From positions 124,001 through 188,000 of the forward strand of contig NZ_PVTQ01000003.1 of assembly GCF_003003355.1 (NCBI RefSeq): a DNA stretch of 64,000 bases, written 5' to 3'. Of the stretch, positions 1 to 64,000 are shown one piece after another. Position 1 is the stretch's first letter. Every line of letters starts with the position of its first letter. Source of the stretch: Donghicola tyrosinivorans. GTDB lineage: Bacteria > Pseudomonadota > Alphaproteobacteria > Rhodobacterales > Rhodobacteraceae. The position numbers and the translations under genes were made by a program. Below the pieces are notes generated by a model that was not told the DNA's origin, ran no database searches, and worked only from the letters and a program-made list of their open reading frames with translations.

Positions 1-713
1 TCACCGTCGGCCCGACGATAATCTTTCAAAGACGACCCTCCCGCAGCGATCGCCTCATTCAGCACATCGCGAATGATCGGCACTAACGATTTGACGCGAC
101 GTTCCGAAATCTGGCCTACCGGACGGGTCGGGTGAATTCCGGCGCGGAACAGTGTTTCGCACACATAGATATTCCCCAGACCTGCGACGATTCCCTGATC
201 CAGAAGCGCAGATTTTATTGGGGTCCGTCGCCCCTTGAAGGCCTGCACCAGATGCGCTTCGTCAAAATTGTTGCCCAATGGCTCTGGGCCCAGAACTGTT
301 AGCCACTTATGCGCATCCACATCGTCGGTACGCGCCAGATCCATCGCGCCGAACCGCCGTGCATCATTGAAGGTGATCCTCGCGCCGTCCGCCATATCCA
401 GCACCACATGATCGTGCTTTTCGGGCGCGGGATGTGGGTGTGCAAACGCTCCGACCTGCGCACCCGAGATCAACATCCGTCCCGACATGCCCAGATGGAT
501 CAGCAAAGTCTCGCCCCCTTCCAGATCGCACAGGATGTATTTTGACCGCCGCCGCAGCCCCAAAACCCGCTGGCCCGTCAAACGCGCGGCCATATTTTCA
601 GGGAACGGCCAGCGCAAATCAGGCCGGTTCACCTGCGCAAGCGCGATCCGCTGGCCGGTCATCACAGGCTCCAGCCCGCGACGGACTGTCTCGACTTCGG
701 GCAATTCAGGCAT
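1..713 (-). CDS. mutM: Formamidopyrimidine-DNA glycosylase MutM (3' end outside window)
   Basis: Base-excision repair glycosylase/AP lyase that removes 8-oxoguanine and ring-opened purines. Read on the minus strand from an ATG at 713, the protein starts [10 protein letters not shown], the Fpg signature in which the processed Pro2 is the catalytic nucleophile and Glu3 the acid. The frame stays open to base 1, giving about 237 residues and ending in [17 protein letters not shown], typical of the stretch before the C-terminal zinc finger, which lies outside the window. It is divergent from ubiE with an 86-base gap. The mutM-ubiE-ubiB arrangement is common in alphaproteobacteria. Confidence 0.95.
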
Positions 714-799
714 TCCACGTCTCCTTCCGGCAGGGCGCGCATTGTATCGCCCCCCAAGCGCCCTATAAGAAGGACCAGAAACAAGGACGATCAAGACCC

Positions 800-1555
800 A
801 TGAGCACCGAAGACAGTCAAGGCACCACCCATTTCGGCTTCCAGACCGTTCACGAGAGCGAAAAGGCAGGGCGCGTTCAGGGCGTCTTCAACTCGGTCGC
901 GTCAAAGTACGACATCATGAATGACGTGATGAGCATGGGAATTCACCGTGTCTGGAAGGATGCGATGATGGATTGGCTGGCCCCGCGCCCGAACACACGC
1001 TTGCTGGATGTGGCCGGGGGGACCGGTGATATTTCGTTCCGCTATCTCAAAAGGGCCGGGTCGGCGCACGCCACAGTTCTGGACCTGACCGAACCAATGC
1101 TGGTCGAAGGCCGCAAGCGCGCCGAGGCCGAAAGCATGGCCGATAGTCTGAACTGGGTGGTTGGCGACGCCATGAAGTTGCCGTTCGAGGACAACACCTT
1201 TGATGTCTACACCATCAGCTTTGGCATTCGGAACGTCACCCGTCCGCAAGAAGCCCTGAACGAGGCCTACCGCGTTCTGCGTCCAGGTGGCCGCCTGATG
1301 GTGCTGGAGTTCAGCCAAATCCCGAACGAAGGCCTGCAATGGCTGTATGATCGTTACTCGTTCAACGTGATCCCGCGCATGGGGCAAGTGATCGCGAATG
1401 ATTTCGACAGTTATCAATATCTTGTGGAATCTATCCGTAAATTCCCCGACCAAGACACATTCCTTGGTATGGTGAAAACGGCAGGCTTTGCGAACGCCAA
1501 GTACCGAAACCTGTCTTTGGGCATCGCCGCGCTTCACTCTGGTTGGAAGATCTGA
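800..1555 (+). CDS. ubiE: Ubiquinone/menaquinone C-methyltransferase UbiE
   Basis: SAM-dependent methyltransferase that C-methylates the benzoquinol ring in ubiquinone synthesis. The 251-residue product has the usual length. The ATG at 800 is chosen because the following protein ([14 protein letters not shown]) and the motif [18 protein letters not shown] match the family N terminus; the open frame extends upstream but would add more than 120 non-homologous residues. The SAM-binding motif I, DVAGGTGD, sits at residues 70-77, and [12 protein letters not shown] is the expected later UbiE signature. ubiB follows after three bases, so the two are very probably co-transcribed. Confidence 0.95.
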
Positions 1556-1558
1556 TCG

Positions 1559-3088
1559 ATGCGCGGCCCCCACAACATTATCCGCTTGATCCGTACCGGC
1601 GCGACGTTGGAGCGTACCGGCGCAATGGGCTTCATTCTGGACGCTATGGAAGCGCCGCGGGCGCTGCGCGTTGTTGCGCGTGCCATGGCCTGGCCTTTCC
1701 ATTGGTTGGGTGAGGCTGGCGATCCCTCGATGCCGCCAGCGCCGCGGGCGCTGAATGCGCTTGGGCCCGCGTATATCAAGTTTGGCCAGATTCTCTCGAC
1801 CCGTCCTGATGTGGTCGGGGCCGAAGTCGCCCAGCAACTGCGTGTCCTGCAAGACAAGCTGCCCCCGTTCGACACAGCCATCGCCAAGCAGATGATCCAT
1901 GATGAGCTTGGCCAGCCTGTCGAGGAAATCTACAGCGAATTCAGCGAACCTTTGGCTGCAGCGTCGATCGCACAGGTCCACAAGGCCCGCCTCTCCGAAA
2001 CTGGCGAGCAAGTCGCCGTTAAGGTTCTGCGCCCGAACATCGAACGCGCGTTCCGCCGAGACATCGACGCGTTTTATTTTGCGGCACGAATGATTGAACT
2101 CTTGTCGCCTTCGTCCCGCAGATTGCGGCCGACCGATGTCATCGCCCACTTCGAAGGCGTTGTAACGGGCGAATTGGACCTGCGTCTGGAAAGCAGTGCC
2201 GCTTCGGAATTTGCGGACAACACCAAAAACGATCAGGGATTTACCCTTCCCCAAGTTAAATGGGCCTATTCGGGCCGCCGCGTGATGACGATGGGATGGG
2301 CAGAAGGCGAGCCACTGGGCGACAACGCCGCCTTGGACGCTGCGGGTCATGACCGCTCGGCGCTGGGTGCGCGGGTTTTGCAACTGTTCCTCAGCCATGC
2401 CCTGCGTGACGGCTATTTCCATGCCGACATGCATCAGGGGAACCTCAAGGTGGCGCCGAATGGCGATATCATTGCCTATGACTTCGGAATCATGGGGCAC
2501 ATCGATGAATACACCCGACGGGTCTACGCAGAAATCCTCTACGGCTTCATCCAGAAGGACTATTACCGAGTCGCAAAGGTCCACTTTGAAGCTGGTTATG
2601 TCCCTGCCGACCGCGATGTCGATGAGTTTGCCCGCGCCTTGCGCGCTGTGGGCGAACCGATTTTTGGCATGGACGCCACCCGCATCTCGATGGCGAAGCT
2701 GCTGGCCTATTTGTTTGAGGTCACCGAGCGTTTCGGCATGGAAACGCGGACCGAGTTGATCCTGCTGCAACGGACCATGGTTGTTGTCGAAGGCGTTGCA
2801 CGCTCGCTGGATCCCCACATCAATATCTGGGAAGTCGCGCGCCCCGTCGTCGAGGACTACATCAAGTCCAATCTTGGTCCGAAAGCGATGCTGCGGGATT
2901 TGAAAAAGACGGCGGCAGTTTTGGGCCGCTTCGGACCGCGCCTTCCCAACCTTGTGGAAAACGCCCTGACAGCACAGGCGAACAGCCGACCAGAAGCCCC
3001 CAAACGCCGCAAGCGTGACCTTCTTTACGGTGCCGTCATCGGCGGTGGCCTTGTCGGCCTTGGCGTTTTCCTTTCGTCGCTGCACTAA
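1559..3088 (+). CDS. ubiB: UbiB, ADCK/ABC1-family atypical kinase for ubiquinone synthesis
   Basis: Membrane-linked atypical kinase/ATPase needed for ubiquinone biosynthesis. The 509-residue protein shows the family KxGQ motif as KFGQ at 74-77, an Ala-rich loop SIAQVHKA, the kinase-like HADMHQGNL and YDFGIMG motifs, and a hydrophobic C-terminal anchor near residues 487-507. Length is normal. It directly follows ubiE. Its stop codon overlaps the end of the convergent flgD gene by four bases, so the ubiquinone block abuts the flagellar cluster with no spacer. Confidence 0.95.
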   Translation: MRGPHNIIRLIRTGATLERTGAMGFILDAMEAPRALRVVARAMAWPFHWLGEAGDPSMPPAPRALNALGPAYIKFGQILSTRPDVVGAEVAQQLRVLQDKLPPFDTAIAKQMIHDELGQPVEEIYSEFSEPLAAASIAQVHKARLSETGEQVAVKVLRPNIERAFRRDIDAFYFAARMIELLSPSSRRLRPTDVIAHFEGVVTGELDLRLESSAASEFADNTKNDQGFTLPQVKWAYSGRRVMTMGWAEGEPLGDNAALDAAGHDRSALGARVLQLFLSHALRDGYFHADMHQGNLKVAPNGDIIAYDFGIMGHIDEYTRRVYAEILYGFIQKDYYRVAKVHFEAGYVPADRDVDEFARALRAVGEPIFGMDATRISMAKLLAYLFEVTERFGMETRTELILLQRTMVVVEGVARSLDPHINIWEVARPVVEDYIKSNLGPKAMLRDLKKTAAVLGRFGPRLPNLVENALTAQANSRPEAPKRRKRDLLYGAVIGGGLVGLGVFLSSLH

Positions 3089-3738
3089 CGCACGGCCTCA
3101 ACGGCTGTGGCGTCCAACATGGCGCCACCCGCCAACAAAAGCTGGTTCGACTGACCATCCAGTCGAACCTCTGTCACTTTTCCCCAGACCGACACATCTG
3201 AACGATCCGTCATCGTCTCGCCGGAATAGCTTTCAAGGCTAAAAGAATACACGCCGTCTGGTGCAATCCCGCCTTGTGCCGTGGAACCGTACCAATTCAG
3301 CTCGGTCTCTCCATCTGGCACAGTGATGCGGTTCACCTCTGTCTGAGTTTCATCATAGACGACCAGTTCATGCCGATCGGCACCGATAGGCAGACTAAGC
3401 TGAACCGCAAGCGGATCACCATCAAATTGAACGGCCGATGGCGACAAAACCTCCCGGCCAATCAAAGCGGCCTGATCACCTAGCCCCGACACCCCAAGAC
3501 TATTGGCCAGGCTGGTCAGATGCTGGTTGGTCAGCACTTGTTGCTCGACACTGGAAAAGGTCGCCAACTGAACCGCGAAATCCGTAGATTCGACCGGATT
3601 GAGAGGATCCTGATTCTGCATCTGAACAGTCAGCATCTGAAGGAACGTTTCAAAATCGGAGCTCACCGCCGATGTTTGGGTCTGACTTTTCTGGCTGGCC
3701 TGACTGGCCAACGCACCTGAAACTGCACTAACTTCCAT
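3085..3738 (-). CDS. flgD: Flagellar hook-capping scaffold protein FlgD
   Basis: Hook cap that guides polymerisation of FlgE at the growing hook tip. The 217-residue protein carries the conserved N-terminal segment FLQMLTVQMQNQDPLNP followed by a Phe/Gln-rich helix (FAVQLATFSSVEQQ), diagnostic of FlgD. The second half has a beta-rich FlgD Ig/Tudor-like region with DGVYSFSLESYS. It lies two bases after fliK on the same strand, forming a fliK-flgD operon, and its 3' end overlaps ubiB. Confidence 0.93.
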   Translation of the reverse strand: MEVSAVSGALASQASQKSQTQTSAVSSDFETFLQMLTVQMQNQDPLNPVESTDFAVQLATFSSVEQQVLTNQHLTSLANSLGVSGLGDQAALIGREVLSPSAVQFDGDPLAVQLSLPIGADRHELVVYDETQTEVNRITVPDGETELNWYGSTAQGGIAPDGVYSFSLESYSGETMTDRSDVSVWGKVTEVRLDGQSNQLLLAGGAMLDATAVEAVR

Positions 3739-3740
3739 TT

Positions 3741-5171
3741 TTATACCCTGATATCCGTCCGCGACCCGGAAGAGAGGTTTCTTCTGGATGGCGCGGCGTC
3801 TTGCTGGTTTTCATCTACACTGGCCGCGTTCTCATGCAGGCGAGCATACGGCTGGTCCTGCCCGCGACCTTGATTTTGACCCTGACCTGACATTTCGAAC
3901 TTCAGACGCACATCACCTTGGGTGTCCGATTTCAAATCAGCCACGAACTGTTCTGCGTGGCGTCGCATCAGATCCAGCGTCTCTCGTTTGTCGACCTCGA
4001 CGACGACTGTCGTCATGCCGTCCTCTTTCTGGAAGGTCATCTTTAACCGTCCAAGATCAGCGGGCTCTAACTCCAACTCCACAACACCTTCAGGGTGCTG
4101 AACGACCCGAGCCCCCAAGTGATCTGCGACCTCACTTATGAACAACTTTTGCTCGGCTGGAGCCTCTGGAACACGCATCAGGACCGGATCAGAGACCCGC
4201 ACTTCGGTGCGAATCAAAGTGGATGACAGAGCAGAAGGCGCCTCAGTCATGAGCGCCTCGGTCATGGAGGTTCGGATGACTTGTTCCGCTGGCTCGGGGC
4301 TAAGTGCCTCTTGTTCAAACGCTCCTGACCAATCGCTAAAATTTTCAGTGGCTTTGGACACATTTATGGTTCCGAAACCCGGCCCCTCAGGCGGTGCGCC
4401 CGTCACTTGATGCGTATTAACCGCCCGCTCTGCTGTGCGAGGGTTCGTCCCCTCGGGAGGAGACGGTTTCTTCTCCAACCCCGCTTCGGGAATGAACTTT
4501 CCTAGACCCACTGCAGGACCATCAGCCACCGAATTCGCAGCTTCAGTCTCTAAATTGGATTGCGCGCTAAGCACATCTGAAGTTCGCACAGACAAAGGGG
4601 CAGCCTGTTGCTCCGCCACCGTGGGATAACCTGTCGGATCTGGTTGAGCCAAAGACTGAGCGGCTTTTAGCGGCACAAAGGGATGTTGCACCGCGTCAGA
4701 ACCTGACGTGTTAACACCGTCGAGAGGCACTTCGGCCAATGCCTCTTGGTGCCCCTCTTCCAACTCAAGCGTTTCCACAAGATCAGACACCGCAGCGAGA
4801 TCATGCCCCACTTGGCCCGTACTATTCTGTAGAATCAAATCCTGAGATTCATGTGGGGCAGGTGGGGTTTGCGCGTCTGGCAACTCCTCTTGCGACGGCA
4901 CAGCCTCAACCAGCCCCGTAGGCTTTTCAAGCATCCCTGCCTCAAGAAGGATTTCTTCAAACTCCGCCTCTTCCGAATCGAGCGAAACTTCGATTTCGCT
5001 CCCCGCTACGACTGGAGAGTTTTGATCGGAAACCTCTCCATCCACCTCAGGGACATCACCCGTAGTGACCTGAAAAAACGCAGAAAATCGCGTATCTGTA
5101 CGCGTTTCGCTACCGCCATTTTCCGGCAGCGCGCGTGTCTGGAACAAAGCTGTCAACAAATGAAGGTTCAT
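3741..5171 (-). CDS. fliK: Flagellar hook-length control protein FliK
   Basis: Secreted molecular ruler that sets hook length and switches export specificity. A long low-complexity, acidic and Pro/Glu-rich N-terminal region is followed by a FliK C-terminal domain with VVELELEPADLGRLKMTF, VVVEVDKRETLDLMRRH and DVRLKFEM. Sequence between these parts is poorly conserved, as is normal for FliK. The ATG at 5171 (AGGTG a few bases upstream) is preferred; an in-frame GTG at 5195 would add eight residues. The tail is Gln/Arg/Asn-rich. Transcription probably starts in the gap shared with the divergent flgJ-like gene. Confidence 0.88.
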   Translation of the reverse strand: MNLHLLTALFQTRALPENGGSETRTDTRFSAFFQVTTGDVPEVDGEVSDQNSPVVAGSEIEVSLDSEEAEFEEILLEAGMLEKPTGLVEAVPSQEELPDAQTPPAPHESQDLILQNSTGQVGHDLAAVSDLVETLELEEGHQEALAEVPLDGVNTSGSDAVQHPFVPLKAAQSLAQPDPTGYPTVAEQQAAPLSVRTSDVLSAQSNLETEAANSVADGPAVGLGKFIPEAGLEKKPSPPEGTNPRTAERAVNTHQVTGAPPEGPGFGTINVSKATENFSDWSGAFEQEALSPEPAEQVIRTSMTEALMTEAPSALSSTLIRTEVRVSDPVLMRVPEAPAEQKLFISEVADHLGARVVQHPEGVVELELEPADLGRLKMTFQKEDGMTTVVVEVDKRETLDLMRRHAEQFVADLKSDTQGDVRLKFEMSGQGQNQGRGQDQPYARLHENAASVDENQQDAAPSRRNLSSGSRTDIRV

Positions 5172-5214
5172 GAAGCACCTGAAATTGAACCTCACCAGAA
5201 ATACCTGCGCAAAA

Positions 5215-5229
5215 TTACTGATTGTTTAC
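5215..5229. promoter_or_regulatory. Candidate CtrA-type box between fliK and flgJ-like gene
   Basis: TTAC-N7-TTAC, two single-base departures from the CtrA consensus TTAA-N7-TTAA. It sits in the only gap between divergent flagellar genes at this locus, 42 bases from the flgJ-like ATG and 44 from that of fliK. It is listed because similar boxes occur in the other divergent flagellar gaps. Confidence 0.35.
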
Positions 5230-5270
5230 CGCGAACAGAGAAACTGGCGTCATCAGAACAGGAGTTTCTC

Positions 5271-5540
5271 ATGATCCCCAGCACATTGCCGCCGACCGCA
5301 ATCACACCCTCGGACAGAATCAAGACAGCCGCAAAGGAGCTTGAAGTCACCTTTGCGACACAAATGCTGAAAGCCGCGGGCTTCGATAAACCTCAGGAAA
5401 CGTTCGGCGGAGGCGCGGGCGAGGCCCAGTTTTCATCCTTCCTTCTGGAAACACGGGCGCGGGCGCTGGTCGATGCTGGAGGATTCGGCCTTGCGCGACA
5501 GCTAGAAACGGCCCTGCAAAAAATGGAGAATCTGAAATGA
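5271..5540 (+). CDS. FlgJ-like rod-binding protein (short form)
   Basis: Small protein of 89 residues matching the N-terminal rod-binding domain of FlgJ: AAKELEVTFATQMLKAAGF near residues 14-32, then a Gly-rich loop and FSSFLLETRARALVDAGG. It would help rod assembly through the peptidoglycan. The muramidase half of enterobacterial FlgJ is absent, as is usual in alphaproteobacteria. The start is fixed by AGGAG at 5260-5264, six bases before ATG; the open frame continues upstream but without homology. It overlaps the next gene by ATGA. Confidence 0.85.
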   Translation: MIPSTLPPTAITPSDRIKTAAKELEVTFATQMLKAAGFDKPQETFGGGAGEAQFSSFLLETRARALVDAGGFGLARQLETALQKMENLK

Positions 5541-5845
5541 GTGCCGCCAAACATCTGCGCCACCTGAACGGCTTGCTGTTGCGCGGGGAAATCCCGTCTT
5601 CGCAACTCGCGACAACTCTTGAACGGCTGACGAACACGCCGCTTTCGGCCCGTGAAAAGCCCGCCGTTCAAATCGAGGCGCAACGCGCCATGTCCCTGCT
5701 GCGAGCCGCGCAAGACGGACTGAAACAAGCCAGGGACACCGTAAAAGCCTTGTCGAATCCGGAAACTCGCGCGGGTCACTATGGACCGAGGGGTAAGCGT
5801 CTTTCGATGGAGGCATCGCGTCCCAGCCTCAGCCGAAAGGCGTGA
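5537..5845 (+). CDS. Small flagellar-operon protein, possibly FlgN-like
   Basis: A 102-residue product translationally coupled to the flgJ-like gene by an ATGA overlap. It is predicted mostly helical, with a central Gln/Arg/Leu-rich heptad stretch and a basic tail that includes GHYGPRGKR. Size, helix content and a Tyr/Gly/Arg tail recall FlgN-type export chaperones for hook-associated proteins, but similarity is too weak to assign. Genuine coding status is supported by the overlap and the flagellar context. Confidence 0.6.
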   Translation: MSAAKHLRHLNGLLLRGEIPSSQLATTLERLTNTPLSAREKPAVQIEAQRAMSLLRAAQDGLKQARDTVKALSNPETRAGHYGPRGKRLSMEASRPSLSRKA

Positions 5846-5952
5846 CTTGTTTCAAATCTGAATGAAAAGGCGTTTGGTCTTCACGACTTATTAGACCTTC
5901 CGTCACAAAACTAACCTCACATCCGCTGAGATGAGCCAGCCCAATGCTGGCG

Positions 5953-5967
5953 ATGTCAGAATGACAT
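5953..5967. promoter_or_regulatory. Perfect 15-base palindrome upstream of flagellin
   Basis: ATGTCA-GAA-TGACAT: six-base arms around a three-base spacer, 61 bases upstream of the flagellin ATG within a 182-base non-coding leader. The symmetry and position suggest an operator for a dimeric regulator or a 5'-UTR element for FlbT-type control. The regulator is unknown, and no convincing sigma-54 or sigma-28 promoter was recognised nearby. Confidence 0.35.
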
Positions 5968-6027
5968 GTCCTGGCCCAAAGCCACCACGATACCCGGCAG
6001 ATCATGCCGAAGCTTAAGGAAAGAACG

Positions 6028-7374
6028 ATGTCCAGTATCCTGACCAACACCAGCGCAACCGTAGCCCTGCAGACCCTGAAATCCATCAACAGCGACCTGT
6101 CCAGCGTGCAAAGCGAGATCGCGACCGGCAAATCGGTTGCCTCCGCAAAAGATAACGCTTCGGTCTTCGCTATTTCGAAAGTGATGGAAGCAGACGTGGC
6201 AGGCTTTGAAGCCGTCTCGGAATCGCTATCGCTTGGCCAATCGACCGTCGCTGTCGCCTCTTCGGCTGCAGAGGAAATCGGTGAACTGCTGAATGAAGTG
6301 AAAACCAAGATTGTCTCGGCTAACGAAGACAACGTTGACCGCAACAAGCTGAATACCGAAGTCCAATCGCTGGTCGAGCAGATCACCGGCATCGTCGACT
6401 CGGCCCAGTTCAACGGCCTGAACCTGCTGGACGGCAGCAAAGACGGAACCGGCGGCTTTAGCGTTCTGGCATCGCTGAACCGTGGTGCCGACGGTTCGGT
6501 CAAGACGGGCAACATCAGCTTTGACCCGACCCTGACCAACCTCTCGACCAAAAGCGGCACTGACCTTAGCCCAGCGGCCACCACAACCACCGGCGGCGCA
6601 GCCTTCGCGACGGCTGACCAAGGCCTGACGGCGGCAGCGATCTCGGGCATCACAGGGGCGAACGGCTTTGGCCTGGACCAAAGCAGCGCCGGCGCGGGTT
6701 CTGAGTTTGTGCTCGGCGGCTTCAACATGTTGGATGCCTCCGGTGCGCCCGCTGCTGGTGCTGCGGCACTCAGCCAGCAAGACGTCGACCTGACAGCTGG
6801 TACTGCAAGCAATGGTCTGGTGGCCGGTGACAAGGTATCGATCACCTTGGGCAACACAGAGGCAACCTACACAATCGGCGCGGGCGATCGGACCGAAGAT
6901 ATCGCAGCCGGTCTGCGCAGCAGCCTGATCGATGCGGGTCTGGACCAATCGTCTTTCACCCTTGATACCAACAGCACTACCGGCGCGATCACCCTGCAGA
7001 ACAACACAGAAGAAACCGTAAACGGCTTCTTCCAGATCACCCGCGCCAGCGGTGGCCTTGCCGGTCTGGATAACATGGACGTTTCGACTGCATCAGGTGC
7101 TGCTTCGGCTTTGGGGCAGATTGAAAACTATATTCAGACTGCTGTCGATGCACAGGCCCAGCTTGGTACCACAGAAAAGCGCCTCGAAATCCAGAGCGAC
7201 TTCACCTCTAAGATGGTCGATAGCTTCAACACCGGCATTGGCTCGCTGGTCGATGCCGATATGGAAGAGGCCTCTGCCCGCCTCAAAGCGCTGCAAACCC
7301 AGCAGCAACTTGGCGTTCAGGCCCTGTCGATTGCCAACTCGGCACCCTCGTCGCTGATGTCGCTGTTCCGCTAA
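6028..7374 (+). CDS. fliC: Flagellin FliC
   Basis: Filament subunit of 448 residues. The conserved N-terminal coiled-coil begins MSSILTNTSATVALQTL and includes ATGKSVASAKDNASVFAIS; the D0 C-terminal helix ends in ALQTQQQLGVQALSIANS and LMSLFR. The centre is Gly/Thr/Ala-rich and variable. The start at 6028 has AAGGA upstream; an in-frame ATG at 6004 precedes it but adds residues absent from the family. It has its own leader and a strong downstream hairpin, so it is probably a monocistronic, highly expressed transcript followed by flaF-flbT. Confidence 0.95.
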   Translation: MSSILTNTSATVALQTLKSINSDLSSVQSEIATGKSVASAKDNASVFAISKVMEADVAGFEAVSESLSLGQSTVAVASSAAEEIGELLNEVKTKIVSANEDNVDRNKLNTEVQSLVEQITGIVDSAQFNGLNLLDGSKDGTGGFSVLASLNRGADGSVKTGNISFDPTLTNLSTKSGTDLSPAATTTTGGAAFATADQGLTAAAISGITGANGFGLDQSSAGAGSEFVLGGFNMLDASGAPAAGAAALSQQDVDLTAGTASNGLVAGDKVSITLGNTEATYTIGAGDRTEDIAAGLRSSLIDAGLDQSSFTLDTNSTTGAITLQNNTEETVNGFFQITRASGGLAGLDNMDVSTASGAASALGQIENYIQTAVDAQAQLGTTEKRLEIQSDFTSKMVDSFNTGIGSLVDADMEEASARLKALQTQQQLGVQALSIANSAPSSLMSLFR

Positions 7375-7383
7375 GTTAAAAAT

Positions 7384-7409
7384 CATGCCGGGGACTAATC
7401 CCCGGCATG
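7384..7409 (+). terminator. Hairpin after flagellin gene
   Basis: An 11-base perfect inverted repeat (CATGCCGGGGA and its complement) with a four-base CTAA loop, ten bases after the flagellin stop. No T run follows, so it may act as an mRNA 3'-stabilising structure or an imperfect terminator. Confidence 0.7.
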
Positions 7410-7450
7410 ACCTACTATTCTGACGCGCCCGAATTCAGGAGCCGGCCCCA

Positions 7451-7819
7451 TTGTTCCCACAAAAAAAATCCCCTTACGGTAATAGAAATCACGGTGTACA
7501 AACGCCAAAAACGACCGAATATCAGATATTTGCAAAAGTAACCCAACGCCTGCGTTTTGCCGCAGACAACCCTGATCAAGACCGTGCAACTACAGCTTCG
7601 GCTCTGCACGACAACCGACGACTTTGGACCATTTTGGCGACAGACCTTGCCAGCGACGGGAACAAGATGGGCGAAAGCTTGAAAGCAGGACTGTTGTCTC
7701 TTGCTGCATTCAGCCTTGGCCAAAGCAGCAAGGCCCTCAAGGATCACGAACGGATTGCTTCACTCATTGAGGTGAATACATCTGTCATGAAAGGCCTACG
7801 CGGAGAGGGTGTCAAATGA
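7451..7819 (+). CDS. flaF: Flagellin-biosynthesis regulator FlaF
   Basis: FlaF is an alphaproteobacterial protein required for flagellin export or synthesis and opposes FlbT. The 122-residue product contains the family block TPKTTEYQIFAKVTQRL and the very characteristic LHDNRRLWTILATDLAS, then LIEVNTSVMKGLRG near the C terminus. There is no ATG at the expected N terminus; TTG at 7451, nine bases after AGGAG (7437-7441), is the best start. The gene overlaps flbT by ATGA. The unusual start codon may keep its translation low. Confidence 0.88.
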   Translation: MFPQKKSPYGNRNHGVQTPKTTEYQIFAKVTQRLRFAADNPDQDRATTASALHDNRRLWTILATDLASDGNKMGESLKAGLLSLAAFSLGQSSKALKDHERIASLIEVNTSVMKGLRGEGVK

Positions 7820-8220
7820 GCGGTCTGGTCCTAAAACTCCAACCCAAAGAGCGTGTGTTGATAAACGGTGCAATCCTTGAAAACGGTGAGCGCCGAGCAA
7901 AACTTTGTATCACCTCGCCCGGAGCCCATGTGTTGCGCCTTCGTGATGCTATTCACCCCGATGAGGCTCAGACCCCTGTCCGCAGAGTCTGCTATATTGC
8001 GCAACTGCTTCTGACCGGCGACGCAGATGAAACACAGGGGCGCAATCAACTGCTGCGCGGGATTGAGAGCCTTAGCCAAGTGCTCACCGATCACGACAGT
8101 CGGCATCATTTGAATGCCGCCACAGATGCCGCCATTCAAAGAAAATTCTATAACTGCATGAAATCTTTGAGAGAGCTTTTGCCACGTGAGGATAGGCTGC
8201 TGGCCTACACAGGTGAATGA
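7816..8220 (+). CDS. flbT: Flagellin mRNA regulator FlbT
   Basis: FlbT binds the flagellin mRNA leader and controls its translation and stability in alphaproteobacteria. The 134-residue protein has the family pattern: LKLQPKERVLINGAILENG near the N terminus, a central VCYIAQLLLTGD, and YNCMKSLRELLPREDRLL near the end. It overlaps flaF upstream and the DUF1217 gene downstream by ATGA, so the three are translationally coupled. The likely target leader is the one upstream of fliC about 2 kb away. Confidence 0.9.
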   Translation: MSGLVLKLQPKERVLINGAILENGERRAKLCITSPGAHVLRLRDAIHPDEAQTPVRRVCYIAQLLLTGDADETQGRNQLLRGIESLSQVLTDHDSRHHLNAATDAAIQRKFYNCMKSLRELLPREDRLLAYTGE

Positions 8221-9002
8221 CTTTCTCTGCAATCGTTCCGCTTGACGGATTGGCGGGCTACAAGTTCCTGCAGAAAACCATGTCGCAACAAAAAGCGTTG
8301 GCAGCATCGGACCCGACCAATCAACGATTGGCCGACGCCTTTCGAACTCGGATCGGTTCAATCACGACCGCCGCGCAGCTGGTTCAGGATCGAGAGCTAC
8401 TCGAAGTCGCACTGGGCGCATTTGGTCTTTCGGATGATATCGACAACAAATACTTCGTCAGAACCATATTGGAAGAAGGAACAACCAGCTCGACAGCCCT
8501 TGCGCGAAAGCTGTCGGATCAGCGGTATACAGATTTTTCGGCCGCCTTCGGATTTGGCGACCGAACTACTCCACGAACACAACTTAGCGTCTTCGCCGAT
8601 GAAATTTTAGCGCGCTTTGAAAACGTCTCGGTCGAAGTGGCTGTCGGAGAAGAAGATGAAACACTCCGGCTTGCATTAAACGCTGAACGCACAATGCCAG
8701 ATGTCGTGGATTCCGACAAAAAATCAAAAACAAAGTGGCTAAATATCATCGGCAACGATCCCTTACGCGTGACCTTTACGACTGCGCTCGGATTGCCCGA
8801 CAGCATTGCCCAACTCGACCTTGATCGACAAGTCGAGATCTTCGAAGATAAGCTACAGCAGCAGATGGGCATTTCGATTGACGACCTCGCGGCCGATGAA
8901 CACCGTGAAACTCTAATTGAGCGCTACCTGCTCCGCGCTTCCATCGAGCAGACGGATTCTTATAGTTCAGGCAGTCTGGCATTGGCCCTTCTTTCCGGTT
9001 GA
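8217..9002 (+). CDS. DUF1217-family flagellar protein
   Basis: A 261-residue protein of the DUF1217 type found in alphaproteobacterial flagellar clusters. Visible features are an N-terminal GYKFLQKTMSQQKALA helix and repeated segments of the style GLSDDIDNKYFVRTILEEG and LGLPDSIAQLDLDRQVEIFEDKL. No signal peptide or membrane segment is seen. Its role is unknown; co-location with flaF-flbT and fliI suggests a part in flagellin handling or assembly. It overlaps flbT by ATGA and ends convergently one base from fliI. Confidence 0.82.
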   Translation: MTFSAIVPLDGLAGYKFLQKTMSQQKALAASDPTNQRLADAFRTRIGSITTAAQLVQDRELLEVALGAFGLSDDIDNKYFVRTILEEGTTSSTALARKLSDQRYTDFSAAFGFGDRTTPRTQLSVFADEILARFENVSVEVAVGEEDETLRLALNAERTMPDVVDSDKKSKTKWLNIIGNDPLRVTFTTALGLPDSIAQLDLDRQVEIFEDKLQQQMGISIDDLAADEHRETLIERYLLRASIEQTDSYSSGSLALALLSG

Positions 9003-9003
9003 C

Positions 9004-10320
9004 CTATCGGGAAGACAAAATCTGACGCAAGCGAAGGAAAGCGTCATCAGGGCCAGCACATGATGGTGCAGCTAGGAATTGATCCAACTGAGGCCACAAA
9101 GAAATCGCGCGATCAAGCGCTGGGTCAGCACCCTTCTGATGTAGTCCTGCGCGGATCATCGGTTCGGCTTTTCGATATAAACCCAAGTATTTGCGCATTT
9201 CGGCAAGTAAGGCGTTCTCTGCCTCGTTTGCGGCCTCAGGCAAGCTACGCGAGACTGACCGCAAAAGATCAATTGCCGGATAGCGACCGCGCTCTGCAAT
9301 GGCACGATCCAGAACGATATGACCATCCAATGTCCCGCGCACCAGATCGGCAATTGGCTCTTCCATGTCAGAGCCAGCAACCAGCACAGTGAAGAGGGCC
9401 GTAATATCGGCTTGCCCTTCCGCGCCCGGTCCGGCGCGTTCTGCCAATCCCATCAGGGCTTGCGTCATCGAGGCCGGAAAGCCCCGCAGTGCGGGCGCTT
9501 CGCCAGCGGCGATTGCGACTTCACGATAAGCTTCAGCAAAGCGGGTAACAGAATCTGCCAAGACAAAAACCTGCTGGCCCGCATCCCGAAACATTTCTGC
9601 GACCGTCATCGCTGCTGGCAGACAATCAGCCCGCAGCAGAGGAGATTGATCCGAGGTCGCCGCGATAACCACGCTTTTCGACATTGCCTCAGGGCCCAAG
9701 GTATCACGCACGAAAGCCCCCAGCTCTCGGCCCCTTTCTCCGATCAATGCGATAACCCGCACGTCTGCTTGCACACCTTGGGCAAGCATCCCCAGCAACG
9801 TGGATTTCCCGACACCGGACCCTGCAAAAACACCCATTCTTTGCCCGCGTACCAATGGCAAAGCAGTGTCAAAGATAGATAGCCCTGTCGCCAATCTGTC
9901 CCCAAAGCCGCGCCGGGTCGCGGCCGGAGGAGGCGAGCGGAAAAGACGTTGCGGCGTACAGCCGGACGCCAAAGGCATACCATCCAGCGGCCGCCCCCAA
10001 GGATCAATGACACGCCCCAGCCAGCTTGGATCAGGTGCGATCATTCTTGGCCCGATGTGCTGGACATATTGCCCGACCCGACAACCTGCCACCGACCGTT
10101 CGGGCAAAGCCGTTAGGCCATCGGGATCCAGTGCGATGACCTGAGCCTCAAATCGGCCATTTTCCCCCTCAAGACACAGGCAATCACCCAGCTTTGCCAG
10201 ATGTGAAAGCCCTTCGATTCGCAACATCGAGCCAGTCAGGGATTGCACCCGCCCAGCGCTTTTGACCGTACGAACGTTCGCAATACTCTGATTTAAATAA
10301 GATATTGGTGAAGACGCCAT
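9004..10320 (-). CDS. fliI: Flagellum-specific export ATPase FliI
   Basis: Cytoplasmic ATPase of the flagellar type III export apparatus, related to F1-beta. The 438-residue protein has Walker A FAGSGVGKST at 165-174, a later Walker B region (QVFVLADSVTRFAEAYREVA), and the FliI/SctN motif GRYPAIDLLRSVSR. ATG at 10320 is chosen because GGAGG lies seven bases upstream; an in-frame start nine codons earlier lacks a good site. It is divergent from flgB. Its usual partner FliJ is not seen nearby. Confidence 0.95.
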   Translation of the reverse strand: MASSPISYLNQSIANVRTVKSAGRVQSLTGSMLRIEGLSHLAKLGDCLCLEGENGRFEAQVIALDPDGLTALPERSVAGCRVGQYVQHIGPRMIAPDPSWLGRVIDPWGRPLDGMPLASGCTPQRLFRSPPPAATRRGFGDRLATGLSIFDTALPLVRGQRMGVFAGSGVGKSTLLGMLAQGVQADVRVIALIGERGRELGAFVRDTLGPEAMSKSVVIAATSDQSPLLRADCLPAAMTVAEMFRDAGQQVFVLADSVTRFAEAYREVAIAAGEAPALRGFPASMTQALMGLAERAGPGAEGQADITALFTVLVAGSDMEEPIADLVRGTLDGHIVLDRAIAERGRYPAIDLLRSVSRSLPEAANEAENALLAEMRKYLGLYRKAEPMIRAGLHQKGADPALDRAISLWPQLDQFLAAPSCAGPDDAFLRLRQILSSR

Positions 10321-10369
10321 CAAAATTCCTCCGACAGGTTTACGCAAACCCTTTCTAAAGGAATCAGGG

Positions 10370-10384
10370 TTAAGCCTTGATTGA
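10370..10384. promoter_or_regulatory. Candidate CtrA box between fliI and flgB
   Basis: TTAA-N7-TTGA, one mismatch from the CtrA consensus TTAA-N7-TTAA, ending 23 bases before the flgB ATG and 50 bases from the fliI ATG. It lies in the 87-base divergent gap and could serve either operon. Confidence 0.45.
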
Positions 10385-10407
10385 AGCCAATCGAGGGAGA
10401 AGCCCCG

Positions 10408-10770
10408 ATGTTCGAAAATATCGGAATTTTCAAACTAGCCGGACGCGCGATGCAGCATGCTTCGCAACGGCAAACGGTCACAGCGGCCAATATCGCGAAC
10501 AGCGATACACCCGGATTCACCGCACACTCGGTAGCGCGTTTTTCGGACCACATGGAACAAGGTAGTTTTGCGATAAAGGCGACGCGCGACAGCCACCTCC
10601 CTTTTGCGTCTTCTCAGCCGGTGTCCGCCAAAATCGTCGATACCGGCCAGGCCGTTGATCTGGAAACTCAGATGCTCGACGCGGCTCAGATAGCTCAGGA
10701 TCATCGCCGCGCCCTTTCCATCTACAAGTCAACGCTGGGTTTGATGAAGACCAGCCTTGGCAAAATGTAA
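10408..10770 (+). CDS. flgB: Flagellar basal-body rod protein FlgB
   Basis: Proximal rod subunit. The 120-residue protein has the rod/hook-family N-terminal signature TAANIANSDTPGFTAH and a C-terminal helix DHRRALSIYKSTLGLMKTSLG. ATG at 10408 follows a GAGGGAG stretch; an in-frame TTG upstream is not needed. It begins the flgB-flgC-fliE-fliQ-flgF-flgG-flgA-flgH-fliL-like operon, which is tightly spaced throughout. Confidence 0.93.
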   Translation: MFENIGIFKLAGRAMQHASQRQTVTAANIANSDTPGFTAHSVARFSDHMEQGSFAIKATRDSHLPFASSQPVSAKIVDTGQAVDLETQMLDAAQIAQDHRRALSIYKSTLGLMKTSLGKM

Positions 10771-10779
10771 GGAGGCACC

Positions 10780-11172
10780 ATGACCGATCTTAGCCAAGCC
10801 CTTAGCCTGTCCAGCAGTGGCCTGCGCCTTCAAAGCGCGCGCCTTGTGCATGTGTCCGAAAACATCGCGCATGCAGATACCCCCGGCTATCAGCGTAAAT
10901 TGCTGACCGTTGCCCAAGGCCGCTTCTCGCTGGGTGATGCGAAAGGGCCAGAAGCGGGCCCCATCGCGCTTGATCAAAGTCAGCCCACCGAAATCTACGA
11001 TCCAGGGCATCCGCTGGCCGATGAAACCGGCCACTACACCGGCACAAACGTCGATCTGGTGATCGAACTAGCCGACGCCCGCGCGGCACAGCGCAGCTAT
11101 GACGCCAACCTCAAAATGTTCCAGCAAGCGCGTGAAATGAGTTCCAGCTTGTTGGAGCTTCTCCAGAAATAA
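10780..11172 (+). CDS. flgC: Flagellar basal-body rod protein FlgC
   Basis: Rod subunit of 130 residues with the N-terminal signature SENIAHADTPGYQRKLL and a C-terminal helix AAQRSYDANLKMFQQAREM, both typical of FlgC. A strong AAGGAGG precedes the ATG by a few bases and overlaps the end of flgB. Length is normal. Confidence 0.95.
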   Translation: MTDLSQALSLSSSGLRLQSARLVHVSENIAHADTPGYQRKLLTVAQGRFSLGDAKGPEAGPIALDQSQPTEIYDPGHPLADETGHYTGTNVDLVIELADARAAQRSYDANLKMFQQAREMSSSLLELLQK

Positions 11173-11189
11173 AACTTCCGAGGTCCAGA

Positions 11190-11477
11190 ATGGAAATCAA
11201 CACGCTTTTCGCAGGGCATAAATATGCCATCAACAAACCCGCAACCCGTCCCGATCCGACAAGCAATGCAGGCTCGACCGCCTTTAAAGCTGTCGAGAAT
11301 TTCGCGGATACGCTGAAACAGACCGAGACCCTTGCCGCCCAGTCCATGACCAAAGGGGCAGACCCGCAGGCACTGGTGCAAGCATTGGCCCAAACAGAAT
11401 TGGCGGTCGAGACCGTCGTTTCCATGCGGGACAAGGTTGTACAGGCCTATCAGGAGATCCTGAGGATGCCGATGTGA
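11190..11477 (+). CDS. fliE: Flagellar hook-basal body complex protein FliE
   Basis: Junction protein linking the MS ring or export gate to the proximal rod. The 95-residue product has the FliE pattern FADTLKQTETLAAQSMTKG and QALAQTELAVETVVSMRDK, ending in VQAYQEILRMPM. A GAGGT ribosome site lies six bases before the ATG. The gene runs into fliQ with a one-base TGATG overlap (GTG at 11474 is an alternative fliQ start). Confidence 0.92.
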   Translation: MEINTLFAGHKYAINKPATRPDPTSNAGSTAFKAVENFADTLKQTETLAAQSMTKGADPQALVQALAQTELAVETVVSMRDKVVQAYQEILRMPM

Positions 11478-11746
11478 TGGATCAGGCAGTGCTGTTCGAC
11501 AGCCTTCGCACTGCGATCTGGGTCGCGGTGCAGATGTCCACGCCGATCCTCGGGGTCGCCTTGATCGTGGGTCTGGTGATCGGCCTGCTGCAGGCACTGA
11601 CCTCGATCCAAGAGATGACACTGACCTTTGTGCCTAAGATGCTGGCTATTCTGGCAACCTTTTGGGTCAGCATGGACTTCATGACGGGCGCGTTGATCAG
11701 CCTGCTTCACGACACGCTTTTACCAACAATTGCACGAGGTTTCTGA
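11477..11746 (+). CDS. fliQ: Flagellar export gate membrane protein FliQ
   Basis: Inner-membrane export gate subunit of 89 residues with two transmembrane helices and the FliQ motif LQALTSIQEMTLTFVPK between them. ATG at 11477 overlaps the fliE stop by one base. It is separated from fliP (24.0 kb) and fliR (32.9 kb), so the fliPQR gate genes are split across three operons of this cluster. Confidence 0.95.
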   Translation: MDQAVLFDSLRTAIWVAVQMSTPILGVALIVGLVIGLLQALTSIQEMTLTFVPKMLAILATFWVSMDFMTGALISLLHDTLLPTIARGF

Positions 11747-12459
11747 TGGGACTGTCCAATCTACCCCCCTTGTCGCGTCAGCAAGGGTTGCTACAGGAAA
11801 TGAACGTTATCGCGCAGAATATCTCGAATGCGCAAACGAACGGCTATCGCCAGCAAGGCGTCCTGTTCTCCGAGGTCCTGTCGACCGAGCAATCCCCGGA
11901 TGGTATCGCGATGACCCGCGCGCATGGGCGCCTTGTTTCTACTGTGCAAGGTCCCCTGCAGCAAACTGGCGGCACATTCGATCTGGCGATTGAGGGGGAT
12001 AGCTATTTCCAAGTGGAAACTCCGAATGGCACCCGCCTGACACGCGCGGGGCATTTTTCACCGGACAGCACCGGAACTTTGCGCACATCGAACGGACACG
12101 CGCTTCTGGATTTGGGCGGTGCGCCGATCCAGATCCCGACCGATGCCGGAGAGATTGGCGTGGGGGCCGACGGAACGCTATCCATCGACGGCAATCCCCT
12201 CACGCGGATCGGTCTGGGCAGGCCCGCAAATCCCGGAAATCTGGTCCGCGAGGCTGGCGCCCTGTTTGATGCCCCTGACGGCATTATCCCAAATCAAGAA
12301 GGCCGTGTGCGGCAGGGGTTTGTCGAAGGCTCTAACGTCGATCCCATCGGGCAGATGGCCCGCATGGTCGAGGTCCAGCGTGCGTATGAAATGGGTCAAA
12401 GTTTTCTGCAAACCGAAGATGAGCGCCAACGCCGCGCCATTGATACCCTGACTTCTTAA
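11746..12459 (+). CDS. flgF: Flagellar basal-body rod protein FlgF
   Basis: Proximal rod protein of 237 residues. The N-terminal signature is VIAQNISNAQTNGYRQQG, a central block is FDLAIEGDSYFQVETPNG, and the C-terminal helix is MARMVEVQRAYEMGQSF. Shorter than FlgG and placed just upstream of it, it is assigned as FlgF. ATG at 11746 overlaps the fliQ stop by one base (TGATG); an upstream in-frame start would lie inside fliQ. Confidence 0.9.
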   Translation: MGLSNLPPLSRQQGLLQEMNVIAQNISNAQTNGYRQQGVLFSEVLSTEQSPDGIAMTRAHGRLVSTVQGPLQQTGGTFDLAIEGDSYFQVETPNGTRLTRAGHFSPDSTGTLRTSNGHALLDLGGAPIQIPTDAGEIGVGADGTLSIDGNPLTRIGLGRPANPGNLVREAGALFDAPDGIIPNQEGRVRQGFVEGSNVDPIGQMARMVEVQRAYEMGQSFLQTEDERQRRAIDTLTS

Positions 12460-12469
12460 GGAGACTGCC

Positions 12470-13255
12470 ATGCGTGCCCTTACCATCGCCGCCACCGGCA
12501 TGAGCGCCCAGCAAATGCGGGTCGAAGTGATCTCTAACAACCTCGCGAACATGAGCACGACCGGCTACGATGCGCGACGGGCGGAATTCTCGGACCTGCA
12601 TTACCAGCAAGTCACCAACCCGGGCACAATCTCTGCCGACAATGGCAGCATGGTGCCAACTGGCATCCAGCTGGGGCTCGGAGTGCGTCCCTCTTCCGTT
12701 TCGGTCCATCTCGCGCAAGGCTCGCTCTCTGCGACCGGCGGCGATTTGGATATAGCCATTGAAGGAAACGGCTATTTTGAGGTCGAACTGCCGTCAAGCC
12801 AATCGGCCTATACCCGCGACGGAGCCTTCAAGCGCTCGGCAGATGGGCTTTTGGTAACCTCCGACGGCTTCCCGCTGACCCCTGAAATCGTGGTCCCCGA
12901 AGATGCACGGAGCGTTTCGATCAACGCGGATGGCGAGGTCTATGCCTATTTCGCCGACAGCGTCGAAGCACAGCAAATCGGGCGAATTTCACTAGTCGGT
13001 TTCTCTAATCCGCGCGGCCTTGAAGCCCTTGGCTCCAACCTGTTCCGCCAGACCGAGGCCTCTGGCGCAGGCACGGTCTCCGACCCGGGCGAGGATGGGG
13101 TGGGAACGTTGCGCCAAGGCTATCTTGAGGACAGCTCTGTTGATCCGGTACGCGAGATTACCGAACTGATTCAGGCCCAGCGTGGCTATGAATTGAACTC
13201 CAAGGTGATTTCGGCCGCCGACCAGATGTTGGCAGCCACAACTCAGGTGCGCTGA
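12470..13255 (+). CDS. flgG: Flagellar distal rod protein FlgG
   Basis: Distal rod subunit of 261 residues with MRALTIAATGMSAQQ at the N terminus, VISNNLANMSTTGYDARR, a LDIAIEGNGYFEVEL block and the C-terminal REITELIQAQRGYELNSKV helix. Length and motifs are standard for FlgG. AAGGAG precedes the ATG. The stop overlaps the flgA start by one base. Confidence 0.96.
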   Translation: MRALTIAATGMSAQQMRVEVISNNLANMSTTGYDARRAEFSDLHYQQVTNPGTISADNGSMVPTGIQLGLGVRPSSVSVHLAQGSLSATGGDLDIAIEGNGYFEVELPSSQSAYTRDGAFKRSADGLLVTSDGFPLTPEIVVPEDARSVSINADGEVYAYFADSVEAQQIGRISLVGFSNPRGLEALGSNLFRQTEASGAGTVSDPGEDGVGTLRQGYLEDSSVDPVREITELIQAQRGYELNSKVISAADQMLAATTQVR

Positions 13256-13671
13256 TGCGTTGGTTGTTTTTATGCCTGCTTGCAGCGCCGCTGCATGCTG
13301 AAGGCTTGGTCGCCGCACGCACTCTGCCAGCCAAGACCCGCATCACGGCTGAGGACATCCTGAATAGCGAAGCCACCCTACCGGGAGCGATCACGCAACG
13401 CGTCTCAGTTGAGGGCAAGGAGGTGGTCAGCACCATCTACAGCGGCCAACCCATCTACCCAGCGATGCTACAAGATCCGGCCTTGGTCGAGCGCAACCAA
13501 CTGGTCCGCCTTGTCTATACCGCAGGCGGCCTCGCGATGCAGACCGACGGCCGTGCCTTGGATCGCGGGCCGGAAGGCGCATTGATCCGCGCGATGAACC
13601 TGTCTTCGCGGACAATCGTAATGGGCGAAGTACTGAAAAACGGCACAATTTCCGTGGGGGGACCCTCTTGA
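13255..13671 (+). CDS. flgA: Flagellar P-ring assembly chaperone FlgA
   Basis: Periplasmic chaperone for P-ring assembly. The 138-residue precursor has a short signal peptide (MRWLFLCLLAAPLHA) and a SAF-like domain: LVAARTLPAKTRITAEDI, then an SVEGKEVVSTIYSGQPI segment, and a C-terminal beta domain with GALIRAMNLSSRTIVMGEVL. It is a short-form FlgA, as usual in alphaproteobacteria. Overlaps with flgG and flgH indicate coupling. Confidence 0.9.
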   Translation: MRWLFLCLLAAPLHAEGLVAARTLPAKTRITAEDILNSEATLPGAITQRVSVEGKEVVSTIYSGQPIYPAMLQDPALVERNQLVRLVYTAGGLAMQTDGRALDRGPEGALIRAMNLSSRTIVMGEVLKNGTISVGGPS

Positions 13672-14399
13672 AACAGTTTGCAATTCTATTTGCCGTACTT
13701 CTCATCGCCGGATGCGCGCGGCTAGACCATGTCGGTCGCCCCCCGACAATGACAGATGTGGATGAAAACAATACCGAACACTCTGCCATGCTTAGTCCGG
13801 GATTACCGCTTGTCGCTGAACCAAGTAGCGGGCCGACAGGGCAAGCCTCGCTCTGGACCAGCAGTCAGCGTTCCTTGCTGGGTGACAGACGTGCGGAAAA
13901 GCGCGGCGATATTCTAACCGTCGTCGTCGAAATTGACGACAAAGCCGAAATCTCGAATTCCACCGAGCGGGCCAGAAAGAACTCGGAAGAATTGAAAGCG
14001 CCTGCCCTGTTCGGCTTTCCACAAAGGATCCAGAACGAACTGCCAGAAGGTGCCAGTCTTGCCGATGCGGTAGACGTCACTTCTAAAAGCGCGAGTGAAG
14101 GCGATGGCTCGGTGCGTCGCAAAGAGAAACTGACCCTTCGAATTGCGGCGACTGTAACGAACGTTATGCCAAACGGCGTGCTGATCATCGAAGGTCGCCA
14201 AGAAGTGCGCGTAAATTTCGAACTACGAGAGCTGTTGGTTGAGGGCTTGGTTCGCCCCGAAGATATCTCGCGTGGGAACGAAATCACGTATGACAAAATT
14301 GCTTCGGCCCGAATTTCCTATGGCGGACGCGGACAGATTACAGATGTTCAGCAACCGCGGATTGGCCAGCAACTGACTGACGTCCTCCTGCCGTTTTAG
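13668..14399 (+). CDS. flgH: Flagellar L-ring lipoprotein FlgH
   Basis: Outer-membrane L-ring subunit of 243 residues. The lipobox LIAGC places the acylated cysteine at residue 16. Recognisable FlgH blocks are RRAEKRGDILTVVVEIDDKAE, RIAATVTNVMPNGVLIIEG and EDISRGNEITYDKIASARI. The start is TTG at 13668 inside a TTGA overlap with the flgA stop, with a GGGGGGA ribosome site upstream; no ATG fits the signal peptide. Confidence 0.93.
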   Translation: MKQFAILFAVLLIAGCARLDHVGRPPTMTDVDENNTEHSAMLSPGLPLVAEPSSGPTGQASLWTSSQRSLLGDRRAEKRGDILTVVVEIDDKAEISNSTERARKNSEELKAPALFGFPQRIQNELPEGASLADAVDVTSKSASEGDGSVRRKEKLTLRIAATVTNVMPNGVLIIEGRQEVRVNFELRELLVEGLVRPEDISRGNEITYDKIASARISYGGRGQITDVQQPRIGQQLTDVLLPF

Positions 14400-14407
14400 G
14401 ATCAGAT

Positions 14408-14896
14408 ATGAAGTTTATCTTTCCACTAATCTTAACCGCCATTGGAACTGGTGCCGGCGTCGGGGCCGGTCTTTACCTACCTCCTTCGACATTCATCGAT
14501 GAGGCAGATGCAGGCGGCAGCGAATGTCCAACTCCGGAAGTTTTGCCTGACTGGGAACCCGATCCGGACGCGGAGACAGAATATGTTAAACTTAGTAATC
14601 AGCTTGTAGTGCCTGTTGTGAGTGACAGAGGCGATAACGCTCTGGTCATCTTGAGCATAAGCTTCGAGGTTGATGAGCTGGGAAAGGAACTTGTGTTCCA
14701 AAAAGAGCCACGCCTGCGCGATCACTTGCTGCAGGTTCTGTTCAGCCACGCAAACCAGGGCGGCTTTTCAGGGCGCTATACCAATTCCGAGAAAATGACC
14801 CAACTCAGACGCCGCCTGTCCGATACGTCACGCAAGATCCTTGGTGCTTCGCTTCACGACGTTCTCATAACCGATCTAGTTCGCCAGGCTGGTTAA
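14408..14896 (+). CDS. FliL-like membrane protein, first copy
   Basis: A 162-residue protein with one N-terminal transmembrane segment (PLILTAIGTGAGVGAGLYL) and a periplasmic domain with ALVILSISFEVDELGKELV and LLQVLFSHANQGGF, ending IRKILG-like then LHDVLITDLVRQ. The architecture and the closing VLITDLVRQ resemble the FliL stator-associated family. A second, more typical FliL lies at 27.2 kb. It is the last gene of the flgB operon, eight bases after flgH. Confidence 0.7.
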   Translation: MKFIFPLILTAIGTGAGVGAGLYLPPSTFIDEADAGGSECPTPEVLPDWEPDPDAETEYVKLSNQLVVPVVSDRGDNALVILSISFEVDELGKELVFQKEPRLRDHLLQVLFSHANQGGFSGRYTNSEKMTQLRRRLSDTSRKILGASLHDVLITDLVRQAG

Positions 14897-15149
14897 TGAA
14901 CTGGCCCCATGTCTCGGACAGATATGCGGCGCTATAAAGCTTGCCTATTGATCGAACCGCTTCCTGAAGATCAGGACCTTGTTAGGCTTTGGTCGATGCT
15001 CTGCCCTTGCGCGCAGAATACGAGCGCTAGCTACTAGAGTGGATCTTCCGCATGTCAAAGTCAGACCATGTCGCAGCCCCGGTTCCTAGAGCAAGAAGGT
15101 GGACGGACTCATCATGCAAAGTCGCAATGGCCGATAAATCAATATGCTT
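14897..15149. other. Non-coding stretch after the flgB operon
   Basis: No convincing gene is present. Short open frames lack ribosome sites and family motifs. The stretch adjoins an IS3-family remnant and may contain further decayed mobile-element DNA, but none of it could be matched by eye. Confidence 0.4.
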
Positions 15150-15550
15150 CAGGCACTATGGAGACGTCCAACGCCGCATCAAGCAGGATTTGCGTGAAAC
15201 GCGGACCGGTGAGCTGGTTGCCCTGGCCTGAGCTGAAAACCTAAGGCTTTCCGCGCAACCTCAGGGCAGCGCACAATGCTAAAATGCGGAATTTTGCGGC
15301 CACCGTATTCGATAGCCGCTATGACAGAAACCTGTTTGCACCCCAATCCATGATAGCGAAAAGGTAAAGGAAGCCACGTCGTATGGGGATGTAATTGATA
15401 TCCGCGCACCAGACATGTTTCAGGCGTTCAATCATCAAATCCCAGAGAAGATAACGTCAGAGAGGGACTCTGGCTCCGGCACCTTCGCTTTCCGCCTCTG
15501 GCATACGGCGGGCAGGCCCATTCGCGTTGTCAACCGACGCATTTGCAAAA
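15150..15550 (-). pseudogene. Decayed IS3-family transposase (OrfB) remnant
   Basis: On the minus strand the translation gives MGLPAVCQRRKAKVPEPES, then in another frame YLLWDLMIERLKHVWCADIN, then YIPIRRGFLYLFAIMDW, RLSNTVAAKF and SGQGNQLTGPRF. These follow the order of the IS3-family integrase core (MGL..QRR, VWCADITYIP, GFLYLVAIMDW, WRLSNT, TDQGSQFTS). In-frame TAG codons replace the expected Trp before RLSNT and the codon after GKP, and at least two frameshifts are needed (near 15460 and 15530). The first acidic catalytic residue (ADI) is visible; the second reads GQG instead of DQG. The element is dead. No terminal repeats were identified. Confidence 0.75.
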
Positions 15551-16251
15551 ATTGCGCAGTTACGGATAGTCGCGAACGCAATACCACTGCATTGGCAATC
15601 ACGATTTATTATCTTTCAAGCTTCTTAATATCTTCGTTACAATCTGCGCATCAATCTTGGAATTGTGTCGCCTGAAACTCAGTAGCTCTAATCGGTACCG
15701 TCAGGGTTGCGGCTCGGGCTTGAAAAGGCTCTTTTTAAGCCAAGGGATGAAAGTTACACCAGAGGTGAATTGCTTCCTTTTCTGGGTCGTGATATAGGCC
15801 CCAGTTGGAATATGATTGCGTGCTTTGATGCACGCGGTTTTTCTCACGATCTCCACAAATTATGTGAGTCGAGCCGCGGATCACAACAACGCAAACCCGA
15901 ACGTGAAGCCATCCGATTCAGAATAATCTGCTAATAAAACATGCAAGTACCGCGTAGCATTTCTGGAACCTGCCTTCCGGAAGGGAGAGAGCATCACGCT
16001 TACAAATTAGGCAAAGTCAGCACTGTTTTCTCTAAGATTTAAGGAGCATATTCTGATTTTGCAGAGGTATTCACTTAAATTATGCTTCTTCAAAAGAAAT
16101 CATTCGCCCTGCAAAGAACCCGCTGCTAGGTATCGGGCTATCAAGTGATTCTTACAGGTTTCTTTTCTCTCAATTTTATAAAATCTCATTCAGCTGCAAT
16201 CATGGTTCGCAATACATTTTGCGCCATTCGCGGCTTTTGAAAGGTTGCGAA
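15551..16251. other. AT-richer non-coding stretch upstream of the secreted-protein pair
   Basis: About 700 bases without a supportable gene. Base composition is visibly AT-richer than the adjoining flagellar genes. An open frame at 15707-15934 has no ribosome site or recognisable motif. The stretch probably contains the promoter of the 16252 gene, but no clear box was identified. Confidence 0.4.
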
Positions 16252-17322
16252 ATGATATCTTTATTCAAGAAAAGCCTCTATACCGCGCTAAGTCTGGCCA
16301 TGATCAGCTTGGGTGCGTCGCAGGCTGAGGCTCAGGGAAACCGCACGGATGCGGGGCTGTGCCAGCAATACGCGGGCTTTCTGCGCCCGATGGTGAACAA
16401 GGCGATCCAGATGAACTCCAGATGTCTGGACTGGGATCGCGGCGTCCATGATGTTTATCAGATGCACTATGATTGGTGCATGAATAACAACCGCGACACG
16501 GTGATTGGCGCGGCAAGCCATGTCCGTGATCTGGTTGTGCAGTGTACGGGAAACTGGTTCCCTGAATCGCCGCTGAATGTTGCCGCGCCTGCGCCCGCTC
16601 AGATCCACCGTCCTGCCGCCGCGAAATGGCGCTTTGAGAGCCATGTGACCGGGTCATGTACTGCTGAGCTGCGCGATCCCTCCAAGCAAGATTACTTCGG
16701 CAACCTGATCCGCCTTGAGGCAAGCCGTGGTGGCCCGATCTATCTGATCTCGGACTTCACTGGCGCTGACGTGTATTCGGACGTACGTGTTGGCGGAAAA
16801 ACCTTCCGTCAGAATTGGGAGCACGAGTCCGATGTGGTCAAAACGCCCGTCGGTATGGATCTGCTAAGCGCCATGAAGCGCGGGAACGAAATTGACCTGA
16901 ACTTCTACACCCATGATCTGCGCTACTCGCTTTCGGGCTCGTCCGCGGCGATTGACCAGATGCTGCAGTGTGCGGGCATGGGGGCGCCGAAGCCTGCGCC
17001 CAAACCAGCAGCAGCCCGTGGCCCCAAGGTGATCTATGGCAGCTGCAAGCTGATCGTGGATGGCGTGCAATACGTGAATATCGCGCAGGGTTGCCCGATC
17101 TGGATGGACACCGATGGGACCTTCTGGATCAACACCGACCGCGCAAACTTCATGGGTGACTACATCGCCGAGCTGCGCCCCAGCGGCAATGGCTGGGGTG
17201 ATGGGCACTGGAACGGGCAGGCGGGCTCGACCCATGCTCAAGCCCCGCTAGGTGAAGACTTCCGGATGGGCAATGGCGGATGCTGGTCCAACCGCCGCGC
17301 CACAATCTGCGCCGCGCGCTAA
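16252..17322 (+). CDS. Secreted cysteine-rich protein of unknown function, three-part
   Basis: A 356-residue precursor with a signal peptide (cleavage near ASQAEAQ, residue 28) and ten later cysteines. Part 1 (about 29-100) is helical with Cys37, 58, 76 and 98 and the motif HYDWC. Part 2 (about 127-242) contains Cys136 and Cys240 and is shared with the next gene. Part 3 (about 259-356) has GSCKLIVDG, GCPIWMDTDGTFWI, HWNGQAGSTHAQ and GGCWSNRRATICA, with Cys265, 281, 344 and 353. The even cysteine count suggests periplasmic or extracellular disulfides. ATG at 16252 follows AAAGG; an earlier in-frame start would spoil the signal peptide. Function unknown. Confidence 0.8.
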   Translation: MISLFKKSLYTALSLAMISLGASQAEAQGNRTDAGLCQQYAGFLRPMVNKAIQMNSRCLDWDRGVHDVYQMHYDWCMNNNRDTVIGAASHVRDLVVQCTGNWFPESPLNVAAPAPAQIHRPAAAKWRFESHVTGSCTAELRDPSKQDYFGNLIRLEASRGGPIYLISDFTGADVYSDVRVGGKTFRQNWEHESDVVKTPVGMDLLSAMKRGNEIDLNFYTHDLRYSLSGSSAAIDQMLQCAGMGAPKPAPKPAAARGPKVIYGSCKLIVDGVQYVNIAQGCPIWMDTDGTFWINTDRANFMGDYIAELRPSGNGWGDGHWNGQAGSTHAQAPLGEDFRMGNGGCWSNRRATICAAR

Positions 17323-17330
17323 TGGGTTGA

Positions 17331-17357
17331 GCCGTCCCTGCGAGGGGGCGGCTTTTT
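17331..17357 (+). terminator. Rho-independent terminator after the first secreted protein
   Basis: GCCGTCCC pairs with GGGGCGGC (one G-T pair) around a short loop, followed by TTTTT. It starts nine bases after the stop codon and lies just before the DM9 gene, so the second gene may have reduced read-through or its own promoter. Confidence 0.8.
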
Positions 17358-17375
17358 CATTTCAGAAAGAAGTAC

Positions 17376-18275
17376 ATGATGAAACGTCATTCCTTGCCGC
17401 TGGCCAGCGCATTCCTTTGCCTGTTTGCAGGTAACGCTCATGCGCAAGAGCTATATGCCCAATCGGGCATGTGGGCCGTTTACCGACTAAGCCCCAAGAC
17501 CTGCTACGCAGACCTGACCGACTATACAAAGCCCCAAGGTTACGGGCAGAACCTATGGATCATGTTCGATGATGGTTTCTGGCGGCTGGGGACAGATTTC
17601 CCTGTGCCGAATTCGTCGATGACGGTCTACGTCGATAGCTCTGCCGGTTTTCCCGTGGAATATGAATCGGCTTACGGCATGAATTTGGCCCTGATCATGG
17701 GTGATCTCGAGCCCGTGCTGAAGAACGGCAACATGCTGAACCTGAACGTTCAGAATGAAGGGCCCGAGTACATTCTAGAGGGCTCGGCCTGGGCGATGGA
17801 CATGGCGTATGAATGCGCGGTGGGCCCTGATCACATGCAGCAAGCCATGGGCAACTACGTGGAGTGGACCATGATGCGCGGCGGCGCGGTTGATGGCGGC
17901 CCGATGGCTGCAGGATGGGATGGAAATGGCGATTTGTTCGCCTGTCTGGCGGATCATCACGATGGCCGTCACCCCGGCAAGATCAGCCATAGCTCGGGCG
18001 GGTGTCTGACCGGCTATGGCAATGAGGAATGGACCACGAGCGAGTATTTTGTGGCCATGAATCCGCAACTCTGGGTTCCGGCCTCGAACGGGAATGTGCC
18101 GCCGAACGCGACGCGGGTGGGTTGGGAAGCGAACGGTGAGCCGCTGTATTCCTGCCGTACGCAGTTCTTCAATGACATGCAGGTAGGCAAGGTGCGCCCC
18201 GGTCTGGACGGGTGCCACTTTGGCATGAATGGTGCTGAATTGACGATCCCGAACTATGAAGTGCTGGTCGAATAA
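17376..18275 (+). CDS. Secreted protein with two DM9 repeats
   Basis: A 299-residue precursor with a signal peptide ending AHAQ (residue 24). Residues about 34-149 form the same Cys-framed domain as in the preceding gene (Cys43 and Cys147). Residues about 163-228 and 232-298 are two DM9 (DUF3421) repeats: GKISHSSGGCLTGYGNEEW, and WVPASNGNVPPNATRVGW with GKVRPGLDGCHFGMNGAEL and a closing YEVLVE. Each repeat has a Cys pair 20 residues apart (190/210 and 260/280). DM9 proteins are known mainly from invertebrates, some as mannose-binding lectins; glycan binding here is inference. It lies between an IS3 remnant and motB. Confidence 0.82.
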   Translation: MMKRHSLPLASAFLCLFAGNAHAQELYAQSGMWAVYRLSPKTCYADLTDYTKPQGYGQNLWIMFDDGFWRLGTDFPVPNSSMTVYVDSSAGFPVEYESAYGMNLALIMGDLEPVLKNGNMLNLNVQNEGPEYILEGSAWAMDMAYECAVGPDHMQQAMGNYVEWTMMRGGAVDGGPMAAGWDGNGDLFACLADHHDGRHPGKISHSSGGCLTGYGNEEWTTSEYFVAMNPQLWVPASNGNVPPNATRVGWEANGEPLYSCRTQFFNDMQVGKVRPGLDGCHFGMNGAELTIPNYEVLVE

Positions 18276-18340
18276 CATCCGGCCAAGGCTTTTGTGGTGA
18301 CAGGGCAGGCCGCGCAGCAAACTACAGCGCATTTGAATCC

Positions 18341-18355
18341 TTAAGCTTTCCATAA
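18341..18355. promoter_or_regulatory. Candidate CtrA box upstream of motB
   Basis: TTAA-N7-ATAA followed by C, one mismatch from TTAA-N7-TTAA, in the 123-base gap before motB and 43 bases from its ATG. It suggests that motB-flgE-flgK-flgL-flgI starts its own transcription unit. Confidence 0.4.
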
Positions 18356-18398
18356 CCTCTGACCGGATATTCCGGATGAGGTGGGAAAGGTGGTGGAC

Positions 18399-19214
18399 AT
18401 GGCTGCTGATAAAGGCGCGCCAGTCATCATCAAAAGGAAAAAGGTTGTGGCGGCCGAAGGCCACCACGGTGGGGCGTGGAAGGTCGCGTATGCGGACTTT
18501 GTCACGGCGATGATGGCGTTTTTCCTGTTGATGTGGCTGTTGAATGCGACAACGGAACAACAACGAAAAGGCTTGGCGGATTACTTTTCGCCAAGCATTC
18601 CTGTGGCTCGGATTTCGGGCGGCGGGCAGGGGAACTTTGGCGGTGAAAGCGTGGTTTCCGAGGATGTCCTGATTATTGAAGGGACTGGGGCGACCTCGCT
18701 TCACCCGACCGAAGCGCGAGGCGCGCGCGGTGCGGTTGAGGCGGCGGCAGCGCAGATTGAGGCAGCTTTGAGCGATCCCGATTGGATCGATCTACGCCGA
18801 CATCTGGATTTTCGTGTCACAGATGAAGGCTTGGTCATAGAGATGTACGCGCGACCTGATGAACCGCTTTTCAAGCACCTCAGCGCAGAGCCTGAGCCGA
18901 TGATTCTTGTCTTGGCAGAGCATGTTGCTGATCTTTTGAAAGATCACGAAAACGCATTGGCCATCGCGGGGCATTTGGCGTCAACGCCAGTGGTCATGCG
19001 GAATAACCCGACGTGGGATTTATCCACGGAGCGGGCAAATAAATTCCGAGAGATGCTGGAAAAGCAAGGTCTTGCGCCTGATCGGGTCCAGCGAGTCACG
19101 GGGCATGCAGATCGCGATCTGCGACGGACAGATCTACCGATGGATCCTCGAAATGAACGGATTGTGGTGACACTTTTGGTGGAAGCACCCCCGATCCCGT
19201 TAGGCTGGCGTTAA
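18399..19214 (+). CDS. motB: Stator protein MotB
   Basis: Peptidoglycan-anchored stator subunit of 271 residues. The single transmembrane segment is WKVAYADFVTAMMAFFLLMW, with the proton-binding Asp at residue 33. A linker and an OmpA-like C-terminal domain follow (LAIAGHLAST, LSTERANKFREML, RVTGHADRDL, NERIVVTLL). ATG at 18399 is preferred over GTG at 18381 because AAAGG lies eight bases upstream. motA is about 10 kb away in another operon. Confidence 0.93.
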   Translation: MAADKGAPVIIKRKKVVAAEGHHGGAWKVAYADFVTAMMAFFLLMWLLNATTEQQRKGLADYFSPSIPVARISGGGQGNFGGESVVSEDVLIIEGTGATSLHPTEARGARGAVEAAAAQIEAALSDPDWIDLRRHLDFRVTDEGLVIEMYARPDEPLFKHLSAEPEPMILVLAEHVADLLKDHENALAIAGHLASTPVVMRNNPTWDLSTERANKFREMLEKQGLAPDRVQRVTGHADRDLRRTDLPMDPRNERIVVTLLVEAPPIPLGWR

Positions 19215-19262
19215 GCCTGAGGGTCTAACGATGGGGCATCGATCACTTTGAAAGGTGCCCCC

Positions 19263-20564
19263 ATGACGATTTCTTCTTCGCTTAACGCCGGTGTGGCCGG
19301 ACTGGCCGCGAACGCCGGTCGCTTGGCGGCGATTTCGGACAACATCGCGAACGCCTCGACCTACGGCTACAAAAAGGTTGAGGCGGATTTTCACTCTATG
19401 GTGCTTGGCAGCAGCGGCGGCAAGTATTCGGCTGGCGGCGTGCGGGTCACGACAGAGCGAGTGATTGATACCTCTGGCTCTCTGGTGACCACCTCAAATT
19501 CAACCGATCTTGCCGTGCGGGGCAGGGGCTTTTTGCCCGTCACCTCAACCACTGACGTGGCGAACGGCAATTCGCAGATGATGCTGACGACCACCGGTTC
19601 GTTCCACACGGATTCGGACGGTTTTCTGACCACGGCGTCCGATCTGGTTTTGATGGGCTGGCCTGCGCTGCCTGACGGCACGTTTCCCCTGTATTCACGT
19701 GACACCGCCGAAGGGCTGGAGCCTGTGCGCATCAACGTAAACCAGCTCTCGGGTGAGCCTACGACCAAGATCGGTTTGGGCGTGAACCTGCCCGCTAGCG
19801 CGACCGCCGCCGAGAGTGATGGCACCCAACAGGAACTGTCGATCGAATATTTCGACAACCTTGGGACGTCCCAGAACCTGCAGATTTCGTTCACGCCCAC
19901 CGTAGCGGCTGCGGGCGCGACAGGGACGAATGAATGGACGATGCAGATCCACGACGGTGCAACGGGTGGCACCTTGGTGGGCGAATACACCCTGACTTTT
20001 GACGCCTCGCGCGCGGCAGGCGGTACGCTCGCTTCGGTCAGTTCAAGCTTTGGCGGGGCGTATGATCCCGCGACGGGCAGCATTTCAGTGATGGTTGAAG
20101 GAGGCCCGATGCAGATCGATATCGGTGAGATCGGTGGCGCCTCAGGGATGACCCAGCTGTCCGACGATTTCGCCCCCCTGTCGATCACAAAGGACGGCTA
20201 TGAAATCGGGAACGTCACCTCGGTTGAGGTAGACGACTCTGGCATCGTTCACGCGATCTTTGACACAGGCATCACCCGTGAAATCTTCAAGGTTCCGCTG
20301 GTTGACCTGCCGAACCCGAACGGCCTGATCTCGCTGGATAGCCAGACCTACATGCCCTCGCCGGAAAGCGGCAGTTTCTTCCTTTGGGATGCGGGCGACG
20401 GCCCGACCGGCGATATCATCAGCTATTCGCTTGAGGAATCCAACGTGGACGTCGCTGGTGAACTGACCAATCTGATCCAGACCCAGCGTGCTTATTCCTC
20501 GAACGCCAAGATCATCCAAACCGTGGATGAGATGCTGCAGGAAACCACCAACATCAAGCGATAA
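19263..20564 (+). CDS. flgE: Flagellar hook protein FlgE
   Basis: Hook subunit of 433 residues. The N-terminal signature is AISDNIANASTYGYKKVEADF, a central domain contains TDLAVRGRGFLPVT, and the C-terminal helix is LTNLIQTQRAYSSNAKIIQT. It lies between motB and flgK. ATG at 19263 follows GAAAGGTG; an in-frame TTG five codons earlier is ignored. Confidence 0.95.
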   Translation: MTISSSLNAGVAGLAANAGRLAAISDNIANASTYGYKKVEADFHSMVLGSSGGKYSAGGVRVTTERVIDTSGSLVTTSNSTDLAVRGRGFLPVTSTTDVANGNSQMMLTTTGSFHTDSDGFLTTASDLVLMGWPALPDGTFPLYSRDTAEGLEPVRINVNQLSGEPTTKIGLGVNLPASATAAESDGTQQELSIEYFDNLGTSQNLQISFTPTVAAAGATGTNEWTMQIHDGATGGTLVGEYTLTFDASRAAGGTLASVSSSFGGAYDPATGSISVMVEGGPMQIDIGEIGGASGMTQLSDDFAPLSITKDGYEIGNVTSVEVDDSGIVHAIFDTGITREIFKVPLVDLPNPNGLISLDSQTYMPSPESGSFFLWDAGDGPTGDIISYSLEESNVDVAGELTNLIQTQRAYSSNAKIIQTVDEMLQETTNIKR

Positions 20565-20575
20565 GGAGATAGGCC

Positions 20576-21919
20576 ATGTCGCTTGGTAGCGCGATGAACA
20601 ATGCCCTTTCGGGGCTGACGGCGTCGGCCCGCGGGGCCGAGGTGATTTCTTCGAATTTGGCGAATGCGACGAATGCCTCTTACGCGCCCCAAGCGGTTGA
20701 TCTCGGGACGAACGCGGTTGGTGGCGGGGTCAAAATTCTATCGGTGTCCCGACAAGTTGATCTTGGCTTGCAGGGGGCGATCAATCTGGGCTTGGCCAGC
20801 CAATCGGCTGCCGCAGTTCAGGTAGAGGCCGCCACGACCGTTGCAAAGGCCTACGGCACGCCAGGAGAGACGGGCAGTCTTTCGTCCTATCTAGAGCAGT
20901 TGGATTCCACGCTTATCGCGGCGTCCGCTGCGCCAGAGTCAGATGTGCGCCTCCAATCGGTTCTGGATGCGGCAAGCGATCTGGCGAAGGCGATTAATGC
21001 AGGTTCGGACAGTATCCAGCAGGCCCGCCTTTCCGCTGACGAAGCCATCGCCGAGGATGTTGCGCGCGCGAATGATCTACTTGGCCAGATTGCCGATCTG
21101 AACTCTCAGATCGTCAGCGTATCATCCCATGGACAGTCTCCGAACGCTTTGCTGGATGCCCGTGATCAGGCGGTCTCAAGCCTGTCAGAGTTGATACCGG
21201 TTCGATCAACCACGCGCGACAATAACACCGTTGCCCTTTATTCGACCGGCGGCAGGATTCTGTTGGACGGGAATCCGGCGGAGATCGGCTTTTCATCGTC
21301 GCAAGTGATGGTCTCCGAAATGTCCTTTGAAAACGGTGCGCTTTCTGGACTTACGATTAACGGCAAGGCTGTGGAGAGCGCTGAGAACGGTCTTGGTGGG
21401 GGCCGCCTTGGAGCGAATCTCGCCCTGCGAGATTCCGTTTTACCCCAAGCGCAAGAGCAGCTTGGCCGGATATCAGAGGCCCTCCAAACGTCTTTGGCAC
21501 TGGATGCAGGTAGCGTTATTCAGGCGGATAGCACCGGTAAAATGGCCGTAAATCCGGCATTCGACCCCTCGCAGGGTGGCGAACTTTGGCGTTTACGCGA
21601 AGGGATGACAGCACTCTCCGCGCAAAGCGCGGGTGCCGCAGGCTATCTGGGAACAATGTCAGAGAGTCTGCAAAGCGGAACGCTTTCATCGCTAATCACA
21701 GATGGCGCATCGAATGCTGCCCGTGCACAGCTTCGGGCGGAAGATCAGCTGGTTATTCAATCCACAAAACTCACCGCGCTAAATGCGCAGCGCAGTGGAG
21801 TGAACAGCGACGATGAGTTGCAAACACTGCTGCTGACCGAACAAATGTACGCCGCGAATGCTCAGGTTATGACGGCGATTGAGGAAATGCTGGATATGTT
21901 GATGGGGGTTCTGCGATGA
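20576..21919 (+). CDS. flgK: Hook-filament junction protein FlgK (HAP1)
   Basis: First hook-associated protein, 447 residues. The N terminus shows MNNALSGLTASARGAEVISS and NLANATNASYAPQAVDLGT; the C-terminal helix is LLLTEQMYAANAQVMTAIEE. The middle is Ala/Ser-rich and variable. AAGGAGAT precedes the ATG. It overlaps flgL by ATGA. Confidence 0.93.
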   Translation: MSLGSAMNNALSGLTASARGAEVISSNLANATNASYAPQAVDLGTNAVGGGVKILSVSRQVDLGLQGAINLGLASQSAAAVQVEAATTVAKAYGTPGETGSLSSYLEQLDSTLIAASAAPESDVRLQSVLDAASDLAKAINAGSDSIQQARLSADEAIAEDVARANDLLGQIADLNSQIVSVSSHGQSPNALLDARDQAVSSLSELIPVRSTTRDNNTVALYSTGGRILLDGNPAEIGFSSSQVMVSEMSFENGALSGLTINGKAVESAENGLGGGRLGANLALRDSVLPQAQEQLGRISEALQTSLALDAGSVIQADSTGKMAVNPAFDPSQGGELWRLREGMTALSAQSAGAAGYLGTMSESLQSGTLSSLITDGASNAARAQLRAEDQLVIQSTKLTALNAQRSGVNSDDELQTLLLTEQMYAANAQVMTAIEEMLDMLMGVLR

Positions 21920-22890
21920 CGTCGATTGCACTTGGTGATTTGGCTCGAAACATGATGCTTCGGGCAAGCAACCAGCGCCTTATGTCCGAAATGCAAACCC
22001 TGTCGGAGACCGTTGCCCAAGGGCGTGTCTCGGATCTTGCTGAGCATCTGAAAGGCGACTTTCGTCCGCTTGCTGCGATAGAGGGGCGCATGGCCACATT
22101 GTCTGCCTTTGAGCAGGTGATGGCCGAGGCCTCTGCGTTTCTTGGCGCTCAACAGTCGGCCGTCACGCAGCTTGGTGAAAACGCGACTGCCCTGTCTGAA
22201 ACCCTGCTCTTTTCCGATGCGAGTAGTGGCTCAAATACTGAGGCAGTTTTGGCGCAAGAGGCGCGCAACGTTTTCACGCAGACTGTAGGCGCATTGAACG
22301 GCTCGGCCGGAGGGCGCAGCCTGTTTTCTGGGGCGAATGTAAGAGCATCTCCTTTGCCGCCGGCTGATGAAATGCTTGAGCAACTGACCCTTGAATTTGG
22401 CGCTATCGCAGATCTTCATCAGCGGGCGGCAGCTATCAAGGATTGGTTTACTGCGGACGGCGCAGGGTACGCACAAGCATATAGCGGCAATGATGACCAA
22501 CTTGTGGGGTATGCGCTGTCCTCGGGTGACCGTATCACCGCATCTGTTACGGCAATGGATCCAGATTTCAGAGAGTTTCTGGCGCAAACCGCAACTGCGG
22601 CTTTGGTTCCCGAGGTTGAAGTTCTTGAAAGCATCGGAGCCGATCTGGCAGCGTCCGCTCAGGCATTCGCCGAGAAATCCGGTCTTATTGGCCTGTCCGA
22701 AAGCAGGCTAGAGGCCATGAGCGTCAGAGACGCGGCTGAGCGTTCTTCTCTAGAAATTCAGCTGACGGACATGACGGTTCCCGACCTCTACGAAGTGGCC
22801 GTCCGACTTGAGGAGAACCAGCAAGCGCTTGAGCGGATGTATCTGGTGACCTCAAAGCTTTCTTCCATGTCGCTGGCGGATTATTTGTGA
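21916..22890 (+). CDS. flgL: Hook-filament junction protein FlgL (HAP3)
   Basis: Flagellin-like junction protein of 324 residues between flgK and flgI. The N-terminal helical region (ARNMMLRASNQRLMSEMQTL) and the C-terminal helices (LYEVAVRLEENQQALERMYL, then VTSKLSSMSLADYL) fit the flagellin/FlgL coiled-coil plan. The assignment rests on this plan plus the FlgK neighbour; it is not a filament flagellin, because the conserved flagellin N terminus is missing. Confidence 0.88.
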   Translation: MTSIALGDLARNMMLRASNQRLMSEMQTLSETVAQGRVSDLAEHLKGDFRPLAAIEGRMATLSAFEQVMAEASAFLGAQQSAVTQLGENATALSETLLFSDASSGSNTEAVLAQEARNVFTQTVGALNGSAGGRSLFSGANVRASPLPPADEMLEQLTLEFGAIADLHQRAAAIKDWFTADGAGYAQAYSGNDDQLVGYALSSGDRITASVTAMDPDFREFLAQTATAALVPEVEVLESIGADLAASAQAFAEKSGLIGLSESRLEAMSVRDAAERSSLEIQLTDMTVPDLYEVAVRLEENQQALERMYLVTSKLSSMSLADYL

Positions 22891-23987
22891 TGTTTAAGCA
22901 GCTTGTTTTTATAGCCACCGTGTTTTTCGCCATGCCTGCCGTGGCGGAGACAGTTCGCGTCAAAGATCTTGTCGAATTTGACGGAGTGCGCGGAAACGAA
23001 TTGGTAGGCTATGGGTTGGTTGTCGGCTTGCATGGTACTGGTGATGGCTTCCGGAATGCACCTTACACCGAAGAAATGCTCACGACGATGCTCGAGAGAT
23101 TGGGGGTTAATGTTACTGGCGAACAGTTGCGGCCGCAAAACGTGGCGGGTGTGTTCGTGACGGCGACGCTTCCACCATTTGCCCGCTCCGGAGCGCAGAT
23201 CGACGTCACAGTCTCTGCAATTGGCGATGCCGAAAGCTTGTTGGGCGGGACGTTAATCATGACGCCCCTCAATGCGGCGGACGGGGATATCTATGCAGTG
23301 GCGCAAGGTACAGTAATTGCGGCTGGCGCATCAGTGGAAGGCACCGCAGCTTCGGTTACCGAAGGGGTCCCGACCTCTGGTACGATCCCGGCGGGTGCCC
23401 GCGTCGAACGAGAAGTTGATTTTGAGTTCTCCTCGCTTGAGCGCTTGCGTATGGCGCTGCGGAATCCGGATTTCACGACAGCCATGAGACTTGAGAAAGC
23501 CGTTAACCAGTTCTTTGGTCGCCGGGTTGCGCTGATGCATGATGGCGGAACGATCGAACTGGATATTGCTGCGACCGGCGCCGTATCGCCCGCACACGCG
23601 ATTGGCTTGCTCGAGAATATATTGGTTGAACCAGAGCAAAAAGCGCGTGTTGTCGTAGATCAGAGATCGGGAACTATCGTTATGGGGGACGCTGTTAGAA
23701 TCTCGAATGTCGCGGTTGCACAGGGAGGACTGACATTACGTGTTCAAGAAGCGCCACAGGTCTCTCAACCCAACCCGTTCAGCCCTGGTGACACTGTGGC
23801 GGTCCCTAGAACAACTGTCGGCCTTGAGCAACAAGAGGGATCACTGGCCGAGCTTCACTCGGGGACGACCCTGACCGAAGTGGTGGAAGGGCTGAACGCC
23901 CTTGGTGTTTCCCCGCGTGATATGATCGATATCCTTAAAAGCATCAAAGCGGCCGGCGCTCTGCATGCCGAGATGATTGTAAGGTAG
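22890..23987 (+). CDS. flgI: Flagellar P-ring protein FlgI
   Basis: Periplasmic P-ring subunit of 365 residues with a signal peptide (LVFIATVFFAMPAVA) and the strongly conserved block LVGYGLVVGLHGTGDGF. Further blocks are PPFARSGAQIDVTVSAIGDA, VVDQRSGTIVMGDAVRIS and LNALGVSPRDMIDILKSIKA. ATG at 22890 overlaps the flgL stop by one base (TGATG). It ends five bases before the convergent fliP gene. Confidence 0.96.
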   Translation: MFKQLVFIATVFFAMPAVAETVRVKDLVEFDGVRGNELVGYGLVVGLHGTGDGFRNAPYTEEMLTTMLERLGVNVTGEQLRPQNVAGVFVTATLPPFARSGAQIDVTVSAIGDAESLLGGTLIMTPLNAADGDIYAVAQGTVIAAGASVEGTAASVTEGVPTSGTIPAGARVEREVDFEFSSLERLRMALRNPDFTTAMRLEKAVNQFFGRRVALMHDGGTIELDIAATGAVSPAHAIGLLENILVEPEQKARVVVDQRSGTIVMGDAVRISNVAVAQGGLTLRVQEAPQVSQPNPFSPGDTVAVPRTTVGLEQQEGSLAELHSGTTLTEVVEGLNALGVSPRDMIDILKSIKAAGALHAEMIVR

Positions 23988-23992
23988 TGTGT

Positions 23993-24712
23993 TTACGTTC
24001 CGTAGCTTTCGATCAAGCGAAGTGTGATTAGCGACCAACCGTCGCTGAGCACGAAAAAGCCAAGTTTAAATGGCAGGGATACAACCGCTGGGGGCACCAT
24101 CATCATCCCCATCGACATCAGCACAGCTGAAACCACCAGATCGATGACCAGAAACGGCAGGTAGATCAGAAACCCTACCTGAAAAGCGTGCGAGATTTCC
24201 GAGATGACGAATGCAGGAATAATGGTTGTCAGGGTCGTATTTTCGCTTTGCTCGCCAATCGTCCTAGCCTGTTCCATCGCGTAGAGCGTATCCGGGTCAG
24301 TTCGTTTCTGCATAAAGGAAACAAATGGTTCACTTGCTCTGATGAAACCTTCTTCGAATGAAAGTGTTCCGGCGCGTACAGGTTGAATGCCATCGTTCCA
24401 CGCCTGTAGAAAAATTGGCTCCATCACAAAAAATGTCATGAAAAGCGCAAGACCGATCAAAAGCATGTTCGGTGGGGACTGCTGAAGCCCGATGCCTTGG
24501 CGCATTATCGCGAATACGGTCACGAAGAATGGAAAGCAGGTGACCATAATCAGGATTGCGGGGGCAGCTGCCAGGAACGTTCCTGTCGCAATGATGGCAA
24601 GAACAGTGTCGCTCGCTTTTTCCGAGAGCGACAGGTTGGACGCTGCGAAGTCTTGTGCTGACAAACTTTGAGGCAGCAAGATAAAGAGGGGCAGAAAAGC
24701 TTTCCTAGACAT
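23993..24712 (-). CDS. fliP: Flagellar export gate protein FliP
   Basis: Core export gate subunit of 239 residues with a cleavable signal peptide (LPLFILLPQSLSAQ) and four transmembrane helices. FliP signatures are FPFFVTVFAIMRQGIGLQQ, SPPNMLLIGLALFMTFFVM and the C-terminal SMGMMMVPPAVVSLPFKLG. It is the last gene of the fliF-fliH-fliN-fliP operon and overlaps fliN by eight bases. Confidence 0.96.
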   Translation of the reverse strand: MSRKAFLPLFILLPQSLSAQDFAASNLSLSEKASDTVLAIIATGTFLAAAPAILIMVTCFPFFVTVFAIMRQGIGLQQSPPNMLLIGLALFMTFFVMEPIFLQAWNDGIQPVRAGTLSFEEGFIRASEPFVSFMQKRTDPDTLYAMEQARTIGEQSENTTLTTIIPAFVISEISHAFQVGFLIYLPFLVIDLVVSAVLMSMGMMMVPPAVVSLPFKLGFFVLSDGWSLITLRLIESYGT

Positions 24713-24980
24713 CGGAATCTGGATGTTTGACTTCGGTCAGTTTTACGGAAAGTTGCCGGCGGCCATTACCATCACTTTCTTGCAGGATGCCGCGTGCGAC
24801 GACGCGCTCGCCAATCATAATGTCGACGGGATCATCGATCTGACTATCGAGGTAAATAACGGTGTCGGCGTCCATGTCCATGAGCTCACCCAAGCTGCAT
24901 CGGGCACGACCGACCGAGATCCACAGATCTACCGGAAGATCAGAAAATCGATGAGAGAATTGCTTATCCTTGGGTTCCAT
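24705..24980 (-). CDS. fliN: Flagellar motor switch protein FliN
   Basis: C-ring protein of 91 residues with the SpoA-type domain: DLPVDLWISVGRARCSLGEL, then VIYLDSQIDDPVDIMIG and VVARGILQ. ATG at 24980 has AAGGT six bases upstream and lies inside the end of fliH (17-base overlap). Its normal partners FliM and FliG are not present in the window. Confidence 0.92.
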   Translation of the reverse strand: MEPKDKQFSHRFSDLPVDLWISVGRARCSLGELMDMDADTVIYLDSQIDDPVDIMIGERVVARGILQESDGNGRRQLSVKLTEVKHPDSDV

Positions 24981-25554
24981 CGGATACCTTTGCCGTCTTG
25001 TTCTCAAAAAAATCCGCAAGAAGTGTTTCGATTTCTGAGACCGTTTCAGAGGGGTTCAAGATTTGAGTGTTTTTGCCAAAGCTAAGGCAGACTTGCTCTG
25101 GGGTGAGGTCTTCGTCGTCTTGCAGCGGGATGGAATCCAAGTCCTCACTCAGAAGCTTTTCCAAACGTTCCCGAGCTGACGGGTGGAGGCGTAAAACAAC
25201 GTCGCTTTTGGTCGCGCGTGACGTCGCATCCAGGATTCTCTCAACAATGATCGCACCCAGATTTTGGTGAGCAACCTTCCCCATGATTTTTCCGAGCATG
25301 GGCAGGAGAGCAGTCTCAAGATCGTTGAAAATCTGTCGCTCAATCTCGGCACGGCTAAGTGAGAGGTCTTGTAGGTTTTCTGCCAACCCACTGGTGATGC
25401 GCCTGTTTTCGCCATCCTGTGCCTTCAAGGCATCCGCCCAACCTGCGTTATAACCATCTTCGAAGGAACTTAACTGGACTTCACTCACTTGGTCGTCGGC
25501 TTCAATGACAGGCGCAGGAGCAGCAAAGTCTTCGAGAACGTGCATTATCGTCAT
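24964..25554 (-). CDS. fliH: FliH-like flagellar export ATPase regulator
   Basis: A 196-residue protein between fliF and fliN. The N-terminal half is acidic with FEDGYNAGWADALKAQDG, typical of the start of FliH; the second half (IMGKVAHQNLGAIIVERIL, VVLRLHPSARERLEKLL) resembles the FliH/HrpE peripheral-stalk fold. It would regulate FliI and deliver it to the gate. The start overlaps fliF by ATGA. Similarity is family-level rather than strong, but position supports the call. Confidence 0.75.
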   Translation of the reverse strand: MTIMHVLEDFAAPAPVIEADDQVSEVQLSSFEDGYNAGWADALKAQDGENRRITSGLAENLQDLSLSRAEIERQIFNDLETALLPMLGKIMGKVAHQNLGAIIVERILDATSRATKSDVVLRLHPSARERLEKLLSEDLDSIPLQDDEDLTPEQVCLSFGKNTQILNPSETVSEIETLLADFFENKTAKVSDGTQG

Positions 25555-27122
25555 GTTTGCTGCTCTCTTTCATCTTCCAGCCAATTGCGCAGAATGATCA
25601 TGGTCTCATCCCGTTTGTCTTCAATGGCTTGTCGCATTCTGGAAATCGGGTCTTGTGCCTCTGCCGCGGTGTCGAAAGCGATCGCTGGAAAGCTGTCGGG
25701 AAGGATGGGCTCGCCCATATCGATTTCCCCATCCAGCGGGGTCAATTCCGATGCGTCTTCGGCGGACCGTTCCGGGGCTGGAAGTGCACTTTGCGTAGGC
25801 CGTAGTAATAGCGGTCGAACAACAAATAGCCCAAGGATGAGAGCTACAGCGGCGGTTGCTCCGTATTTCAGCAAAGACTCGCTGGAAGGGATCGTGAAGT
25901 CGTAGGGCGAGGGGGGACTGACCTCTGCCATCGACTGCGCTGTTTGGAAGACCATGGACTGGACAGTAATCTCATCGCCTCGTTCAGCGTCGAAGCCTAC
26001 GGTGTCTTCAACAAGTGCTTGAAGAGCGGCAATTTCAGCGGCCTCTCTCGGGACCATATTGCCATTTTCATCAGCAACACCGTTCACCAAAACCGCGATG
26101 GTTTGCCTGCGAATGCCGCCGGGCGTTCGCAGCACTTCGCGGCGGGTCTCGGAGATCTCATAATTAATCCGCTCAAGTGTTTCATTCGAGGTCTCTGCAC
26201 GATCACCCGCCCGGCTTTCCGATTTCTCAGGCAAGTCGCTGGCAACCGTCATGCCTGAGGGGGATGAATTCGTGGACGCTACATTCTCTTGGGTTTCCGC
26301 ACTGATCGCGACCCGACTGTCAGGATCGATCACGCGCTCCACGATCGATTCCCTCTCATTTATCCGGTCGATGCTGATTTCCACCATCGCGTTTCCGGGG
26401 CCAACGCGCGCCTCAAGCAACCGCTCGACCTTCTGCGAGAGCACTTCCGATTGGGCCTGATCCGTGAAATCGGCCGCTTCGTCACGCTCACCTGAAAGCA
26501 GACGGCCAGAATCATCTACGATCGTCACTTTTTCCGGAACCAGACCTGAGACCGCTGAAGAGACCATAAATTGGAGGGCCTTGGTCTGAGATTGGCTGAG
26601 GGTCCCCGGCCCGGCCAAGCTTAGCGTTACCGATGCAGACATATCCTCTCTGCGCCCGAATGGCCCGCTTTGATCTGCGGCAATATGGACGCGCGCGTGA
26701 CGGATCGAGGAGTTTGTCTGGATCGTTCTGGCCAATTCTCCTTCCTGCGCCCGCAGATAGGTCGCATTGAACATCTGGGTCGTCGTCCCGAAGCCGCTTA
26801 GTCCGTCCAGTAGCTCATATCCGGCGGTTCCGGATGCGGGCATGCCTTCATAAGCAAGCTGCATCCGCAATGCATCGCGGCTTTCCGTATCTACGAAGAT
26901 GTTGCCGCCTTCTACTTTGTGCGGCGTATTTCGCGCCTCGAGTGCAGCGATCACCTCGCCTGCGGCGGTTGGATCAAGACCACCAAACAAGAGTGTGTAT
27001 TTTGTTTGGTTGGCGAAAACCGCCAAGGTAAGAATCGCCACGAACATTCCGACGGTCGCCGCGGCAGCAGTGATTTGCTGCTTTTTCGTCAAGGCAGACA
27101 GCATCTTTAACAGGTCATTCAT
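25551..27122 (-). CDS. fliF: Flagellar MS-ring protein FliF
   Basis: MS-ring subunit of 523 residues with two transmembrane segments: one near residues 18-36, followed by YTLLFGGLDPTAAGEVIAAL, and one near 410-433 (YGATAAVALILGLFVVRPLL). Further FliF blocks are NTPHKVEGGNIFVD, GFGTTTQMFNATYLRAQEGE and RHARVHIA. The C-terminal tail that normally binds FliG is present. It begins the minus-strand fliF-fliH-fliN-fliP operon and is divergent from fliL. Confidence 0.95.
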   Translation of the reverse strand: MNDLLKMLSALTKKQQITAAAATVGMFVAILTLAVFANQTKYTLLFGGLDPTAAGEVIAALEARNTPHKVEGGNIFVDTESRDALRMQLAYEGMPASGTAGYELLDGLSGFGTTTQMFNATYLRAQEGELARTIQTNSSIRHARVHIAADQSGPFGRREDMSASVTLSLAGPGTLSQSQTKALQFMVSSAVSGLVPEKVTIVDDSGRLLSGERDEAADFTDQAQSEVLSQKVERLLEARVGPGNAMVEISIDRINERESIVERVIDPDSRVAISAETQENVASTNSSPSGMTVASDLPEKSESRAGDRAETSNETLERINYEISETRREVLRTPGGIRRQTIAVLVNGVADENGNMVPREAAEIAALQALVEDTVGFDAERGDEITVQSMVFQTAQSMAEVSPPSPYDFTIPSSESLLKYGATAAVALILGLFVVRPLLLRPTQSALPAPERSAEDASELTPLDGEIDMGEPILPDSFPAIAFDTAAEAQDPISRMRQAIEDKRDETMIILRNWLEDEREQQT

Positions 27123-27177
27123 TACACACTCCGGTAGGGGACTTTCTGTCTCTGCCCTCCGTTTTGCACCAAACGCC

Positions 27178-27192
27178 TTAACAATCGGTTAG
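27178..27192. promoter_or_regulatory. Candidate CtrA box between fliF and fliL
   Basis: TTAA-N7-TTAG followed by C, one mismatch from TTAA-N7-TTAA, placed 55 bases from the fliF ATG and 40 bases from the fliL ATG. It is one of the best matches in the flagellar cluster. Confidence 0.45.
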
Positions 27193-27232
27193 CCTCTCTT
27201 TGCCAGAATGGTCTTCAGTCAAGGAGGCCAGG

Positions 27233-27715
27233 ATGAGCCAGGTAGAATCGGAAACTCAGGAAAAAAAGGGACGAATCGTCGGGCCGCTGATCGGAATCGC
27301 GCTTTCGATTCTCGGGGGCGTCGGCGGCTATGCCGTCGTTGGAATGGATGCATTGGGAATCTTTAGCCAGAATACGTCCATGCACACGCCCGCGGAAATC
27401 ACGGGACTTGAGCTTGAATACGCCTATGTCCCGCTGCCCATGATGATTGTTCCGATGGGCAGTGTCTTGGATGGGCGGCAACTACGCTTTCAGGGTCAAG
27501 TTGAAGCGAAACCAGAAAATGCGGGCAAGGTTGAGGCGATGATCCCGCGTCTGGTCGACGTTTTTCAGGACTATTTGCGCGCACTGAGTGTTGAAGACCT
27601 CGATCGCTCAGCGGCGCTTATGCACATCCGATCCCAGCTTCTGTTTCGCGCCCGTTTGGTGGTCGGCGAAGAAGAAGTTTCGGATTTTCTCATCATGGAA
27701 TTCGTATTGAATTGA
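27233..27715 (+). CDS. fliL: Flagellar basal-body protein FliL
   Basis: Stator-associated membrane protein of 160 residues: a short charged N terminus, one transmembrane helix (IVGPLIGIALSILGGVGGY) and a periplasmic domain with YVPLPMMIVPMGSVLDGRQL and a C terminus ending SDFLIMEFVLN, as in typical FliL. AAGGAGG lies five bases before the ATG at 27233. It begins the long operon through flhB. Confidence 0.9.
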   Translation: MSQVESETQEKKGRIVGPLIGIALSILGGVGGYAVVGMDALGIFSQNTSMHTPAEITGLELEYAYVPLPMMIVPMGSVLDGRQLRFQGQVEAKPENAGKVEAMIPRLVDVFQDYLRALSVEDLDRSAALMHIRSQLLFRARLVVGEEEVSDFLIMEFVLN

Positions 27716-27726
27716 AAGGGGCCAAT

Positions 27727-28071
27727 ATGGATTTTCTGGCAGATATCATCTTGGGGGCTGGCGCTTTAGGTGCCGGATTTTATTGCTTTATTCTGGCAAG
27801 GCGGGTGCGCTCGCTCAATGACTTGGAAAATGGTGTTGGTGGTGCTGTCGCGGCCCTCTCGAAGCAGGTCGAGGATCTGAATACCACGCTAGTCGCCGCC
27901 AAGGGCGCAGCCGATAATTCGAATACGTCACTCACAGAACTCACAGGCCGCGCTGAAAATGTGACCCGTAAGCTAGAGCTGATGATGGCTTCAATGCACG
28001 ATATCGAAGCAAGGCGCCCTACGCCTGAGCCGGTTTTTTCGCATCGCTCTCTTAGGGAGGGCCAGTCGTGA
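27727..28071 (+). CDS. Small membrane-anchored coiled-coil protein, flagellar operon
   Basis: A 114-residue product with an N-terminal hydrophobic helix (IILGAGALGAGFYCFILAR) and then a long heptad-rich region (LSKQVEDLNTTLVAAKGAAD, LTGRAENVTRKLELMMA). The family is not recognised with confidence. ATG at 27727 has AAAGGGG upstream; a TTG at 27712 would overlap fliL. It sits between fliL and motE and overlaps motE by GTGA, so a role near the stator or basal body is likely. Confidence 0.7.
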   Translation: MDFLADIILGAGALGAGFYCFILARRVRSLNDLENGVGGAVAALSKQVEDLNTTLVAAKGAADNSNTSLTELTGRAENVTRKLELMMASMHDIEARRPTPEPVFSHRSLREGQS

Positions 28072-28694
28072 AAAGACGCGGATTTAGTGCCTTAACTGTT
28101 ATTTCGACTATGTTTATCGCTGCAGGCGCTCTGCGCATTGGGATGGGAGCAGAGGCCGCGATCGCATTTGCACCCGCGATGACCTTCACTGATGAGGACT
28201 ACTTAGAGGCGCCGGTTCTGCGCAGCGCTGAAGACCTGAAATTACTACTCAAAGCATTTGCTGAGCGCGATGCAGACCTGAGAGCTTTCGAGCAACAGCT
28301 TGAAGCGCGCGCAGTAGAACTAACAGCTCTAGAAGACAGCATAGAGGCGCAAAAGCTTGCGCTAAACGATCGTCGCGTCGCAGCCGAAAAGGCTGAGGAA
28401 GAATTGCGAGCCACGATGACGCTAGCCGAAGTCGCCGCCGAAGACGATCTGAGCAAGCTGACCAAGGTTTATGAAAACATGAAGCCAAAAGAGGCCGCGA
28501 ATTTGTTCGCAAGTATGGAGCCAAAGTTCTCGGCAGGTTTTCTTGGTCGCATGAAACCACAGAGCTCGGCCGCAATCATGGGGCAACTGCCAACTGAAAT
28601 TGCGTATTCGATCAGCGTTCTTCTAGCGGGAAGAAATGTCGAGGCAGGCAACTACGCAGATGCGATTAGCCAAGAAGCTGCGGTGCAAGAATGA
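28068..28694 (+). CDS. motE: MotE-like motility chaperone
   Basis: A 208-residue protein with a signal or anchor segment, a long central coiled coil (about residues 60-125, Ala/Glu-rich), and a MgtE_N-like C-terminal region (LTKVYENMKPKEAANLFASM, LGRMKPQSSAAIMGQLP). This matches the MotE/FliG-middle-like family; rhizobial MotE is a periplasmic chaperone for MotC. GTG at 28068 overlaps the previous stop. It lies directly upstream of motA. Gene name is by family similarity. Confidence 0.78.
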   Translation: MKRRGFSALTVISTMFIAAGALRIGMGAEAAIAFAPAMTFTDEDYLEAPVLRSAEDLKLLLKAFAERDADLRAFEQQLEARAVELTALEDSIEAQKLALNDRRVAAEKAEEELRATMTLAEVAAEDDLSKLTKVYENMKPKEAANLFASMEPKFSAGFLGRMKPQSSAAIMGQLPTEIAYSISVLLAGRNVEAGNYADAISQEAAVQE

Positions 28695-29560
28695 TCGGGC
28701 TGGTTGGTGTCGCTGTAATCTTCTCAATGGTCTTTGGGGGCTATCTGCTCGCTGGCGGTAAAATGTCGATCATTCTGCATTCACTGCCTTTCGAGATGAT
28801 GATGATTGGAGGCGCCGCGGTCGGTACCTTTATGATCAGCAATGACCTTTCTGCAATCAAACACACTGGTAAGGATTTGCTGAAAGTCTTTAAAGGGCCA
28901 GCGTGGAAGCGTGACGATTATAGAGATCTCCTTTGCCTGCTATTTTCTTTGATTAGGGTGTCCAGAAAAAATCCAGTTGAGCTTGAAAGCCATATAGAAA
29001 GCCCCAAGGATTCACAGATTTTTTCGCGTTATCCGAGGATTTTGGGTGACGCTGAAGCAGTCGCCCTGATTTGCGATACACTTCGAGCTGGTAGTTTGAA
29101 TTACGATGACCCTCATCAAGTGGAAGAAGTTCTTGGTAAAAGGCTAGATAAACGAAATCACGAAGCTTTGCATTCAAGTCATGCATTGCAAACTATTGCG
29201 GACTCGCTCCCTGCGCTTGGAATCGTAGCTGCGGTTCTAGGTGTGATTAAGACGATGGCATCTATCGACAAGCCACCTGAAGTCCTGGGCGGTTTGATTG
29301 GTGGCGCGTTGGTTGGTACATTCTTGGGCGTATTCTTGGCATATGGAATTGCGGCTCCATTTGCTTCAAAGATAAAGGACATTGAGGAGAAAGATTCTAG
29401 CTTCTACGATTTGATTAAGGAAGTTCTTGTCGCAGATCTATTTCGACATGCTCCTAACTTGTGTATCGAAGTAGGCCGTCAAAATGCGCCTCAATCAATG
29501 CGCCCGCCTTTCGATGAACTTGAGGAATTTCTGAACGAAATTAAAAGGGGTTCTGAATGA
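28691..29560 (+). CDS. motA: Stator protein MotA
   Basis: Proton-channel stator subunit of 289 residues with four membrane segments. Family blocks are PFEMMMIGGAAVGTFMIS, the cytoplasmic loop with LICDTLRAGSL, and the last two helices LGIVAAVLGVIKTM and GALVGTFLGVFLAYGIAAPF. It overlaps motE and the next gene by ATGA. Base composition changes within this gene: the first 230 bases resemble the upstream genes, and the rest is AT-richer. Confidence 0.93.
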   Translation: MIGLVGVAVIFSMVFGGYLLAGGKMSIILHSLPFEMMMIGGAAVGTFMISNDLSAIKHTGKDLLKVFKGPAWKRDDYRDLLCLLFSLIRVSRKNPVELESHIESPKDSQIFSRYPRILGDAEAVALICDTLRAGSLNYDDPHQVEEVLGKRLDKRNHEALHSSHALQTIADSLPALGIVAAVLGVIKTMASIDKPPEVLGGLIGGALVGTFLGVFLAYGIAAPFASKIKDIEEKDSSFYDLIKEVLVADLFRHAPNLCIEVGRQNAPQSMRPPFDELEEFLNEIKRGSE

Positions 29561-30855
29561 AGTGCTCGCCCCTCACATTGATATTTCTTGTGATGTGCTC
29601 GACGGATTCGCTAGCGAATGTTGTTCAAGTCCGCTCTGGAGAACATGCGAATTTCACGAGAGTTGCTCTGCGGATTGAAGATCCTGTTAAATACAATTTT
29701 AAAGTATCTCAAGGTAAGATCAAGGTAAAACTCTTAGGAGACGATATCCATCTGGATATCGGATCTGCAATGAATAGGCTTAGTTCGGGTCGAGTCCAAC
29801 TCATAGACTTTAATAAAGAGAGTATCAGTCTAAATATCGAGACGATTTCTGAGGCTCATGTGGTACCAACATTTGAATCTCCATATTTATTTTTTGATGT
29901 GTATGATGAATTATTTAATTATTCATTGGATGGTGGTGATATTTCTTCTAGACCGCTTACAATTAGTAGACCAGATCAAATTGACCTGCTTCCAACCTCA
30001 AAAAGGTTGATGAAAGGCTCCTTTCACACCGGACGTTCTTGGAGCCGCGGGAAGCAGATTGAGGCAAAATTGGATCTACCTCTTTCGATTGGCTTAGGTG
30101 AAATATCGCCGACTTCCAGTAAAGTGCCTGATTTTGATTGCTACGGTGAAGCCGAGTATCAAATGGAAGGAAATAGTGGGAATTTCATTGTAGATTTGAG
30201 GTCAACACGGAAGCGGAAGTCTCTAGAAGGTACCTCGGAAACCCTTCGTAGGTGGAATCTTATCAAGGAGGAGAATTCACTGACTGGACGAAAGCAGGAG
30301 ATTACAGCGATACATCCTGGCCGTCGAGATGCTTATAGTGGAGACATGCTTTTCAATTCCGACAAATGCAAAGATGGAGAAGCTTCTGGTTTCTCTCCAA
30401 GTTCTTCTGAATCAAATGAAATCGGCGTAGGTACACCACAAAAAGGTTTATCTCAGATTGGATCTGAGAAATTGGAGTCCGCCGAAGCCAGTGATAAATA
30501 TATTATTGGAAGCTTTGAGGAAACTGAGAGTGGGGATCCAATTCATGATTTCGATGCATACGCGGAGAGTGCATTAGTTCACCTGAATACTGCTAAGAGT
30601 TACGATGTTCTGAATCGAGAATTTCTTTCCATTCCATCCATGGATGATAAATTTGTTAGGAACTTCTATGAAAGAATTTTAGCGAATGATGATGCCACGT
30701 TGATATATCGATACTTTTCCATCTCCCAAATATCAAGGTTGAGTCCTGAGGTGCTCTCGGAATTGAAGAAGAAGATTAAGGGAGATGGATATTTGTGGCT
30801 TAGCGCGGAGATCGCTGCTAGGTATAATGATCTCGACAATGGTCGCAACGAATGA
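29557..30855 (+). CDS. Secreted AMIN-like protein between motA and flhA
   Basis: A 432-residue precursor with a signal peptide (LTLIFLVMCSTDSLA) and an N-terminal domain starting VVQVRSGEHANFTRVALRIE, which resembles AMIN-type periplasmic beta domains. The middle (about residues 170-300) is charged, Ser-rich and low in conservation; the C-terminal 100 residues are helical (IHDFDAYAESALVHLNTA, LSPEVLSELKKKIK). The size, predicted periplasmic location and co-transcription with motE and motA recall the position of rhizobial MotC, but no sequence match to MotC was established. The gene is among the most AT-rich in the window. Confidence 0.7.
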   Translation: MKCSPLTLIFLVMCSTDSLANVVQVRSGEHANFTRVALRIEDPVKYNFKVSQGKIKVKLLGDDIHLDIGSAMNRLSSGRVQLIDFNKESISLNIETISEAHVVPTFESPYLFFDVYDELFNYSLDGGDISSRPLTISRPDQIDLLPTSKRLMKGSFHTGRSWSRGKQIEAKLDLPLSIGLGEISPTSSKVPDFDCYGEAEYQMEGNSGNFIVDLRSTRKRKSLEGTSETLRRWNLIKEENSLTGRKQEITAIHPGRRDAYSGDMLFNSDKCKDGEASGFSPSSSESNEIGVGTPQKGLSQIGSEKLESAEASDKYIIGSFEETESGDPIHDFDAYAESALVHLNTAKSYDVLNREFLSIPSMDDKFVRNFYERILANDDATLIYRYFSISQISRLSPEVLSELKKKIKGDGYLWLSAEIAARYNDLDNGRNE

Positions 30856-32930
30856 CGGCAAGCGTATTTAAAAAGATCGATACAGCCACAGCGCTATTCT
30901 CTTTAGGGCTGCTGTCCTTCTTGGCAATATTGATTATTCCCGTGCCAACTGCAGTCCTTGATGTAGGTTTGGCGACGTCGTTTGCATTTTCAATATTAAT
31001 TTTTGTGGGAGCCCTATTTTCATCGCGTGCGTTGGATTTTTCTTCGTTTCCCACCGTCTTGCTAGCATCGCTTATGCTGCGAATATCCTTAAATGTTTCT
31101 TCAACAAAATTGATAATTACGAACGGTCACATGGGCCCTTCAGCTGCAGGCGGGGTCATTCAGAGTTTTTCAGAATTTGTGGTAGGCGGATCGCTGATAC
31201 TTGGAGTCATCATTTTTCTTGTTTTAATGATTGTGAATTTTGTCGTTATCACAAAGGGTGCGACAAGAATGGCAGAAGTTTCAGCGCGCTTTGCGCTTGA
31301 TGGTTTACCTGGAAAACAACTCGCGATCGATAGTGATCTCGCTGCTGGTGCGATCACGCATCAACAAGCTCAAGAAAAGAGAAGAGACGAGCAATCAGAG
31401 ATTAATTTCTTTGGAACTCTCGATGGTGTGTCAAAGTTTATTAAAGGTGATGCGGTTGCTGGCTTGCTAATCACGGCGCTAAACTTCTTTGTTGGGATGG
31501 GTGTCGGCTTGGTGTCGCATGATATGCCGTTGGGTGACGCTTTCGCTAGCTACTCAATGTTAACGATCGGTGATGGTTTGGTCACTCAGATTCCGAGTGT
31601 CATAATATCGATCGCTTCTGGATTTCTCGTATCTAGAGGGAGTTCGTCGGTCCGAGCGGACTTGGAGGTTGTAACGCAACTAGGTAGCCAACCTCTTGCT
31701 CTATTTGTTGTTTCTCTTGTTCTTTTTCTTTTTGGCGTTTTCCCTGGCTTGCCATTTGGTCCATTCGTTATTTGCTCAATAGGTATTGGTGCTTGGGGAG
31801 TTTCTTCTCTCAAAGGGGTGAAGTCTAACTCTAAATCGGTGCAGAATACTGAAGAAAAGCAACGAGACCCATCGATCGGAGACATTCTCGACTTAGATGA
31901 ACTCCATGTCAGGTTTTCAAACGATTTGCTAACTATTGTTTTGGATCCGGCTTCTGGGATGGAAGCGCGGATCGCCACTATGCGTAGATATTTTGCATCG
32001 GAATTTGGCTTAGTGCTAACGGACATTAGGTTATCAGATGCTGCTGAACTCGAGACTGGAGAGTATCAGATCTTCTTACAAGGAAACTACGTGGCGGGTG
32101 CTCGCCTACACAGTGACAAGGTTCTTGCGATTTTAGATGATAAAATAACTACTCATTCAAGTGGTATTGATGCCGTAGAACCCGTTTATGGTGCGCCGGC
32201 TCGCTGGATATCCCAGTCAGAACAAGAAGCAGTTTCTCTATCAGGTCTGACCATTGTCGCTCCCACTGAGGTCCTTGCAACGCACTTGCTTGAAACAATC
32301 AAGTCAAACCTCGGAACTTTAATGTGCCTAAAGACCTTCAGAAAGACACTTGAAGCATTTGCAAACCCCTCAGATGTAGCTAGGGCAGAGGAAAACAAGC
32401 GTCTTTTGGATGAGATTATACCCGACAGGCTGCCGAGAGAGGCATTGCACGGCGTGTTGCGAGATCTTTTGCAGGAACAAGTTTCTATACGAAATCTTGC
32501 ACTTATTCTTGAGGCTGCAGCTGAGGCGCGAGCGGCTGGTTTGAGACCAGATGCAGTGCGAGAGCATGTTCGCCAAAGATTAGGTCGCCAACTGTTCCAG
32601 AAGATCGTCCGTCGCGATGGTACGATCCCGATTATTCAGATTTCTCCTTCTTGGGAAGAGAGGTTCCTCCAGCACGAAGTAAATGGACAGGCCGCATTTC
32701 CGGACATTGGACTGCCTCCAGAAGTGTTCCGTATGTTGTCGGAGAGGATATCGCACGTTTATCAAAGCGTGATATCCGAAGGCCACGAAGCGGCAATAGT
32801 TGTAGGCGTAGCTAGGCGCAGCTTCTTGAAAACAGTCGCGACGGCAGCGGGAATCGATGTCTCGGTCCTATCATATGAAGAGATTGGCCTTCATGCACGT
32901 CCTTCGGTTGTCGGCTTTGTTGACGAATGA
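30852..32930 (+). CDS. flhA: Flagellar export gate protein FlhA
   Basis: Large export gate subunit of 692 residues with an eight-helix membrane domain and a cytoplasmic substrate-binding domain. Signatures are MLRISLNVSSTKLII, the FHIPEP-type block with MAEVSARFALDGLPGKQLAI and DSDLAAGAITHQQAQ, and SMLTIGDGLVTQIPS. The cytoplasmic half contains LQEQVSIRNLALILE. It overlaps neighbours on both sides by ATGA and is AT-rich with codon use unlike the first half of the cluster. Confidence 0.96.
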   Translation: MTASVFKKIDTATALFSLGLLSFLAILIIPVPTAVLDVGLATSFAFSILIFVGALFSSRALDFSSFPTVLLASLMLRISLNVSSTKLIITNGHMGPSAAGGVIQSFSEFVVGGSLILGVIIFLVLMIVNFVVITKGATRMAEVSARFALDGLPGKQLAIDSDLAAGAITHQQAQEKRRDEQSEINFFGTLDGVSKFIKGDAVAGLLITALNFFVGMGVGLVSHDMPLGDAFASYSMLTIGDGLVTQIPSVIISIASGFLVSRGSSSVRADLEVVTQLGSQPLALFVVSLVLFLFGVFPGLPFGPFVICSIGIGAWGVSSLKGVKSNSKSVQNTEEKQRDPSIGDILDLDELHVRFSNDLLTIVLDPASGMEARIATMRRYFASEFGLVLTDIRLSDAAELETGEYQIFLQGNYVAGARLHSDKVLAILDDKITTHSSGIDAVEPVYGAPARWISQSEQEAVSLSGLTIVAPTEVLATHLLETIKSNLGTLMCLKTFRKTLEAFANPSDVARAEENKRLLDEIIPDRLPREALHGVLRDLLQEQVSIRNLALILEAAAEARAAGLRPDAVREHVRQRLGRQLFQKIVRRDGTIPIIQISPSWEERFLQHEVNGQAAFPDIGLPPEVFRMLSERISHVYQSVISEGHEAAIVVGVARRSFLKTVATAAGIDVSVLSYEEIGLHARPSVVGFVDE

Positions 32931-33679
32931 CATTGTTTGGAACTGAGGAACTTAGCCTCATTGCGGTCGCTTTTCTGGGCAGCTTCTTACGAATTGGAGT
33001 ATTTTTTTTACTTGCTCCTGGCCTGGGTGAAGTCCTCTTACCAAAGAGGCTTCGTCTATCTGTTGCTCTCGCATTCACGAGTGCCGCTTTTCCTGGCATA
33101 TTAACCGGACAAGAAGAATTTTCGCTCTTGTGGGTGGTCGTTGAGCCGTTAATTGGGACCTTTCTTGGTATTTCGATAAGATTTTTTGTCATTTCTATTA
33201 GGACAGCAGGAACTATTATTGCACAATCAGTGTCACTTTCCCAGTTTATGGGAAACCCCTCATCCGAACCATCTACGGCAATTGCAGAAATTCTGACACT
33301 GGGTGGGTTGGCGCTACTGTTCTCGACTGGACTCCCTGTACAGCTTTTAATTTTTCTGAAAGCATCATATGAAATCTTCCCGATTGGCGAACCATTTGCG
33401 CTTGCGCGAAGCGTTCAGAGAATTGTTGCCCACTCTGACTATATTATGATCTTAGCGTTTAGGTTGGCCATGCCATTCATAATTCTCTCGTTAATTTACA
33501 ACATCGCCCTGGGGGTAATCAATAAAGCTATCCCTCAAATGATGGTCATGCTTGTTGGCGCTCCTGCTGTCACGGGCCTAGGATTGCTGCTGCTTGCGGT
33601 AGCGGTTGGGGGCATTCTTAATCTTTGGGCGACAGAATTTTTTAATTTTATATCGTCTGGCTTTCTAGGTGCTCTATGA
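32927..33679 (+). CDS. fliR: Flagellar export gate protein FliR
   Basis: Export gate membrane protein of 250 residues with about six hydrophobic helices. FliR-like features are FLRIGVFFLLAPGLGEVLLP, RLRLSVALAFTSA and the C-terminal VINKAIPQMMVMLVGAPAV, where FliR proteins typically have a Pro-Gln-Met-like motif. Gene order flhA-fliR-flhB is standard. It overlaps both neighbours by ATGA. Confidence 0.93.
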   Translation: MTLFGTEELSLIAVAFLGSFLRIGVFFLLAPGLGEVLLPKRLRLSVALAFTSAAFPGILTGQEEFSLLWVVVEPLIGTFLGISIRFFVISIRTAGTIIAQSVSLSQFMGNPSSEPSTAIAEILTLGGLALLFSTGLPVQLLIFLKASYEIFPIGEPFALARSVQRIVAHSDYIMILAFRLAMPFIILSLIYNIALGVINKAIPQMMVMLVGAPAVTGLGLLLLAVAVGGILNLWATEFFNFISSGFLGAL

Positions 33680-34725
33680 GCGAGGAGGCGTCAGATAAGA
33701 AGCATGATGCTTCAGAGCAGAAATTAAGAAAGGCGCGTGAGAAGGGGCAGATACCGAAATCAACGGATGTTCTTCATTTGGCGGGTTACTGCGGACTCTG
33801 CTTCGCACTCGCGTTAGGGGGGCAAAGCTTGGTCTATGACGCCGGCGGAGCATTGCAGTCACTTTGGACTGTAGACATTAAATCATCAGATGCTGTTGCC
33901 GATATTATTGGTCGGACTTTTGCAGCTGTCTTGCCGATATTTATGTTTCCCTTATCATTCGTCCTACTCGCATTGGCTTCACAGAGATCTTTTGCCGTTT
34001 CCTCTGAGAAGATAAGGCCCAAGTTTCAACGGGTGTCCATCATCGAAAATGCTAAGCAGAAATTTGGTGCAAAGGGTTTTGTCGATTTTTTGAAGAATTC
34101 TCTGAAAATGCTTCTTCTTATTTTTCTATTTTCAATATTTTTGTGGTGGTGTCGGTTTGATGTTGTGGAATCCTTCAAATTACCGGGTGCGCAAGGATTA
34201 GTGTTAATGGTGAAGTTGTTATTATATTTTCTGATTTTAATTGTATTATCTACTTTTCCGGTCGCAATTGCGGATTTTATTTGGCAGCGTCACAGTTTCG
34301 CTCAGGAGCAGCGTATGAGTGACAAAGAAATGCGCGACGAATTTAAAGAGAATGAGGGTGATCCACACTTCAAGCAGGCGCGAAGGCAGCGTGGTCGGGA
34401 AATCGCAATGAATCGGATGTTGGCAGAGGTTCCAAATTCGGATGTGGTCATAGTTAACCCAACCCACGTAGCTGTCGCGTTGATGTGGGACCGTCAGACA
34501 GGGACAGCACCGGTTTGTGTGGCGAAGGGGCATGATGAGGTCGCTCTGAAAATTCGCTCAATTGCACTTGAAGCTGGGGTTCCGCTGCACAAGGATCCCC
34601 CTGCGGCCCGTGCAATTGATGCTGGGGTGAGTATCGGCTCAGAAATTCCGGTGGAGTTGTATTCTGCTGTAGCTGCGGCGATCAGATATGCGGACGAGAT
34701 GCGGCAGCGCGCAAGTAGGCGATGA
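33676..34725 (+). CDS. flhB: Flagellar export specificity switch FlhB
   Basis: Export gate protein of 349 residues. The N terminus KTEKATPKK-like region reads KLRKAREKGQIPKSTD; four transmembrane helices follow, and the cytoplasmic domain has the autocleavage motif NPTH at residues 261-264 (cleavage after Asn). Downstream GHDEVALKIRSIALEAGVPL is typical. FlhB switches export from rod/hook to filament substrates in response to FliK. Confidence 0.96.
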   Translation: MSEEASDKKHDASEQKLRKAREKGQIPKSTDVLHLAGYCGLCFALALGGQSLVYDAGGALQSLWTVDIKSSDAVADIIGRTFAAVLPIFMFPLSFVLLALASQRSFAVSSEKIRPKFQRVSIIENAKQKFGAKGFVDFLKNSLKMLLLIFLFSIFLWWCRFDVVESFKLPGAQGLVLMVKLLLYFLILIVLSTFPVAIADFIWQRHSFAQEQRMSDKEMRDEFKENEGDPHFKQARRQRGREIAMNRMLAEVPNSDVVIVNPTHVAVALMWDRQTGTAPVCVAKGHDEVALKIRSIALEAGVPLHKDPPAARAIDAGVSIGSEIPVELYSAVAAAIRYADEMRQRASRR

Positions 34726-34728
34726 TTT

Positions 34729-35064
34729 ATGACCGAGGATGAAAAAGCGCTACTCGAAATCGCGCAGATCTTGGCAGAAAGAAAAGGGCGTGCGCTTTCT
34801 AAACTGCGCATGATGGAAAAAGCTGCAATTGATAGAGTTGAGGGATTGCAAATCGTCAGGTCTGACGCGCATTGCGATCCCAATTGGATGACGCGGCCTT
34901 TAGCGGGGAATTGGTCAGCTTGGGCTTCTAAAGAAATTGAGAAGACCAACCTATCCATCGCTCGGATTCGCGCGCAAATGCCTGTTACAGAGCATCAAGC
35001 GAGACTGGCATTTGGCCGCCGCCTCGCTTTGGAAGACGTATTGAAAATACTTGCCCCTAAATAG
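34729..35064 (+). CDS. Small protein at end of flhB operon, unknown
   Basis: A 111-residue, mainly helical, charged product starting at ATG 34729, three bases after flhB. Notable segments are EIAQILAERKGRALSKLRMM and ARLAFGRRLALEDVLK. No signal peptide or family was recognised; a FliJ-like or chaperone role is possible from size and place but unsupported by motif. It is the last gene of the flagellar cluster, and its composition matches the AT-richer genes upstream. Confidence 0.6.
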   Translation: MTEDEKALLEIAQILAERKGRALSKLRMMEKAAIDRVEGLQIVRSDAHCDPNWMTRPLAGNWSAWASKEIEKTNLSIARIRAQMPVTEHQARLAFGRRLALEDVLKILAPK

Positions 35065-35154
35065 TGGAAAGCACCAACTCAAGAGACTGGATAGACGTGT
35101 AACAGATGCATTCCGGTTTTATTCAAGCACTACTCGCCATAAAGGAGACCAAAT

Positions 35155-35244
35155 ATGACACATAAACACAGCGAAGGCTTCAAGCGAGAAGCTCCTGCCG
35201 TCCTGTTGAGCAGCGGCCAGGCAAGACGGCAGGTTGTCTGCTAA
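35155..35244 (+). pseudogene. Truncated IS transposase OrfA fragment
   Basis: A 29-codon frame after an AAAGGAGA ribosome site. The product has HSEGFKREAPAVLLSSGQ then ARRQVVC before a stop. This matches the N-terminal helix-turn-helix start of IS3-type OrfA (HSAEFKREAV...SG...RQVA). The rest of the element is missing. It sits between the last flagellar gene and tRNA-Thr. Confidence 0.6.
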
Positions 35245-35247
35245 TCT

Positions 35248-35263
35248 CCCCATTTTTATGGGG
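35248..35263 (+). terminator. Hairpin downstream of the OrfA fragment
   Basis: CCCCAT-TTTT-ATGGGG, six-base arms and a four-base loop, followed by GCTTTG. It could end transcription of the flagellar operon or be a relic of the IS. No long T run follows. Confidence 0.4.
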
Positions 35264-35391
35264 GCTTTGTCGTGGAATTTCCGCACCCCCCCTCTGGTCA
35301 GATTTTGACCCAGAATGGTCCCCAAAATGGTCCAGTGAAATTCTGCAACCATCTGTTTTCGAATGTTTTCTTGGAGATACTTGGGAAGAAG

Positions 35392-35467
35392 TGGTGCCGG
35401 TAAAGGGACTCGAACCCCCGACCCCATCATTACGAATGACGTGCTCTACCAGCTGAGCTATACCGGC
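35392..35467 (-). tRNA. tRNA-Thr (CGT)
   Basis: Reading the minus strand, the 76 bases fold into a full cloverleaf: seven-base acceptor GCCGGTA/TACCGGC, D arm GCTC...GAGC, anticodon loop TTCGTAA with anticodon CGT, T loop TTCGAGT, and an encoded CCA end. The anticodon reads ACG (threonine). The T stem has two G-U pairs. The tRNA lies at the boundary between the AT-rich flagellar tail and the hem genes, a common integration point. Confidence 0.95.
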
Positions 35468-35497
35468 ACTTCTTCGGATGACCGCAGAGCGATCATT

Positions 35498-35529
35498 GTG
35501 GGGTGCGCTTTAGCACCAGAGCACCCCAC
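35498..35529 (-). terminator. Hairpin after hemY
   Basis: A nine-base inverted repeat (GTGGGGTGC / GCACCCCAC) with a 14-base loop, about ten bases downstream of the hemY stop on the minus strand. No T run follows, so efficiency is uncertain. Confidence 0.5.
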
Positions 35530-35538
35530 GGAAAAGAC

Positions 35539-37035
35539 TTATTTTGCAGTCTCGTCTTTGGTTGCCGCATCCACCACTTGGGCTTCTTCGACGACCACAT
35601 CGGCATCAGCAGCAGGCTCGGTGGTGGTGGGAACCAGCGCGTTGGCCTCTTCACGGGGGCTGCCAACGATCAGGGGCAGCATTTCCGCGTTCAGACCAGT
35701 GGTCGACATCATCTGAGCCGGCGGCTTGCGCCACGTCAGAGTGTCAAAGCCGCCGCAGTTCTCACAGACCGGCACCCAGTCGCCGTGGATGTGGTTACAG
35801 CTGTCACAGATCCACGACGGGCCACGGGGCGCGGTCACAGCGCGGGCCAGCCAGCCACGGACAACCGCATCCTCAGCGCCTTCGCCACGCTCAATCGCGG
35901 CCATCAGGGTCAGGGTGCGGGTGTTAGGATCAGTTTGCGCCAGATCGCCCATCGCGCGACGGGCCGCAGGAAAGTCCTCAGCGGCGATGTTCAGCTCTGC
36001 CAGCAGCATCTTGGTTTCAGGGTGATCCTGATGGCTGTTGGTCAGCAAGCCAAAACGCTTGATACGCTGCGCGGGGGTCTCGTTGGGTTGGATTTCGGCG
36101 AAAACCTCAGCCAGATCGGGGTGCGGAGAAACGTTCCACGCCTTGCGGATCACGCGGGTGGCGTATTTCGGCTTGCCCTTGGCGATGTAGCCACGCGCAG
36201 CCATAGCGGCGGCGGGGATCAGATCGGGCGACAGACGGTTGGCTTCGATTGCTTCTTCGCGGGCCTCAATGGTGGCGTTGTCGTCGATCACCACCTTGGC
36301 TTCGCTCAGGGCCAGAACTGCATCGCGGCGCTTGTGGACATCGCGGGGCAGGGTGCCGGTCTTCAGCTTGGTCGCAAGCGTCTTGCGGGCCCCTTTCCAG
36401 TCACCACTTTCCGCCTGAAGACGCAGCAGCAGATCCTGGGTTTCTTCGTGCTTGGGCTTGATGGCAAAAGCAGTTTCCGCCAGCTTCAGCGCAACCTCGT
36501 TGTTGCCCTCGGACATGCGCTGTTTCATCAAGCCGCGCACGCCGACAAAGCGGGTGCGCTGGTCTTTCAGAAGCTCTTTGTAAACACGGTCGGCGGTCTT
36601 CTTGTCACCAATCATCTCGGCCGCTTGGGCGGTGATCAGGTTGGTCAGTTCGGGGCGGTTCAGGTATTTGTCCGCCTGATCTGCCTTTTTCATCGCCTCG
36701 CGGCCTTCGCCGGAAGCAAGGGCCAGCATCCCGTCAGACAGCGCCTTGAAACCTTTGCGCTCGCGCGAGCGGTCAAAGTAGCGGCTGATGGCGGTCTCAT
36801 CTCCGTTGATAAAGCGCAGGATCGCCACAAGGAACCCGACAACCTTCATCAGGATCCAGATGGCCAGAACCAGCAGCAGCGCACCGACGACCGATTGCAG
36901 CGGACCCAGATTGAATTCCATCCCACCAAAGGCAATACGGACGCCGCCTTCGGCTTCCAGCAGATAACCGGCTCCCAGCGTCAGCAGGGAGACGATAACA
37001 ACAAACAGAATAATTTTCGTGAGCGACCAGAGCAT
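35539..37035 (-). CDS. hemY: HemY-like TPR membrane protein with C-terminal zinc ribbon
   Basis: A 498-residue protein with two N-terminal transmembrane helices (IILFVVIVSLLTLGAG and VVGALLLVLAIWILMKVVGF), then a TPR-like helical array to about residue 400. A C-terminal CxxC...CxxC zinc ribbon follows (Cys410, 413, 424, 427), and then a disordered acidic tail. HemY of this type is linked to heme biosynthesis by operon structure, but its biochemical role is unsettled (it is not the Bacillus HemY oxidase). It is downstream of mic60 in an apparent hemD-mic60-hemY operon. Confidence 0.88.
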   Translation of the reverse strand: MLWSLTKIILFVVIVSLLTLGAGYLLEAEGGVRIAFGGMEFNLGPLQSVVGALLLVLAIWILMKVVGFLVAILRFINGDETAISRYFDRSRERKGFKALSDGMLALASGEGREAMKKADQADKYLNRPELTNLITAQAAEMIGDKKTADRVYKELLKDQRTRFVGVRGLMKQRMSEGNNEVALKLAETAFAIKPKHEETQDLLLRLQAESGDWKGARKTLATKLKTGTLPRDVHKRRDAVLALSEAKVVIDDNATIEAREEAIEANRLSPDLIPAAAMAARGYIAKGKPKYATRVIRKAWNVSPHPDLAEVFAEIQPNETPAQRIKRFGLLTNSHQDHPETKMLLAELNIAAEDFPAARRAMGDLAQTDPNTRTLTLMAAIERGEGAEDAVVRGWLARAVTAPRGPSWICDSCNHIHGDWVPVCENCGGFDTLTWRKPPAQMMSTTGLNAEMLPLIVGSPREEANALVPTTTEPAADADVVVEEAQVVDAATKDETAK

Positions 37036-37046
37036 GCGGCGAGCCT

Positions 37047-38513
37047 TTAGTTAGAATTCAGGTTTTGCGACAGCGTTTCGGCCGCAGCGAGAGCATCCTG
37101 ACGCAGTTGCGCCTGTTCGACCCAAGGGGCCATCGCCGCACGGGCGGCCTCGGGCAGAGCCGAGATTTCCGACAGCGCATCCGACAGGCGCGCATCTTTC
37201 ACCGCAGCTTCGGCACGGCTGAGCACCGCATCGGCGCTGTCACCTTCTTTGGGTTCCAGCGAACGGGCGCCCAGTTGATTCAGCAAGAAGGCACCCAGAC
37301 GTTCCTGCGTGTCACCTTCAGCGGTCAGCGCGCGGGCCTCACCCAAGGCATCGCGGGCATAGTCAGGGTAGCTGGCCTGAAGCTGCGCCAGGCTGGGAAT
37401 GCCATCTTCTGCCAATGTGGACAGAGTGGCAGGAACCTCAACAGCCGAGACACCCTGAAGGTCCGACAGGGCAGGGGCAAAGGGCGTGCCCGCATCCAGC
37501 GAGGATTGCAGGCGGGTCATCGCCGCACGGGCCAGCGCCTGACGCGAAGTCTCCTCAGCAGCTTTTTCGGCCTCAACGGCTTCGGCGGCCATGTCTTCGA
37601 TCTGGACGCGCTGATCTTCGATCTCTTTACGCAGACCGGCCACGGCATCCTCAAAGGACGAAACCGCCGCTTCCGAGGACGCTTCGATCGGGCGCTGTTC
37701 CAGTTCCGTCAGACGGGTGTCCAGTGCGGTCAGCTGTTCGCCAAGACCGCCGATCTGGCCCGTCAGAGCGCCCAGTTGATCAGTCAGTCCCGAAACCGAC
37801 GCATTCACAGGGCCCAGATCAGGCATTTCGGGCGCGGCTGCATTTTCCAGCGCGTTCAGGCGATCCGACAATGCACCCAGATCAGACTGCATCTGCGCGG
37901 TCGAGCTTTCCTCTTCTGCCGCCTCCGCACCAGCCGCAAAGGGGCCGACCTGATACATGTAAGTAGTGACACCAAAGCCAATCGCTGCGGCTGCAACGCC
38001 GCCAAGCAGCATCGGGAAGAAACCGCCCTTGCGCTCGACCCGTTCAATCACCTTTTCGGTGACGACGGGAGCAGGGGTTTCCTGCACCGCAGCAACTTCG
38101 GGCTTTTCCTCCGGCTCAGGGTCTGCCGCCGGTTCTTCAACGGTGGTCTCGGTCACGTCTTCGGTGACGGTTTCCTCGATGATTTCAGCATCTTCGATGG
38201 TCGGTTCCGACGCCTCTTCCAACGCGACCTCTTCGGTCCCCTCGGTGGTCTCGACCTCAGCAACCGTCTCTTCTTCGGCAGCGGCGGGCGCGTCCTCGGG
38301 CTGGTCTTCTGCCTGTGAAACCGCTTCTTCTACGGCCTCTTCAACAACAGTCTCATCCGCGACAACTTCGGCTTCGGGGGTGGCGTCCTCGGACACGACC
38401 TCGGTGGTCTCTTCAACAGTGACGGTGGTTTCCTCAGTCACTTCGATCGGCGTTTCGACCTTGTTGGTTTCCTCGGCTGCCTCTTTCTGAGCCTTGGAAG
38501 AACGTTTCGCCAT
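37047..38513 (-). CDS. mic60: Alphaproteobacterial Mic60 (mitofilin homologue)
   Basis: A 488-residue protein with a long Glu/Val/Thr-rich N-terminal region, one transmembrane helix (PMLLGGVAAAAIGFGVTTYM), a long coiled coil (about residues 210-330) and a C-terminal mitofilin-like domain (ARAAMTRLQSSLDAGTPFAP, DALSEISALPEAARAAMAPW). Alphaproteobacterial Mic60 genes are known beside heme biosynthesis genes, and mitochondrial Mic60 organises crista junctions; bacterial homologues are linked to intracytoplasmic membranes. ATG at 38513. The 11-base gap to hemY suggests co-transcription. Confidence 0.85.
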   Translation of the reverse strand: MAKRSSKAQKEAAEETNKVETPIEVTEETTVTVEETTEVVSEDATPEAEVVADETVVEEAVEEAVSQAEDQPEDAPAAAEEETVAEVETTEGTEEVALEEASEPTIEDAEIIEETVTEDVTETTVEEPAADPEPEEKPEVAAVQETPAPVVTEKVIERVERKGGFFPMLLGGVAAAAIGFGVTTYMYQVGPFAAGAEAAEEESSTAQMQSDLGALSDRLNALENAAAPEMPDLGPVNASVSGLTDQLGALTGQIGGLGEQLTALDTRLTELEQRPIEASSEAAVSSFEDAVAGLRKEIEDQRVQIEDMAAEAVEAEKAAEETSRQALARAAMTRLQSSLDAGTPFAPALSDLQGVSAVEVPATLSTLAEDGIPSLAQLQASYPDYARDALGEARALTAEGDTQERLGAFLLNQLGARSLEPKEGDSADAVLSRAEAAVKDARLSDALSEISALPEAARAAMAPWVEQAQLRQDALAAAETLSQNLNSN

Positions 38514-38564
38514 GGTCTAAACCCTCTCGTTTCAAGCAACTTCAGCCTATTAAATAAGGGCACA

Positions 38565-39305
38565 TTAGCCCCTTGTCTCGCCTGTCTCAAGAAATCCGTA
38601 TGTGTCGAATAGTCCTGTGACAGCTTGCGTCATCGCCATGCTATCGGGACGTGAGGCAATAACTGTTGTTTTTGCCCATCCGCGCGGCAATTCTGCCGCG
38701 ACCGCCCAACTCATAGCGACAACATAACGCGGCCCCGATGCAGAGGTTTGCTCTGCCACCAATGCCGCGCTTCTTGGTGAGAACAACGGCACGACGACTG
38801 GTCCGGTTCCCTCCAACAACCCGATAGCCTGCGTGTCGAGACACTGCGCGACCTGTTCATAAAGCACAATATCCCGCGTAAGGATTCCGTGGGTGCTAAG
38901 CCGCCCTGTGATGTTTCCGCGGGCATGTTCACCCCGAATATGCAGCAGCGGGGACTTTGGCCCGAACCGTAACATTGCGTCCACCAACTCGTCAGCGTCG
39001 GCACCCATGGTTTCGGCTTCAAACCCCGCTGCACGCGCAGCATCGCGTGCCCTTGTGCCAACGCAGAAAACCGGCAGATCGCGGCGGGTGGTCAGATGGG
39101 TCAGCGGGGGGATTGCGGCCTCGGACGTGACGATCAGCCCGCGCACCGCATCCAGCGCCAAAGTCTCGGGAACGGGCTTGATCCGGATCACCGGTGACAC
39201 GTGCATCGGCACCGCGCAGGGCAGGGCGTCGCGCAACTCTTGCGCGAATCTGTCCGCGCCGGGCTGGGGGCGGGTGATCAGGATGCTGGCTTTGGGCCGT
39301 GTCAT
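38565..39305 (-). CDS. hemD: Uroporphyrinogen-III synthase HemD
   Basis: Cyclises hydroxymethylbilane to uroporphyrinogen III. The protein is about 246 residues with the N-terminal ILITRPQPGADRFAQEL, a mid-region GLIVTSEAAIPPL, VFCVGTRARDAARAAGFEA and C-terminal VVVPLFSPRSAALVAEQ. HemD proteins are poorly conserved, but this order is characteristic. ATG at 39305 gives the usual N terminus; ATG at 39320 is an alternative. It is divergent from tsaD. hemC is not in the window. Confidence 0.9.
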   Translation of the reverse strand: MTRPKASILITRPQPGADRFAQELRDALPCAVPMHVSPVIRIKPVPETLALDAVRGLIVTSEAAIPPLTHLTTRRDLPVFCVGTRARDAARAAGFEAETMGADADELVDAMLRFGPKSPLLHIRGEHARGNITGRLSTHGILTRDIVLYEQVAQCLDTQAIGLLEGTGPVVVPLFSPRSAALVAEQTSASGPRYVVAMSWAVAAELPRGWAKTTVIASRPDSMAMTQAVTGLFDTYGFLETGETRG

Positions 39306-39379
39306 GGGGCTCGGTATCATTGCAGGCGTGTGGCCCCAGTGCTAACTGCTGGAAAACCCTTCGGCAATGAAAGAGCGAC

Positions 39380-40465
39380 ATGGCCCTGACGATCCTTGGC
39401 ATCGAAAGCAGTTGCGACGATACAGGCGCCGCCATTGTGCGCGGCGATGCGGGCGCGGCCCGTGTTCTGTCGAATGTGGTCATGGGTCAGGCCGAACTGC
39501 ACGCAGCCTTCGGCGGTGTCGTCCCCGAGATCGCCGCCCGCGCCCATGCCGAAAAGGTCGATCTGGCCGTCCGGCAAGCGTTGTCCGAGGCGATGGTGTC
39601 CTTGTCCGACATCGACGCCGTTGCTGTCACAGCAGGGCCGGGCCTGATCGGCGGTGTGCTGTCGGGCGTCATGTGCGCCAAGGGTATCGCCGCTGCACGG
39701 GGCCTGCCCCTGATCGGGGTGAACCATCTGGCGGGCCACGCCCTGACGCCGCGCCTGACCGACGGGCTGGCGTTTCCCTACCTGATGCTGCTGGTCTCTG
39801 GCGGGCACTGCCAGTTCCTGATCGTGCGCGGCCCCGATGACTTTACCCGTCTTGGCGGCACAATTGATGACGCCCCCGGCGAGGCGTTCGACAAAGTCGC
39901 CCGCTTGCTGGCCCTGCCGCAACCCGGCGGCCCCTCGGTCGAGACGCGGGCGAAAGAGGGAGACGCCAAGCGTTTCCGTTTTCCCCGTCCGCTACTGGAT
40001 CGGGAAGGCTGCGATATGTCCTACTCGGGCCTCAAAACCGCTGTGCTTCGGGCGCGGGATGAGGTGATGACGGACAATACCCTGACCGCGCAAGACCAAG
40101 CCGACCTTTGCGCCGGTTTCCAAGAGGCCGTTTGCGCCGTGCTAGCCGAAAAAACCCGCCGTGCCTTGGCGGTCTATATGGCGGAAAACCCTGCGCAGCC
40201 GATGATCGCCGTCGCGGGCGGCGTGGCCGCGAACCAAGCCATTCGCGGTGCTTTGACCACAGTGGCGGCAGAAGCGGGCGCAGGTTTCACCGCGCCGCCC
40301 CTTAGCCTTTGCACCGACAACGGCGCGATGATCGCCTACGCGGGGCTGGAACGTTTCGCCACCGGCGAGACCGACGGCATGGATTTGCAGGCCCGCCCGC
40401 GCTGGCCGCTAGACAAAACCGCCGCGCCCTTGGTGGGCAGCGGCAAGAAAGGAGCCAAGGCATGA
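39380..40465 (+). CDS. tsaD: tRNA threonylcarbamoyl transferase TsaD
   Basis: Catalytic subunit of the t6A37 tRNA modification complex. The 361-residue protein starts [18 protein letters not shown], contains [15 protein letters not shown] and the metal-binding histidines H116 and H120 in VNHLAGHAL, and later FCAGFQEAV-like and [14 protein letters not shown] blocks. Its partner tsaE lies about 9.7 kb away in this window. It overlaps gpsA by ATGA. Confidence 0.97.
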
Positions 40466-41418
40466 CGATTGCGGTACTGGGGGCAGGGGCCTTTGGCACC
40501 GCATTGGCAATTGCTCTGTCCGATCAAGGTGTGACCCTCTGGGCGCGCGATGCCGCCGCCGTTCAGGCCATGCAGGACGCCCGCGAAAACGCGGCCCGCC
40601 TGCCGAAGATCCCGTTTCCCGATGGCCTGACTATCACCGCCGATCTGGGGCAGGCATGCGCCGCCGACACCATCCTGATGGCCGTGCCCATGCAAGCCAC
40701 CGCCAAATTCGCCGAGATGAACGCGGCCCTGCTGCGGGACAAGGTAATCGTTGGCTGTTCCAAGGGAATCGACATGGACAGTCTGCGCGGCTCGACCGCG
40801 ATCCTGTCTGATCTGACCGCCTCTCCCGCCGTTCTGACCGGACCCAGCTTTGCGATCGACATCGCGCGGGGCCTGCCAACTGCGCTGACCCTTGCCTGCG
40901 CGGACAAATCCTTGGGCGAACGGCTGCAACAGCAACTTAGTACGCCGGTCCTGCGGCTTTACCGCTCGGGCGATCCGCAAGGGGCCGAGCTTGGCGGTGC
41001 GTTGAAGAACGTGATCGCCATCGCCTCGGGCGCGGTGATCGGGGCAGGGCTTGGGGACAGCGCCCGCGCCGCCCTGATGACCCGCGGCTTCACCGAAATG
41101 CAGCGACTGGCGCAGGCCCTTGGTGCGCGGCCCGAAACCCTGCTGGGTCTGTCGGGCTTTGGCGATCTGACGCTGACCTGCACATCGCCCACCAGCCGGA
41201 ACTATGCCTATGGCTTTGCCCTTGGCAAAGGCGCGGAATGGGACGCCAAGATCACCGTCGAAGGGGCCGCGACCGCCCGCGCTGTCGCGCGACTGGCGCA
41301 GGCCCGCCAGATCGACATGCCGATCACACAAGTTGTTGCCGCGCTGGTCGAAGGACGGCTAGATGTGGCGCAAGGGATGCAAATGCTGCTGTCCCGACCA
41401 CTGAAAGAGGAAAGCTGA
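40462..41418 (+). CDS. gpsA: Glycerol-3-phosphate dehydrogenase GpsA
   Basis: NAD(P)-dependent enzyme making sn-glycerol 3-phosphate for phospholipids. The 318-residue protein begins [19 protein letters not shown] (dinucleotide-binding GxGxxG), has VGCSKGID and [14 protein letters not shown], and the active-site region [24 protein letters not shown] precedes ATG at 40462. Coupled to tsaD upstream and the YciI gene downstream (one-base TGATG overlap). Confidence 0.96.
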
Positions 41419-41690
41419 TGCTCTACGCCCTGACCGCCCGCGACAAAGCCGGCGCGCTTGAAATCCGCAAGGCCAACCGCGACGCCCATCTGGCGTACAT
41501 CAAAGACACCGGCGTTGTGGCCATGGCTGGCCCGCTGCTGGACGACGCAGGCGAGATGTGCGGTTCGCTGGTCATACTGGACGTCGAAGACATGGCCGCA
41601 GCACAGGCGTGGGCCGCGGGCGATCCCTACAAAGCCGCCGACCTCTTCGAGAGCGTCGAGATCATCGCTTGGAAGAAGGTCATCGGCTGA
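41418..41690 (+). CDS. YciI-family protein
   Basis: A 90-residue alpha/beta protein of the YciI (dimeric ferredoxin-like) family: [20 protein letters not shown], then HLAYIKDTGVVAMAGPLLDD and a C-terminal AADLFESVEIIAWKKV. Its function in cells is not established, though some YciI proteins are linked to small-molecule turnover. It overlaps gpsA and the EVE gene by one base each, so the four genes from tsaD form one operon. Confidence 0.88.
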   Translation: MLYALTARDKAGALEIRKANRDAHLAYIKDTGVVAMAGPLLDDAGEMCGSLVILDVEDMAAAQAWAAGDPYKAADLFESVEIIAWKKVIG

Positions 41691-42112
41691 TGCGCTACTG
41701 GCTGTTCAAATCCGAGCCCGACACATGGTCGTGGACCGATCAGGTCGCCAAAGGTGACGCGGGCGAGGAATGGAACGGCGTGCGAAACTACCAAGCCCGC
41801 AATTTCATGCGAGAGATGAAGCTGGGTGATCTTGGCTTTTTCTACCATTCGCAAAAGGACAAGGCGCTGGTCGGCATTGTGACGATCTGCGCCGAGTCCC
41901 ACCCCGACAGCACCACGGACGATCCCCGTTGGGATTGCGTAGACGTCAAGGCTGTCGCGCCTCTACCCAAGCCGGTCACTTTGGATCAGGTTAAGAACGA
42001 CCCGCGTCTGGCCGAGATGGCCTTGGTCAAGCAGTCGCGCCTGTCGGTTCAGCCTGTGACCGCCGATGAATGGCAAATTCTCTGCGATTTAGCGGGATAT
42101 GAGGTATCCTGA
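41690..42112 (+). CDS. EVE-domain protein
   Basis: A 140-residue protein consisting of an EVE (PUA-like) domain: MRYWLFKSEPDTWSWTDQV, then EWNGVRNYQARNFMREM, GDLGFFYHSQKDKALVGIV and ALVKQSRLSVQPVT. EVE domains bind modified bases in nucleic acids; the substrate here is unknown. Start at 41690 overlaps the YciI stop. No fused nuclease or ligase domain is present. Confidence 0.92.
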   Translation: MRYWLFKSEPDTWSWTDQVAKGDAGEEWNGVRNYQARNFMREMKLGDLGFFYHSQKDKALVGIVTICAESHPDSTTDDPRWDCVDVKAVAPLPKPVTLDQVKNDPRLAEMALVKQSRLSVQPVTADEWQILCDLAGYEVS

Positions 42113-42142
42113 TCCAAAGATATTGGTTTAGGAGGATTCCTG

Positions 42143-42538
42143 ATGTCCCTGATTTCTGTATTGGTGGCCGCCCTTGCGGGCTGGCTATTCGGCGCCGCAT
42201 GGTACATGGCCCTGTCGAAAGAGTGGTTGGCCGCCACTGGAATTCCTTGCGACGAGAATGGAAAACCCGAAGGAAACAACAGCGCGTTGCCCTTTGTCCT
42301 TTCAGCCGTTGCGATGATCTTTGTCGCCGGCTTTATGCGGCACATCTTTGCCTCTGCAGGGATCACTGGCGTTGGAATGGGGCTGGTCGGGGGCTTCGGG
42401 ATCGGGCTGTTCTTCATCTCGCCCTGGATCATGATCAACAACGCCTATGAATCGCGCCCGTTCAAGCTGACGCTAATCAACGGCGGGTACGCCACCTTTG
42501 GCTGCGCCATCATGGGCGCGGTGCTGACGATTTTCTGA
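42143..42538 (+). CDS. DUF1761 membrane protein
   Basis: A 131-residue protein with four predicted transmembrane helices (SLISVLVAALAGWLFGAAWY, ALPFVLSAVAMIFVAGFM, GMGLVGGFGIGLFFISPW, TFGCAIMGAVLTIF), matching DUF1761. Function unknown. A ribosome site (AGGAGG) precedes the ATG. It ends the tsaD operon ahead of a strong hairpin. Confidence 0.8.
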   Translation: MSLISVLVAALAGWLFGAAWYMALSKEWLAATGIPCDENGKPEGNNSALPFVLSAVAMIFVAGFMRHIFASAGITGVGMGLVGGFGIGLFFISPWIMINNAYESRPFKLTLINGGYATFGCAIMGAVLTIF

Positions 42539-42543
42539 AAAAC

Positions 42544-42582
42544 AAACGGGGTCCGACCAAACACCTTGGCCAGACCCCGTTT
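42544..42582 (+). terminator. Terminator hairpin after the tsaD operon
   Basis: AAACGGGGTC pairs with GACCCCGTTT (ten bases) with a 19-base loop, starting five bases after the DUF1761 stop. The arm ends in TTT. It may act in both directions, since the next gene is on the other strand. Confidence 0.8.
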
Positions 42583-42761
42583 CCCCACATGCTCCCACAC
42601 ACGCGATGGATAGGTCCGGCCTTTCTGGCCTGTTGGGACTGTCATACCGCGAAACCTCGCCGCGCCCAAGGAAATAGCCCCGCGCATTTTAGGCGAATGC
42701 GGTCTTAGTCTTTAGCATATCAGGAAGGCGACGCAGATCGCCGCCCCCATAGGGCAGGGCC

Positions 42762-43103
42762 TTAGCCGTAGACCGCCTCTTTGCTGAAGTGCTTGACCAG
42801 CATGTAATAGACCACGGCGCGGTACTTGTTCCGCTCGGACCGGCCATAGGTTTCGACCACGCTGTTGATCGCGTCCATCAGCTCTGGCCCATCAGACAGA
42901 CCCAGCTTCTTCATCAGAAAATTCTTTTTGACCGTTTCCAATTCGCCTTCCTGCGAAGACGCAACGGTCGAGGCATCCGCGTTGTAGATCGACGGACCGC
43001 AACCGATGGTGACCTTGGTCAGCAGGTCCATATCAGGCGTCACGCCGCATTTTTCTTTGAGATCGTCCGCATATTTCGCGATCAGGTCGTCCCGCTTACC
43101 CAT
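42762..43103 (-). CDS. DUF2853 protein
   Basis: A 113-residue protein of the DUF2853 family, with the block LKEKCGVTPDMDLLTKVTIG and a C-terminal segment with KYRAVVYYMLVKHFSKE. Function unknown. ATG at 43103 has GGAG six bases upstream; the in-frame ATG one codon earlier is possible. No close partner gene; it is flanked by terminators on both sides. Confidence 0.82.
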   Translation of the reverse strand: MGKRDDLIAKYADDLKEKCGVTPDMDLLTKVTIGCGPSIYNADASTVASSQEGELETVKKNFLMKKLGLSDGPELMDAINSVVETYGRSERNKYRAVVYYMLVKHFSKEAVYG

Positions 43104-43175
43104 CATACTCTCCCTCTGTTCTTTGTCGCGCCACTGGCGACAGTCGAAGCTTAGACAGAAGGTTGGCAACCACCA

Positions 43176-43210
43176 AAGAAAAATCGCGCCAGAGTTGCAT
43201 CTGGCGCGAT
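43176..43210 (-). terminator. Rho-independent terminator of ahcY
   Basis: On the minus strand, ATCGCGCCAGA and its complement form an 11-base stem with a six-base loop, followed by TTTTTCTTT. It lies just past the ahcY stop. Confidence 0.85.
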
Positions 43211-43231
43211 AATTTCCCGAATGACGCTAGG

Positions 43232-44617
43232 TCAGTAACGGTAATGTTCGGGCTTGAACGGGCCTTCAGGGGTCACGCCGATGTAGTCGGCCTGCTCTTT
43301 GCTGAGGCTGGTCAGCTTGACGCCGATCCGCTCCAGATGCAGGCGCGCGACCTTTTCATCCAGATGCTTGGGCAGAATGTAGACCTCATTCTTGTAGTCG
43401 CCGCCGTTGTTCCACAGTTCCATCTGCGCCAGCACCTGGTTGGTGAAGGACGCCGACATCACGAACGACGGGTGGCCAGTGGCGTTGCCAAGGTTCAGCA
43501 GACGGCCTTCGGACAGAAGGATCAGACGGCTGCCCGAGGGCATCTCGATCATGTCCACCTGCTCTTTGATGTTGGTCCACTTGTGGTTCTTCAGGTGCGC
43601 GACCTGAATTTCGTTGTCGAAGTGGCCGATGTTGCCGACGATCGCCATATCCTTCATCTCGCGCATATGCTCGATGCGGATAACGTCCTTGTTGCCGGTG
43701 GTGGTGATGAAGATATCCGCGGTCGAAACCACGTCTTCCAGAACCACAACCTCAAAGCCGTCCATCGCCGCCTGCAGGGCGCAGATCGGATCGACTTCGG
43801 TCACTTTCACGCGGGCACCTGCGCCGCGCAGCGATGCCGCCGAGCCTTTGCCCACGTCGCCATAACCACAGACAACAGCAACCTTGCCGGCCATCATGGT
43901 GTCAGTGGCGCGGCGGATACCGTCAACCAGCGACTCTTTACAGCCGTACTTGTTGTCGAACTTCGACTTGGTAACGCTGTCGTTCACGTTGATCGCGGGG
44001 AAGGGCAGCATGCCCTTGCGGACCAGCTCATACAGACGGTGAACGCCGGTGGTGGTCTCTTCCGAAACGCCTTTGATCTCATCGCGGGTCTTGGTGAACC
44101 AGCCCGGGCTTGCGGCCATGCGCTTGGCGATCTGCTTGTGGATCACCTCTTCCTCTTCCGAGGTGGGAACGCCCAGATCTTCGCCAGCTTCGGCGCGGGC
44201 GCCAAGCAGAACGTAAAGGGTCGCATCGCCGCCATCGTCCAGGATCATGTTCGGCCCTTCAGGGAACATGAACGAGCGGTCCAGATAGTCCCAATGCTCT
44301 TCCAGGCTCTGGCCTTTGATCGCGAAGACCGGAATGCCCGCCTCAGCGATAGCGGCAGCCGCGTGATCCTGTGTCGAAAAGATATTGCACGAGGCCCAAC
44401 GCACGTCGGCACCAAGGGCAACCAGTGTTTCAATCAGAACCGCGGTCTGAATGGTCATGTGAAGGCTGCCAACGATACGGGCGCCTTTCAGCGGTTTGCT
44501 TTCGCCATATTCCGTGCGCAGCGCCATCAGGCCCGGCATTTCGGTTTCGGCGATATCCAGTTCTTTACGGCCAAACGCCGCCAGAGCGATGTCTTTTACA
44601 ATGTAATCTGCGGCCAT
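43232..44617 (-). CDS. ahcY: Adenosylhomocysteinase AhcY
   Basis: Hydrolyses S-adenosylhomocysteine to adenosine and homocysteine in the methyl cycle. The 461-residue protein begins [20 protein letters not shown], contains the substrate region [16 protein letters not shown] and [15 protein letters not shown], and an NAD-binding [19 protein letters not shown]; it ends [12 protein letters not shown] at 44617 is chosen because AAAGG lies nine bases upstream and matches the family N terminus; ATG at 44626 is directly adjacent to the ribosome site. No clear SAH or SAM riboswitch was recognised upstream. Confidence 0.97.
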
Positions 44618-44743
44618 GGGCGGCATCCTTTCAGAGTTACTTTAGCAGCCGATCTAGCACCAAGCCCCCCTGCGGACAACCAAACCCGAAGGATGTAAGT
44701 ACCGAAAATTTTATGACACACGCTATAGTTGTGATATGTCTGG

Positions 44744-44771
44744 TTACACACAGCACACGCATAAGTATACT
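44744..44771 (+). promoter_or_regulatory. Candidate promoter of the VPLPA-CTERM gene
   Basis: TTACAC and TATACT separated by 16 bases, in an AT-rich leader about 55 bases upstream of the 44826 ATG. The -10 is five of six to consensus; the -35 is weak. The gap also serves the divergent ahcY gene. Confidence 0.35.
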
Positions 44772-44825
44772 TTTGCAAACTTTAATTATTTCTCTGTGTA
44801 TTTTTATTATTTGCAGGGGGCAAAT

Positions 44826-45593
44826 ATGATTAACCGTAAGATAGCGCTGGCGTTACCGCTAGTTGCGCTAACAGCTGCACCAGCGCTGGCCGGGTCGGTC
44901 GGCTATTGGAGCAACAACGGTGATTCGAAGGCAGCAGCCAAGCGCGTCGTCGAATCCACCGGCCAGACCTACAAGGATATGAACGATCTCAGCTATGACT
45001 CGCTGAAAGGTCTGGACGTGCTTTGGATGACCAACCGCAAGTCCAAGAAGCAAGACCAAGAGATGATCGCGGCTTCTAATGCGATCAAGCAGTGGGTCCG
45101 TGAAGGCGGCGTTCTGGTGTATAATGACCGCAACGTCCGCGATGCAGGTCAGGTTCTACCCGGCAGCGAGAACATGAAGTTCGTCCGCCATCGCAAGGGC
45201 GATGTAGACATTGTCGACGATAGCACCGTGGTTACCCGCGGTCTGGACAATGACTCGCTTGATCACCGCAAAGTCGGGACTGTTGGCTGGGTCAAAAAAG
45301 GTAGCGCGCCCAAGGGCACCAAGGTCATCATGACCAGCGAGTCCAAATCCCACCGCGCGACCGAAATGACCTACGCTTTCGGCAAGGGTAAGGTCCATTA
45401 TTCGACAATTCCTTTGGATTACTATCTGAAGAACGTCAAACACGGGTTCCACGACAAATACGCGAAGAACCTGATGAAGTACGGCAAAAAGCTGCATGAA
45501 ATCTCACCGGTTCCGCTTCCTGCGACCGGTGCGGCCTTGCTGGCGGCGCTTGGAGGCCTGGGGCTGATGCGTCGCCGCAAGAAAACTGCCTAA
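44826..45593 (+). CDS. VPLPA-CTERM surface protein with glutamine-amidotransferase-like ectodomain
   Basis: A 255-residue precursor with a signal peptide (LALPLVALTAAPALA) and a C-terminal sorting signal: VPLPATGAALLAALG then a Gly/Leu hydrophobic run and RRRKK. This is the VPLPA-CTERM signal, recognised by an exosortase that cleaves and attaches the protein in the envelope. The ectodomain (about residues 23-225) contains LSYDSLKGLDVLWMTN and IKQWVREGGVLVYNDRN, suggestive of a ThuA/class I glutamine-amidotransferase-like fold without an evident catalytic Cys. Function unknown. GGGGG precedes ATG 44826. No exosortase is in the window. Confidence 0.8.
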   Translation: MINRKIALALPLVALTAAPALAGSVGYWSNNGDSKAAAKRVVESTGQTYKDMNDLSYDSLKGLDVLWMTNRKSKKQDQEMIAASNAIKQWVREGGVLVYNDRNVRDAGQVLPGSENMKFVRHRKGDVDIVDDSTVVTRGLDNDSLDHRKVGTVGWVKKGSAPKGTKVIMTSESKSHRATEMTYAFGKGKVHYSTIPLDYYLKNVKHGFHDKYAKNLMKYGKKLHEISPVPLPATGAALLAALGGLGLMRRRKKTA

Positions 45594-45695
45594 CCCCCCC
45601 GGAAGGGCAGTGTGGCGCGGGGATCCGTCTTCGCGCCACTTTTCTTTTCGCCATCCATGACCAATACTCCGGCAAAAAGCGCGCAGGAGAGGCAC

Positions 45696-46289
45696 ATGGC
45701 GAAACCGGTCAGAGCATGGCAACGAATGCTGTCGGGGCGGCGGCTGGACCTGCTGGACCCCACCCCCGTTGATATCGAGATCGAAGACATCGCCCACGGT
45801 CTGGCCTTTGTGGCCCGCTGGAACGGTCAGACGATCGGGGATTACCCATACTCCGTGGCCGAACATTCGCTGCTGGTGGAACGCATCTACCGGATGCAGA
45901 ACCCCAAGGCTCCTGCCAAATGGCTGCTGGCTGCGTTGCTGCATGACGCGCCTGAATATGTGATCGGGGACATGATCTCGCCTGTAAAGGCAGCTGTCGG
46001 CCCTGGTTACGGAGAGCTGGACCTGCGCCTGACCGCAGCCATCCACATCCGCTTTGGACTGCCCGCTGCTTTGCCCAAAACCGTCAAAGCCACGATCAAA
46101 CGGGCCGACAAGGTCAGCGCCTGGCTAGAGGCCGTCCAGATCGCAGGGTTCGAAGAGGCCGAGGCCAACAAAATCTTCGGGCGCCCGAAGGACGCCCTGC
46201 TACAAGATCTAACGATTGATCTGCGCCCGCCGGTCGAGGTCCGCGCAGATTATACCGCGCGGGTGAACCAGCTGCTTCAGCTTATTTAG
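45696..46289 (+). CDS. HD-domain hydrolase, YfbR/5'-nucleotidase-like
   Basis: A 197-residue protein with the HD-domain pattern: RNGQTIGDYPYSVAEHSLLV-type first His (YSVAEHSLL), LLHDAPEYVIGD (the HD pair) and KRADKVSAWLEA (final Asp). All metal-binding residues appear present. Related YfbR proteins are deoxynucleotide 5'-phosphatases; substrate here is inference. ATG at 45696 follows AGGAGAGG; earlier in-frame starts exist at 45657 and 45612. It overlaps regA tail-to-tail by eight bases. Confidence 0.82.
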   Translation: MAKPVRAWQRMLSGRRLDLLDPTPVDIEIEDIAHGLAFVARWNGQTIGDYPYSVAEHSLLVERIYRMQNPKAPAKWLLAALLHDAPEYVIGDMISPVKAAVGPGYGELDLRLTAAIHIRFGLPAALPKTVKATIKRADKVSAWLEAVQIAGFEEAEANKIFGRPKDALLQDLTIDLRPPVEVRADYTARVNQLLQLI

Positions 46290-46833
46290 GCGAACGTTTC
46301 GCCAGAATGCGCTGCAAAGTCCGGCGGTGCATGTTCAGGCGACGCGCGGTTTCCGAAACGTTGCGGTCACACAGCTCATAAACGCGCTGGATGTGTTCCC
46401 AACGGACACGATCCGCGCTCATGGGGTTTTCCGGCGGCGGAGGCAGTTCGTCACCCGTGGCCAGCAAAGCGTTGGTGATGTCGGTCGCATCCGCAGGCTT
46501 TGACAGATAATCGGTCGCACCGATTTTCACTGCAGCAACCGCCGTGGCGATCGCGCCGTAACCGGTCAGGACCACGATCCGCGCATCGGGACGCTTTTCC
46601 CGCAGCAACTCGACCACATCCAGACCGTTGCCGTCTTCTAGCCGCAGATCAACCACTGCAAAGGCTGGGGGACGCGCCGTGGCAACCGCTTTGCCACCAG
46701 CGACCGAGCCCGCTGTCTCGACCTCAAATCCCCGTTTCTCCATCGCCTTGGCAAGCCGTTTCAGAAACGGCTCATCGTCGTCTACCAGCAACAAGGATTT
46801 GTCTTCGCCGATGTCCAGCATTGCTTCTGCCAT
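46282..46833 (-). CDS. regA: Redox response regulator RegA (PrrA/ActR)
   Basis: Response regulator of 183 residues with receiver domain (LLLVDDDEPFLKRLAKAME, phosphoacceptor Asp62 in VVDLRLEDGNG, and the Lys in YLSKPAD) and a C-terminal Fis-type helix-turn-helix (NVSETARRLNMHRRTLQRIL) near residues 155-176. RegA controls photosynthesis, CO2/N2 fixation, respiration and other redox-sensitive genes in alphaproteobacteria. It is downstream of senC on the minus strand and convergent with an HD hydrolase. Confidence 0.96.
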   Translation of the reverse strand: MAEAMLDIGEDKSLLLVDDDEPFLKRLAKAMEKRGFEVETAGSVAGGKAVATARPPAFAVVDLRLEDGNGLDVVELLREKRPDARIVVLTGYGAIATAVAAVKIGATDYLSKPADATDITNALLATGDELPPPPENPMSADRVRWEHIQRVYELCDRNVSETARRLNMHRRTLQRILAKRSPK

Positions 46834-46913
46834 CCCGTTTCCCCCTCCAAAGCCTTATAGGCTAGTATTTATTTCTAGAGCGATCCGTAGGGGGCGTCAA
46901 ACATTCGCCGCGA

Positions 46914-47540
46914 TCACATCTCATCCAAAAAACACTGGATGCGATCAGCCATCTGCTCTGGCTCTACCTCACGGCGGAAGAATTCAACAAAGCCCTCTTC
47001 CGGCAGTACCAGATAGGCAAAGGTCGAGTGGTCCATCAGATAATATTCCGGATCACCGTCTTCCTGCTTTTTGTAATAGGTGCGGTAGGCCTTGCTGGCG
47101 GCCTTGATCTGCTCGGCCGAGCCGGTCAGCCCCAGCATCCGCGGATGCATGTTATCGGTGAACTCGGTCAGGGCCTCGGGGGTGTCGCGTTCAGGGTCGA
47201 TGCTGATGAACACCGGCTGCACACTATAGCCACGCTCGTCCAGAATATCGACGGCCTGCGCGTTGCGGGACACGTCAAAGGGGCAGATGTCGGGGCAGTA
47301 GGTATAGCCGAAATACAGCAGAGACGGCTCGGTGATCACATCCTTGTCGGTCACCGTCGCGCCGGTTTCCGAGACCAGAGTGAACGGCCCGCCAAGGGCA
47401 CCGGCACCGCCCGCCACAGTCGAAGCACGGCACTGGGCGAATTTATCGTCACTGTCCCCTTGGGTCATGACGTAACCTGCGGTTCCACCAACCACAGCCA
47501 CCAGAACTACTGCGGCACCTATCGCGAAAAACTTCTGCAT
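46914..47540 (-). CDS. senC: SCO1/SenC (PrrC) copper-binding protein
   Basis: A 208-residue membrane-anchored thioredoxin-like protein of the SCO1/SenC family. An N-terminal hydrophobic anchor (FAIGAAVVLVAVVGGTAGYV) leads to the copper motif CPDIC (Cys82, Cys86) in YFGYTYCPDICPFDVS and the conserved His in LMDHSTFAYLV. It assists cytochrome oxidase assembly, and in this operon links respiration to the Reg system. ATG at 47540 follows GAGAG; a start at 47582 is also in frame. Confidence 0.93.
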   Translation of the reverse strand: MQKFFAIGAAVVLVAVVGGTAGYVMTQGDSDDKFAQCRASTVAGGAGALGGPFTLVSETGATVTDKDVITEPSLLYFGYTYCPDICPFDVSRNAQAVDILDERGYSVQPVFISIDPERDTPEALTEFTDNMHPRMLGLTGSAEQIKAASKAYRTYYKKQEDGDPEYYLMDHSTFAYLVLPEEGFVEFFRREVEPEQMADRIQCFLDEM

Positions 47541-47636
47541 CCGAATACTCTCTTTCCAGCTATGGCGCGGCGTTGATCCCATCCACGGGCGCCATTAACA
47601 ATGGATAACCTTGTCGCAACGCATCTAGGAACCAGA

Positions 47637-49025
47637 ATGGCCGAAACCAACCTTTCCCCGTTCGCTTTTGAAGGTCGCGGCAATTATGTCCGACTGCGCA
47701 CCATGATCCTGCTGCGCTGGCTGGCCATCCTTGGCCAGCTTTCCGCGATCCTCGTGGCACAGCGCATCGTCGGACTGCAACTGGAATATGGGTTGGCCTA
47801 TATGACCGTCGGTGTCTCGGTCATCGGCAACCTGATCGCCCTGTTCGTCTTTCCCGAAAACAAGCGCCTGTCCGAGACCGAGAACTTTCTCATGGTGCTG
47901 TTCGACCTGCTGCAACTGGGGTTCCTGTTGTATCTGACGGGCGGTCTGCACAATCCCTTTGCCCTGCTGATCCTTGGGCCGGTGACAGTGTCCTCTGCGG
48001 CGCTTAGCCGGCGGTCCTACCTGATCCTCGGCGCGACAGCGCTGGTGGTTGTGACGGTTCTGGCGCGGTTCCACCTGCAACTTGTCACCCATGACGGCCA
48101 GATCATGGCGATCCCGCAACTGTTCATCTTTGGCACATGGACCGCGATTGTGATCGGCATTCTGTTCCTTGGCCTCTACGCCCGCCGCGTCGCGACCGAG
48201 ATGCACAACATGTCCGATGCCCTGCAGGCCACGCAGATGGCACTGGCGCGGGAACAGAAGCTGACCGACCTTGGCGGCGTTGTTGCCGCTGCGGCGCACG
48301 AACTTGGCACGCCGCTGGCGACGATCAAACTGACCAGCGCCGAATTGGCCGAAGAGCTGGACGACCTGCCGGAACTCAAGGCCGATGCCATGCTGATCCG
48401 CGAACAGGCCGACCGCTGCCGCGATATCCTGCGCAGCATGGGACGCGCGGGCAAAGATGATCTGCACCTGCGCATGGCGCCCCTGACCACTGTCCTGCAA
48501 GACGCGGCTGAACCGCATCTGGATCGCGGCGCACGGGTCATCTTCTCGTGGCCCGACGATACCGAAATGAACGCGCCGCTGATCTACCGCCGCCCCGAGC
48601 TGCTGCATGGTGTCCGCAATCTGGTACAGAACGCTGTGGATTTCTCGCGCAGCAAAGTCTGGGTCGAGGCCCGTTGGACCGACGATCAGATCACACTGCG
48701 CATCATCGATGACGGCAACGGCTTTCCCCCCAGCATCATCGGCCGTATCGGTGACCCCTTTGTCAGACGCCGCCGCGCCGAGCAGGATATGAAAAAACGC
48801 CCAGAATATGAGGGGATGGGTCTGGGACTGTTCATCGCCAAAACCCTGCTGGAACGATCGGGGGCAGAGTTGACTTTTGCCAATGGTCGGGACGCATCCG
48901 ACCCCGAATCACATATGGTTGAACAGTGCGGCGCTATCGTCCAAGTTGTCTGGCCCGCCGCCAAAATCGTCGCTGACCGCGAAAAACTGGGTCAAATTGG
49001 CTCGGAAAACCCGATATTTAAGTGA
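47637..49025 (+). CDS. regB: Redox sensor histidine kinase RegB (PrrB)
   Basis: Membrane histidine kinase of 462 residues. Six hydrophobic segments span residues about 25-180, with the quinone-binding heptapeptide GGLHNPF at 102-108. The phosphorylated His221 lies in AAAAHELGTPLATIKL, and the redox-active Cys261 in EQADRCRDIL. ATP-binding motifs are LVQNAVDFS, DDGNGFPP and GMGLGLFIAKTLLERSG. ATG at 47637 has AGGAA six bases upstream; ATG at 47601 lacks a ribosome site. Divergent from senC with a short shared promoter gap. Confidence 0.95.
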   Translation: MAETNLSPFAFEGRGNYVRLRTMILLRWLAILGQLSAILVAQRIVGLQLEYGLAYMTVGVSVIGNLIALFVFPENKRLSETENFLMVLFDLLQLGFLLYLTGGLHNPFALLILGPVTVSSAALSRRSYLILGATALVVVTVLARFHLQLVTHDGQIMAIPQLFIFGTWTAIVIGILFLGLYARRVATEMHNMSDALQATQMALAREQKLTDLGGVVAAAAHELGTPLATIKLTSAELAEELDDLPELKADAMLIREQADRCRDILRSMGRAGKDDLHLRMAPLTTVLQDAAEPHLDRGARVIFSWPDDTEMNAPLIYRRPELLHGVRNLVQNAVDFSRSKVWVEARWTDDQITLRIIDDGNGFPPSIIGRIGDPFVRRRRAEQDMKKRPEYEGMGLGLFIAKTLLERSGAELTFANGRDASDPESHMVEQCGAIVQVVWPAAKIVADREKLGQIGSENPIFK

Positions 49026-49096
49026 TACTTTCAAATCAAGAGTTGCAATAACGTAAGGTCATTCTACTCTGGCGGTGTTATCGAGGGAGTTGAGTC

Positions 49097-50164
49097 ATGC
49101 CGCCGTTGCCCCCCATGCCTCCGCATTTGTTAATGTTACTAGTAAGTTCCGCGATTGTTGCCGGATCAATCGCAGCATTGGCAATTATGGTCTTGACCCG
49201 CAATCAAGCAACAGGACGGGCAGAAGAAGCGAAATCTCGCAAAGAAGAGTCAGGGGTGAATCTTAAAGATGGGCTAACGCCCGTCGATCTGAGTTCCGCC
49301 CTCGCGAGGGCACCAGCGATCTCGACAGAACCCAGTGCGTTGGTCCAGACGATGACAAAAACCTTTGCCCAGTTGTCCGTGGGCATCGGGATTTTCGACA
49401 AGGCAGGCAATCTGATCCTGTTCAACCCCGCCCTTATGGAACTGACCACCCTGCCGGTCACCACGCTTAGCCGCAAACCCACCATCACCCAGTTTCTGGA
49501 CGAAATGCGCGGCAGGGGAATGCTGCCCGAACCTCGCGACTACACCGATTGGCGCGCCCGCTTCGAAGGGCTGCCGCTTGAGGCAAGCGGCTCGGGCAAT
49601 GATCTGCTGGACGAGTTGTGGTGCCTGCCCTCGGGCCAGACCTATCGGGTCACAGCGCAGGCTTATCGCAACGGGGCCGTGGCGCTGCTGATGGAAGATA
49701 TATCCAGCGAACTTTCCGCTACTCGGGGCATCCGGTCGCGCATCCGGCAGAATGAATCCACCCTCAACAGCTTTGAAGAGCCGATCTGCGTGTTCGCCGA
49801 AGACGGACGTCTTAGCTTTTCCAACCGTGCGTTCAATTCGGTCTGGGCCTCGCTCACGGACGAACGCCCGACGCGGCTGGATCAGGCGCTGGCGCTTTGG
49901 CGCAACGCCTCTGGTGGCTGCGGGTTCTGGGACGATGTGGAAAGCTATGCCACGCAGGTCAGCGACCGCGAACCCTGGTCCTTCCGCACACAGTTGGGTG
50001 GGCTGGCCAACGCCTTGGTCCGCGTCACGCCAGTTGTCGGCGGCGGGATCATGATCCGCTTGGATGATCGCGCTGTCTCGACCCCCCAGCGCATGGCCCC
50101 CATTAGCCGCTTGCAGGCCGCGAACAGCCAGTCCATCTTCGCGGTCGATGGAACGCACATTTGA
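49097..50164 (+). CDS. PAS-domain membrane protein without a kinase domain; possibly DivL-like
   Basis: A 355-residue protein with an N-terminal transmembrane helix (LLMLLVSSAIVAGSIAALAIM), a PAS-like domain (FAQLSVGIGIFDKAGNLILF, WCLPSGQTYRVTAQAYRNGA) near residues 90-195, and a second PAS-like region (LNSFEEPICVFAEDGRLSF) near 215-320. No histidine-kinase dimerisation or ATPase domain follows; the stop overlaps tsaE. As I recall, Caulobacter divL lies next to tsaE, and DivL proteins in Rhodobacteraceae are reported to be short, so a truncated DivL is a possible reading. Confidence is for the domain call. Confidence 0.72.
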   Translation: MPPLPPMPPHLLMLLVSSAIVAGSIAALAIMVLTRNQATGRAEEAKSRKEESGVNLKDGLTPVDLSSALARAPAISTEPSALVQTMTKTFAQLSVGIGIFDKAGNLILFNPALMELTTLPVTTLSRKPTITQFLDEMRGRGMLPEPRDYTDWRARFEGLPLEASGSGNDLLDELWCLPSGQTYRVTAQAYRNGAVALLMEDISSELSATRGIRSRIRQNESTLNSFEEPICVFAEDGRLSFSNRAFNSVWASLTDERPTRLDQALALWRNASGGCGFWDDVESYATQVSDREPWSFRTQLGGLANALVRVTPVVGGGIMIRLDDRAVSTPQRMAPISRLQAANSQSIFAVDGTHI

Positions 50165-50606
50165 TCTGAATTCACCCGAAGCCACCGCTCACTTCGCACA
50201 GTCCCTTGCCCCCCTCTTGGAGGCAGGGGATGTTGTGTTTCTGGAAGGGCCGATCGGCGCGGGAAAGACCCACTTTGCCCGCAGCCTGATCCAATCGCTT
50301 CTGCCCGCGCCCGAAGATATCCCCTCGCCAACTTTCACAATTGTGCAGGTCTATGAGGGGCCGGACTGTGAGATCTGGCACAGCGATCTGTACCGCCTGT
50401 CCCATCCCGATGAGGCGATTGAACTAGGTCTGGATGAAGCGTTCGAAGACGCCATCTGCCTTGTGGAATGGCCCGACCGCCTAGGCGCCGACGCGCCTGA
50501 TAAGGCTTTTTGGATGACGCTTGAGACAACCGGCGACGACACCCGCCGCCTGACCTGCCGCTGGAGCGATCCCGCGTGGAATTCGAAAATCGAGGCGCTG
50601 GCATGA
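50148..50606 (+). CDS. tsaE: tRNA threonylcarbamoyladenosine ATPase TsaE
   Basis: P-loop ATPase of 152 residues that drives the TsaBD cycle in t6A synthesis. Walker A GPIGAGKT is at residues 34-41; further motifs are IPSPTFTIVQVYEG and WHSDLYRLSHPDEAIELGL. ATG at 50148 lies inside the end of the PAS gene (17-base overlap); an upstream in-frame start would be non-homologous. It overlaps amgK by ATGA. Confidence 0.93.
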   Translation: MERTFDLNSPEATAHFAQSLAPLLEAGDVVFLEGPIGAGKTHFARSLIQSLLPAPEDIPSPTFTIVQVYEGPDCEIWHSDLYRLSHPDEAIELGLDEAFEDAICLVEWPDRLGADAPDKAFWMTLETTGDDTRRLTCRWSDPAWNSKIEALA

Positions 50607-51559
50607 TGGACACAGCAACCCTGTTGAAACTGGCCGGTTGGGACAAGGCAGATGCCACGCCTCTGGCAGGTGATGCCTCATCCCGACGTTACACGCGCCT
50701 TACCCGCGGCGAAGATCGCGCCATTCTGATGCAGGCCCCCAAGGGCGAGGCTGGCGGCACCCCCTCCTTTGCCCGTCTGGCGCGGCACCTGCGCGGCATT
50801 GGCCTGAGCGCGCCGAAGATTCTGTCTGGGAACCCTCAGGCGGGTCTCTTGTTGCTAGAGGACTTTGGCGACGGCGTTTTCGCACGCCAGATGGCAGAGG
50901 ACCCCGCCCAGATCATGCCGCTTTACCGGCTGGCGACAGATGTGCTGGTGCATCTGCACGAACGCCCCGCGCCTGAAGGCCTGCCTGTCTATAACGCCCG
51001 CATGATGGCGGATCAGGCGATGCTGCTGTTTGACTGGCCCTTGCCGGATCGTCCTACGCTGGACGCCAGTGCAAGGGACGCCCTGCACGCCGCCCTGATC
51101 CGCGCCGCATTGCCCTTTGACCGGCAAAAACGCGTGTTGATGCTGCGCGACTACCACGCCGAAAACCTGATGCTGCTGACTGAAAGGCAGGGCATCGCGC
51201 GCGCAGGTCTGCTGGATTTCCAAGACGCCTGTCTGGCCCATCCGGCCTATGATCTGGTGTCGCTGCTGCAAGATGCCCGCCGCGATGTGGATGACACCGT
51301 GGCCGAGGAAATGACCTTTCACTATCTGTCGCGCACTGACCGCGACAGCCATGATTTCTACAGCGCCTATGCGGTCTTTGGAACCGGACGCGCCCTGCGT
51401 ATCTTGGGGATTTTTGCCCGCCTCGCCGCCCGCGACGGCAAAGACCGCTATCTGGCCTTTGTCCCCCGCGTGCTAGACCACCTACGCACCAACCTTGGCC
51501 ATCCCGCAATGACCGAGGTCGCCGCGATCCTGTCGCCCCTGACCGGAGAGGACGCATGA
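50603..51559 (+). CDS. amgK: Sugar kinase AmgK (N-acetylmuramate/GlcNAc kinase)
   Basis: A 318-residue aminoglycoside-phosphotransferase-fold kinase. Features are LAGDASSRRYTRL near the N terminus, LLEDFGDGVFARQM, the catalytic region LRDYHAENLMLL and the metal-binding LLDFQDACLAHPAYDL. Because it is paired with the MurU-like nucleotidyltransferase, it is assigned to AmgK, which phosphorylates N-acetylmuramate and N-acetylglucosamine at C1 in cell-wall recycling. Start is ATG 50603 (ATGA overlap with tsaE). Confidence 0.88.
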   Translation: MMDTATLLKLAGWDKADATPLAGDASSRRYTRLTRGEDRAILMQAPKGEAGGTPSFARLARHLRGIGLSAPKILSGNPQAGLLLLEDFGDGVFARQMAEDPAQIMPLYRLATDVLVHLHERPAPEGLPVYNARMMADQAMLLFDWPLPDRPTLDASARDALHAALIRAALPFDRQKRVLMLRDYHAENLMLLTERQGIARAGLLDFQDACLAHPAYDLVSLLQDARRDVDDTVAEEMTFHYLSRTDRDSHDFYSAYAVFGTGRALRILGIFARLAARDGKDRYLAFVPRVLDHLRTNLGHPAMTEVAAILSPLTGEDA

Positions 51560-52245
51560 GCCTGCCTCATCCCGTCATGCTGTTTGCAGCCGGTTTCGGC
51601 ACGAGAATGAAGCCTCTGACCGACACCCGTCCGAAGCCTCTGATCGAGGTCGCCGGAAAGCCCTTGCTGGATCATGCCCTTGATCTGGTACGGGTCGAAG
51701 GCGCGCCGCGCACGGTCGTCAACAGCCACTATCTGGGCGCCCAAATCGTGGCGCACCTAGACGGGCAGGACGTCGTGACCAGCCATGAAGACACCATCCT
51801 TGATACGGGCGGCGGGCTGCGCCACGCCTTGCCGTTGCTGGGTGATCAGACAGTGTTCACTATGAACACCGACGCGGTGTGGGCCGGTCCCAATCCGCTG
51901 CGGATGCTGGCTGATCACTGGAACCCCGACGTGATGGAGGCCCTGCTGCTGTGCCTGCCAAAGCCGCAAGCCATCGGCCACAAAGGGCAGGGGGATTTCG
52001 TCAGCGATCACGGCCCCGCCACCCGCGGCCCCGGTCTGGTCTATAGCGGCGTGCAGATCCTCAAGACCCAAGGGCTGGCTGTGATTGACGATCAGGTTTT
52101 CTCGCTCAACCGCCTTTGGGATGACATGATTGCGCGGCAAAGGCTGTTCATTCTTCCCTACACCGGCCTCTGGTGCGACGTGGGACACCCTGCGGGCATC
52201 CAACTGGCCGAAGACATGCTGGACCAACATAATGGCTCTGTTTGA
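51556..52245 (+). CDS. murU: N-acetylmuramate-1-phosphate uridylyltransferase MurU
   Basis: Nucleotidyltransferase of 229 residues that makes UDP-MurNAc in the anabolic cell-wall recycling route. The signature FAAGFGTRMKPLTDTRPKPL lies at the N terminus, with VFTMNTDAVWAG for the metal-binding Asp and LVYSGVQILKTQGLAV for product recognition. It overlaps amgK by ATGA and addB by 14 bases. This route bypasses MurA and is associated with fosfomycin tolerance. Confidence 0.9.
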   Translation: MSLPHPVMLFAAGFGTRMKPLTDTRPKPLIEVAGKPLLDHALDLVRVEGAPRTVVNSHYLGAQIVAHLDGQDVVTSHEDTILDTGGGLRHALPLLGDQTVFTMNTDAVWAGPNPLRMLADHWNPDVMEALLLCLPKPQAIGHKGQGDFVSDHGPATRGPGLVYSGVQILKTQGLAVIDDQVFSLNRLWDDMIARQRLFILPYTGLWCDVGHPAGIQLAEDMLDQHNGSV

Positions 52246-55213
52246 TCCCCACACCGGCCCCCGTATTTTCGGCCTGCCTCATGGCGTGGACTTTGCTGCT
52301 GAACTGGTGCGCGGGCTGATCCCGCGTCTGGACCGTCTGCCCCCTGAACAACAGGCACGGGCCGAACTGTATGTGGCCACGCCCCGTATGCAGCGGATCA
52401 TCACCGCCCATTTTGACAAGCACGGCCCCCGTTTCCTGCCGCGTATCCGGCTGATCGGTGATCTGGGACACCTGCCCGGACCTGATGTGCTGCCTGCGCC
52501 GATTTCATCCCTGCGCAAGCGGTTGGAGCTGGTGACACTGATCCGCCAACTTCTGACCAGCGCACCGGACATGGCACCACGCTCGGCCCTGTTCGATCTG
52601 GCGGACTCGCTGGCGCGTCTGCTGGATGAAATGCAGGGCGAAGGCGTTGTGCCAGAGGCCCTGCGCGGCTTGGACGTGACCGACCAGTCGGGCCACTGGC
52701 AGCGGGCGCTGACCTTTGTGAACATCGTCGAGCAATTCATCGAGAACAGCGAAGACCGCCCCGATGCCGAAGGCCGCCGCCGCGCGATTGTCGAGGCTCT
52801 GTGCGAGGCATGGGAAACCGCCGCGCCAAGCCATCCGGTGATCGTCGCAGGCTCAACCGGTTCGCGGGGCGCGACGGCGCTGTTTATGAAGGCGGTTGCG
52901 CATCTGCCCCAAGGGGCGGTGATCCTGCCGGGCTATGACACCGATCTGCCCGCCAATGTTTGGGACGGGATGGGTGATGCCCTGACCGCCGAGGATCACC
53001 CCCAGTACCGCTTTCGCCGCCTCATGAACCTGATCGGTTTTGCCCCCGATGACGTGCAGATGTGGTCTGACGGCGCCCCCGCCAGCCCCGCGCGCAACCG
53101 CCTTTTGTCTCTGGCACTGCGTCCTGCGCCGGTCACCGATGCGTGGCTGACCGAAGGCCCCGCGCTGCCCGATCTCGACCGCGCTTGCGAAGGTCTGACC
53201 TTGGTCGAGGCACCAAGCCCCCGCCTAGAAGCAGGGGCCATCGCCCTGATCATGCGTGAGGCGCTAGAGCAGAACCGATCCGTCGCGCTTATCAGCCCTG
53301 ACAGCATGCTAACCCGTCAGGTCCGCGCTGCCTTGGGCCGTTGGGGCATTGTGCCGGACGATTCCACCGGCCTGCCGCTGCCCCTCTCGCCCCCCGGTCG
53401 TCTGTTGCGACAAGTGGCGGATCTTTACGGCCAGCGCGTGGATGCTTTGTCGCTGCTGCGTATCCTGAAACACCCGCTGACCTGCGCGGGCAGCCCGACG
53501 TTGCAAAACGAACTGAATGATCAAGGCGTCCTGCGGCGCGGCCAACACCTGCTGCGCACGCGCGAACTTGAACTTGCCGTGCGTCGCGAAGGCTGTGCGT
53601 TCCCTGATGGCGACTGGCTGCGCAAATGGGCCACGCCCCGCGCCGAAAAGGACGAAGGGATTGAGGGTTGGATCACTTGGATCGAACAGACGATCCTTAG
53701 CGTCCCCGATCTGGGCGACGCGCCCCTGACCAACTACGTCGAAGATCACCTGAACCGGACCGAAAACATCGTGGCCGGTCCCGACGGCAACCCCGCCCCC
53801 CTCTGGGCCGAGGCTGCGGGCCGCACCGCAAAACCCGTGATCCAGGAATTGCGCCAAGAAGCCAGCGCCTGTGGCGATCTGACCGCCCACGATTACGCAG
53901 GACTGCTGTACGGCGTTCTGGCCACCGAAGAGGTCCGCGACCGTGACGCAGGCCATCCCATGGCAGCAATCTGGGGCACGCAAGAGGCCCGCGTGGGCCG
54001 CGCCGATGTGATGATCCTTGCGGGTCTGAACGAAGGCATGTGGCCCGGTGCGCCAAACCCTGATCCGTGGCTGAACCGAGCCATGCGGGCCCGTGTGGGA
54101 CTGCTGCTGCCGGAACGGCAGATCGGCCTCTCGGCCCATGACTTTCAGCAGGCGATCACCGCGCCCGAAGTTGTGCTGACCCGCGCGATCCGGTCCGAGG
54201 ACGCGCAGTCCGTGCCCTCGCGCTGGTTGAACCGTTTGATGAACCTGCTGAACGGTCTGCCTGACACCGGCGGGCGGGACGCGTTGCAAGGGATGAAGGA
54301 CCGCGGCGATCTTTGGGTCCGCTATGCCGAGGAACTTGAGCGTCTCGGTGACGTGCCCCGCGCCAAACGGCCCAGCCCTTGTCCGCCGGTCTCGGCCCGC
54401 CCCGATGCTATGTCGGTGACAGAGGTGCAGACCCTGATCCGCGACCCTTATGCGATCTACGCCAAGCACGTCCTGCGCCTGCGCCCGCTCGACCCGCTGT
54501 CCCGTGAACCGGACGCCCGCCTGCGCGGCACGGTGCTGCACGCGGTGCTGGAAGAATTCGTGAAATCGGCCCCCGTCACCGGCGCGCCGGAGGACAAAGA
54601 CCGCCTTCTGACCATCGCCCAGCGCGTGATCAACGCCGAAGTGCCGTGGTCCGTAACCCGCACCTTCTACATGTCGCGCATCCAGAAGTTCGCCGACTGG
54701 TTCATCGCCTGCGAGGCAGAGCGTCAAAAACACCAGCACCCCACCGCGTGGGAGGTCGACGGCAAGCTGGTGATGGAGACCGCCAAGTTCACCCTTCGCG
54801 CCAAGGCAGACCGGATGGACACGGATGATCGGGGCTATCTGGTTCTTTATGACTACAAAAGCGGCGCGGCACCCACGGGGCCGGAACAGAAGTACTATGA
54901 TAAACAGTTGCTTCTGATGTCGGCGATGGCCGAAGAGGGGGCCTTTGAAAACATCCCCCCGACCGAAGTCGCCCGCGCCAGCTACATCGCCCTGAGCAAG
55001 ATGAAAGAACAATCCGCCCCCGTGGAAGAGACCGAAGCCAGCACCATTCTGGCCGAATTCCACGCGCTGCTCAGTGCCTACCGCGATCCCGAACAGGGCT
55101 ATACCTCGCGGCGGGCGCCCAAGAACGAAGGGTTCGAAGGGGACTATGACCAACTGGCCCGCTTTGGCGAATGGGAAGCCACGGACCACCCAGAACGGGA
55201 GGTCCTGAAATGA
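52232..55213 (+). CDS. addB: Double-strand break repair protein AddB
   Basis: Subunit of the AddAB helicase-nuclease, 993 residues. The helicase-like N-terminal half contains YVATPRMQRIITAHF; the centre has VMILAGLNEGMWPGAPNPDP, typical of alphaproteobacterial AddB. The C-terminal RecB-type nuclease region includes RLRGTVLHAVLEEFVKS and LVLYDYKSGAAPTGPE, where the Asp and Lys are catalytic. ATG at 52232 lies inside murU; a longer upstream frame is non-homologous. It overlaps addA by ATGA. Confidence 0.94.
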   Translation: MALFDPHTGPRIFGLPHGVDFAAELVRGLIPRLDRLPPEQQARAELYVATPRMQRIITAHFDKHGPRFLPRIRLIGDLGHLPGPDVLPAPISSLRKRLELVTLIRQLLTSAPDMAPRSALFDLADSLARLLDEMQGEGVVPEALRGLDVTDQSGHWQRALTFVNIVEQFIENSEDRPDAEGRRRAIVEALCEAWETAAPSHPVIVAGSTGSRGATALFMKAVAHLPQGAVILPGYDTDLPANVWDGMGDALTAEDHPQYRFRRLMNLIGFAPDDVQMWSDGAPASPARNRLLSLALRPAPVTDAWLTEGPALPDLDRACEGLTLVEAPSPRLEAGAIALIMREALEQNRSVALISPDSMLTRQVRAALGRWGIVPDDSTGLPLPLSPPGRLLRQVADLYGQRVDALSLLRILKHPLTCAGSPTLQNELNDQGVLRRGQHLLRTRELELAVRREGCAFPDGDWLRKWATPRAEKDEGIEGWITWIEQTILSVPDLGDAPLTNYVEDHLNRTENIVAGPDGNPAPLWAEAAGRTAKPVIQELRQEASACGDLTAHDYAGLLYGVLATEEVRDRDAGHPMAAIWGTQEARVGRADVMILAGLNEGMWPGAPNPDPWLNRAMRARVGLLLPERQIGLSAHDFQQAITAPEVVLTRAIRSEDAQSVPSRWLNRLMNLLNGLPDTGGRDALQGMKDRGDLWVRYAEELERLGDVPRAKRPSPCPPVSARPDAMSVTEVQTLIRDPYAIYAKHVLRLRPLDPLSREPDARLRGTVLHAVLEEFVKSAPVTGAPEDKDRLLTIAQRVINAEVPWSVTRTFYMSRIQKFADWFIACEAERQKHQHPTAWEVDGKLVMETAKFTLRAKADRMDTDDRGYLVLYDYKSGAAPTGPEQKYYDKQLLLMSAMAEEGAFENIPPTEVARASYIALSKMKEQSAPVEETEASTILAEFHALLSAYRDPEQGYTSRRAPKNEGFEGDYDQLARFGEWEATDHPEREVLK

Positions 55214-58200
55214 GTGCGATGAACGACGCAACGCTGGCGCAAATCCGCGCCGCAAATCCGCATATGTCCACTTGGCTGGCCGCCAACGCAGGCTCGGGCA
55301 AAACACGTGTGCTGACCGACCGCGTAGCCCGCCTGCTGCTGACTGGGGTCGAGCCTCAGCACATCCTGTGTCTGACCTACACCAAAGCCGCCGCATCCGA
55401 GATGCAGAACCGCCTGTTCAAGCGACTTGGGGAATGGGCGATGCTGGACGCGGATTCGCTGCGGGCGCAGCTGCGTGATATGGGCGAAGAGGGGCTGATC
55501 ACCCCCGAACGTCTGGCCCACGCCCGCACGCTCTTTGCCCGCGCGATTGAGACGCCGGGTGGCCTGAAAATCCAGACCATCCACTCGTTCTGCGGATCGC
55601 TGCTGCGCCGTTTCCCGCTAGAAGCCGGCGTCAGCCCCCAGTTTACCGAGATGGAAGACCGCGCCGCGCAGCTTTTGCGCCTTGAGGTGCTAGAGCGCAT
55701 TAACCAGGACGAACCGGCGCTGCTGGACGGGCTGTCCAGCTACTTGGACGAAATGAGCCTGCCCTCATTGCTGTCCGCCATCGTCAGCCGCCATGACGAA
55801 CTGCTGCCCCATCCGGGGCGTGATGCGATCTGGAAAGCCTTTGATCTGCCCGCCGGTTTCACCACCCGCGACATGCTGGGGCGGGTCTTCTTGGGGGATG
55901 AGGCGGACCTTTTGGCGGAACTGATCCCGATCCTTGATGCCTCGGGCGGCAATGACGAAAAGGCCGCGACTAAACTGAAAGGCATCACCGGTCTGAACCT
56001 GAATGCCCTGACGATCCTTGAGGACGTTCTGTTGACCGGCAGCGGCGCGAAAGAGCCCTTTACCGCCAAAATCGGCAGTCTGCCGAAGAAAGCCGTGCAA
56101 AAAGGCCCCGCCGCCCACCTGATGGACAGGCTGGAAAACCTGATGCGGCGGGTCGAGGATGCCCGCGGCCAGCGGCTGGCCCTGTCGGCAGCGCAAAAGG
56201 CCCTTAGCCTGAATGACTTTGCCGCCGAATTCCTAACCCATTATGCGCAGGCCAAACAGATGCGCGGGGCGCTGGACTTTGACGACTTGATCCGCAAGGC
56301 AGGCCAGCTGTTGACCAGCGCGGCAGTGGCGCAATGGGTTCTGTACCGTCTGGACGGCGGCATTGACCACATTCTGGTGGATGAGGCGCAGGACACCAGC
56401 CCGTCACAATGGCGGGTGATTGCGGCTTTGGCGCAGGAATTCACCAGCGGCGAAGGGGCCCGTTCGGATGTCGAGCGGACGATCTTTGTGGTCGGCGACA
56501 AAAAGCAATCGATCTACAGCTTCCAAGGGGCCGACCCCCGCGCCTTTGACGCGATGATGGAACGGTTCCGGCATGATCTGCAAACGGTCGACGCGCCGTT
56601 CCAATCGATGGAACTGCAATATTCCTTCCGCTCGTCCGCTGCCATTCTGGACAGCGTAGACCATGTCTTCCGCGAGAATTTTGCGCGCGAAGTCGGCCAA
56701 AGCGCCACCCACCGCGCGTTCAAATCCGCCCTGCCGGGCCGCGTGGACCTGTGGCCGTTCTTTGAAAAGACCAATGATGAGGACGAAGACGCCCTTTGGT
56801 ACGATCCGGTGGATCGCATTGGCAGCTCTTCCCCCGAAATCCAGTTGGCCCGTCAGATCGCAATGGAAATCCGCCGAATGATCGACGCGGGCGAGACTAT
56901 TCCCGATGAGATCAAAGGACAGACCATCCGCCGAAAGGTGCGCCCCGGTGATTTCCTGATCCTTGTACAAAGCCGCAGCGCCCTGTTCAGCGAATTGATC
57001 CGCGCCTGTAAGGCCGAAGAACTGCCCATCGCCGGATCGGACCGTCTGAAGGTGGGCGGCGAATTGGCCGTGCGCGATCTTGGGGCCTTGCTGGCGTTTC
57101 TGGCCCTGCCAGAAGACGATCTGGCGCTGGCCACGGCCCTACGCTCGCCCCTATTCGGGTGGAGCGAACAGCAGCTGTTCAGCCTGTCCCATACCCGAAG
57201 GCAGCCGCGCCTTTGGGCCGCGCTGCGCGATACGCCCGAACACAAGGACACCATCGACACCCTGCAAGACCTGCGGAACCACGCGGACTTTTTGCGCCCG
57301 TTTGATCTGATCGAACGCATCCTGACCGTCCACAAAGGGCGCTTTAACCTGCTGTCCCGACTAGGCCCCGAGGCCGAGGACGGCATCAACGCCCTACTGA
57401 CCCAAGCCATGCGCTATGAAGCGCAAGACGTGCCCGATCTGACCGGCTTTCTGACGTGGATGCAGACCGACGATCTAGAGATCAAACGCCAGATCGACGC
57501 CGAAGGAGATGAGATCCGCGTGATGACGGTGCATGGCTCGAAAGGGCTTGAGGCGCCGATTGTGATCCTGCCTGACGCCGCCAAACGGCAGGCCCCCAAG
57601 GGCAACGACATTCTGCCCGTGGGCGATATCCACGCGTGGCGCCAACCCAGCGCCGAGCGGCCCGCGGTCATGGATGCCTCGAACGCCGAGATTGTCGGAA
57701 GCCAGAATGATGAACGCTTCCGCCTGCTTTATGTGGCGATGACGCGGGCAGAAAAGTGGCTGATCGTGGCGGGGGCCAAGGACAAGGGCAAGTACCCCGA
57801 AAGCTGGTACAGCATCGTGGAAAAGGCCCTACAGGATCAGGAAACGCCCGAACACGACTACGGCTTTGGCAAAGGTTTGCGCCTGACCCACGGGGATTGG
57901 GACGGGCTGCCGGTGCAGGATATGCCCCGTGCCACTAAGGAAACCGTTACGCTGCCCGCCTATGCCACCACACAGCCTCCCTTGCCGCCAGTAAGCGTGC
58001 GGGCGCGGACGGCCTCGGACCTTGGCGGGGCCAAGGCGCTACCGGGCGATGCTGGCCGCGATCAAGACGCGGCGATGGACTACGGCGATATGATCCACAA
58101 ACTGCTTGAGGTGCTGCCAACGCGCCCGCGTGCCCAATGGGAAGGCACCGCCGCACGTCTTTTGGCAGGAAAAGAACCGTCGGTCGCGCTGATGGCACAG

Positions 58201-58566
58201 GCCGAGGCAATTGTCGTGTTGGAAGATACCGAACTGGCCCATCTGTTCGCGCAAGACACCTTGCAAGAGGTCGAACTGACCACATCCCTCAACGGGCAGA
58301 CCTTGCACTGCAAGATCGACTGCATGGTGATGAAAGACGGGCTGATCGAGGTGATCGACTACAAGACCAACAGAACCGTTCCGGATGCGCCAGAGCAGAC
58401 TCCAGAAGGGCTTTTGCGGCAAATGGCTGCATATCAGGCCGCTTTGGCGCAATTGTACCCGACCCATAAGATCGTGGCAAAACTGCTTTGGACGCACACC
58501 AGAACCCTGACAGAACTGCCCGATACACTGCTTCGTGAAGCGCTGGTACGCGCAGGGCTTGCTTGA
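55210..58566 (+). CDS. addA: Double-strand break repair helicase-nuclease AddA
   Basis: UvrD-type helicase and RecB-type nuclease of 1118 residues. Walker A GSGKT is at residues 28-32 ([16 protein letters not shown]); motif II is [14 protein letters not shown]; motif III-IV regions include [18 protein letters not shown] and [18 protein letters not shown]. The C-terminal nuclease motif is [14 protein letters not shown]. With AddB it processes DNA double-strand ends and responds to Chi-like sites. It overlaps addB by ATGA. Confidence 0.96.
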
Positions 58567-58628
58567 CGCTGGCCTTGCCCGCACTTACGTTCCGCATCAA
58601 CCAAGAGCCCGCTTTAGGAGTGAGAGAT

Positions 58629-58949
58629 ATGGCCACTGTTGCCGTTACCGACGAAACCTTCGATGCCGAAGTGAAAAATTCCTCTGTTCCCGTGGTCGTA
58701 GACTTCTGGGCCGAATGGTGCGGCCCCTGTAAACAGATCGGCCCCGTTCTGGAAGAACTGTCGTCCGAGATGGAAGGCCAGATCAAAGTCGTGAAAGTGG
58801 ACGTAGACAACAACCAGCAGTGGGCGTCGCAGCTGGGTGTTCGCGGTATCCCCGCGCTGTTCATCTTCAAGGATGGCGAAGTTGTTTCGAACCGCGCCGG
58901 TGCTGCCCCCAAGGCCGCGCTGAAGTCGTGGATCGAAGACTCGATCTAA
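58629..58949 (+). CDS. trxA: Thioredoxin TrxA
   Basis: Cytoplasmic disulfide reductase of 106 residues with the active site WCGPC at residues 30-34 in [17 protein letters not shown] and the cis-Pro region [14 protein letters not shown] at 58629 follows AGGAG; in-frame starts upstream lie in the spacer after addA. It is 62 bases from addA and ends before a strong terminator. Confidence 0.97.
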
Positions 58950-58972
58950 GGCGGCCCGCCCGCACGTCTTTC

Positions 58973-59004
58973 AAGGGCGCCCTCTGCAACGGGGCGCCCT
59001 TTTT
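58973..59004 (+). terminator. Terminator after trxA
   Basis: AGGGCGCC pairs with GGCGCCCT around an 11-base loop, followed directly by TTTT. It closes the PAS-tsaE-amgK-murU-addBA-trxA transcript. Confidence 0.9.
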
Positions 59005-59028
59005 CGTATCAGCATTCAAGAGGCAGCA

Positions 59029-59589
59029 ATGTCACAGAACGAATTCCCCGGCTGGCACGGCACCACGATCATCGGCGTCCGCCGCGGAGACGAGGTTTGC
59101 GTGGCCGGCGACGGTCAGGTCAGCCTTGGCAACACCGTGATCAAAGGCAGCGCCCGCAAGGTGCGCCGTATCACCCCCGGCGGGCATCCGGTTGTGGTGG
59201 GCTTTGCGGGCTCGACCGCAGACGCGTTCACCCTGCTGGAACGCCTTGAGGCCAAGCTTGAGGCCACCCCCGGTCAGTTGGCCCGCGCTAGCGTGGAACT
59301 GGCAAAGGACTGGCGCACGGACAAATACCTGCAAAAGCTTGAGGCGATGCTGATCGTGACCGACGGCAAGGAACTGATGGTGATCACCGGTGCAGGTGAC
59401 GTGCTGGAACCCGAACACGGCATCGCGGCGATTGGTTCGGGCGGCATGTATGCCCTGTCGGCGGCCCGTGGTCTGGCGGAAAACCCCGACCTTTCGGCCC
59501 AAGAGATCGCAGAAAAGGCGATGGCGATTGCCAGCGATATCTGCGTTTTCACCAACGGCAACCTGACCATCGAAACGATCAAGGCCTAA
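59029..59589 (+). CDS. hslV: ATP-dependent protease subunit HslV
   Basis: Proteasome-like peptidase of 186 residues. The catalytic Thr is at residue 12 after an N-terminal propeptide ([15 protein letters not shown]), as usual in alphaproteobacteria. Other family blocks are [40 protein letters not shown] and [14 protein letters not shown]. It works with HslU (65 bases downstream) in degrading misfolded and regulatory proteins under stress. Confidence 0.97.
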
Positions 59590-59653
59590 GGCTTTATTTC
59601 GGGCGCGGCGCTGCCTATCTCAGGCGCAGCCCGCCCAATTACAGGAGATTTCC

Positions 59654-60964
59654 ATGTCCGATCTCACCCCGCGCGAAATCGTCAGCGAGCTGGACCGCTT
59701 TATCATCGGTCAGGCCGAGGCCAAGCGCGCCGTGGCGGTCGCTCTGCGCTCGCGCTGGCGTCGGCAGCATCTGCCCGCCGCGCTGCAGGACGAAGTGTAC
59801 CCCAAGAACATCCTGATGATCGGGCCCACCGGCGTCGGTAAGACCGAAATCAGCCGCCGTCTGGCCAAGCTGGCCCGCGCCCCCTTTGTGAAGGTCGAGG
59901 CGACCAAATTCACCGAGGTCGGCTATGTGGGCCGCGACGTGGAACAGATCATCCGCGATCTGATGGATGCCGCGATGATCACCACCCGTGAGAACATGCG
60001 CGAAGACGTGAAATCCCGCGCCATCGAATCCGCCGAGGAACGCGTGATCAGCGCCATCGCTGGCGAAGACGCCCGCGACAGCACCCGCGAGATGTTCCGC
60101 AAGAAATTGCGCTCGGGTGAATTGGACGACAAGGAAATCACCATCGAAGTGCAGGACAGCACCAACCCTCTGGGCGGCATGATGGACATTCCCGGCCAGC
60201 CCGGCAGCCAGATGGGCATGCTGAACCTTGGCGATATGTTCGGAAAGGCCTTTGGTGGCCGCACCGTCCGCAAGAAGGTCTCCGTAGCCGACAGCTATGA
60301 GCTGCTGATGGGCGAAGAGGCCGACAAGCTGCTGGACGACGAACAGATCAAACGCGCCGCTCTGGAAGCGGTCGAGCAGAACGGCATCGTCTTTATTGAT
60401 GAGATCGACAAAGTCTGCGCCCGCTCGGACGCCCGTGGTGGCGATGTCAGCCGCGAAGGTGTGCAGCGAGATCTGCTGCCGCTGATCGAAGGCACTACCG
60501 TCAGCACCAAGCACGGCCCGATCCGCACGGACCACATCCTGTTCATCGCCTCAGGCGCATTCCACATCGCAAAGCCCTCGGACATGCTGCCTGAATTGCA
60601 GGGCCGTCTGCCGATCCGCGTGGAACTGAAGGCGCTGACCGAAGGCGATTTCGTCCGCATCCTGACCGAGACCGACAACGCGCTAACTCGCCAATACGCG
60701 GCGCTGCTAAAGACCGAAGGCGTCACGATTGAATTCAGCGAAGACGGCATCGCCGAGATTGCCCGCATCGCCGCCGAGGTGAACCGCACTGTGGAGAACA
60801 TCGGCGCCCGCCGCCTTTACACAGTGATGGAGCGGGTCTTCGAGGAACTGTCCTTTGTGGCCCCCGATCTGGGCGAGCAGCTGATCACCATCAACGCGGA
60901 ATATGTGCGCAAGTATGTGGGCGATCTGGCAGCCTCGACCGACCTCAGCCGTTACGTGCTGTAA
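59654..60964 (+). CDS. hslU: HslU ATPase (ClpY)
   Basis: Unfoldase of the HslUV protease, 436 residues. Walker A GPTGVGKT is at 57-64; Walker B is [15 protein letters not shown]; the sensor region [16 protein letters not shown] and the C-terminal tail DLSRYVL, which docks into HslV, are intact. The I domain (about residues 110-230) is Met/Gly-rich. Convergent with smr. Confidence 0.97.
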
Positions 60965-60970
60965 CGGCGC

Positions 60971-61606
60971 TTACAAAGACCGGTTGCGGCGCAGATAGAT
61001 GTAATATGCGCCGCCGCCGCCGTGTTTCAGGTGCGCGTTGCGGACCTGTAGCACGATAGGTGACAAGGGCGGCATTTGCAGCCAGTGCGGCACCTGATGG
61101 CGCAACGCCCCGTGACGCTCGGGGATAGGGCCGTTGGTGTCCTTGACCTTACCCTTGCCAGTAATCACCAGAACCAGACGATGACCCGCCGTGTAGCTGC
61201 GCATAATAAAGGCGACCAGCGTCGGATGCGCCTGCGCCAGCGTCAGACCGTGCAAGTCGATCCGCGCTTCGGGGTCCAGACGGCCCCGCTTCATCTGGGT
61301 GTGGGTCTTTTTATGCATGTTCAAAGGCGCGCCCGCGATATCGTCTTCAATCGCGGGGGCCAGATCATGGGTACGCTTGCGGCCCAGCTTGGCCTTTGAG
61401 CCAATGACAAAGGGCTTCAGGCCCGCTGTCACCTCTGCCGGCGTGTCGACCGAGCGGGGCACCGCCTTTCGGACGGGTTTGGGCAGCCATTCGGCCTCAT
61501 CGTCGATCCGTTTTTTGCGGCGCACGGGATGCATGGGGTCCGCTGTGCGGCGAACCTTATCCCATAGTTCTTCTTCGTCGGGGTTCAGCTTGCGGCGACG
61601 GCTCAT
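60971..61606 (-). CDS. Smr-domain protein
   Basis: A 211-residue protein with a basic N-terminal region and a C-terminal Smr domain: the DxH motif is in ARIDLHGLTLAQAHPTL, followed by RLVLVITGKGKV (the GxGxG-type loop) and LQVRNAHLKHGGGGAYYIYL. Smr domains are nucleic-acid-binding or cleaving; here the catalytic DLHG is intact. It overlaps mltA by ATGA. Confidence 0.93.
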   Translation of the reverse strand: MSRRRKLNPDEEELWDKVRRTADPMHPVRRKKRIDDEAEWLPKPVRKAVPRSVDTPAEVTAGLKPFVIGSKAKLGRKRTHDLAPAIEDDIAGAPLNMHKKTHTQMKRGRLDPEARIDLHGLTLAQAHPTLVAFIMRSYTAGHRLVLVITGKGKVKDTNGPIPERHGALRHQVPHWLQMPPLSPIVLQVRNAHLKHGGGGAYYIYLRRNRSL

Positions 61607-62646
61607 CCGGCCGGATCCTCGGTCAGGCTGGCAAAGGCCCGTTGGATCGGCATCAGCACAATCATGCGGCCGCTGTCCTTCATCTCTCCGGCCAGACGCC
61701 CTGCATCATCGCCCGTGCCGACAAAAACGTCCGCCCGCTGCGCCCCTTTGATGGCCGATCCGGTATCCTGCGCGATCATCAAGCGCCGCATGGGCATCGC
61801 GCCCTCTTTTTCCACCCAGACGGGGCTGCCAAGGGTCACCCACGCAGGGTCCACCGCGATCGAGCGCATCGGCGTGATCGAACGGTTCATCGCCCCCAAA
61901 GGCCCTTTGTTCGCAGGAACGCCCCGCACTTCGCGGAAGAACACATATGAAGGGTTGTGCCGCAGCAGCTCTGGCCCATCGACGGGGTTATTACGCACCC
62001 AATTGCGGATCACCTGTGCGCTGACCTGATGGCTTTCAAAAATGCCTCGGCGCACCAGTTCCTGCCCGATCGAGCGGTAGGTGTGCCCGTTCGCCCCGCC
62101 ATAGCCCACGCGCATCATCCGCCCGTCGGTCATGCGCAACCGGCCTGACCCTTGGATTTGCAGAAAGAACAGCTCGACCGGATCGTCCACATAGGCAATC
62201 TCAAGGCCGCGACCGGTCATCTGGTTGCTTTCCTCAATCTGGCGACGGGTCAGCCACGGACCGCTAGCGCGGGCCTCTTTCGGCATCCGATAAAGGGGAT
62301 AGCGAAAACGGCCCGACTGACGGGTAGAAGCATCCAGTTCCGGCTCAAAATACCCTGTGAACAGGGGATCGGCCCCGTCAGTGATCAGAACGGGACGGAA
62401 GAACAATTCAAAGAAAGCGCGGGGGTTGGCGGTCTGGTCCTTGGCAACGGAACACAGGCTTTGCCAGTCAGGACCGCGCATATCACCGCAGGTCTCCAGA
62501 AACGCGGAAAGGGCCGCGCCGTGATCGTCGCTGGCCCATCCATCCAGATCGTCAAAACTCAGTAGTTGGGTCACGGGTTCCTCGCCAAGGGCAGGCGCCA
62601 CCCACAGGGACAGCGCCAGAAGAATGCCGCCGAGGGACCGGATCAT
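61603..62646 (-). CDS. mltA: Membrane-bound lytic transglycosylase MltA
   Basis: Peptidoglycan lytic transglycosylase of 347 residues with a signal peptide (SLGGILLALSLWVAPALG). MltA features are LFTGYFEPELDAS, EIAYVDDPVELFFLQIQGSG, and the C-terminal 3D-type region LMIAQDTGSAIKGAQRADVF with its catalytic Asp in AQDTG. ATG at 62646 is used; an in-frame start at 62709 lies in timA. It overlaps timA by ATGA and smr by ATGA. Confidence 0.93.
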   Translation of the reverse strand: MIRSLGGILLALSLWVAPALGEEPVTQLLSFDDLDGWASDDHGAALSAFLETCGDMRGPDWQSLCSVAKDQTANPRAFFELFFRPVLITDGADPLFTGYFEPELDASTRQSGRFRYPLYRMPKEARASGPWLTRRQIEESNQMTGRGLEIAYVDDPVELFFLQIQGSGRLRMTDGRMMRVGYGGANGHTYRSIGQELVRRGIFESHQVSAQVIRNWVRNNPVDGPELLRHNPSYVFFREVRGVPANKGPLGAMNRSITPMRSIAVDPAWVTLGSPVWVEKEGAMPMRRLMIAQDTGSAIKGAQRADVFVGTGDDAGRLAGEMKDSGRMIVLMPIQRAFASLTEDPAG

Positions 62647-63305
62647 TCCCCGGTCGCGACGAGTTGCCAGTTCGGATCGTCGCTGCCCATAACGCGGGCA
62701 TAGGTCCAAACGTCCTTTTGCCGCTTGATCTGCTTTTTATCGCCTTCGACCACTTCGCCATCGGCGTCGCGGACCTCATAGGTCAGATCGGCCACATAGC
62801 GCACAGTGACTTCGCCTTCGCCGGTCGCCTGATCAAAACTCGCATCAACCAGCTGCATTTCGCGGATACCAATAAAGCTGGCATCCACGGTTAGCCCCTG
62901 ATCGGCACGGCGATCCACAACCGCTGCAAAGCTTTCGTAGATTTCTTCGTCCAGAAACGGCTCCAGATCGCGGATGTCGCCTTTTTCAAAGCCCATCAGG
63001 ATCATTTCATACGCGCCGCGGGCACCCTGAAGGAATTCGGTCACCGAGAAAGACGGCTCGGCCTTCTTCATCGCAGCCAGCGCGGTTGCCGCATCGCTGC
63101 TTTCGGGAACGTGGTCGATGATGTCCCGATCAGGACCGCCATCGATCACCTCAAACGAATGACGCGAATTCTCAGAGGGTGCCTCATTCCGGGCGAGGGG
63201 CGGCTTTTCATAGCCTTCCCGCGATCCCAGCACGTTTTTCAGCCGGAAAATCAGGAAGAGCGCGATGCCTGCCAGCACCAGAAGTTGCACGATCGGAGTG
63301 TTCAT
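62643..63305 (-). CDS. Tim44/TimA-family protein
   Basis: A 220-residue protein with an N-terminal membrane anchor (PIVQLLVLAGIALFLIF) and a Tim44-like domain (FLQGARGAYEMILMGFEKGD, LEPFLDEEIYESFAAVV and C-terminal DVWTYARVMGSDDPNWQLVA). Bacterial TimA is homologous to mitochondrial Tim44, an import-motor subunit. Together with the nearby fxsA, this arrangement is common in alphaproteobacteria. Confidence 0.92.
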   Translation of the reverse strand: MNTPIVQLLVLAGIALFLIFRLKNVLGSREGYEKPPLARNEAPSENSRHSFEVIDGGPDRDIIDHVPESSDAATALAAMKKAEPSFSVTEFLQGARGAYEMILMGFEKGDIRDLEPFLDEEIYESFAAVVDRRADQGLTVDASFIGIREMQLVDASFDQATGEGEVTVRYVADLTYEVRDADGEVVEGDKKQIKRQKDVWTYARVMGSDDPNWQLVATGE

Positions 63306-63573
63306 CAGTTCCTCGTCTTTAGGTCGGCCGCCGTCGAATGCCGTTGTAATCTATGTATGTCACAGATGGGGGCAAGTCCACCGAAGCACAATGCAGGTGA
63401 CCCGTCAAAAATGCCTAAATCGGTCAGGATTTCGTAGCGTTTCGCTGTTTCTCGCCGGAAAACGCGGGTTTTTCCGTGCAAGAATAGTAAGCGGGGCACA
63501 AAGCCCCTATGTAATTGCGAACCCCGCGCCAATAGCGGGCGGGATGACGATTTGACGCGAAGGAAGACGAAAA

Positions 63574-64000
63574 ATGTGGCTGCTTCTGGCTTTTGTGCTG
63601 GTTCCGATGATCGAGATCGGCCTGTTTATTCAGGTTGGAGGCGTGATTGGCCTATGGCCCACGCTGGCCATCGTCTTTCTGACCGCCATCGCAGGCAGCT
63701 ACATGGTGAAATCCGAGGGGCTGAAAACCCTGCGCGATTTGCAGCAGTCCATGACCCAGATGTCGGACCCCTCGCAACATTTGGCGCACGGGGCGATGAT
63801 CCTGTTTGCGGGCGCGCTGCTGCTGACGCCGGGCTTTTTCACCGACACCATGGGTCTTTTGCTGCTGATCCCCGGTGTGCGGACGGCGGTCTTTAAGCAG
63901 ATGCGTGGCCGGATGAAGATGCAGACGTTCCACGCATCCTCACAGGGCGGTCATTACCACCGCAGCGGCCCCGGATCGGACACGATCGACGTGGATTACG
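63574..64000 (+). CDS. fxsA: FxsA family membrane protein (3' end outside window)
   Basis: Begins at ATG 63574 after AAGGA and stays open to the window end (142 codons seen). The product has FxsA features: MWLLLAFVLVPMIEIGLFIQ, VGGVIGLWPTLAIVFLTAIA, GSYMVKSEGLKTLRDLQ and LLTPGFFTDTMGLLLLIPG. It is an inner-membrane protein known from plasmid F exclusion of phage T7. Divergent from timA with a 268-base gap; the C-terminal tail (His/Gly/Ser-rich) runs off the window. Confidence 0.92.
   Translation, partial: MWLLLAFVLVPMIEIGLFIQVGGVIGLWPTLAIVFLTAIAGSYMVKSEGLKTLRDLQQSMTQMSDPSQHLAHGAMILFAGALLLTPGFFTDTMGLLLLIPGVRTAVFKQMRGRMKMQTFHASSQGGHYHRSGPGSDTIDVDY

Follow-up and report, generated by a model that had tools for sequence, protein, structure and literature searches.

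A protein of the DM9 lectin family encoded within a bacterial flagellar cluster raises the question of whether it serves the flagellum or stands there for another reason. DM9 lectins have been studied as immune receptors of animals. In the window, as we call the whole stretch of 64,000 nucleotides of Donghicola tyrosinivorans DNA analysed here, a gene at 17376-18275 of the forward strand encodes a protein of 299 amino acids that begins with what looks by eye like a Sec-type signal (about amino acids 1-23). An earlier note on this DNA had claimed two tandem DM9 repeats with GK..GC..E cores and equal cysteine spacing, had placed the gene between flgH and motB, and had suggested that its product could be a motility-coupled adhesin or glycan-binding factor. 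It proposed as checks a Pfam profile search, a structure prediction of both repeats and a comparison of the motility loci of relatives.

Membership in the DM9 family is secure, by sequence and by predicted fold. The Pfam profile PF11901 (DM9) matches the 299-residue protein at 78.5 bits (cut-off 26.2), with E=4.9e-22. A phmmer search of the PDB sequences (E up to 1) returned four distinct sequences, the best at E=4.5e-10, all of them Natterin-3 entries recognised from their PDB codes or titles as oyster CGL1 or its mutants; no NCBIfam family matched at E up to 1. Repeat 1 (17856-18065, forward strand; amino acids 161-230) carries the pair C190/C210 together with D182, K202 and E218, and repeat 2 (18066-18272, forward strand; amino acids 231-299) carries C260/C280 with E251, K272, H281 and E288. 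The repeat cores and the cysteine spacing, 20 residues in each pair, are as the earlier note had described them. In composition (GC 0.571, GC3 0.69) the gene lies within the range of the flagellar genes that were measured (GC3 0.53-0.72).

An AlphaFold2 model of the protein was built on A5, an alignment of 20 bacterial DM9 sequences that is a hand-picked subset of the DM9 rows and includes the window protein. A combined MAFFT alignment had misplaced fragments of the neighbouring ORF1, so the input was restricted to DM9 rows. Block-mean pLDDT is 85-98 over residues 161-299 and below 50 over residues 50-136. Foldseek placed CGL1 first (E=2.9e-9, TM 0.85 on the target) and MFP2 next, and VIA-align superposed the DM9 half on CGL1 with Z 22.9 and an rmsd of 1.5 over 134 residues, and on nematode MFP2 with Z 14.6. 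The predicted model has two CGL1-type repeats at 161-299, and a chance match to DM9 is ruled out by this fold together with the profile E-value. The name beta-prism used in that note has to be given up, since the authors of the CGL1 structure speak of a new 'N (natterin)-type lectin fold' (PMC4932603). The likeness between twin DM9 repeats and MFP2 had been reported earlier (PMC3110756); Ascaris MFP2 (2bjq, 2bjr) shares the twin-DM9 fold at Z 14.0-14.6, but it is a eukaryotic cytoskeletal protein with 14-17% identity. A fold in common with CGL1 does not alone show function.

CGL1, also named CgDM9CP-1 (PDB 5id8, 5idb, 5mh1-5mh3), is a lectin of the DM9 family from the oyster Crassostrea gigas that binds mannose; it has 25-26% identity to the window protein. 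Its site A is formed by Asp22, Lys43, His52 and Glu59 with Phe126/Ala127 from the other repeat, and its site B by Lys114, Tyr123 and Glu130 with Phe55/Ala56, without a counterpart of Asp22 (PMC4932603). Mannose binding was abolished by the mutations D22A and K43A and little affected by H52A (PMC5712788). The residues of repeat 2 were mapped through the phmmer alignment and those of repeat 1 through its register with repeat 2. In this mapping, site 1 corresponds to D182, K202, L211 and E218 with M284/N285, and site 2 to E251, K272, H281 and E288 with Y214/G215. For Asp22/Lys43, repeat 1 offers D182/K202 and repeat 2 E251/K272, with Glu in place of Asp; Lys and Glu recur at either sugar site, and the hydrogen-bonding residues are kept in both apart from that replacement. 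As for stacking, site 2 retains H281 and Y214, whereas site 1 has L211 and M284 instead and lacks the aromatic stacking of CGL1. Judged by these residues, pocket 2 looks the more complete of the two predicted pockets. Across the 20 rows of A5, the window included, K272, E288, C190, C210 and C280 are invariant, E218 is present in 19 rows, and K202, E251 and C260 are present in 18. The D182 column holds Glu in 16 of the 20 rows and Asp in the window protein alone.

The cysteine pairs set the bacterial protein apart from CGL1, which has Ala at both places in its first repeat (phmmer alignment) and is described as free of disulphides (PMC4932603). Such pairs would suit a protein adapted to an oxidising compartment, and each DM9 repeat would probably be held by one disulphide, C190-C210 and C260-C280. 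The window protein further differs from CGL1 in its additional N-terminal domain.

DM9 is best known in invertebrates, as the earlier note said, though bacterial DM9 is already known in print: a set of 477 DM9 proteins includes prokaryotes, among which L. pneumophila and Enterobacter cloacae are named (PMC5712788), and DM9 proteins of Legionella species have been reported (PMC4256840). The printed proteins share the DM9 repeats with the window protein; they are listed as being of unknown function or as members of a phylogeny, and the N-domain architecture is undescribed in the parts of these papers that deal with them. LectomeXplore suggests DUF3421 as an oyster-type lectin (PMC7778903), and the natterin review's own search for natterin-like proteins gave no bacteria (PMC8402412). 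It has been proposed that the DM9 domain arose in prokaryotes (PMC5712788), and a bacterial set with the predicted fold and the sugar-site residues of CGL1 offers a testable link to that proposal. A limited search of the open-paper literature found neither a binding study of any bacterial DM9 protein nor DM9 joined to a domain of the IalB/MotY-N type.

Among genomes DM9 is sporadic. With the window's own genome counted, it was found in 1 of 4 genomes of the genus and 3 of 295 of the family; in the class the count was 5 of 385, four of the five scoring over the cut-off; the same search gave none in 14 control genomes. The species collection was scanned with a pattern that favours canonical repeats; 87 stretches matched, and 34 loci were kept, some from one and the same organism. 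They span Alphaproteobacteria, Betaproteobacteria, Thiotrichaceae, Beggiatoa, Saprospiraceae, cyanobacteria and others. Thirty-three of the 34 were scanned with Pfam (L025, which contains X, was excluded; the translations of L029 and L037 begin upstream of the likely start), and all 33 proteins exceed the DM9 cut-off. Extra domains over the cut-off were Ricin_B_lectin in two, a eukaryotic-type carbonic anhydrase in two and Methyltransf_FA in one; below it, one Ricin_B and one B_lectin were counted, other matches of that strength being left out of the count. In the Saprospiraceae loci L036 and L047, DM9 repeats and the carbonic anhydrase lie in one protein. Searches for the DM9 protein among plasmid and phage records gave no match at E<=1e-3, and a scan of viral contigs gave 68 pattern matches and no confirmed relative. 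When the flagellar proteins of the window were used as query, a flagellar neighbour appeared at 1 of 41 DM9 locus stretches (overlapping and short ones included, the window excluded). It stands in G222, where a lone DM9 repeat remnant (L004, 9361-9615) has a flagellin gene on one side and, on the other, a gene that we take to be Fic-like.

The N-terminal domain of the DM9 protein (17448-17819, forward strand; amino acids 25-148) is homologous to the middle domain (16618-16980, forward strand) of ORF1, a frame of 367 amino acids at 16219-17322 of the same strand, for which a likely start (ATG 16252) and a signal peptide were recognised by eye. BLASTP aligned residues 18-148 of the DM9 protein with the ORF1 middle domain at E=7e-7 and 27% identity, and the N-domain with an ORF1 relative in G039 at E=6e-10; that the domain is shared with ORF1, as these alignments indicate, is new here. 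The C-terminal domain of ORF1 (17026-17319, forward strand; CKLIV...HAQ...CAAR), for which no Pfam family was found, has the position that DM9 occupies in other proteins. Like the window protein, the DM9 protein of G175 (L002) has an N-domain followed by two DM9 repeats, with 36% identity over 113 amino acids of the DM9 part; in BLASTP the DM9 parts align and the N-domains do not. The N-domain of the G175 protein, unlike that of the window protein, belongs to set A8, which is weakly similar to set A7 (hhalign probability 55%, E=1.2e-4, 38 columns). It is homologous to the N-domains of proteins of G215 and G222 (E=2e-19 and 1e-20) that end in the ORF1-type domain rather than in DM9. Also unlike the window, the 16 kb stretch of G175 has no flagellar match, and its DM9 gene follows what we take to be a valyl-tRNA-synthetase-like gene. 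Profile searches of the 295 family genomes found A7 in five and A8 in four.

Five further proteins from N-domain loci were scanned; two have a VHL beta domain at the C-terminus (L103 with 28.6 bits and L111 with 21.3, cut-off 21) and three have no domain over the cut-off. The VHL beta domain is best known from a eukaryotic tumour suppressor. In these two proteins (L103, 913-1752; L111, 1201-2046) the N-domain is of the kind found in ORF1 and the DM9 protein. By sequence comparison, then, N-domains of one kind precede varied small C-terminal modules, namely DM9, VHL beta and an unnamed domain, as would be expected if exported binding proteins of these bacteria were assembled from a modular toolkit.

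For the fold of the N-domain we relied on ORF1; the DM9 protein's own N-domain is modelled with pLDDT below 50 over 50-136. The ORF1 model, made from six sequences, has a mean pLDDT of 66 with block means of 64-88 over residues 141-250. Foldseek gave nothing for it at E<=0.001, the best row (E 0.077) being another fold. In a second look with VIA, in which Z 7-8 can be background, the model matched Bartonella IalB (3dtd) with Z 11.0 and rmsd 2.9 over 117 residues, the LPHT-ring chain 8z5n_A with Z 9.7, and the N-domain (residues 9-150) of the Vibrio stator-ring protein MotY (2zf8) with Z 9.0 over 114 residues; the next row fell to Z 5.2. This predicted likeness has no family match at sequence level: Pfam IalB matched neither the DM9 protein nor ORF1 at E<=1, and at E<=5 it matched neither the DM9 protein nor relatives of ORF1; Pfam MotY was not listed for either protein or the relatives; and the A7 and A8 profiles found weak unrelated rows and no IalB or MotY among the PDB sequences. 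ORF1 gave a sub-threshold match to DUF1176 (E=0.0047). Unlike MotY, ORF1 and the DM9 protein lack a C-terminal OmpA-like peptidoglycan-binding domain; no OmpA match is listed by Pfam for the DM9 protein, which ends in DM9. The IalB domain also occurs in Sinorhizobium RgsG, a periplasmic protein of the growth pole (PMC7327166), and a search for literature naming MotY and IalB together turned up a vaccine paper. If confirmed, the predicted likeness would connect a poorly understood envelope family with a motor component.

The gene does not lie directly between flgH and motB: a fliL paralogue (14408-14896, forward strand; PF03748), an IS3 remnant and ORF1 intervene. Here flgH, fliL and motB were identified by Pfam, and the hem, tsaD, gpsA, flh, fli, aconitase, valS and Fic genes carry the names that we presume from recognition. 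Downstream of the DM9 gene follows motB (18381-19214, forward strand; MotB_plug and OmpA). In G039 the order is gpsA-tsaD-hem genes-motB...flhB-[fliL-flgH...flgB]-fliI. In the window motB...flhB is reversed, with motB facing fliL and the flhB end facing the hem genes. Judged by gene order against G039, the inverted block motB-flgE-flgK-flgL-flgI-fliP..fliF..motA-flhA-fliR-flhB extends over 18355-35064, and DNA homology with relatives resumes at 18355, towards the motB start, and at 35381, towards the hem genes. G675 likewise has hem genes before motB, and so does G003, a genome of another genus, though with a gap of 6 kb, so the order in the window is probably derived. A match to motB was present in 52 of 61 genomes, the window's own included, from which 20 relatives were picked by hand (G039 and 19 genomes of other genera); upstream of motB the stretches covered about 13 kb, or 8 kb in the case of G039. 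In none of the 20 does a flgH or fliL match adjoin motB, and G675 and G676 agree; because fliL diverges fast, a missing fliL match carries less weight here than a missing flgH match.

Breakpoint 1 (14897-18354), just downstream of the fliL paralogue, contains the IS3 remnant, ORF1 and the DM9 gene. The remnant (15157-15435, reverse strand) is an OrfB-like transposase of the IS3 family interrupted by a stop; tblastn gave 61% over 93 amino acids (E=1.4e-33), and the DNA also matches an annotated IS3 transposase. Within breakpoint 2 (35065-35380) there is a match of 82-83 bases to plasmid DNA of Thioclava and Phaeobacter, in a part of the plasmids where no gene is annotated. The two breakpoints have matches of 9-10 bases at most with each other. 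A tRNA-Thr gene (35392-35467) adjoins breakpoint 2. An IS3 element at breakpoint 2 was considered on account of a transposase-start-like frame seen by eye, but was rejected: the matching plasmid DNA bears no such annotation, and OrfA of the H1 element gave no match there.

In the gap between ORF1 and the DM9 gene there is a terminator-like hairpin (17329-17354, forward strand). Over 14880-18600 seven terminator-like sites were counted on both strands, against 3.8 +/- 1.8 in shuffled sequences, and the promoter scan gave two sites against 3.0 expected. No forward-strand terminator was found between the DM9 gene and motB; hence the two genes may share a transcript.

No DM9 or ORF1 match was found beside motB in the 20 sampled relatives, nor in G675 and G676; absence from related motility loci was one of the outcomes that the earlier note had named as refuting its idea. 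Together with the counts of 1 in 4 genus and 3 in 295 family genomes, this led us to reject DM9 as a conserved flagellar component; the protein is probably not an inherited part of the motor. Membership in the flagellar system is unsupported and the motility link is weak. Of the role that had been suggested, the glycan-binding part is retained, on the profile match, the predicted fold and the site residues, and the motility part is weakened by the sporadic distribution and the breakpoint location.

We propose, with a probability of about 0.55, that the gene encodes an exported protein which binds glycans through an exchangeable lectin module, and that it lies in the flagellar cluster as a result of rearrangement. 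Because of (i) the DM9 profile match, (ii) the predicted fold and (iii) the conserved sugar-site residues, a lectin-like working of the C-terminal half is likely; this half would be a tandem DM9 module of the CGL1 type with sugar pockets at the repeat boundary. The N-terminal half would be an IalB-like envelope domain, which in relatives is joined to different C-terminal modules. The protein would most likely bind a glycan of the mannose type, or one like it, either on the cell envelope or beyond it, for attachment or polysaccharide capture. The flagellar position of the gene would be due to the inversion of the motB-flhB block at a site with IS3 debris. The lectin reading is favoured by the joining of Ricin_B_lectin to DM9 in two proteins above the cut-off and one below it; against it count the lack of both hydrophobic stacking residues in site 1 and the Glu at the essential Asp22 place in repeat 2. 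Also in favour of the proposal is the ORF1 relative of G039, which stands at a non-flagellar place beside a ricin-B protein. A terminator after ORF1 with none before motB counts against the proposal in so far as co-expression with motor genes would be possible.

The same half could instead bind a protein, a lipid or a metal, or be a structural module of an exported protein, without any sugar. MFP2, a nematode sperm-motility protein, has the same fold, one pocket is without stacking residues, and carbonic anhydrase is joined to DM9 in 2 of the 33 scanned proteins, so that we keep this as a tentative alternative; but the Lys and Glu positions through which CGL1 forms its hydrogen bonds to mannose rank with the best conserved in the bacterial rows, and lectin domains do occur together with DM9. 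That ORF1 and the DM9 gene are non-functional cargo, stranded by the IS3-associated rearrangement and heading for loss, would agree with the breakpoint location beside a dead transposase, the patchy distribution of DM9 and the single repeat remaining in G222. The intact frame of 299 codons, the intact repeat cores and a GC and GC3 in the range of the neighbours make it improbable.

A factor coupled to the motor in the manner of MotY, whose N-domain would dock at the basal body or stator and in which DM9 would replace OmpA and hold a glycan of wall or surface, also appears unlikely. The place of the gene near fliL and motB, the missing forward terminator before motB, the G222 remnant next to flagellin, and the MotY and LPHT-ring rows obtained for the homologous domain of ORF1 would all suit it. 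However, the predicted ORF1 fold is at least as near to IalB, a non-flagellar protein, and the Pfam scans are without a MotY or IalB match. The lack of a DM9 or ORF1 match beside motB in the sampled relatives, the single genus genome with DM9 and the single flagellar neighbour among 41 stretches argue in the same direction, as do the ORF1 relatives of G039 (62%) and G676 (57%), both away from the flagellar locus. A more particular version, a lectin-tipped relative of MotY in which the IalB/MotY-N domain docks near the stator, DM9 holds a glycan and co-expression with motB dates from after the inversion, we regard as very improbable; were it true, an animal-type lectin would be wired into a bacterial flagellar motor.

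The ORF1 relative of G039 is flanked by the ricin-B protein and by an aconitase-like gene; in the former (L074, 7079-7819) a C-terminal domain of the ORF1 type is joined to a ricin-B lectin domain. Within the inverted block, the export-apparatus proteins FlhA, FliR, FlhB and FliP (23993-24712 and 30852-34725) are unusually diverged from those of G039, a member of the same genus, with 38.6%, 26.9%, 35.1% and 48.4% identity respectively, whereas FlgG, FlgE and FlgI have 75-80%, and FliP of G039 and G675 share 81%. Between motA and flhA lies an ORF of 432 amino acids (29557-30855) that is unmatched in the G039 cluster map. Further along the window, at 44736-45593, a secreted-looking protein ends in VPLPATG...RRRKK, which resembles a sorting tail of the VPLPA-CTERM type.
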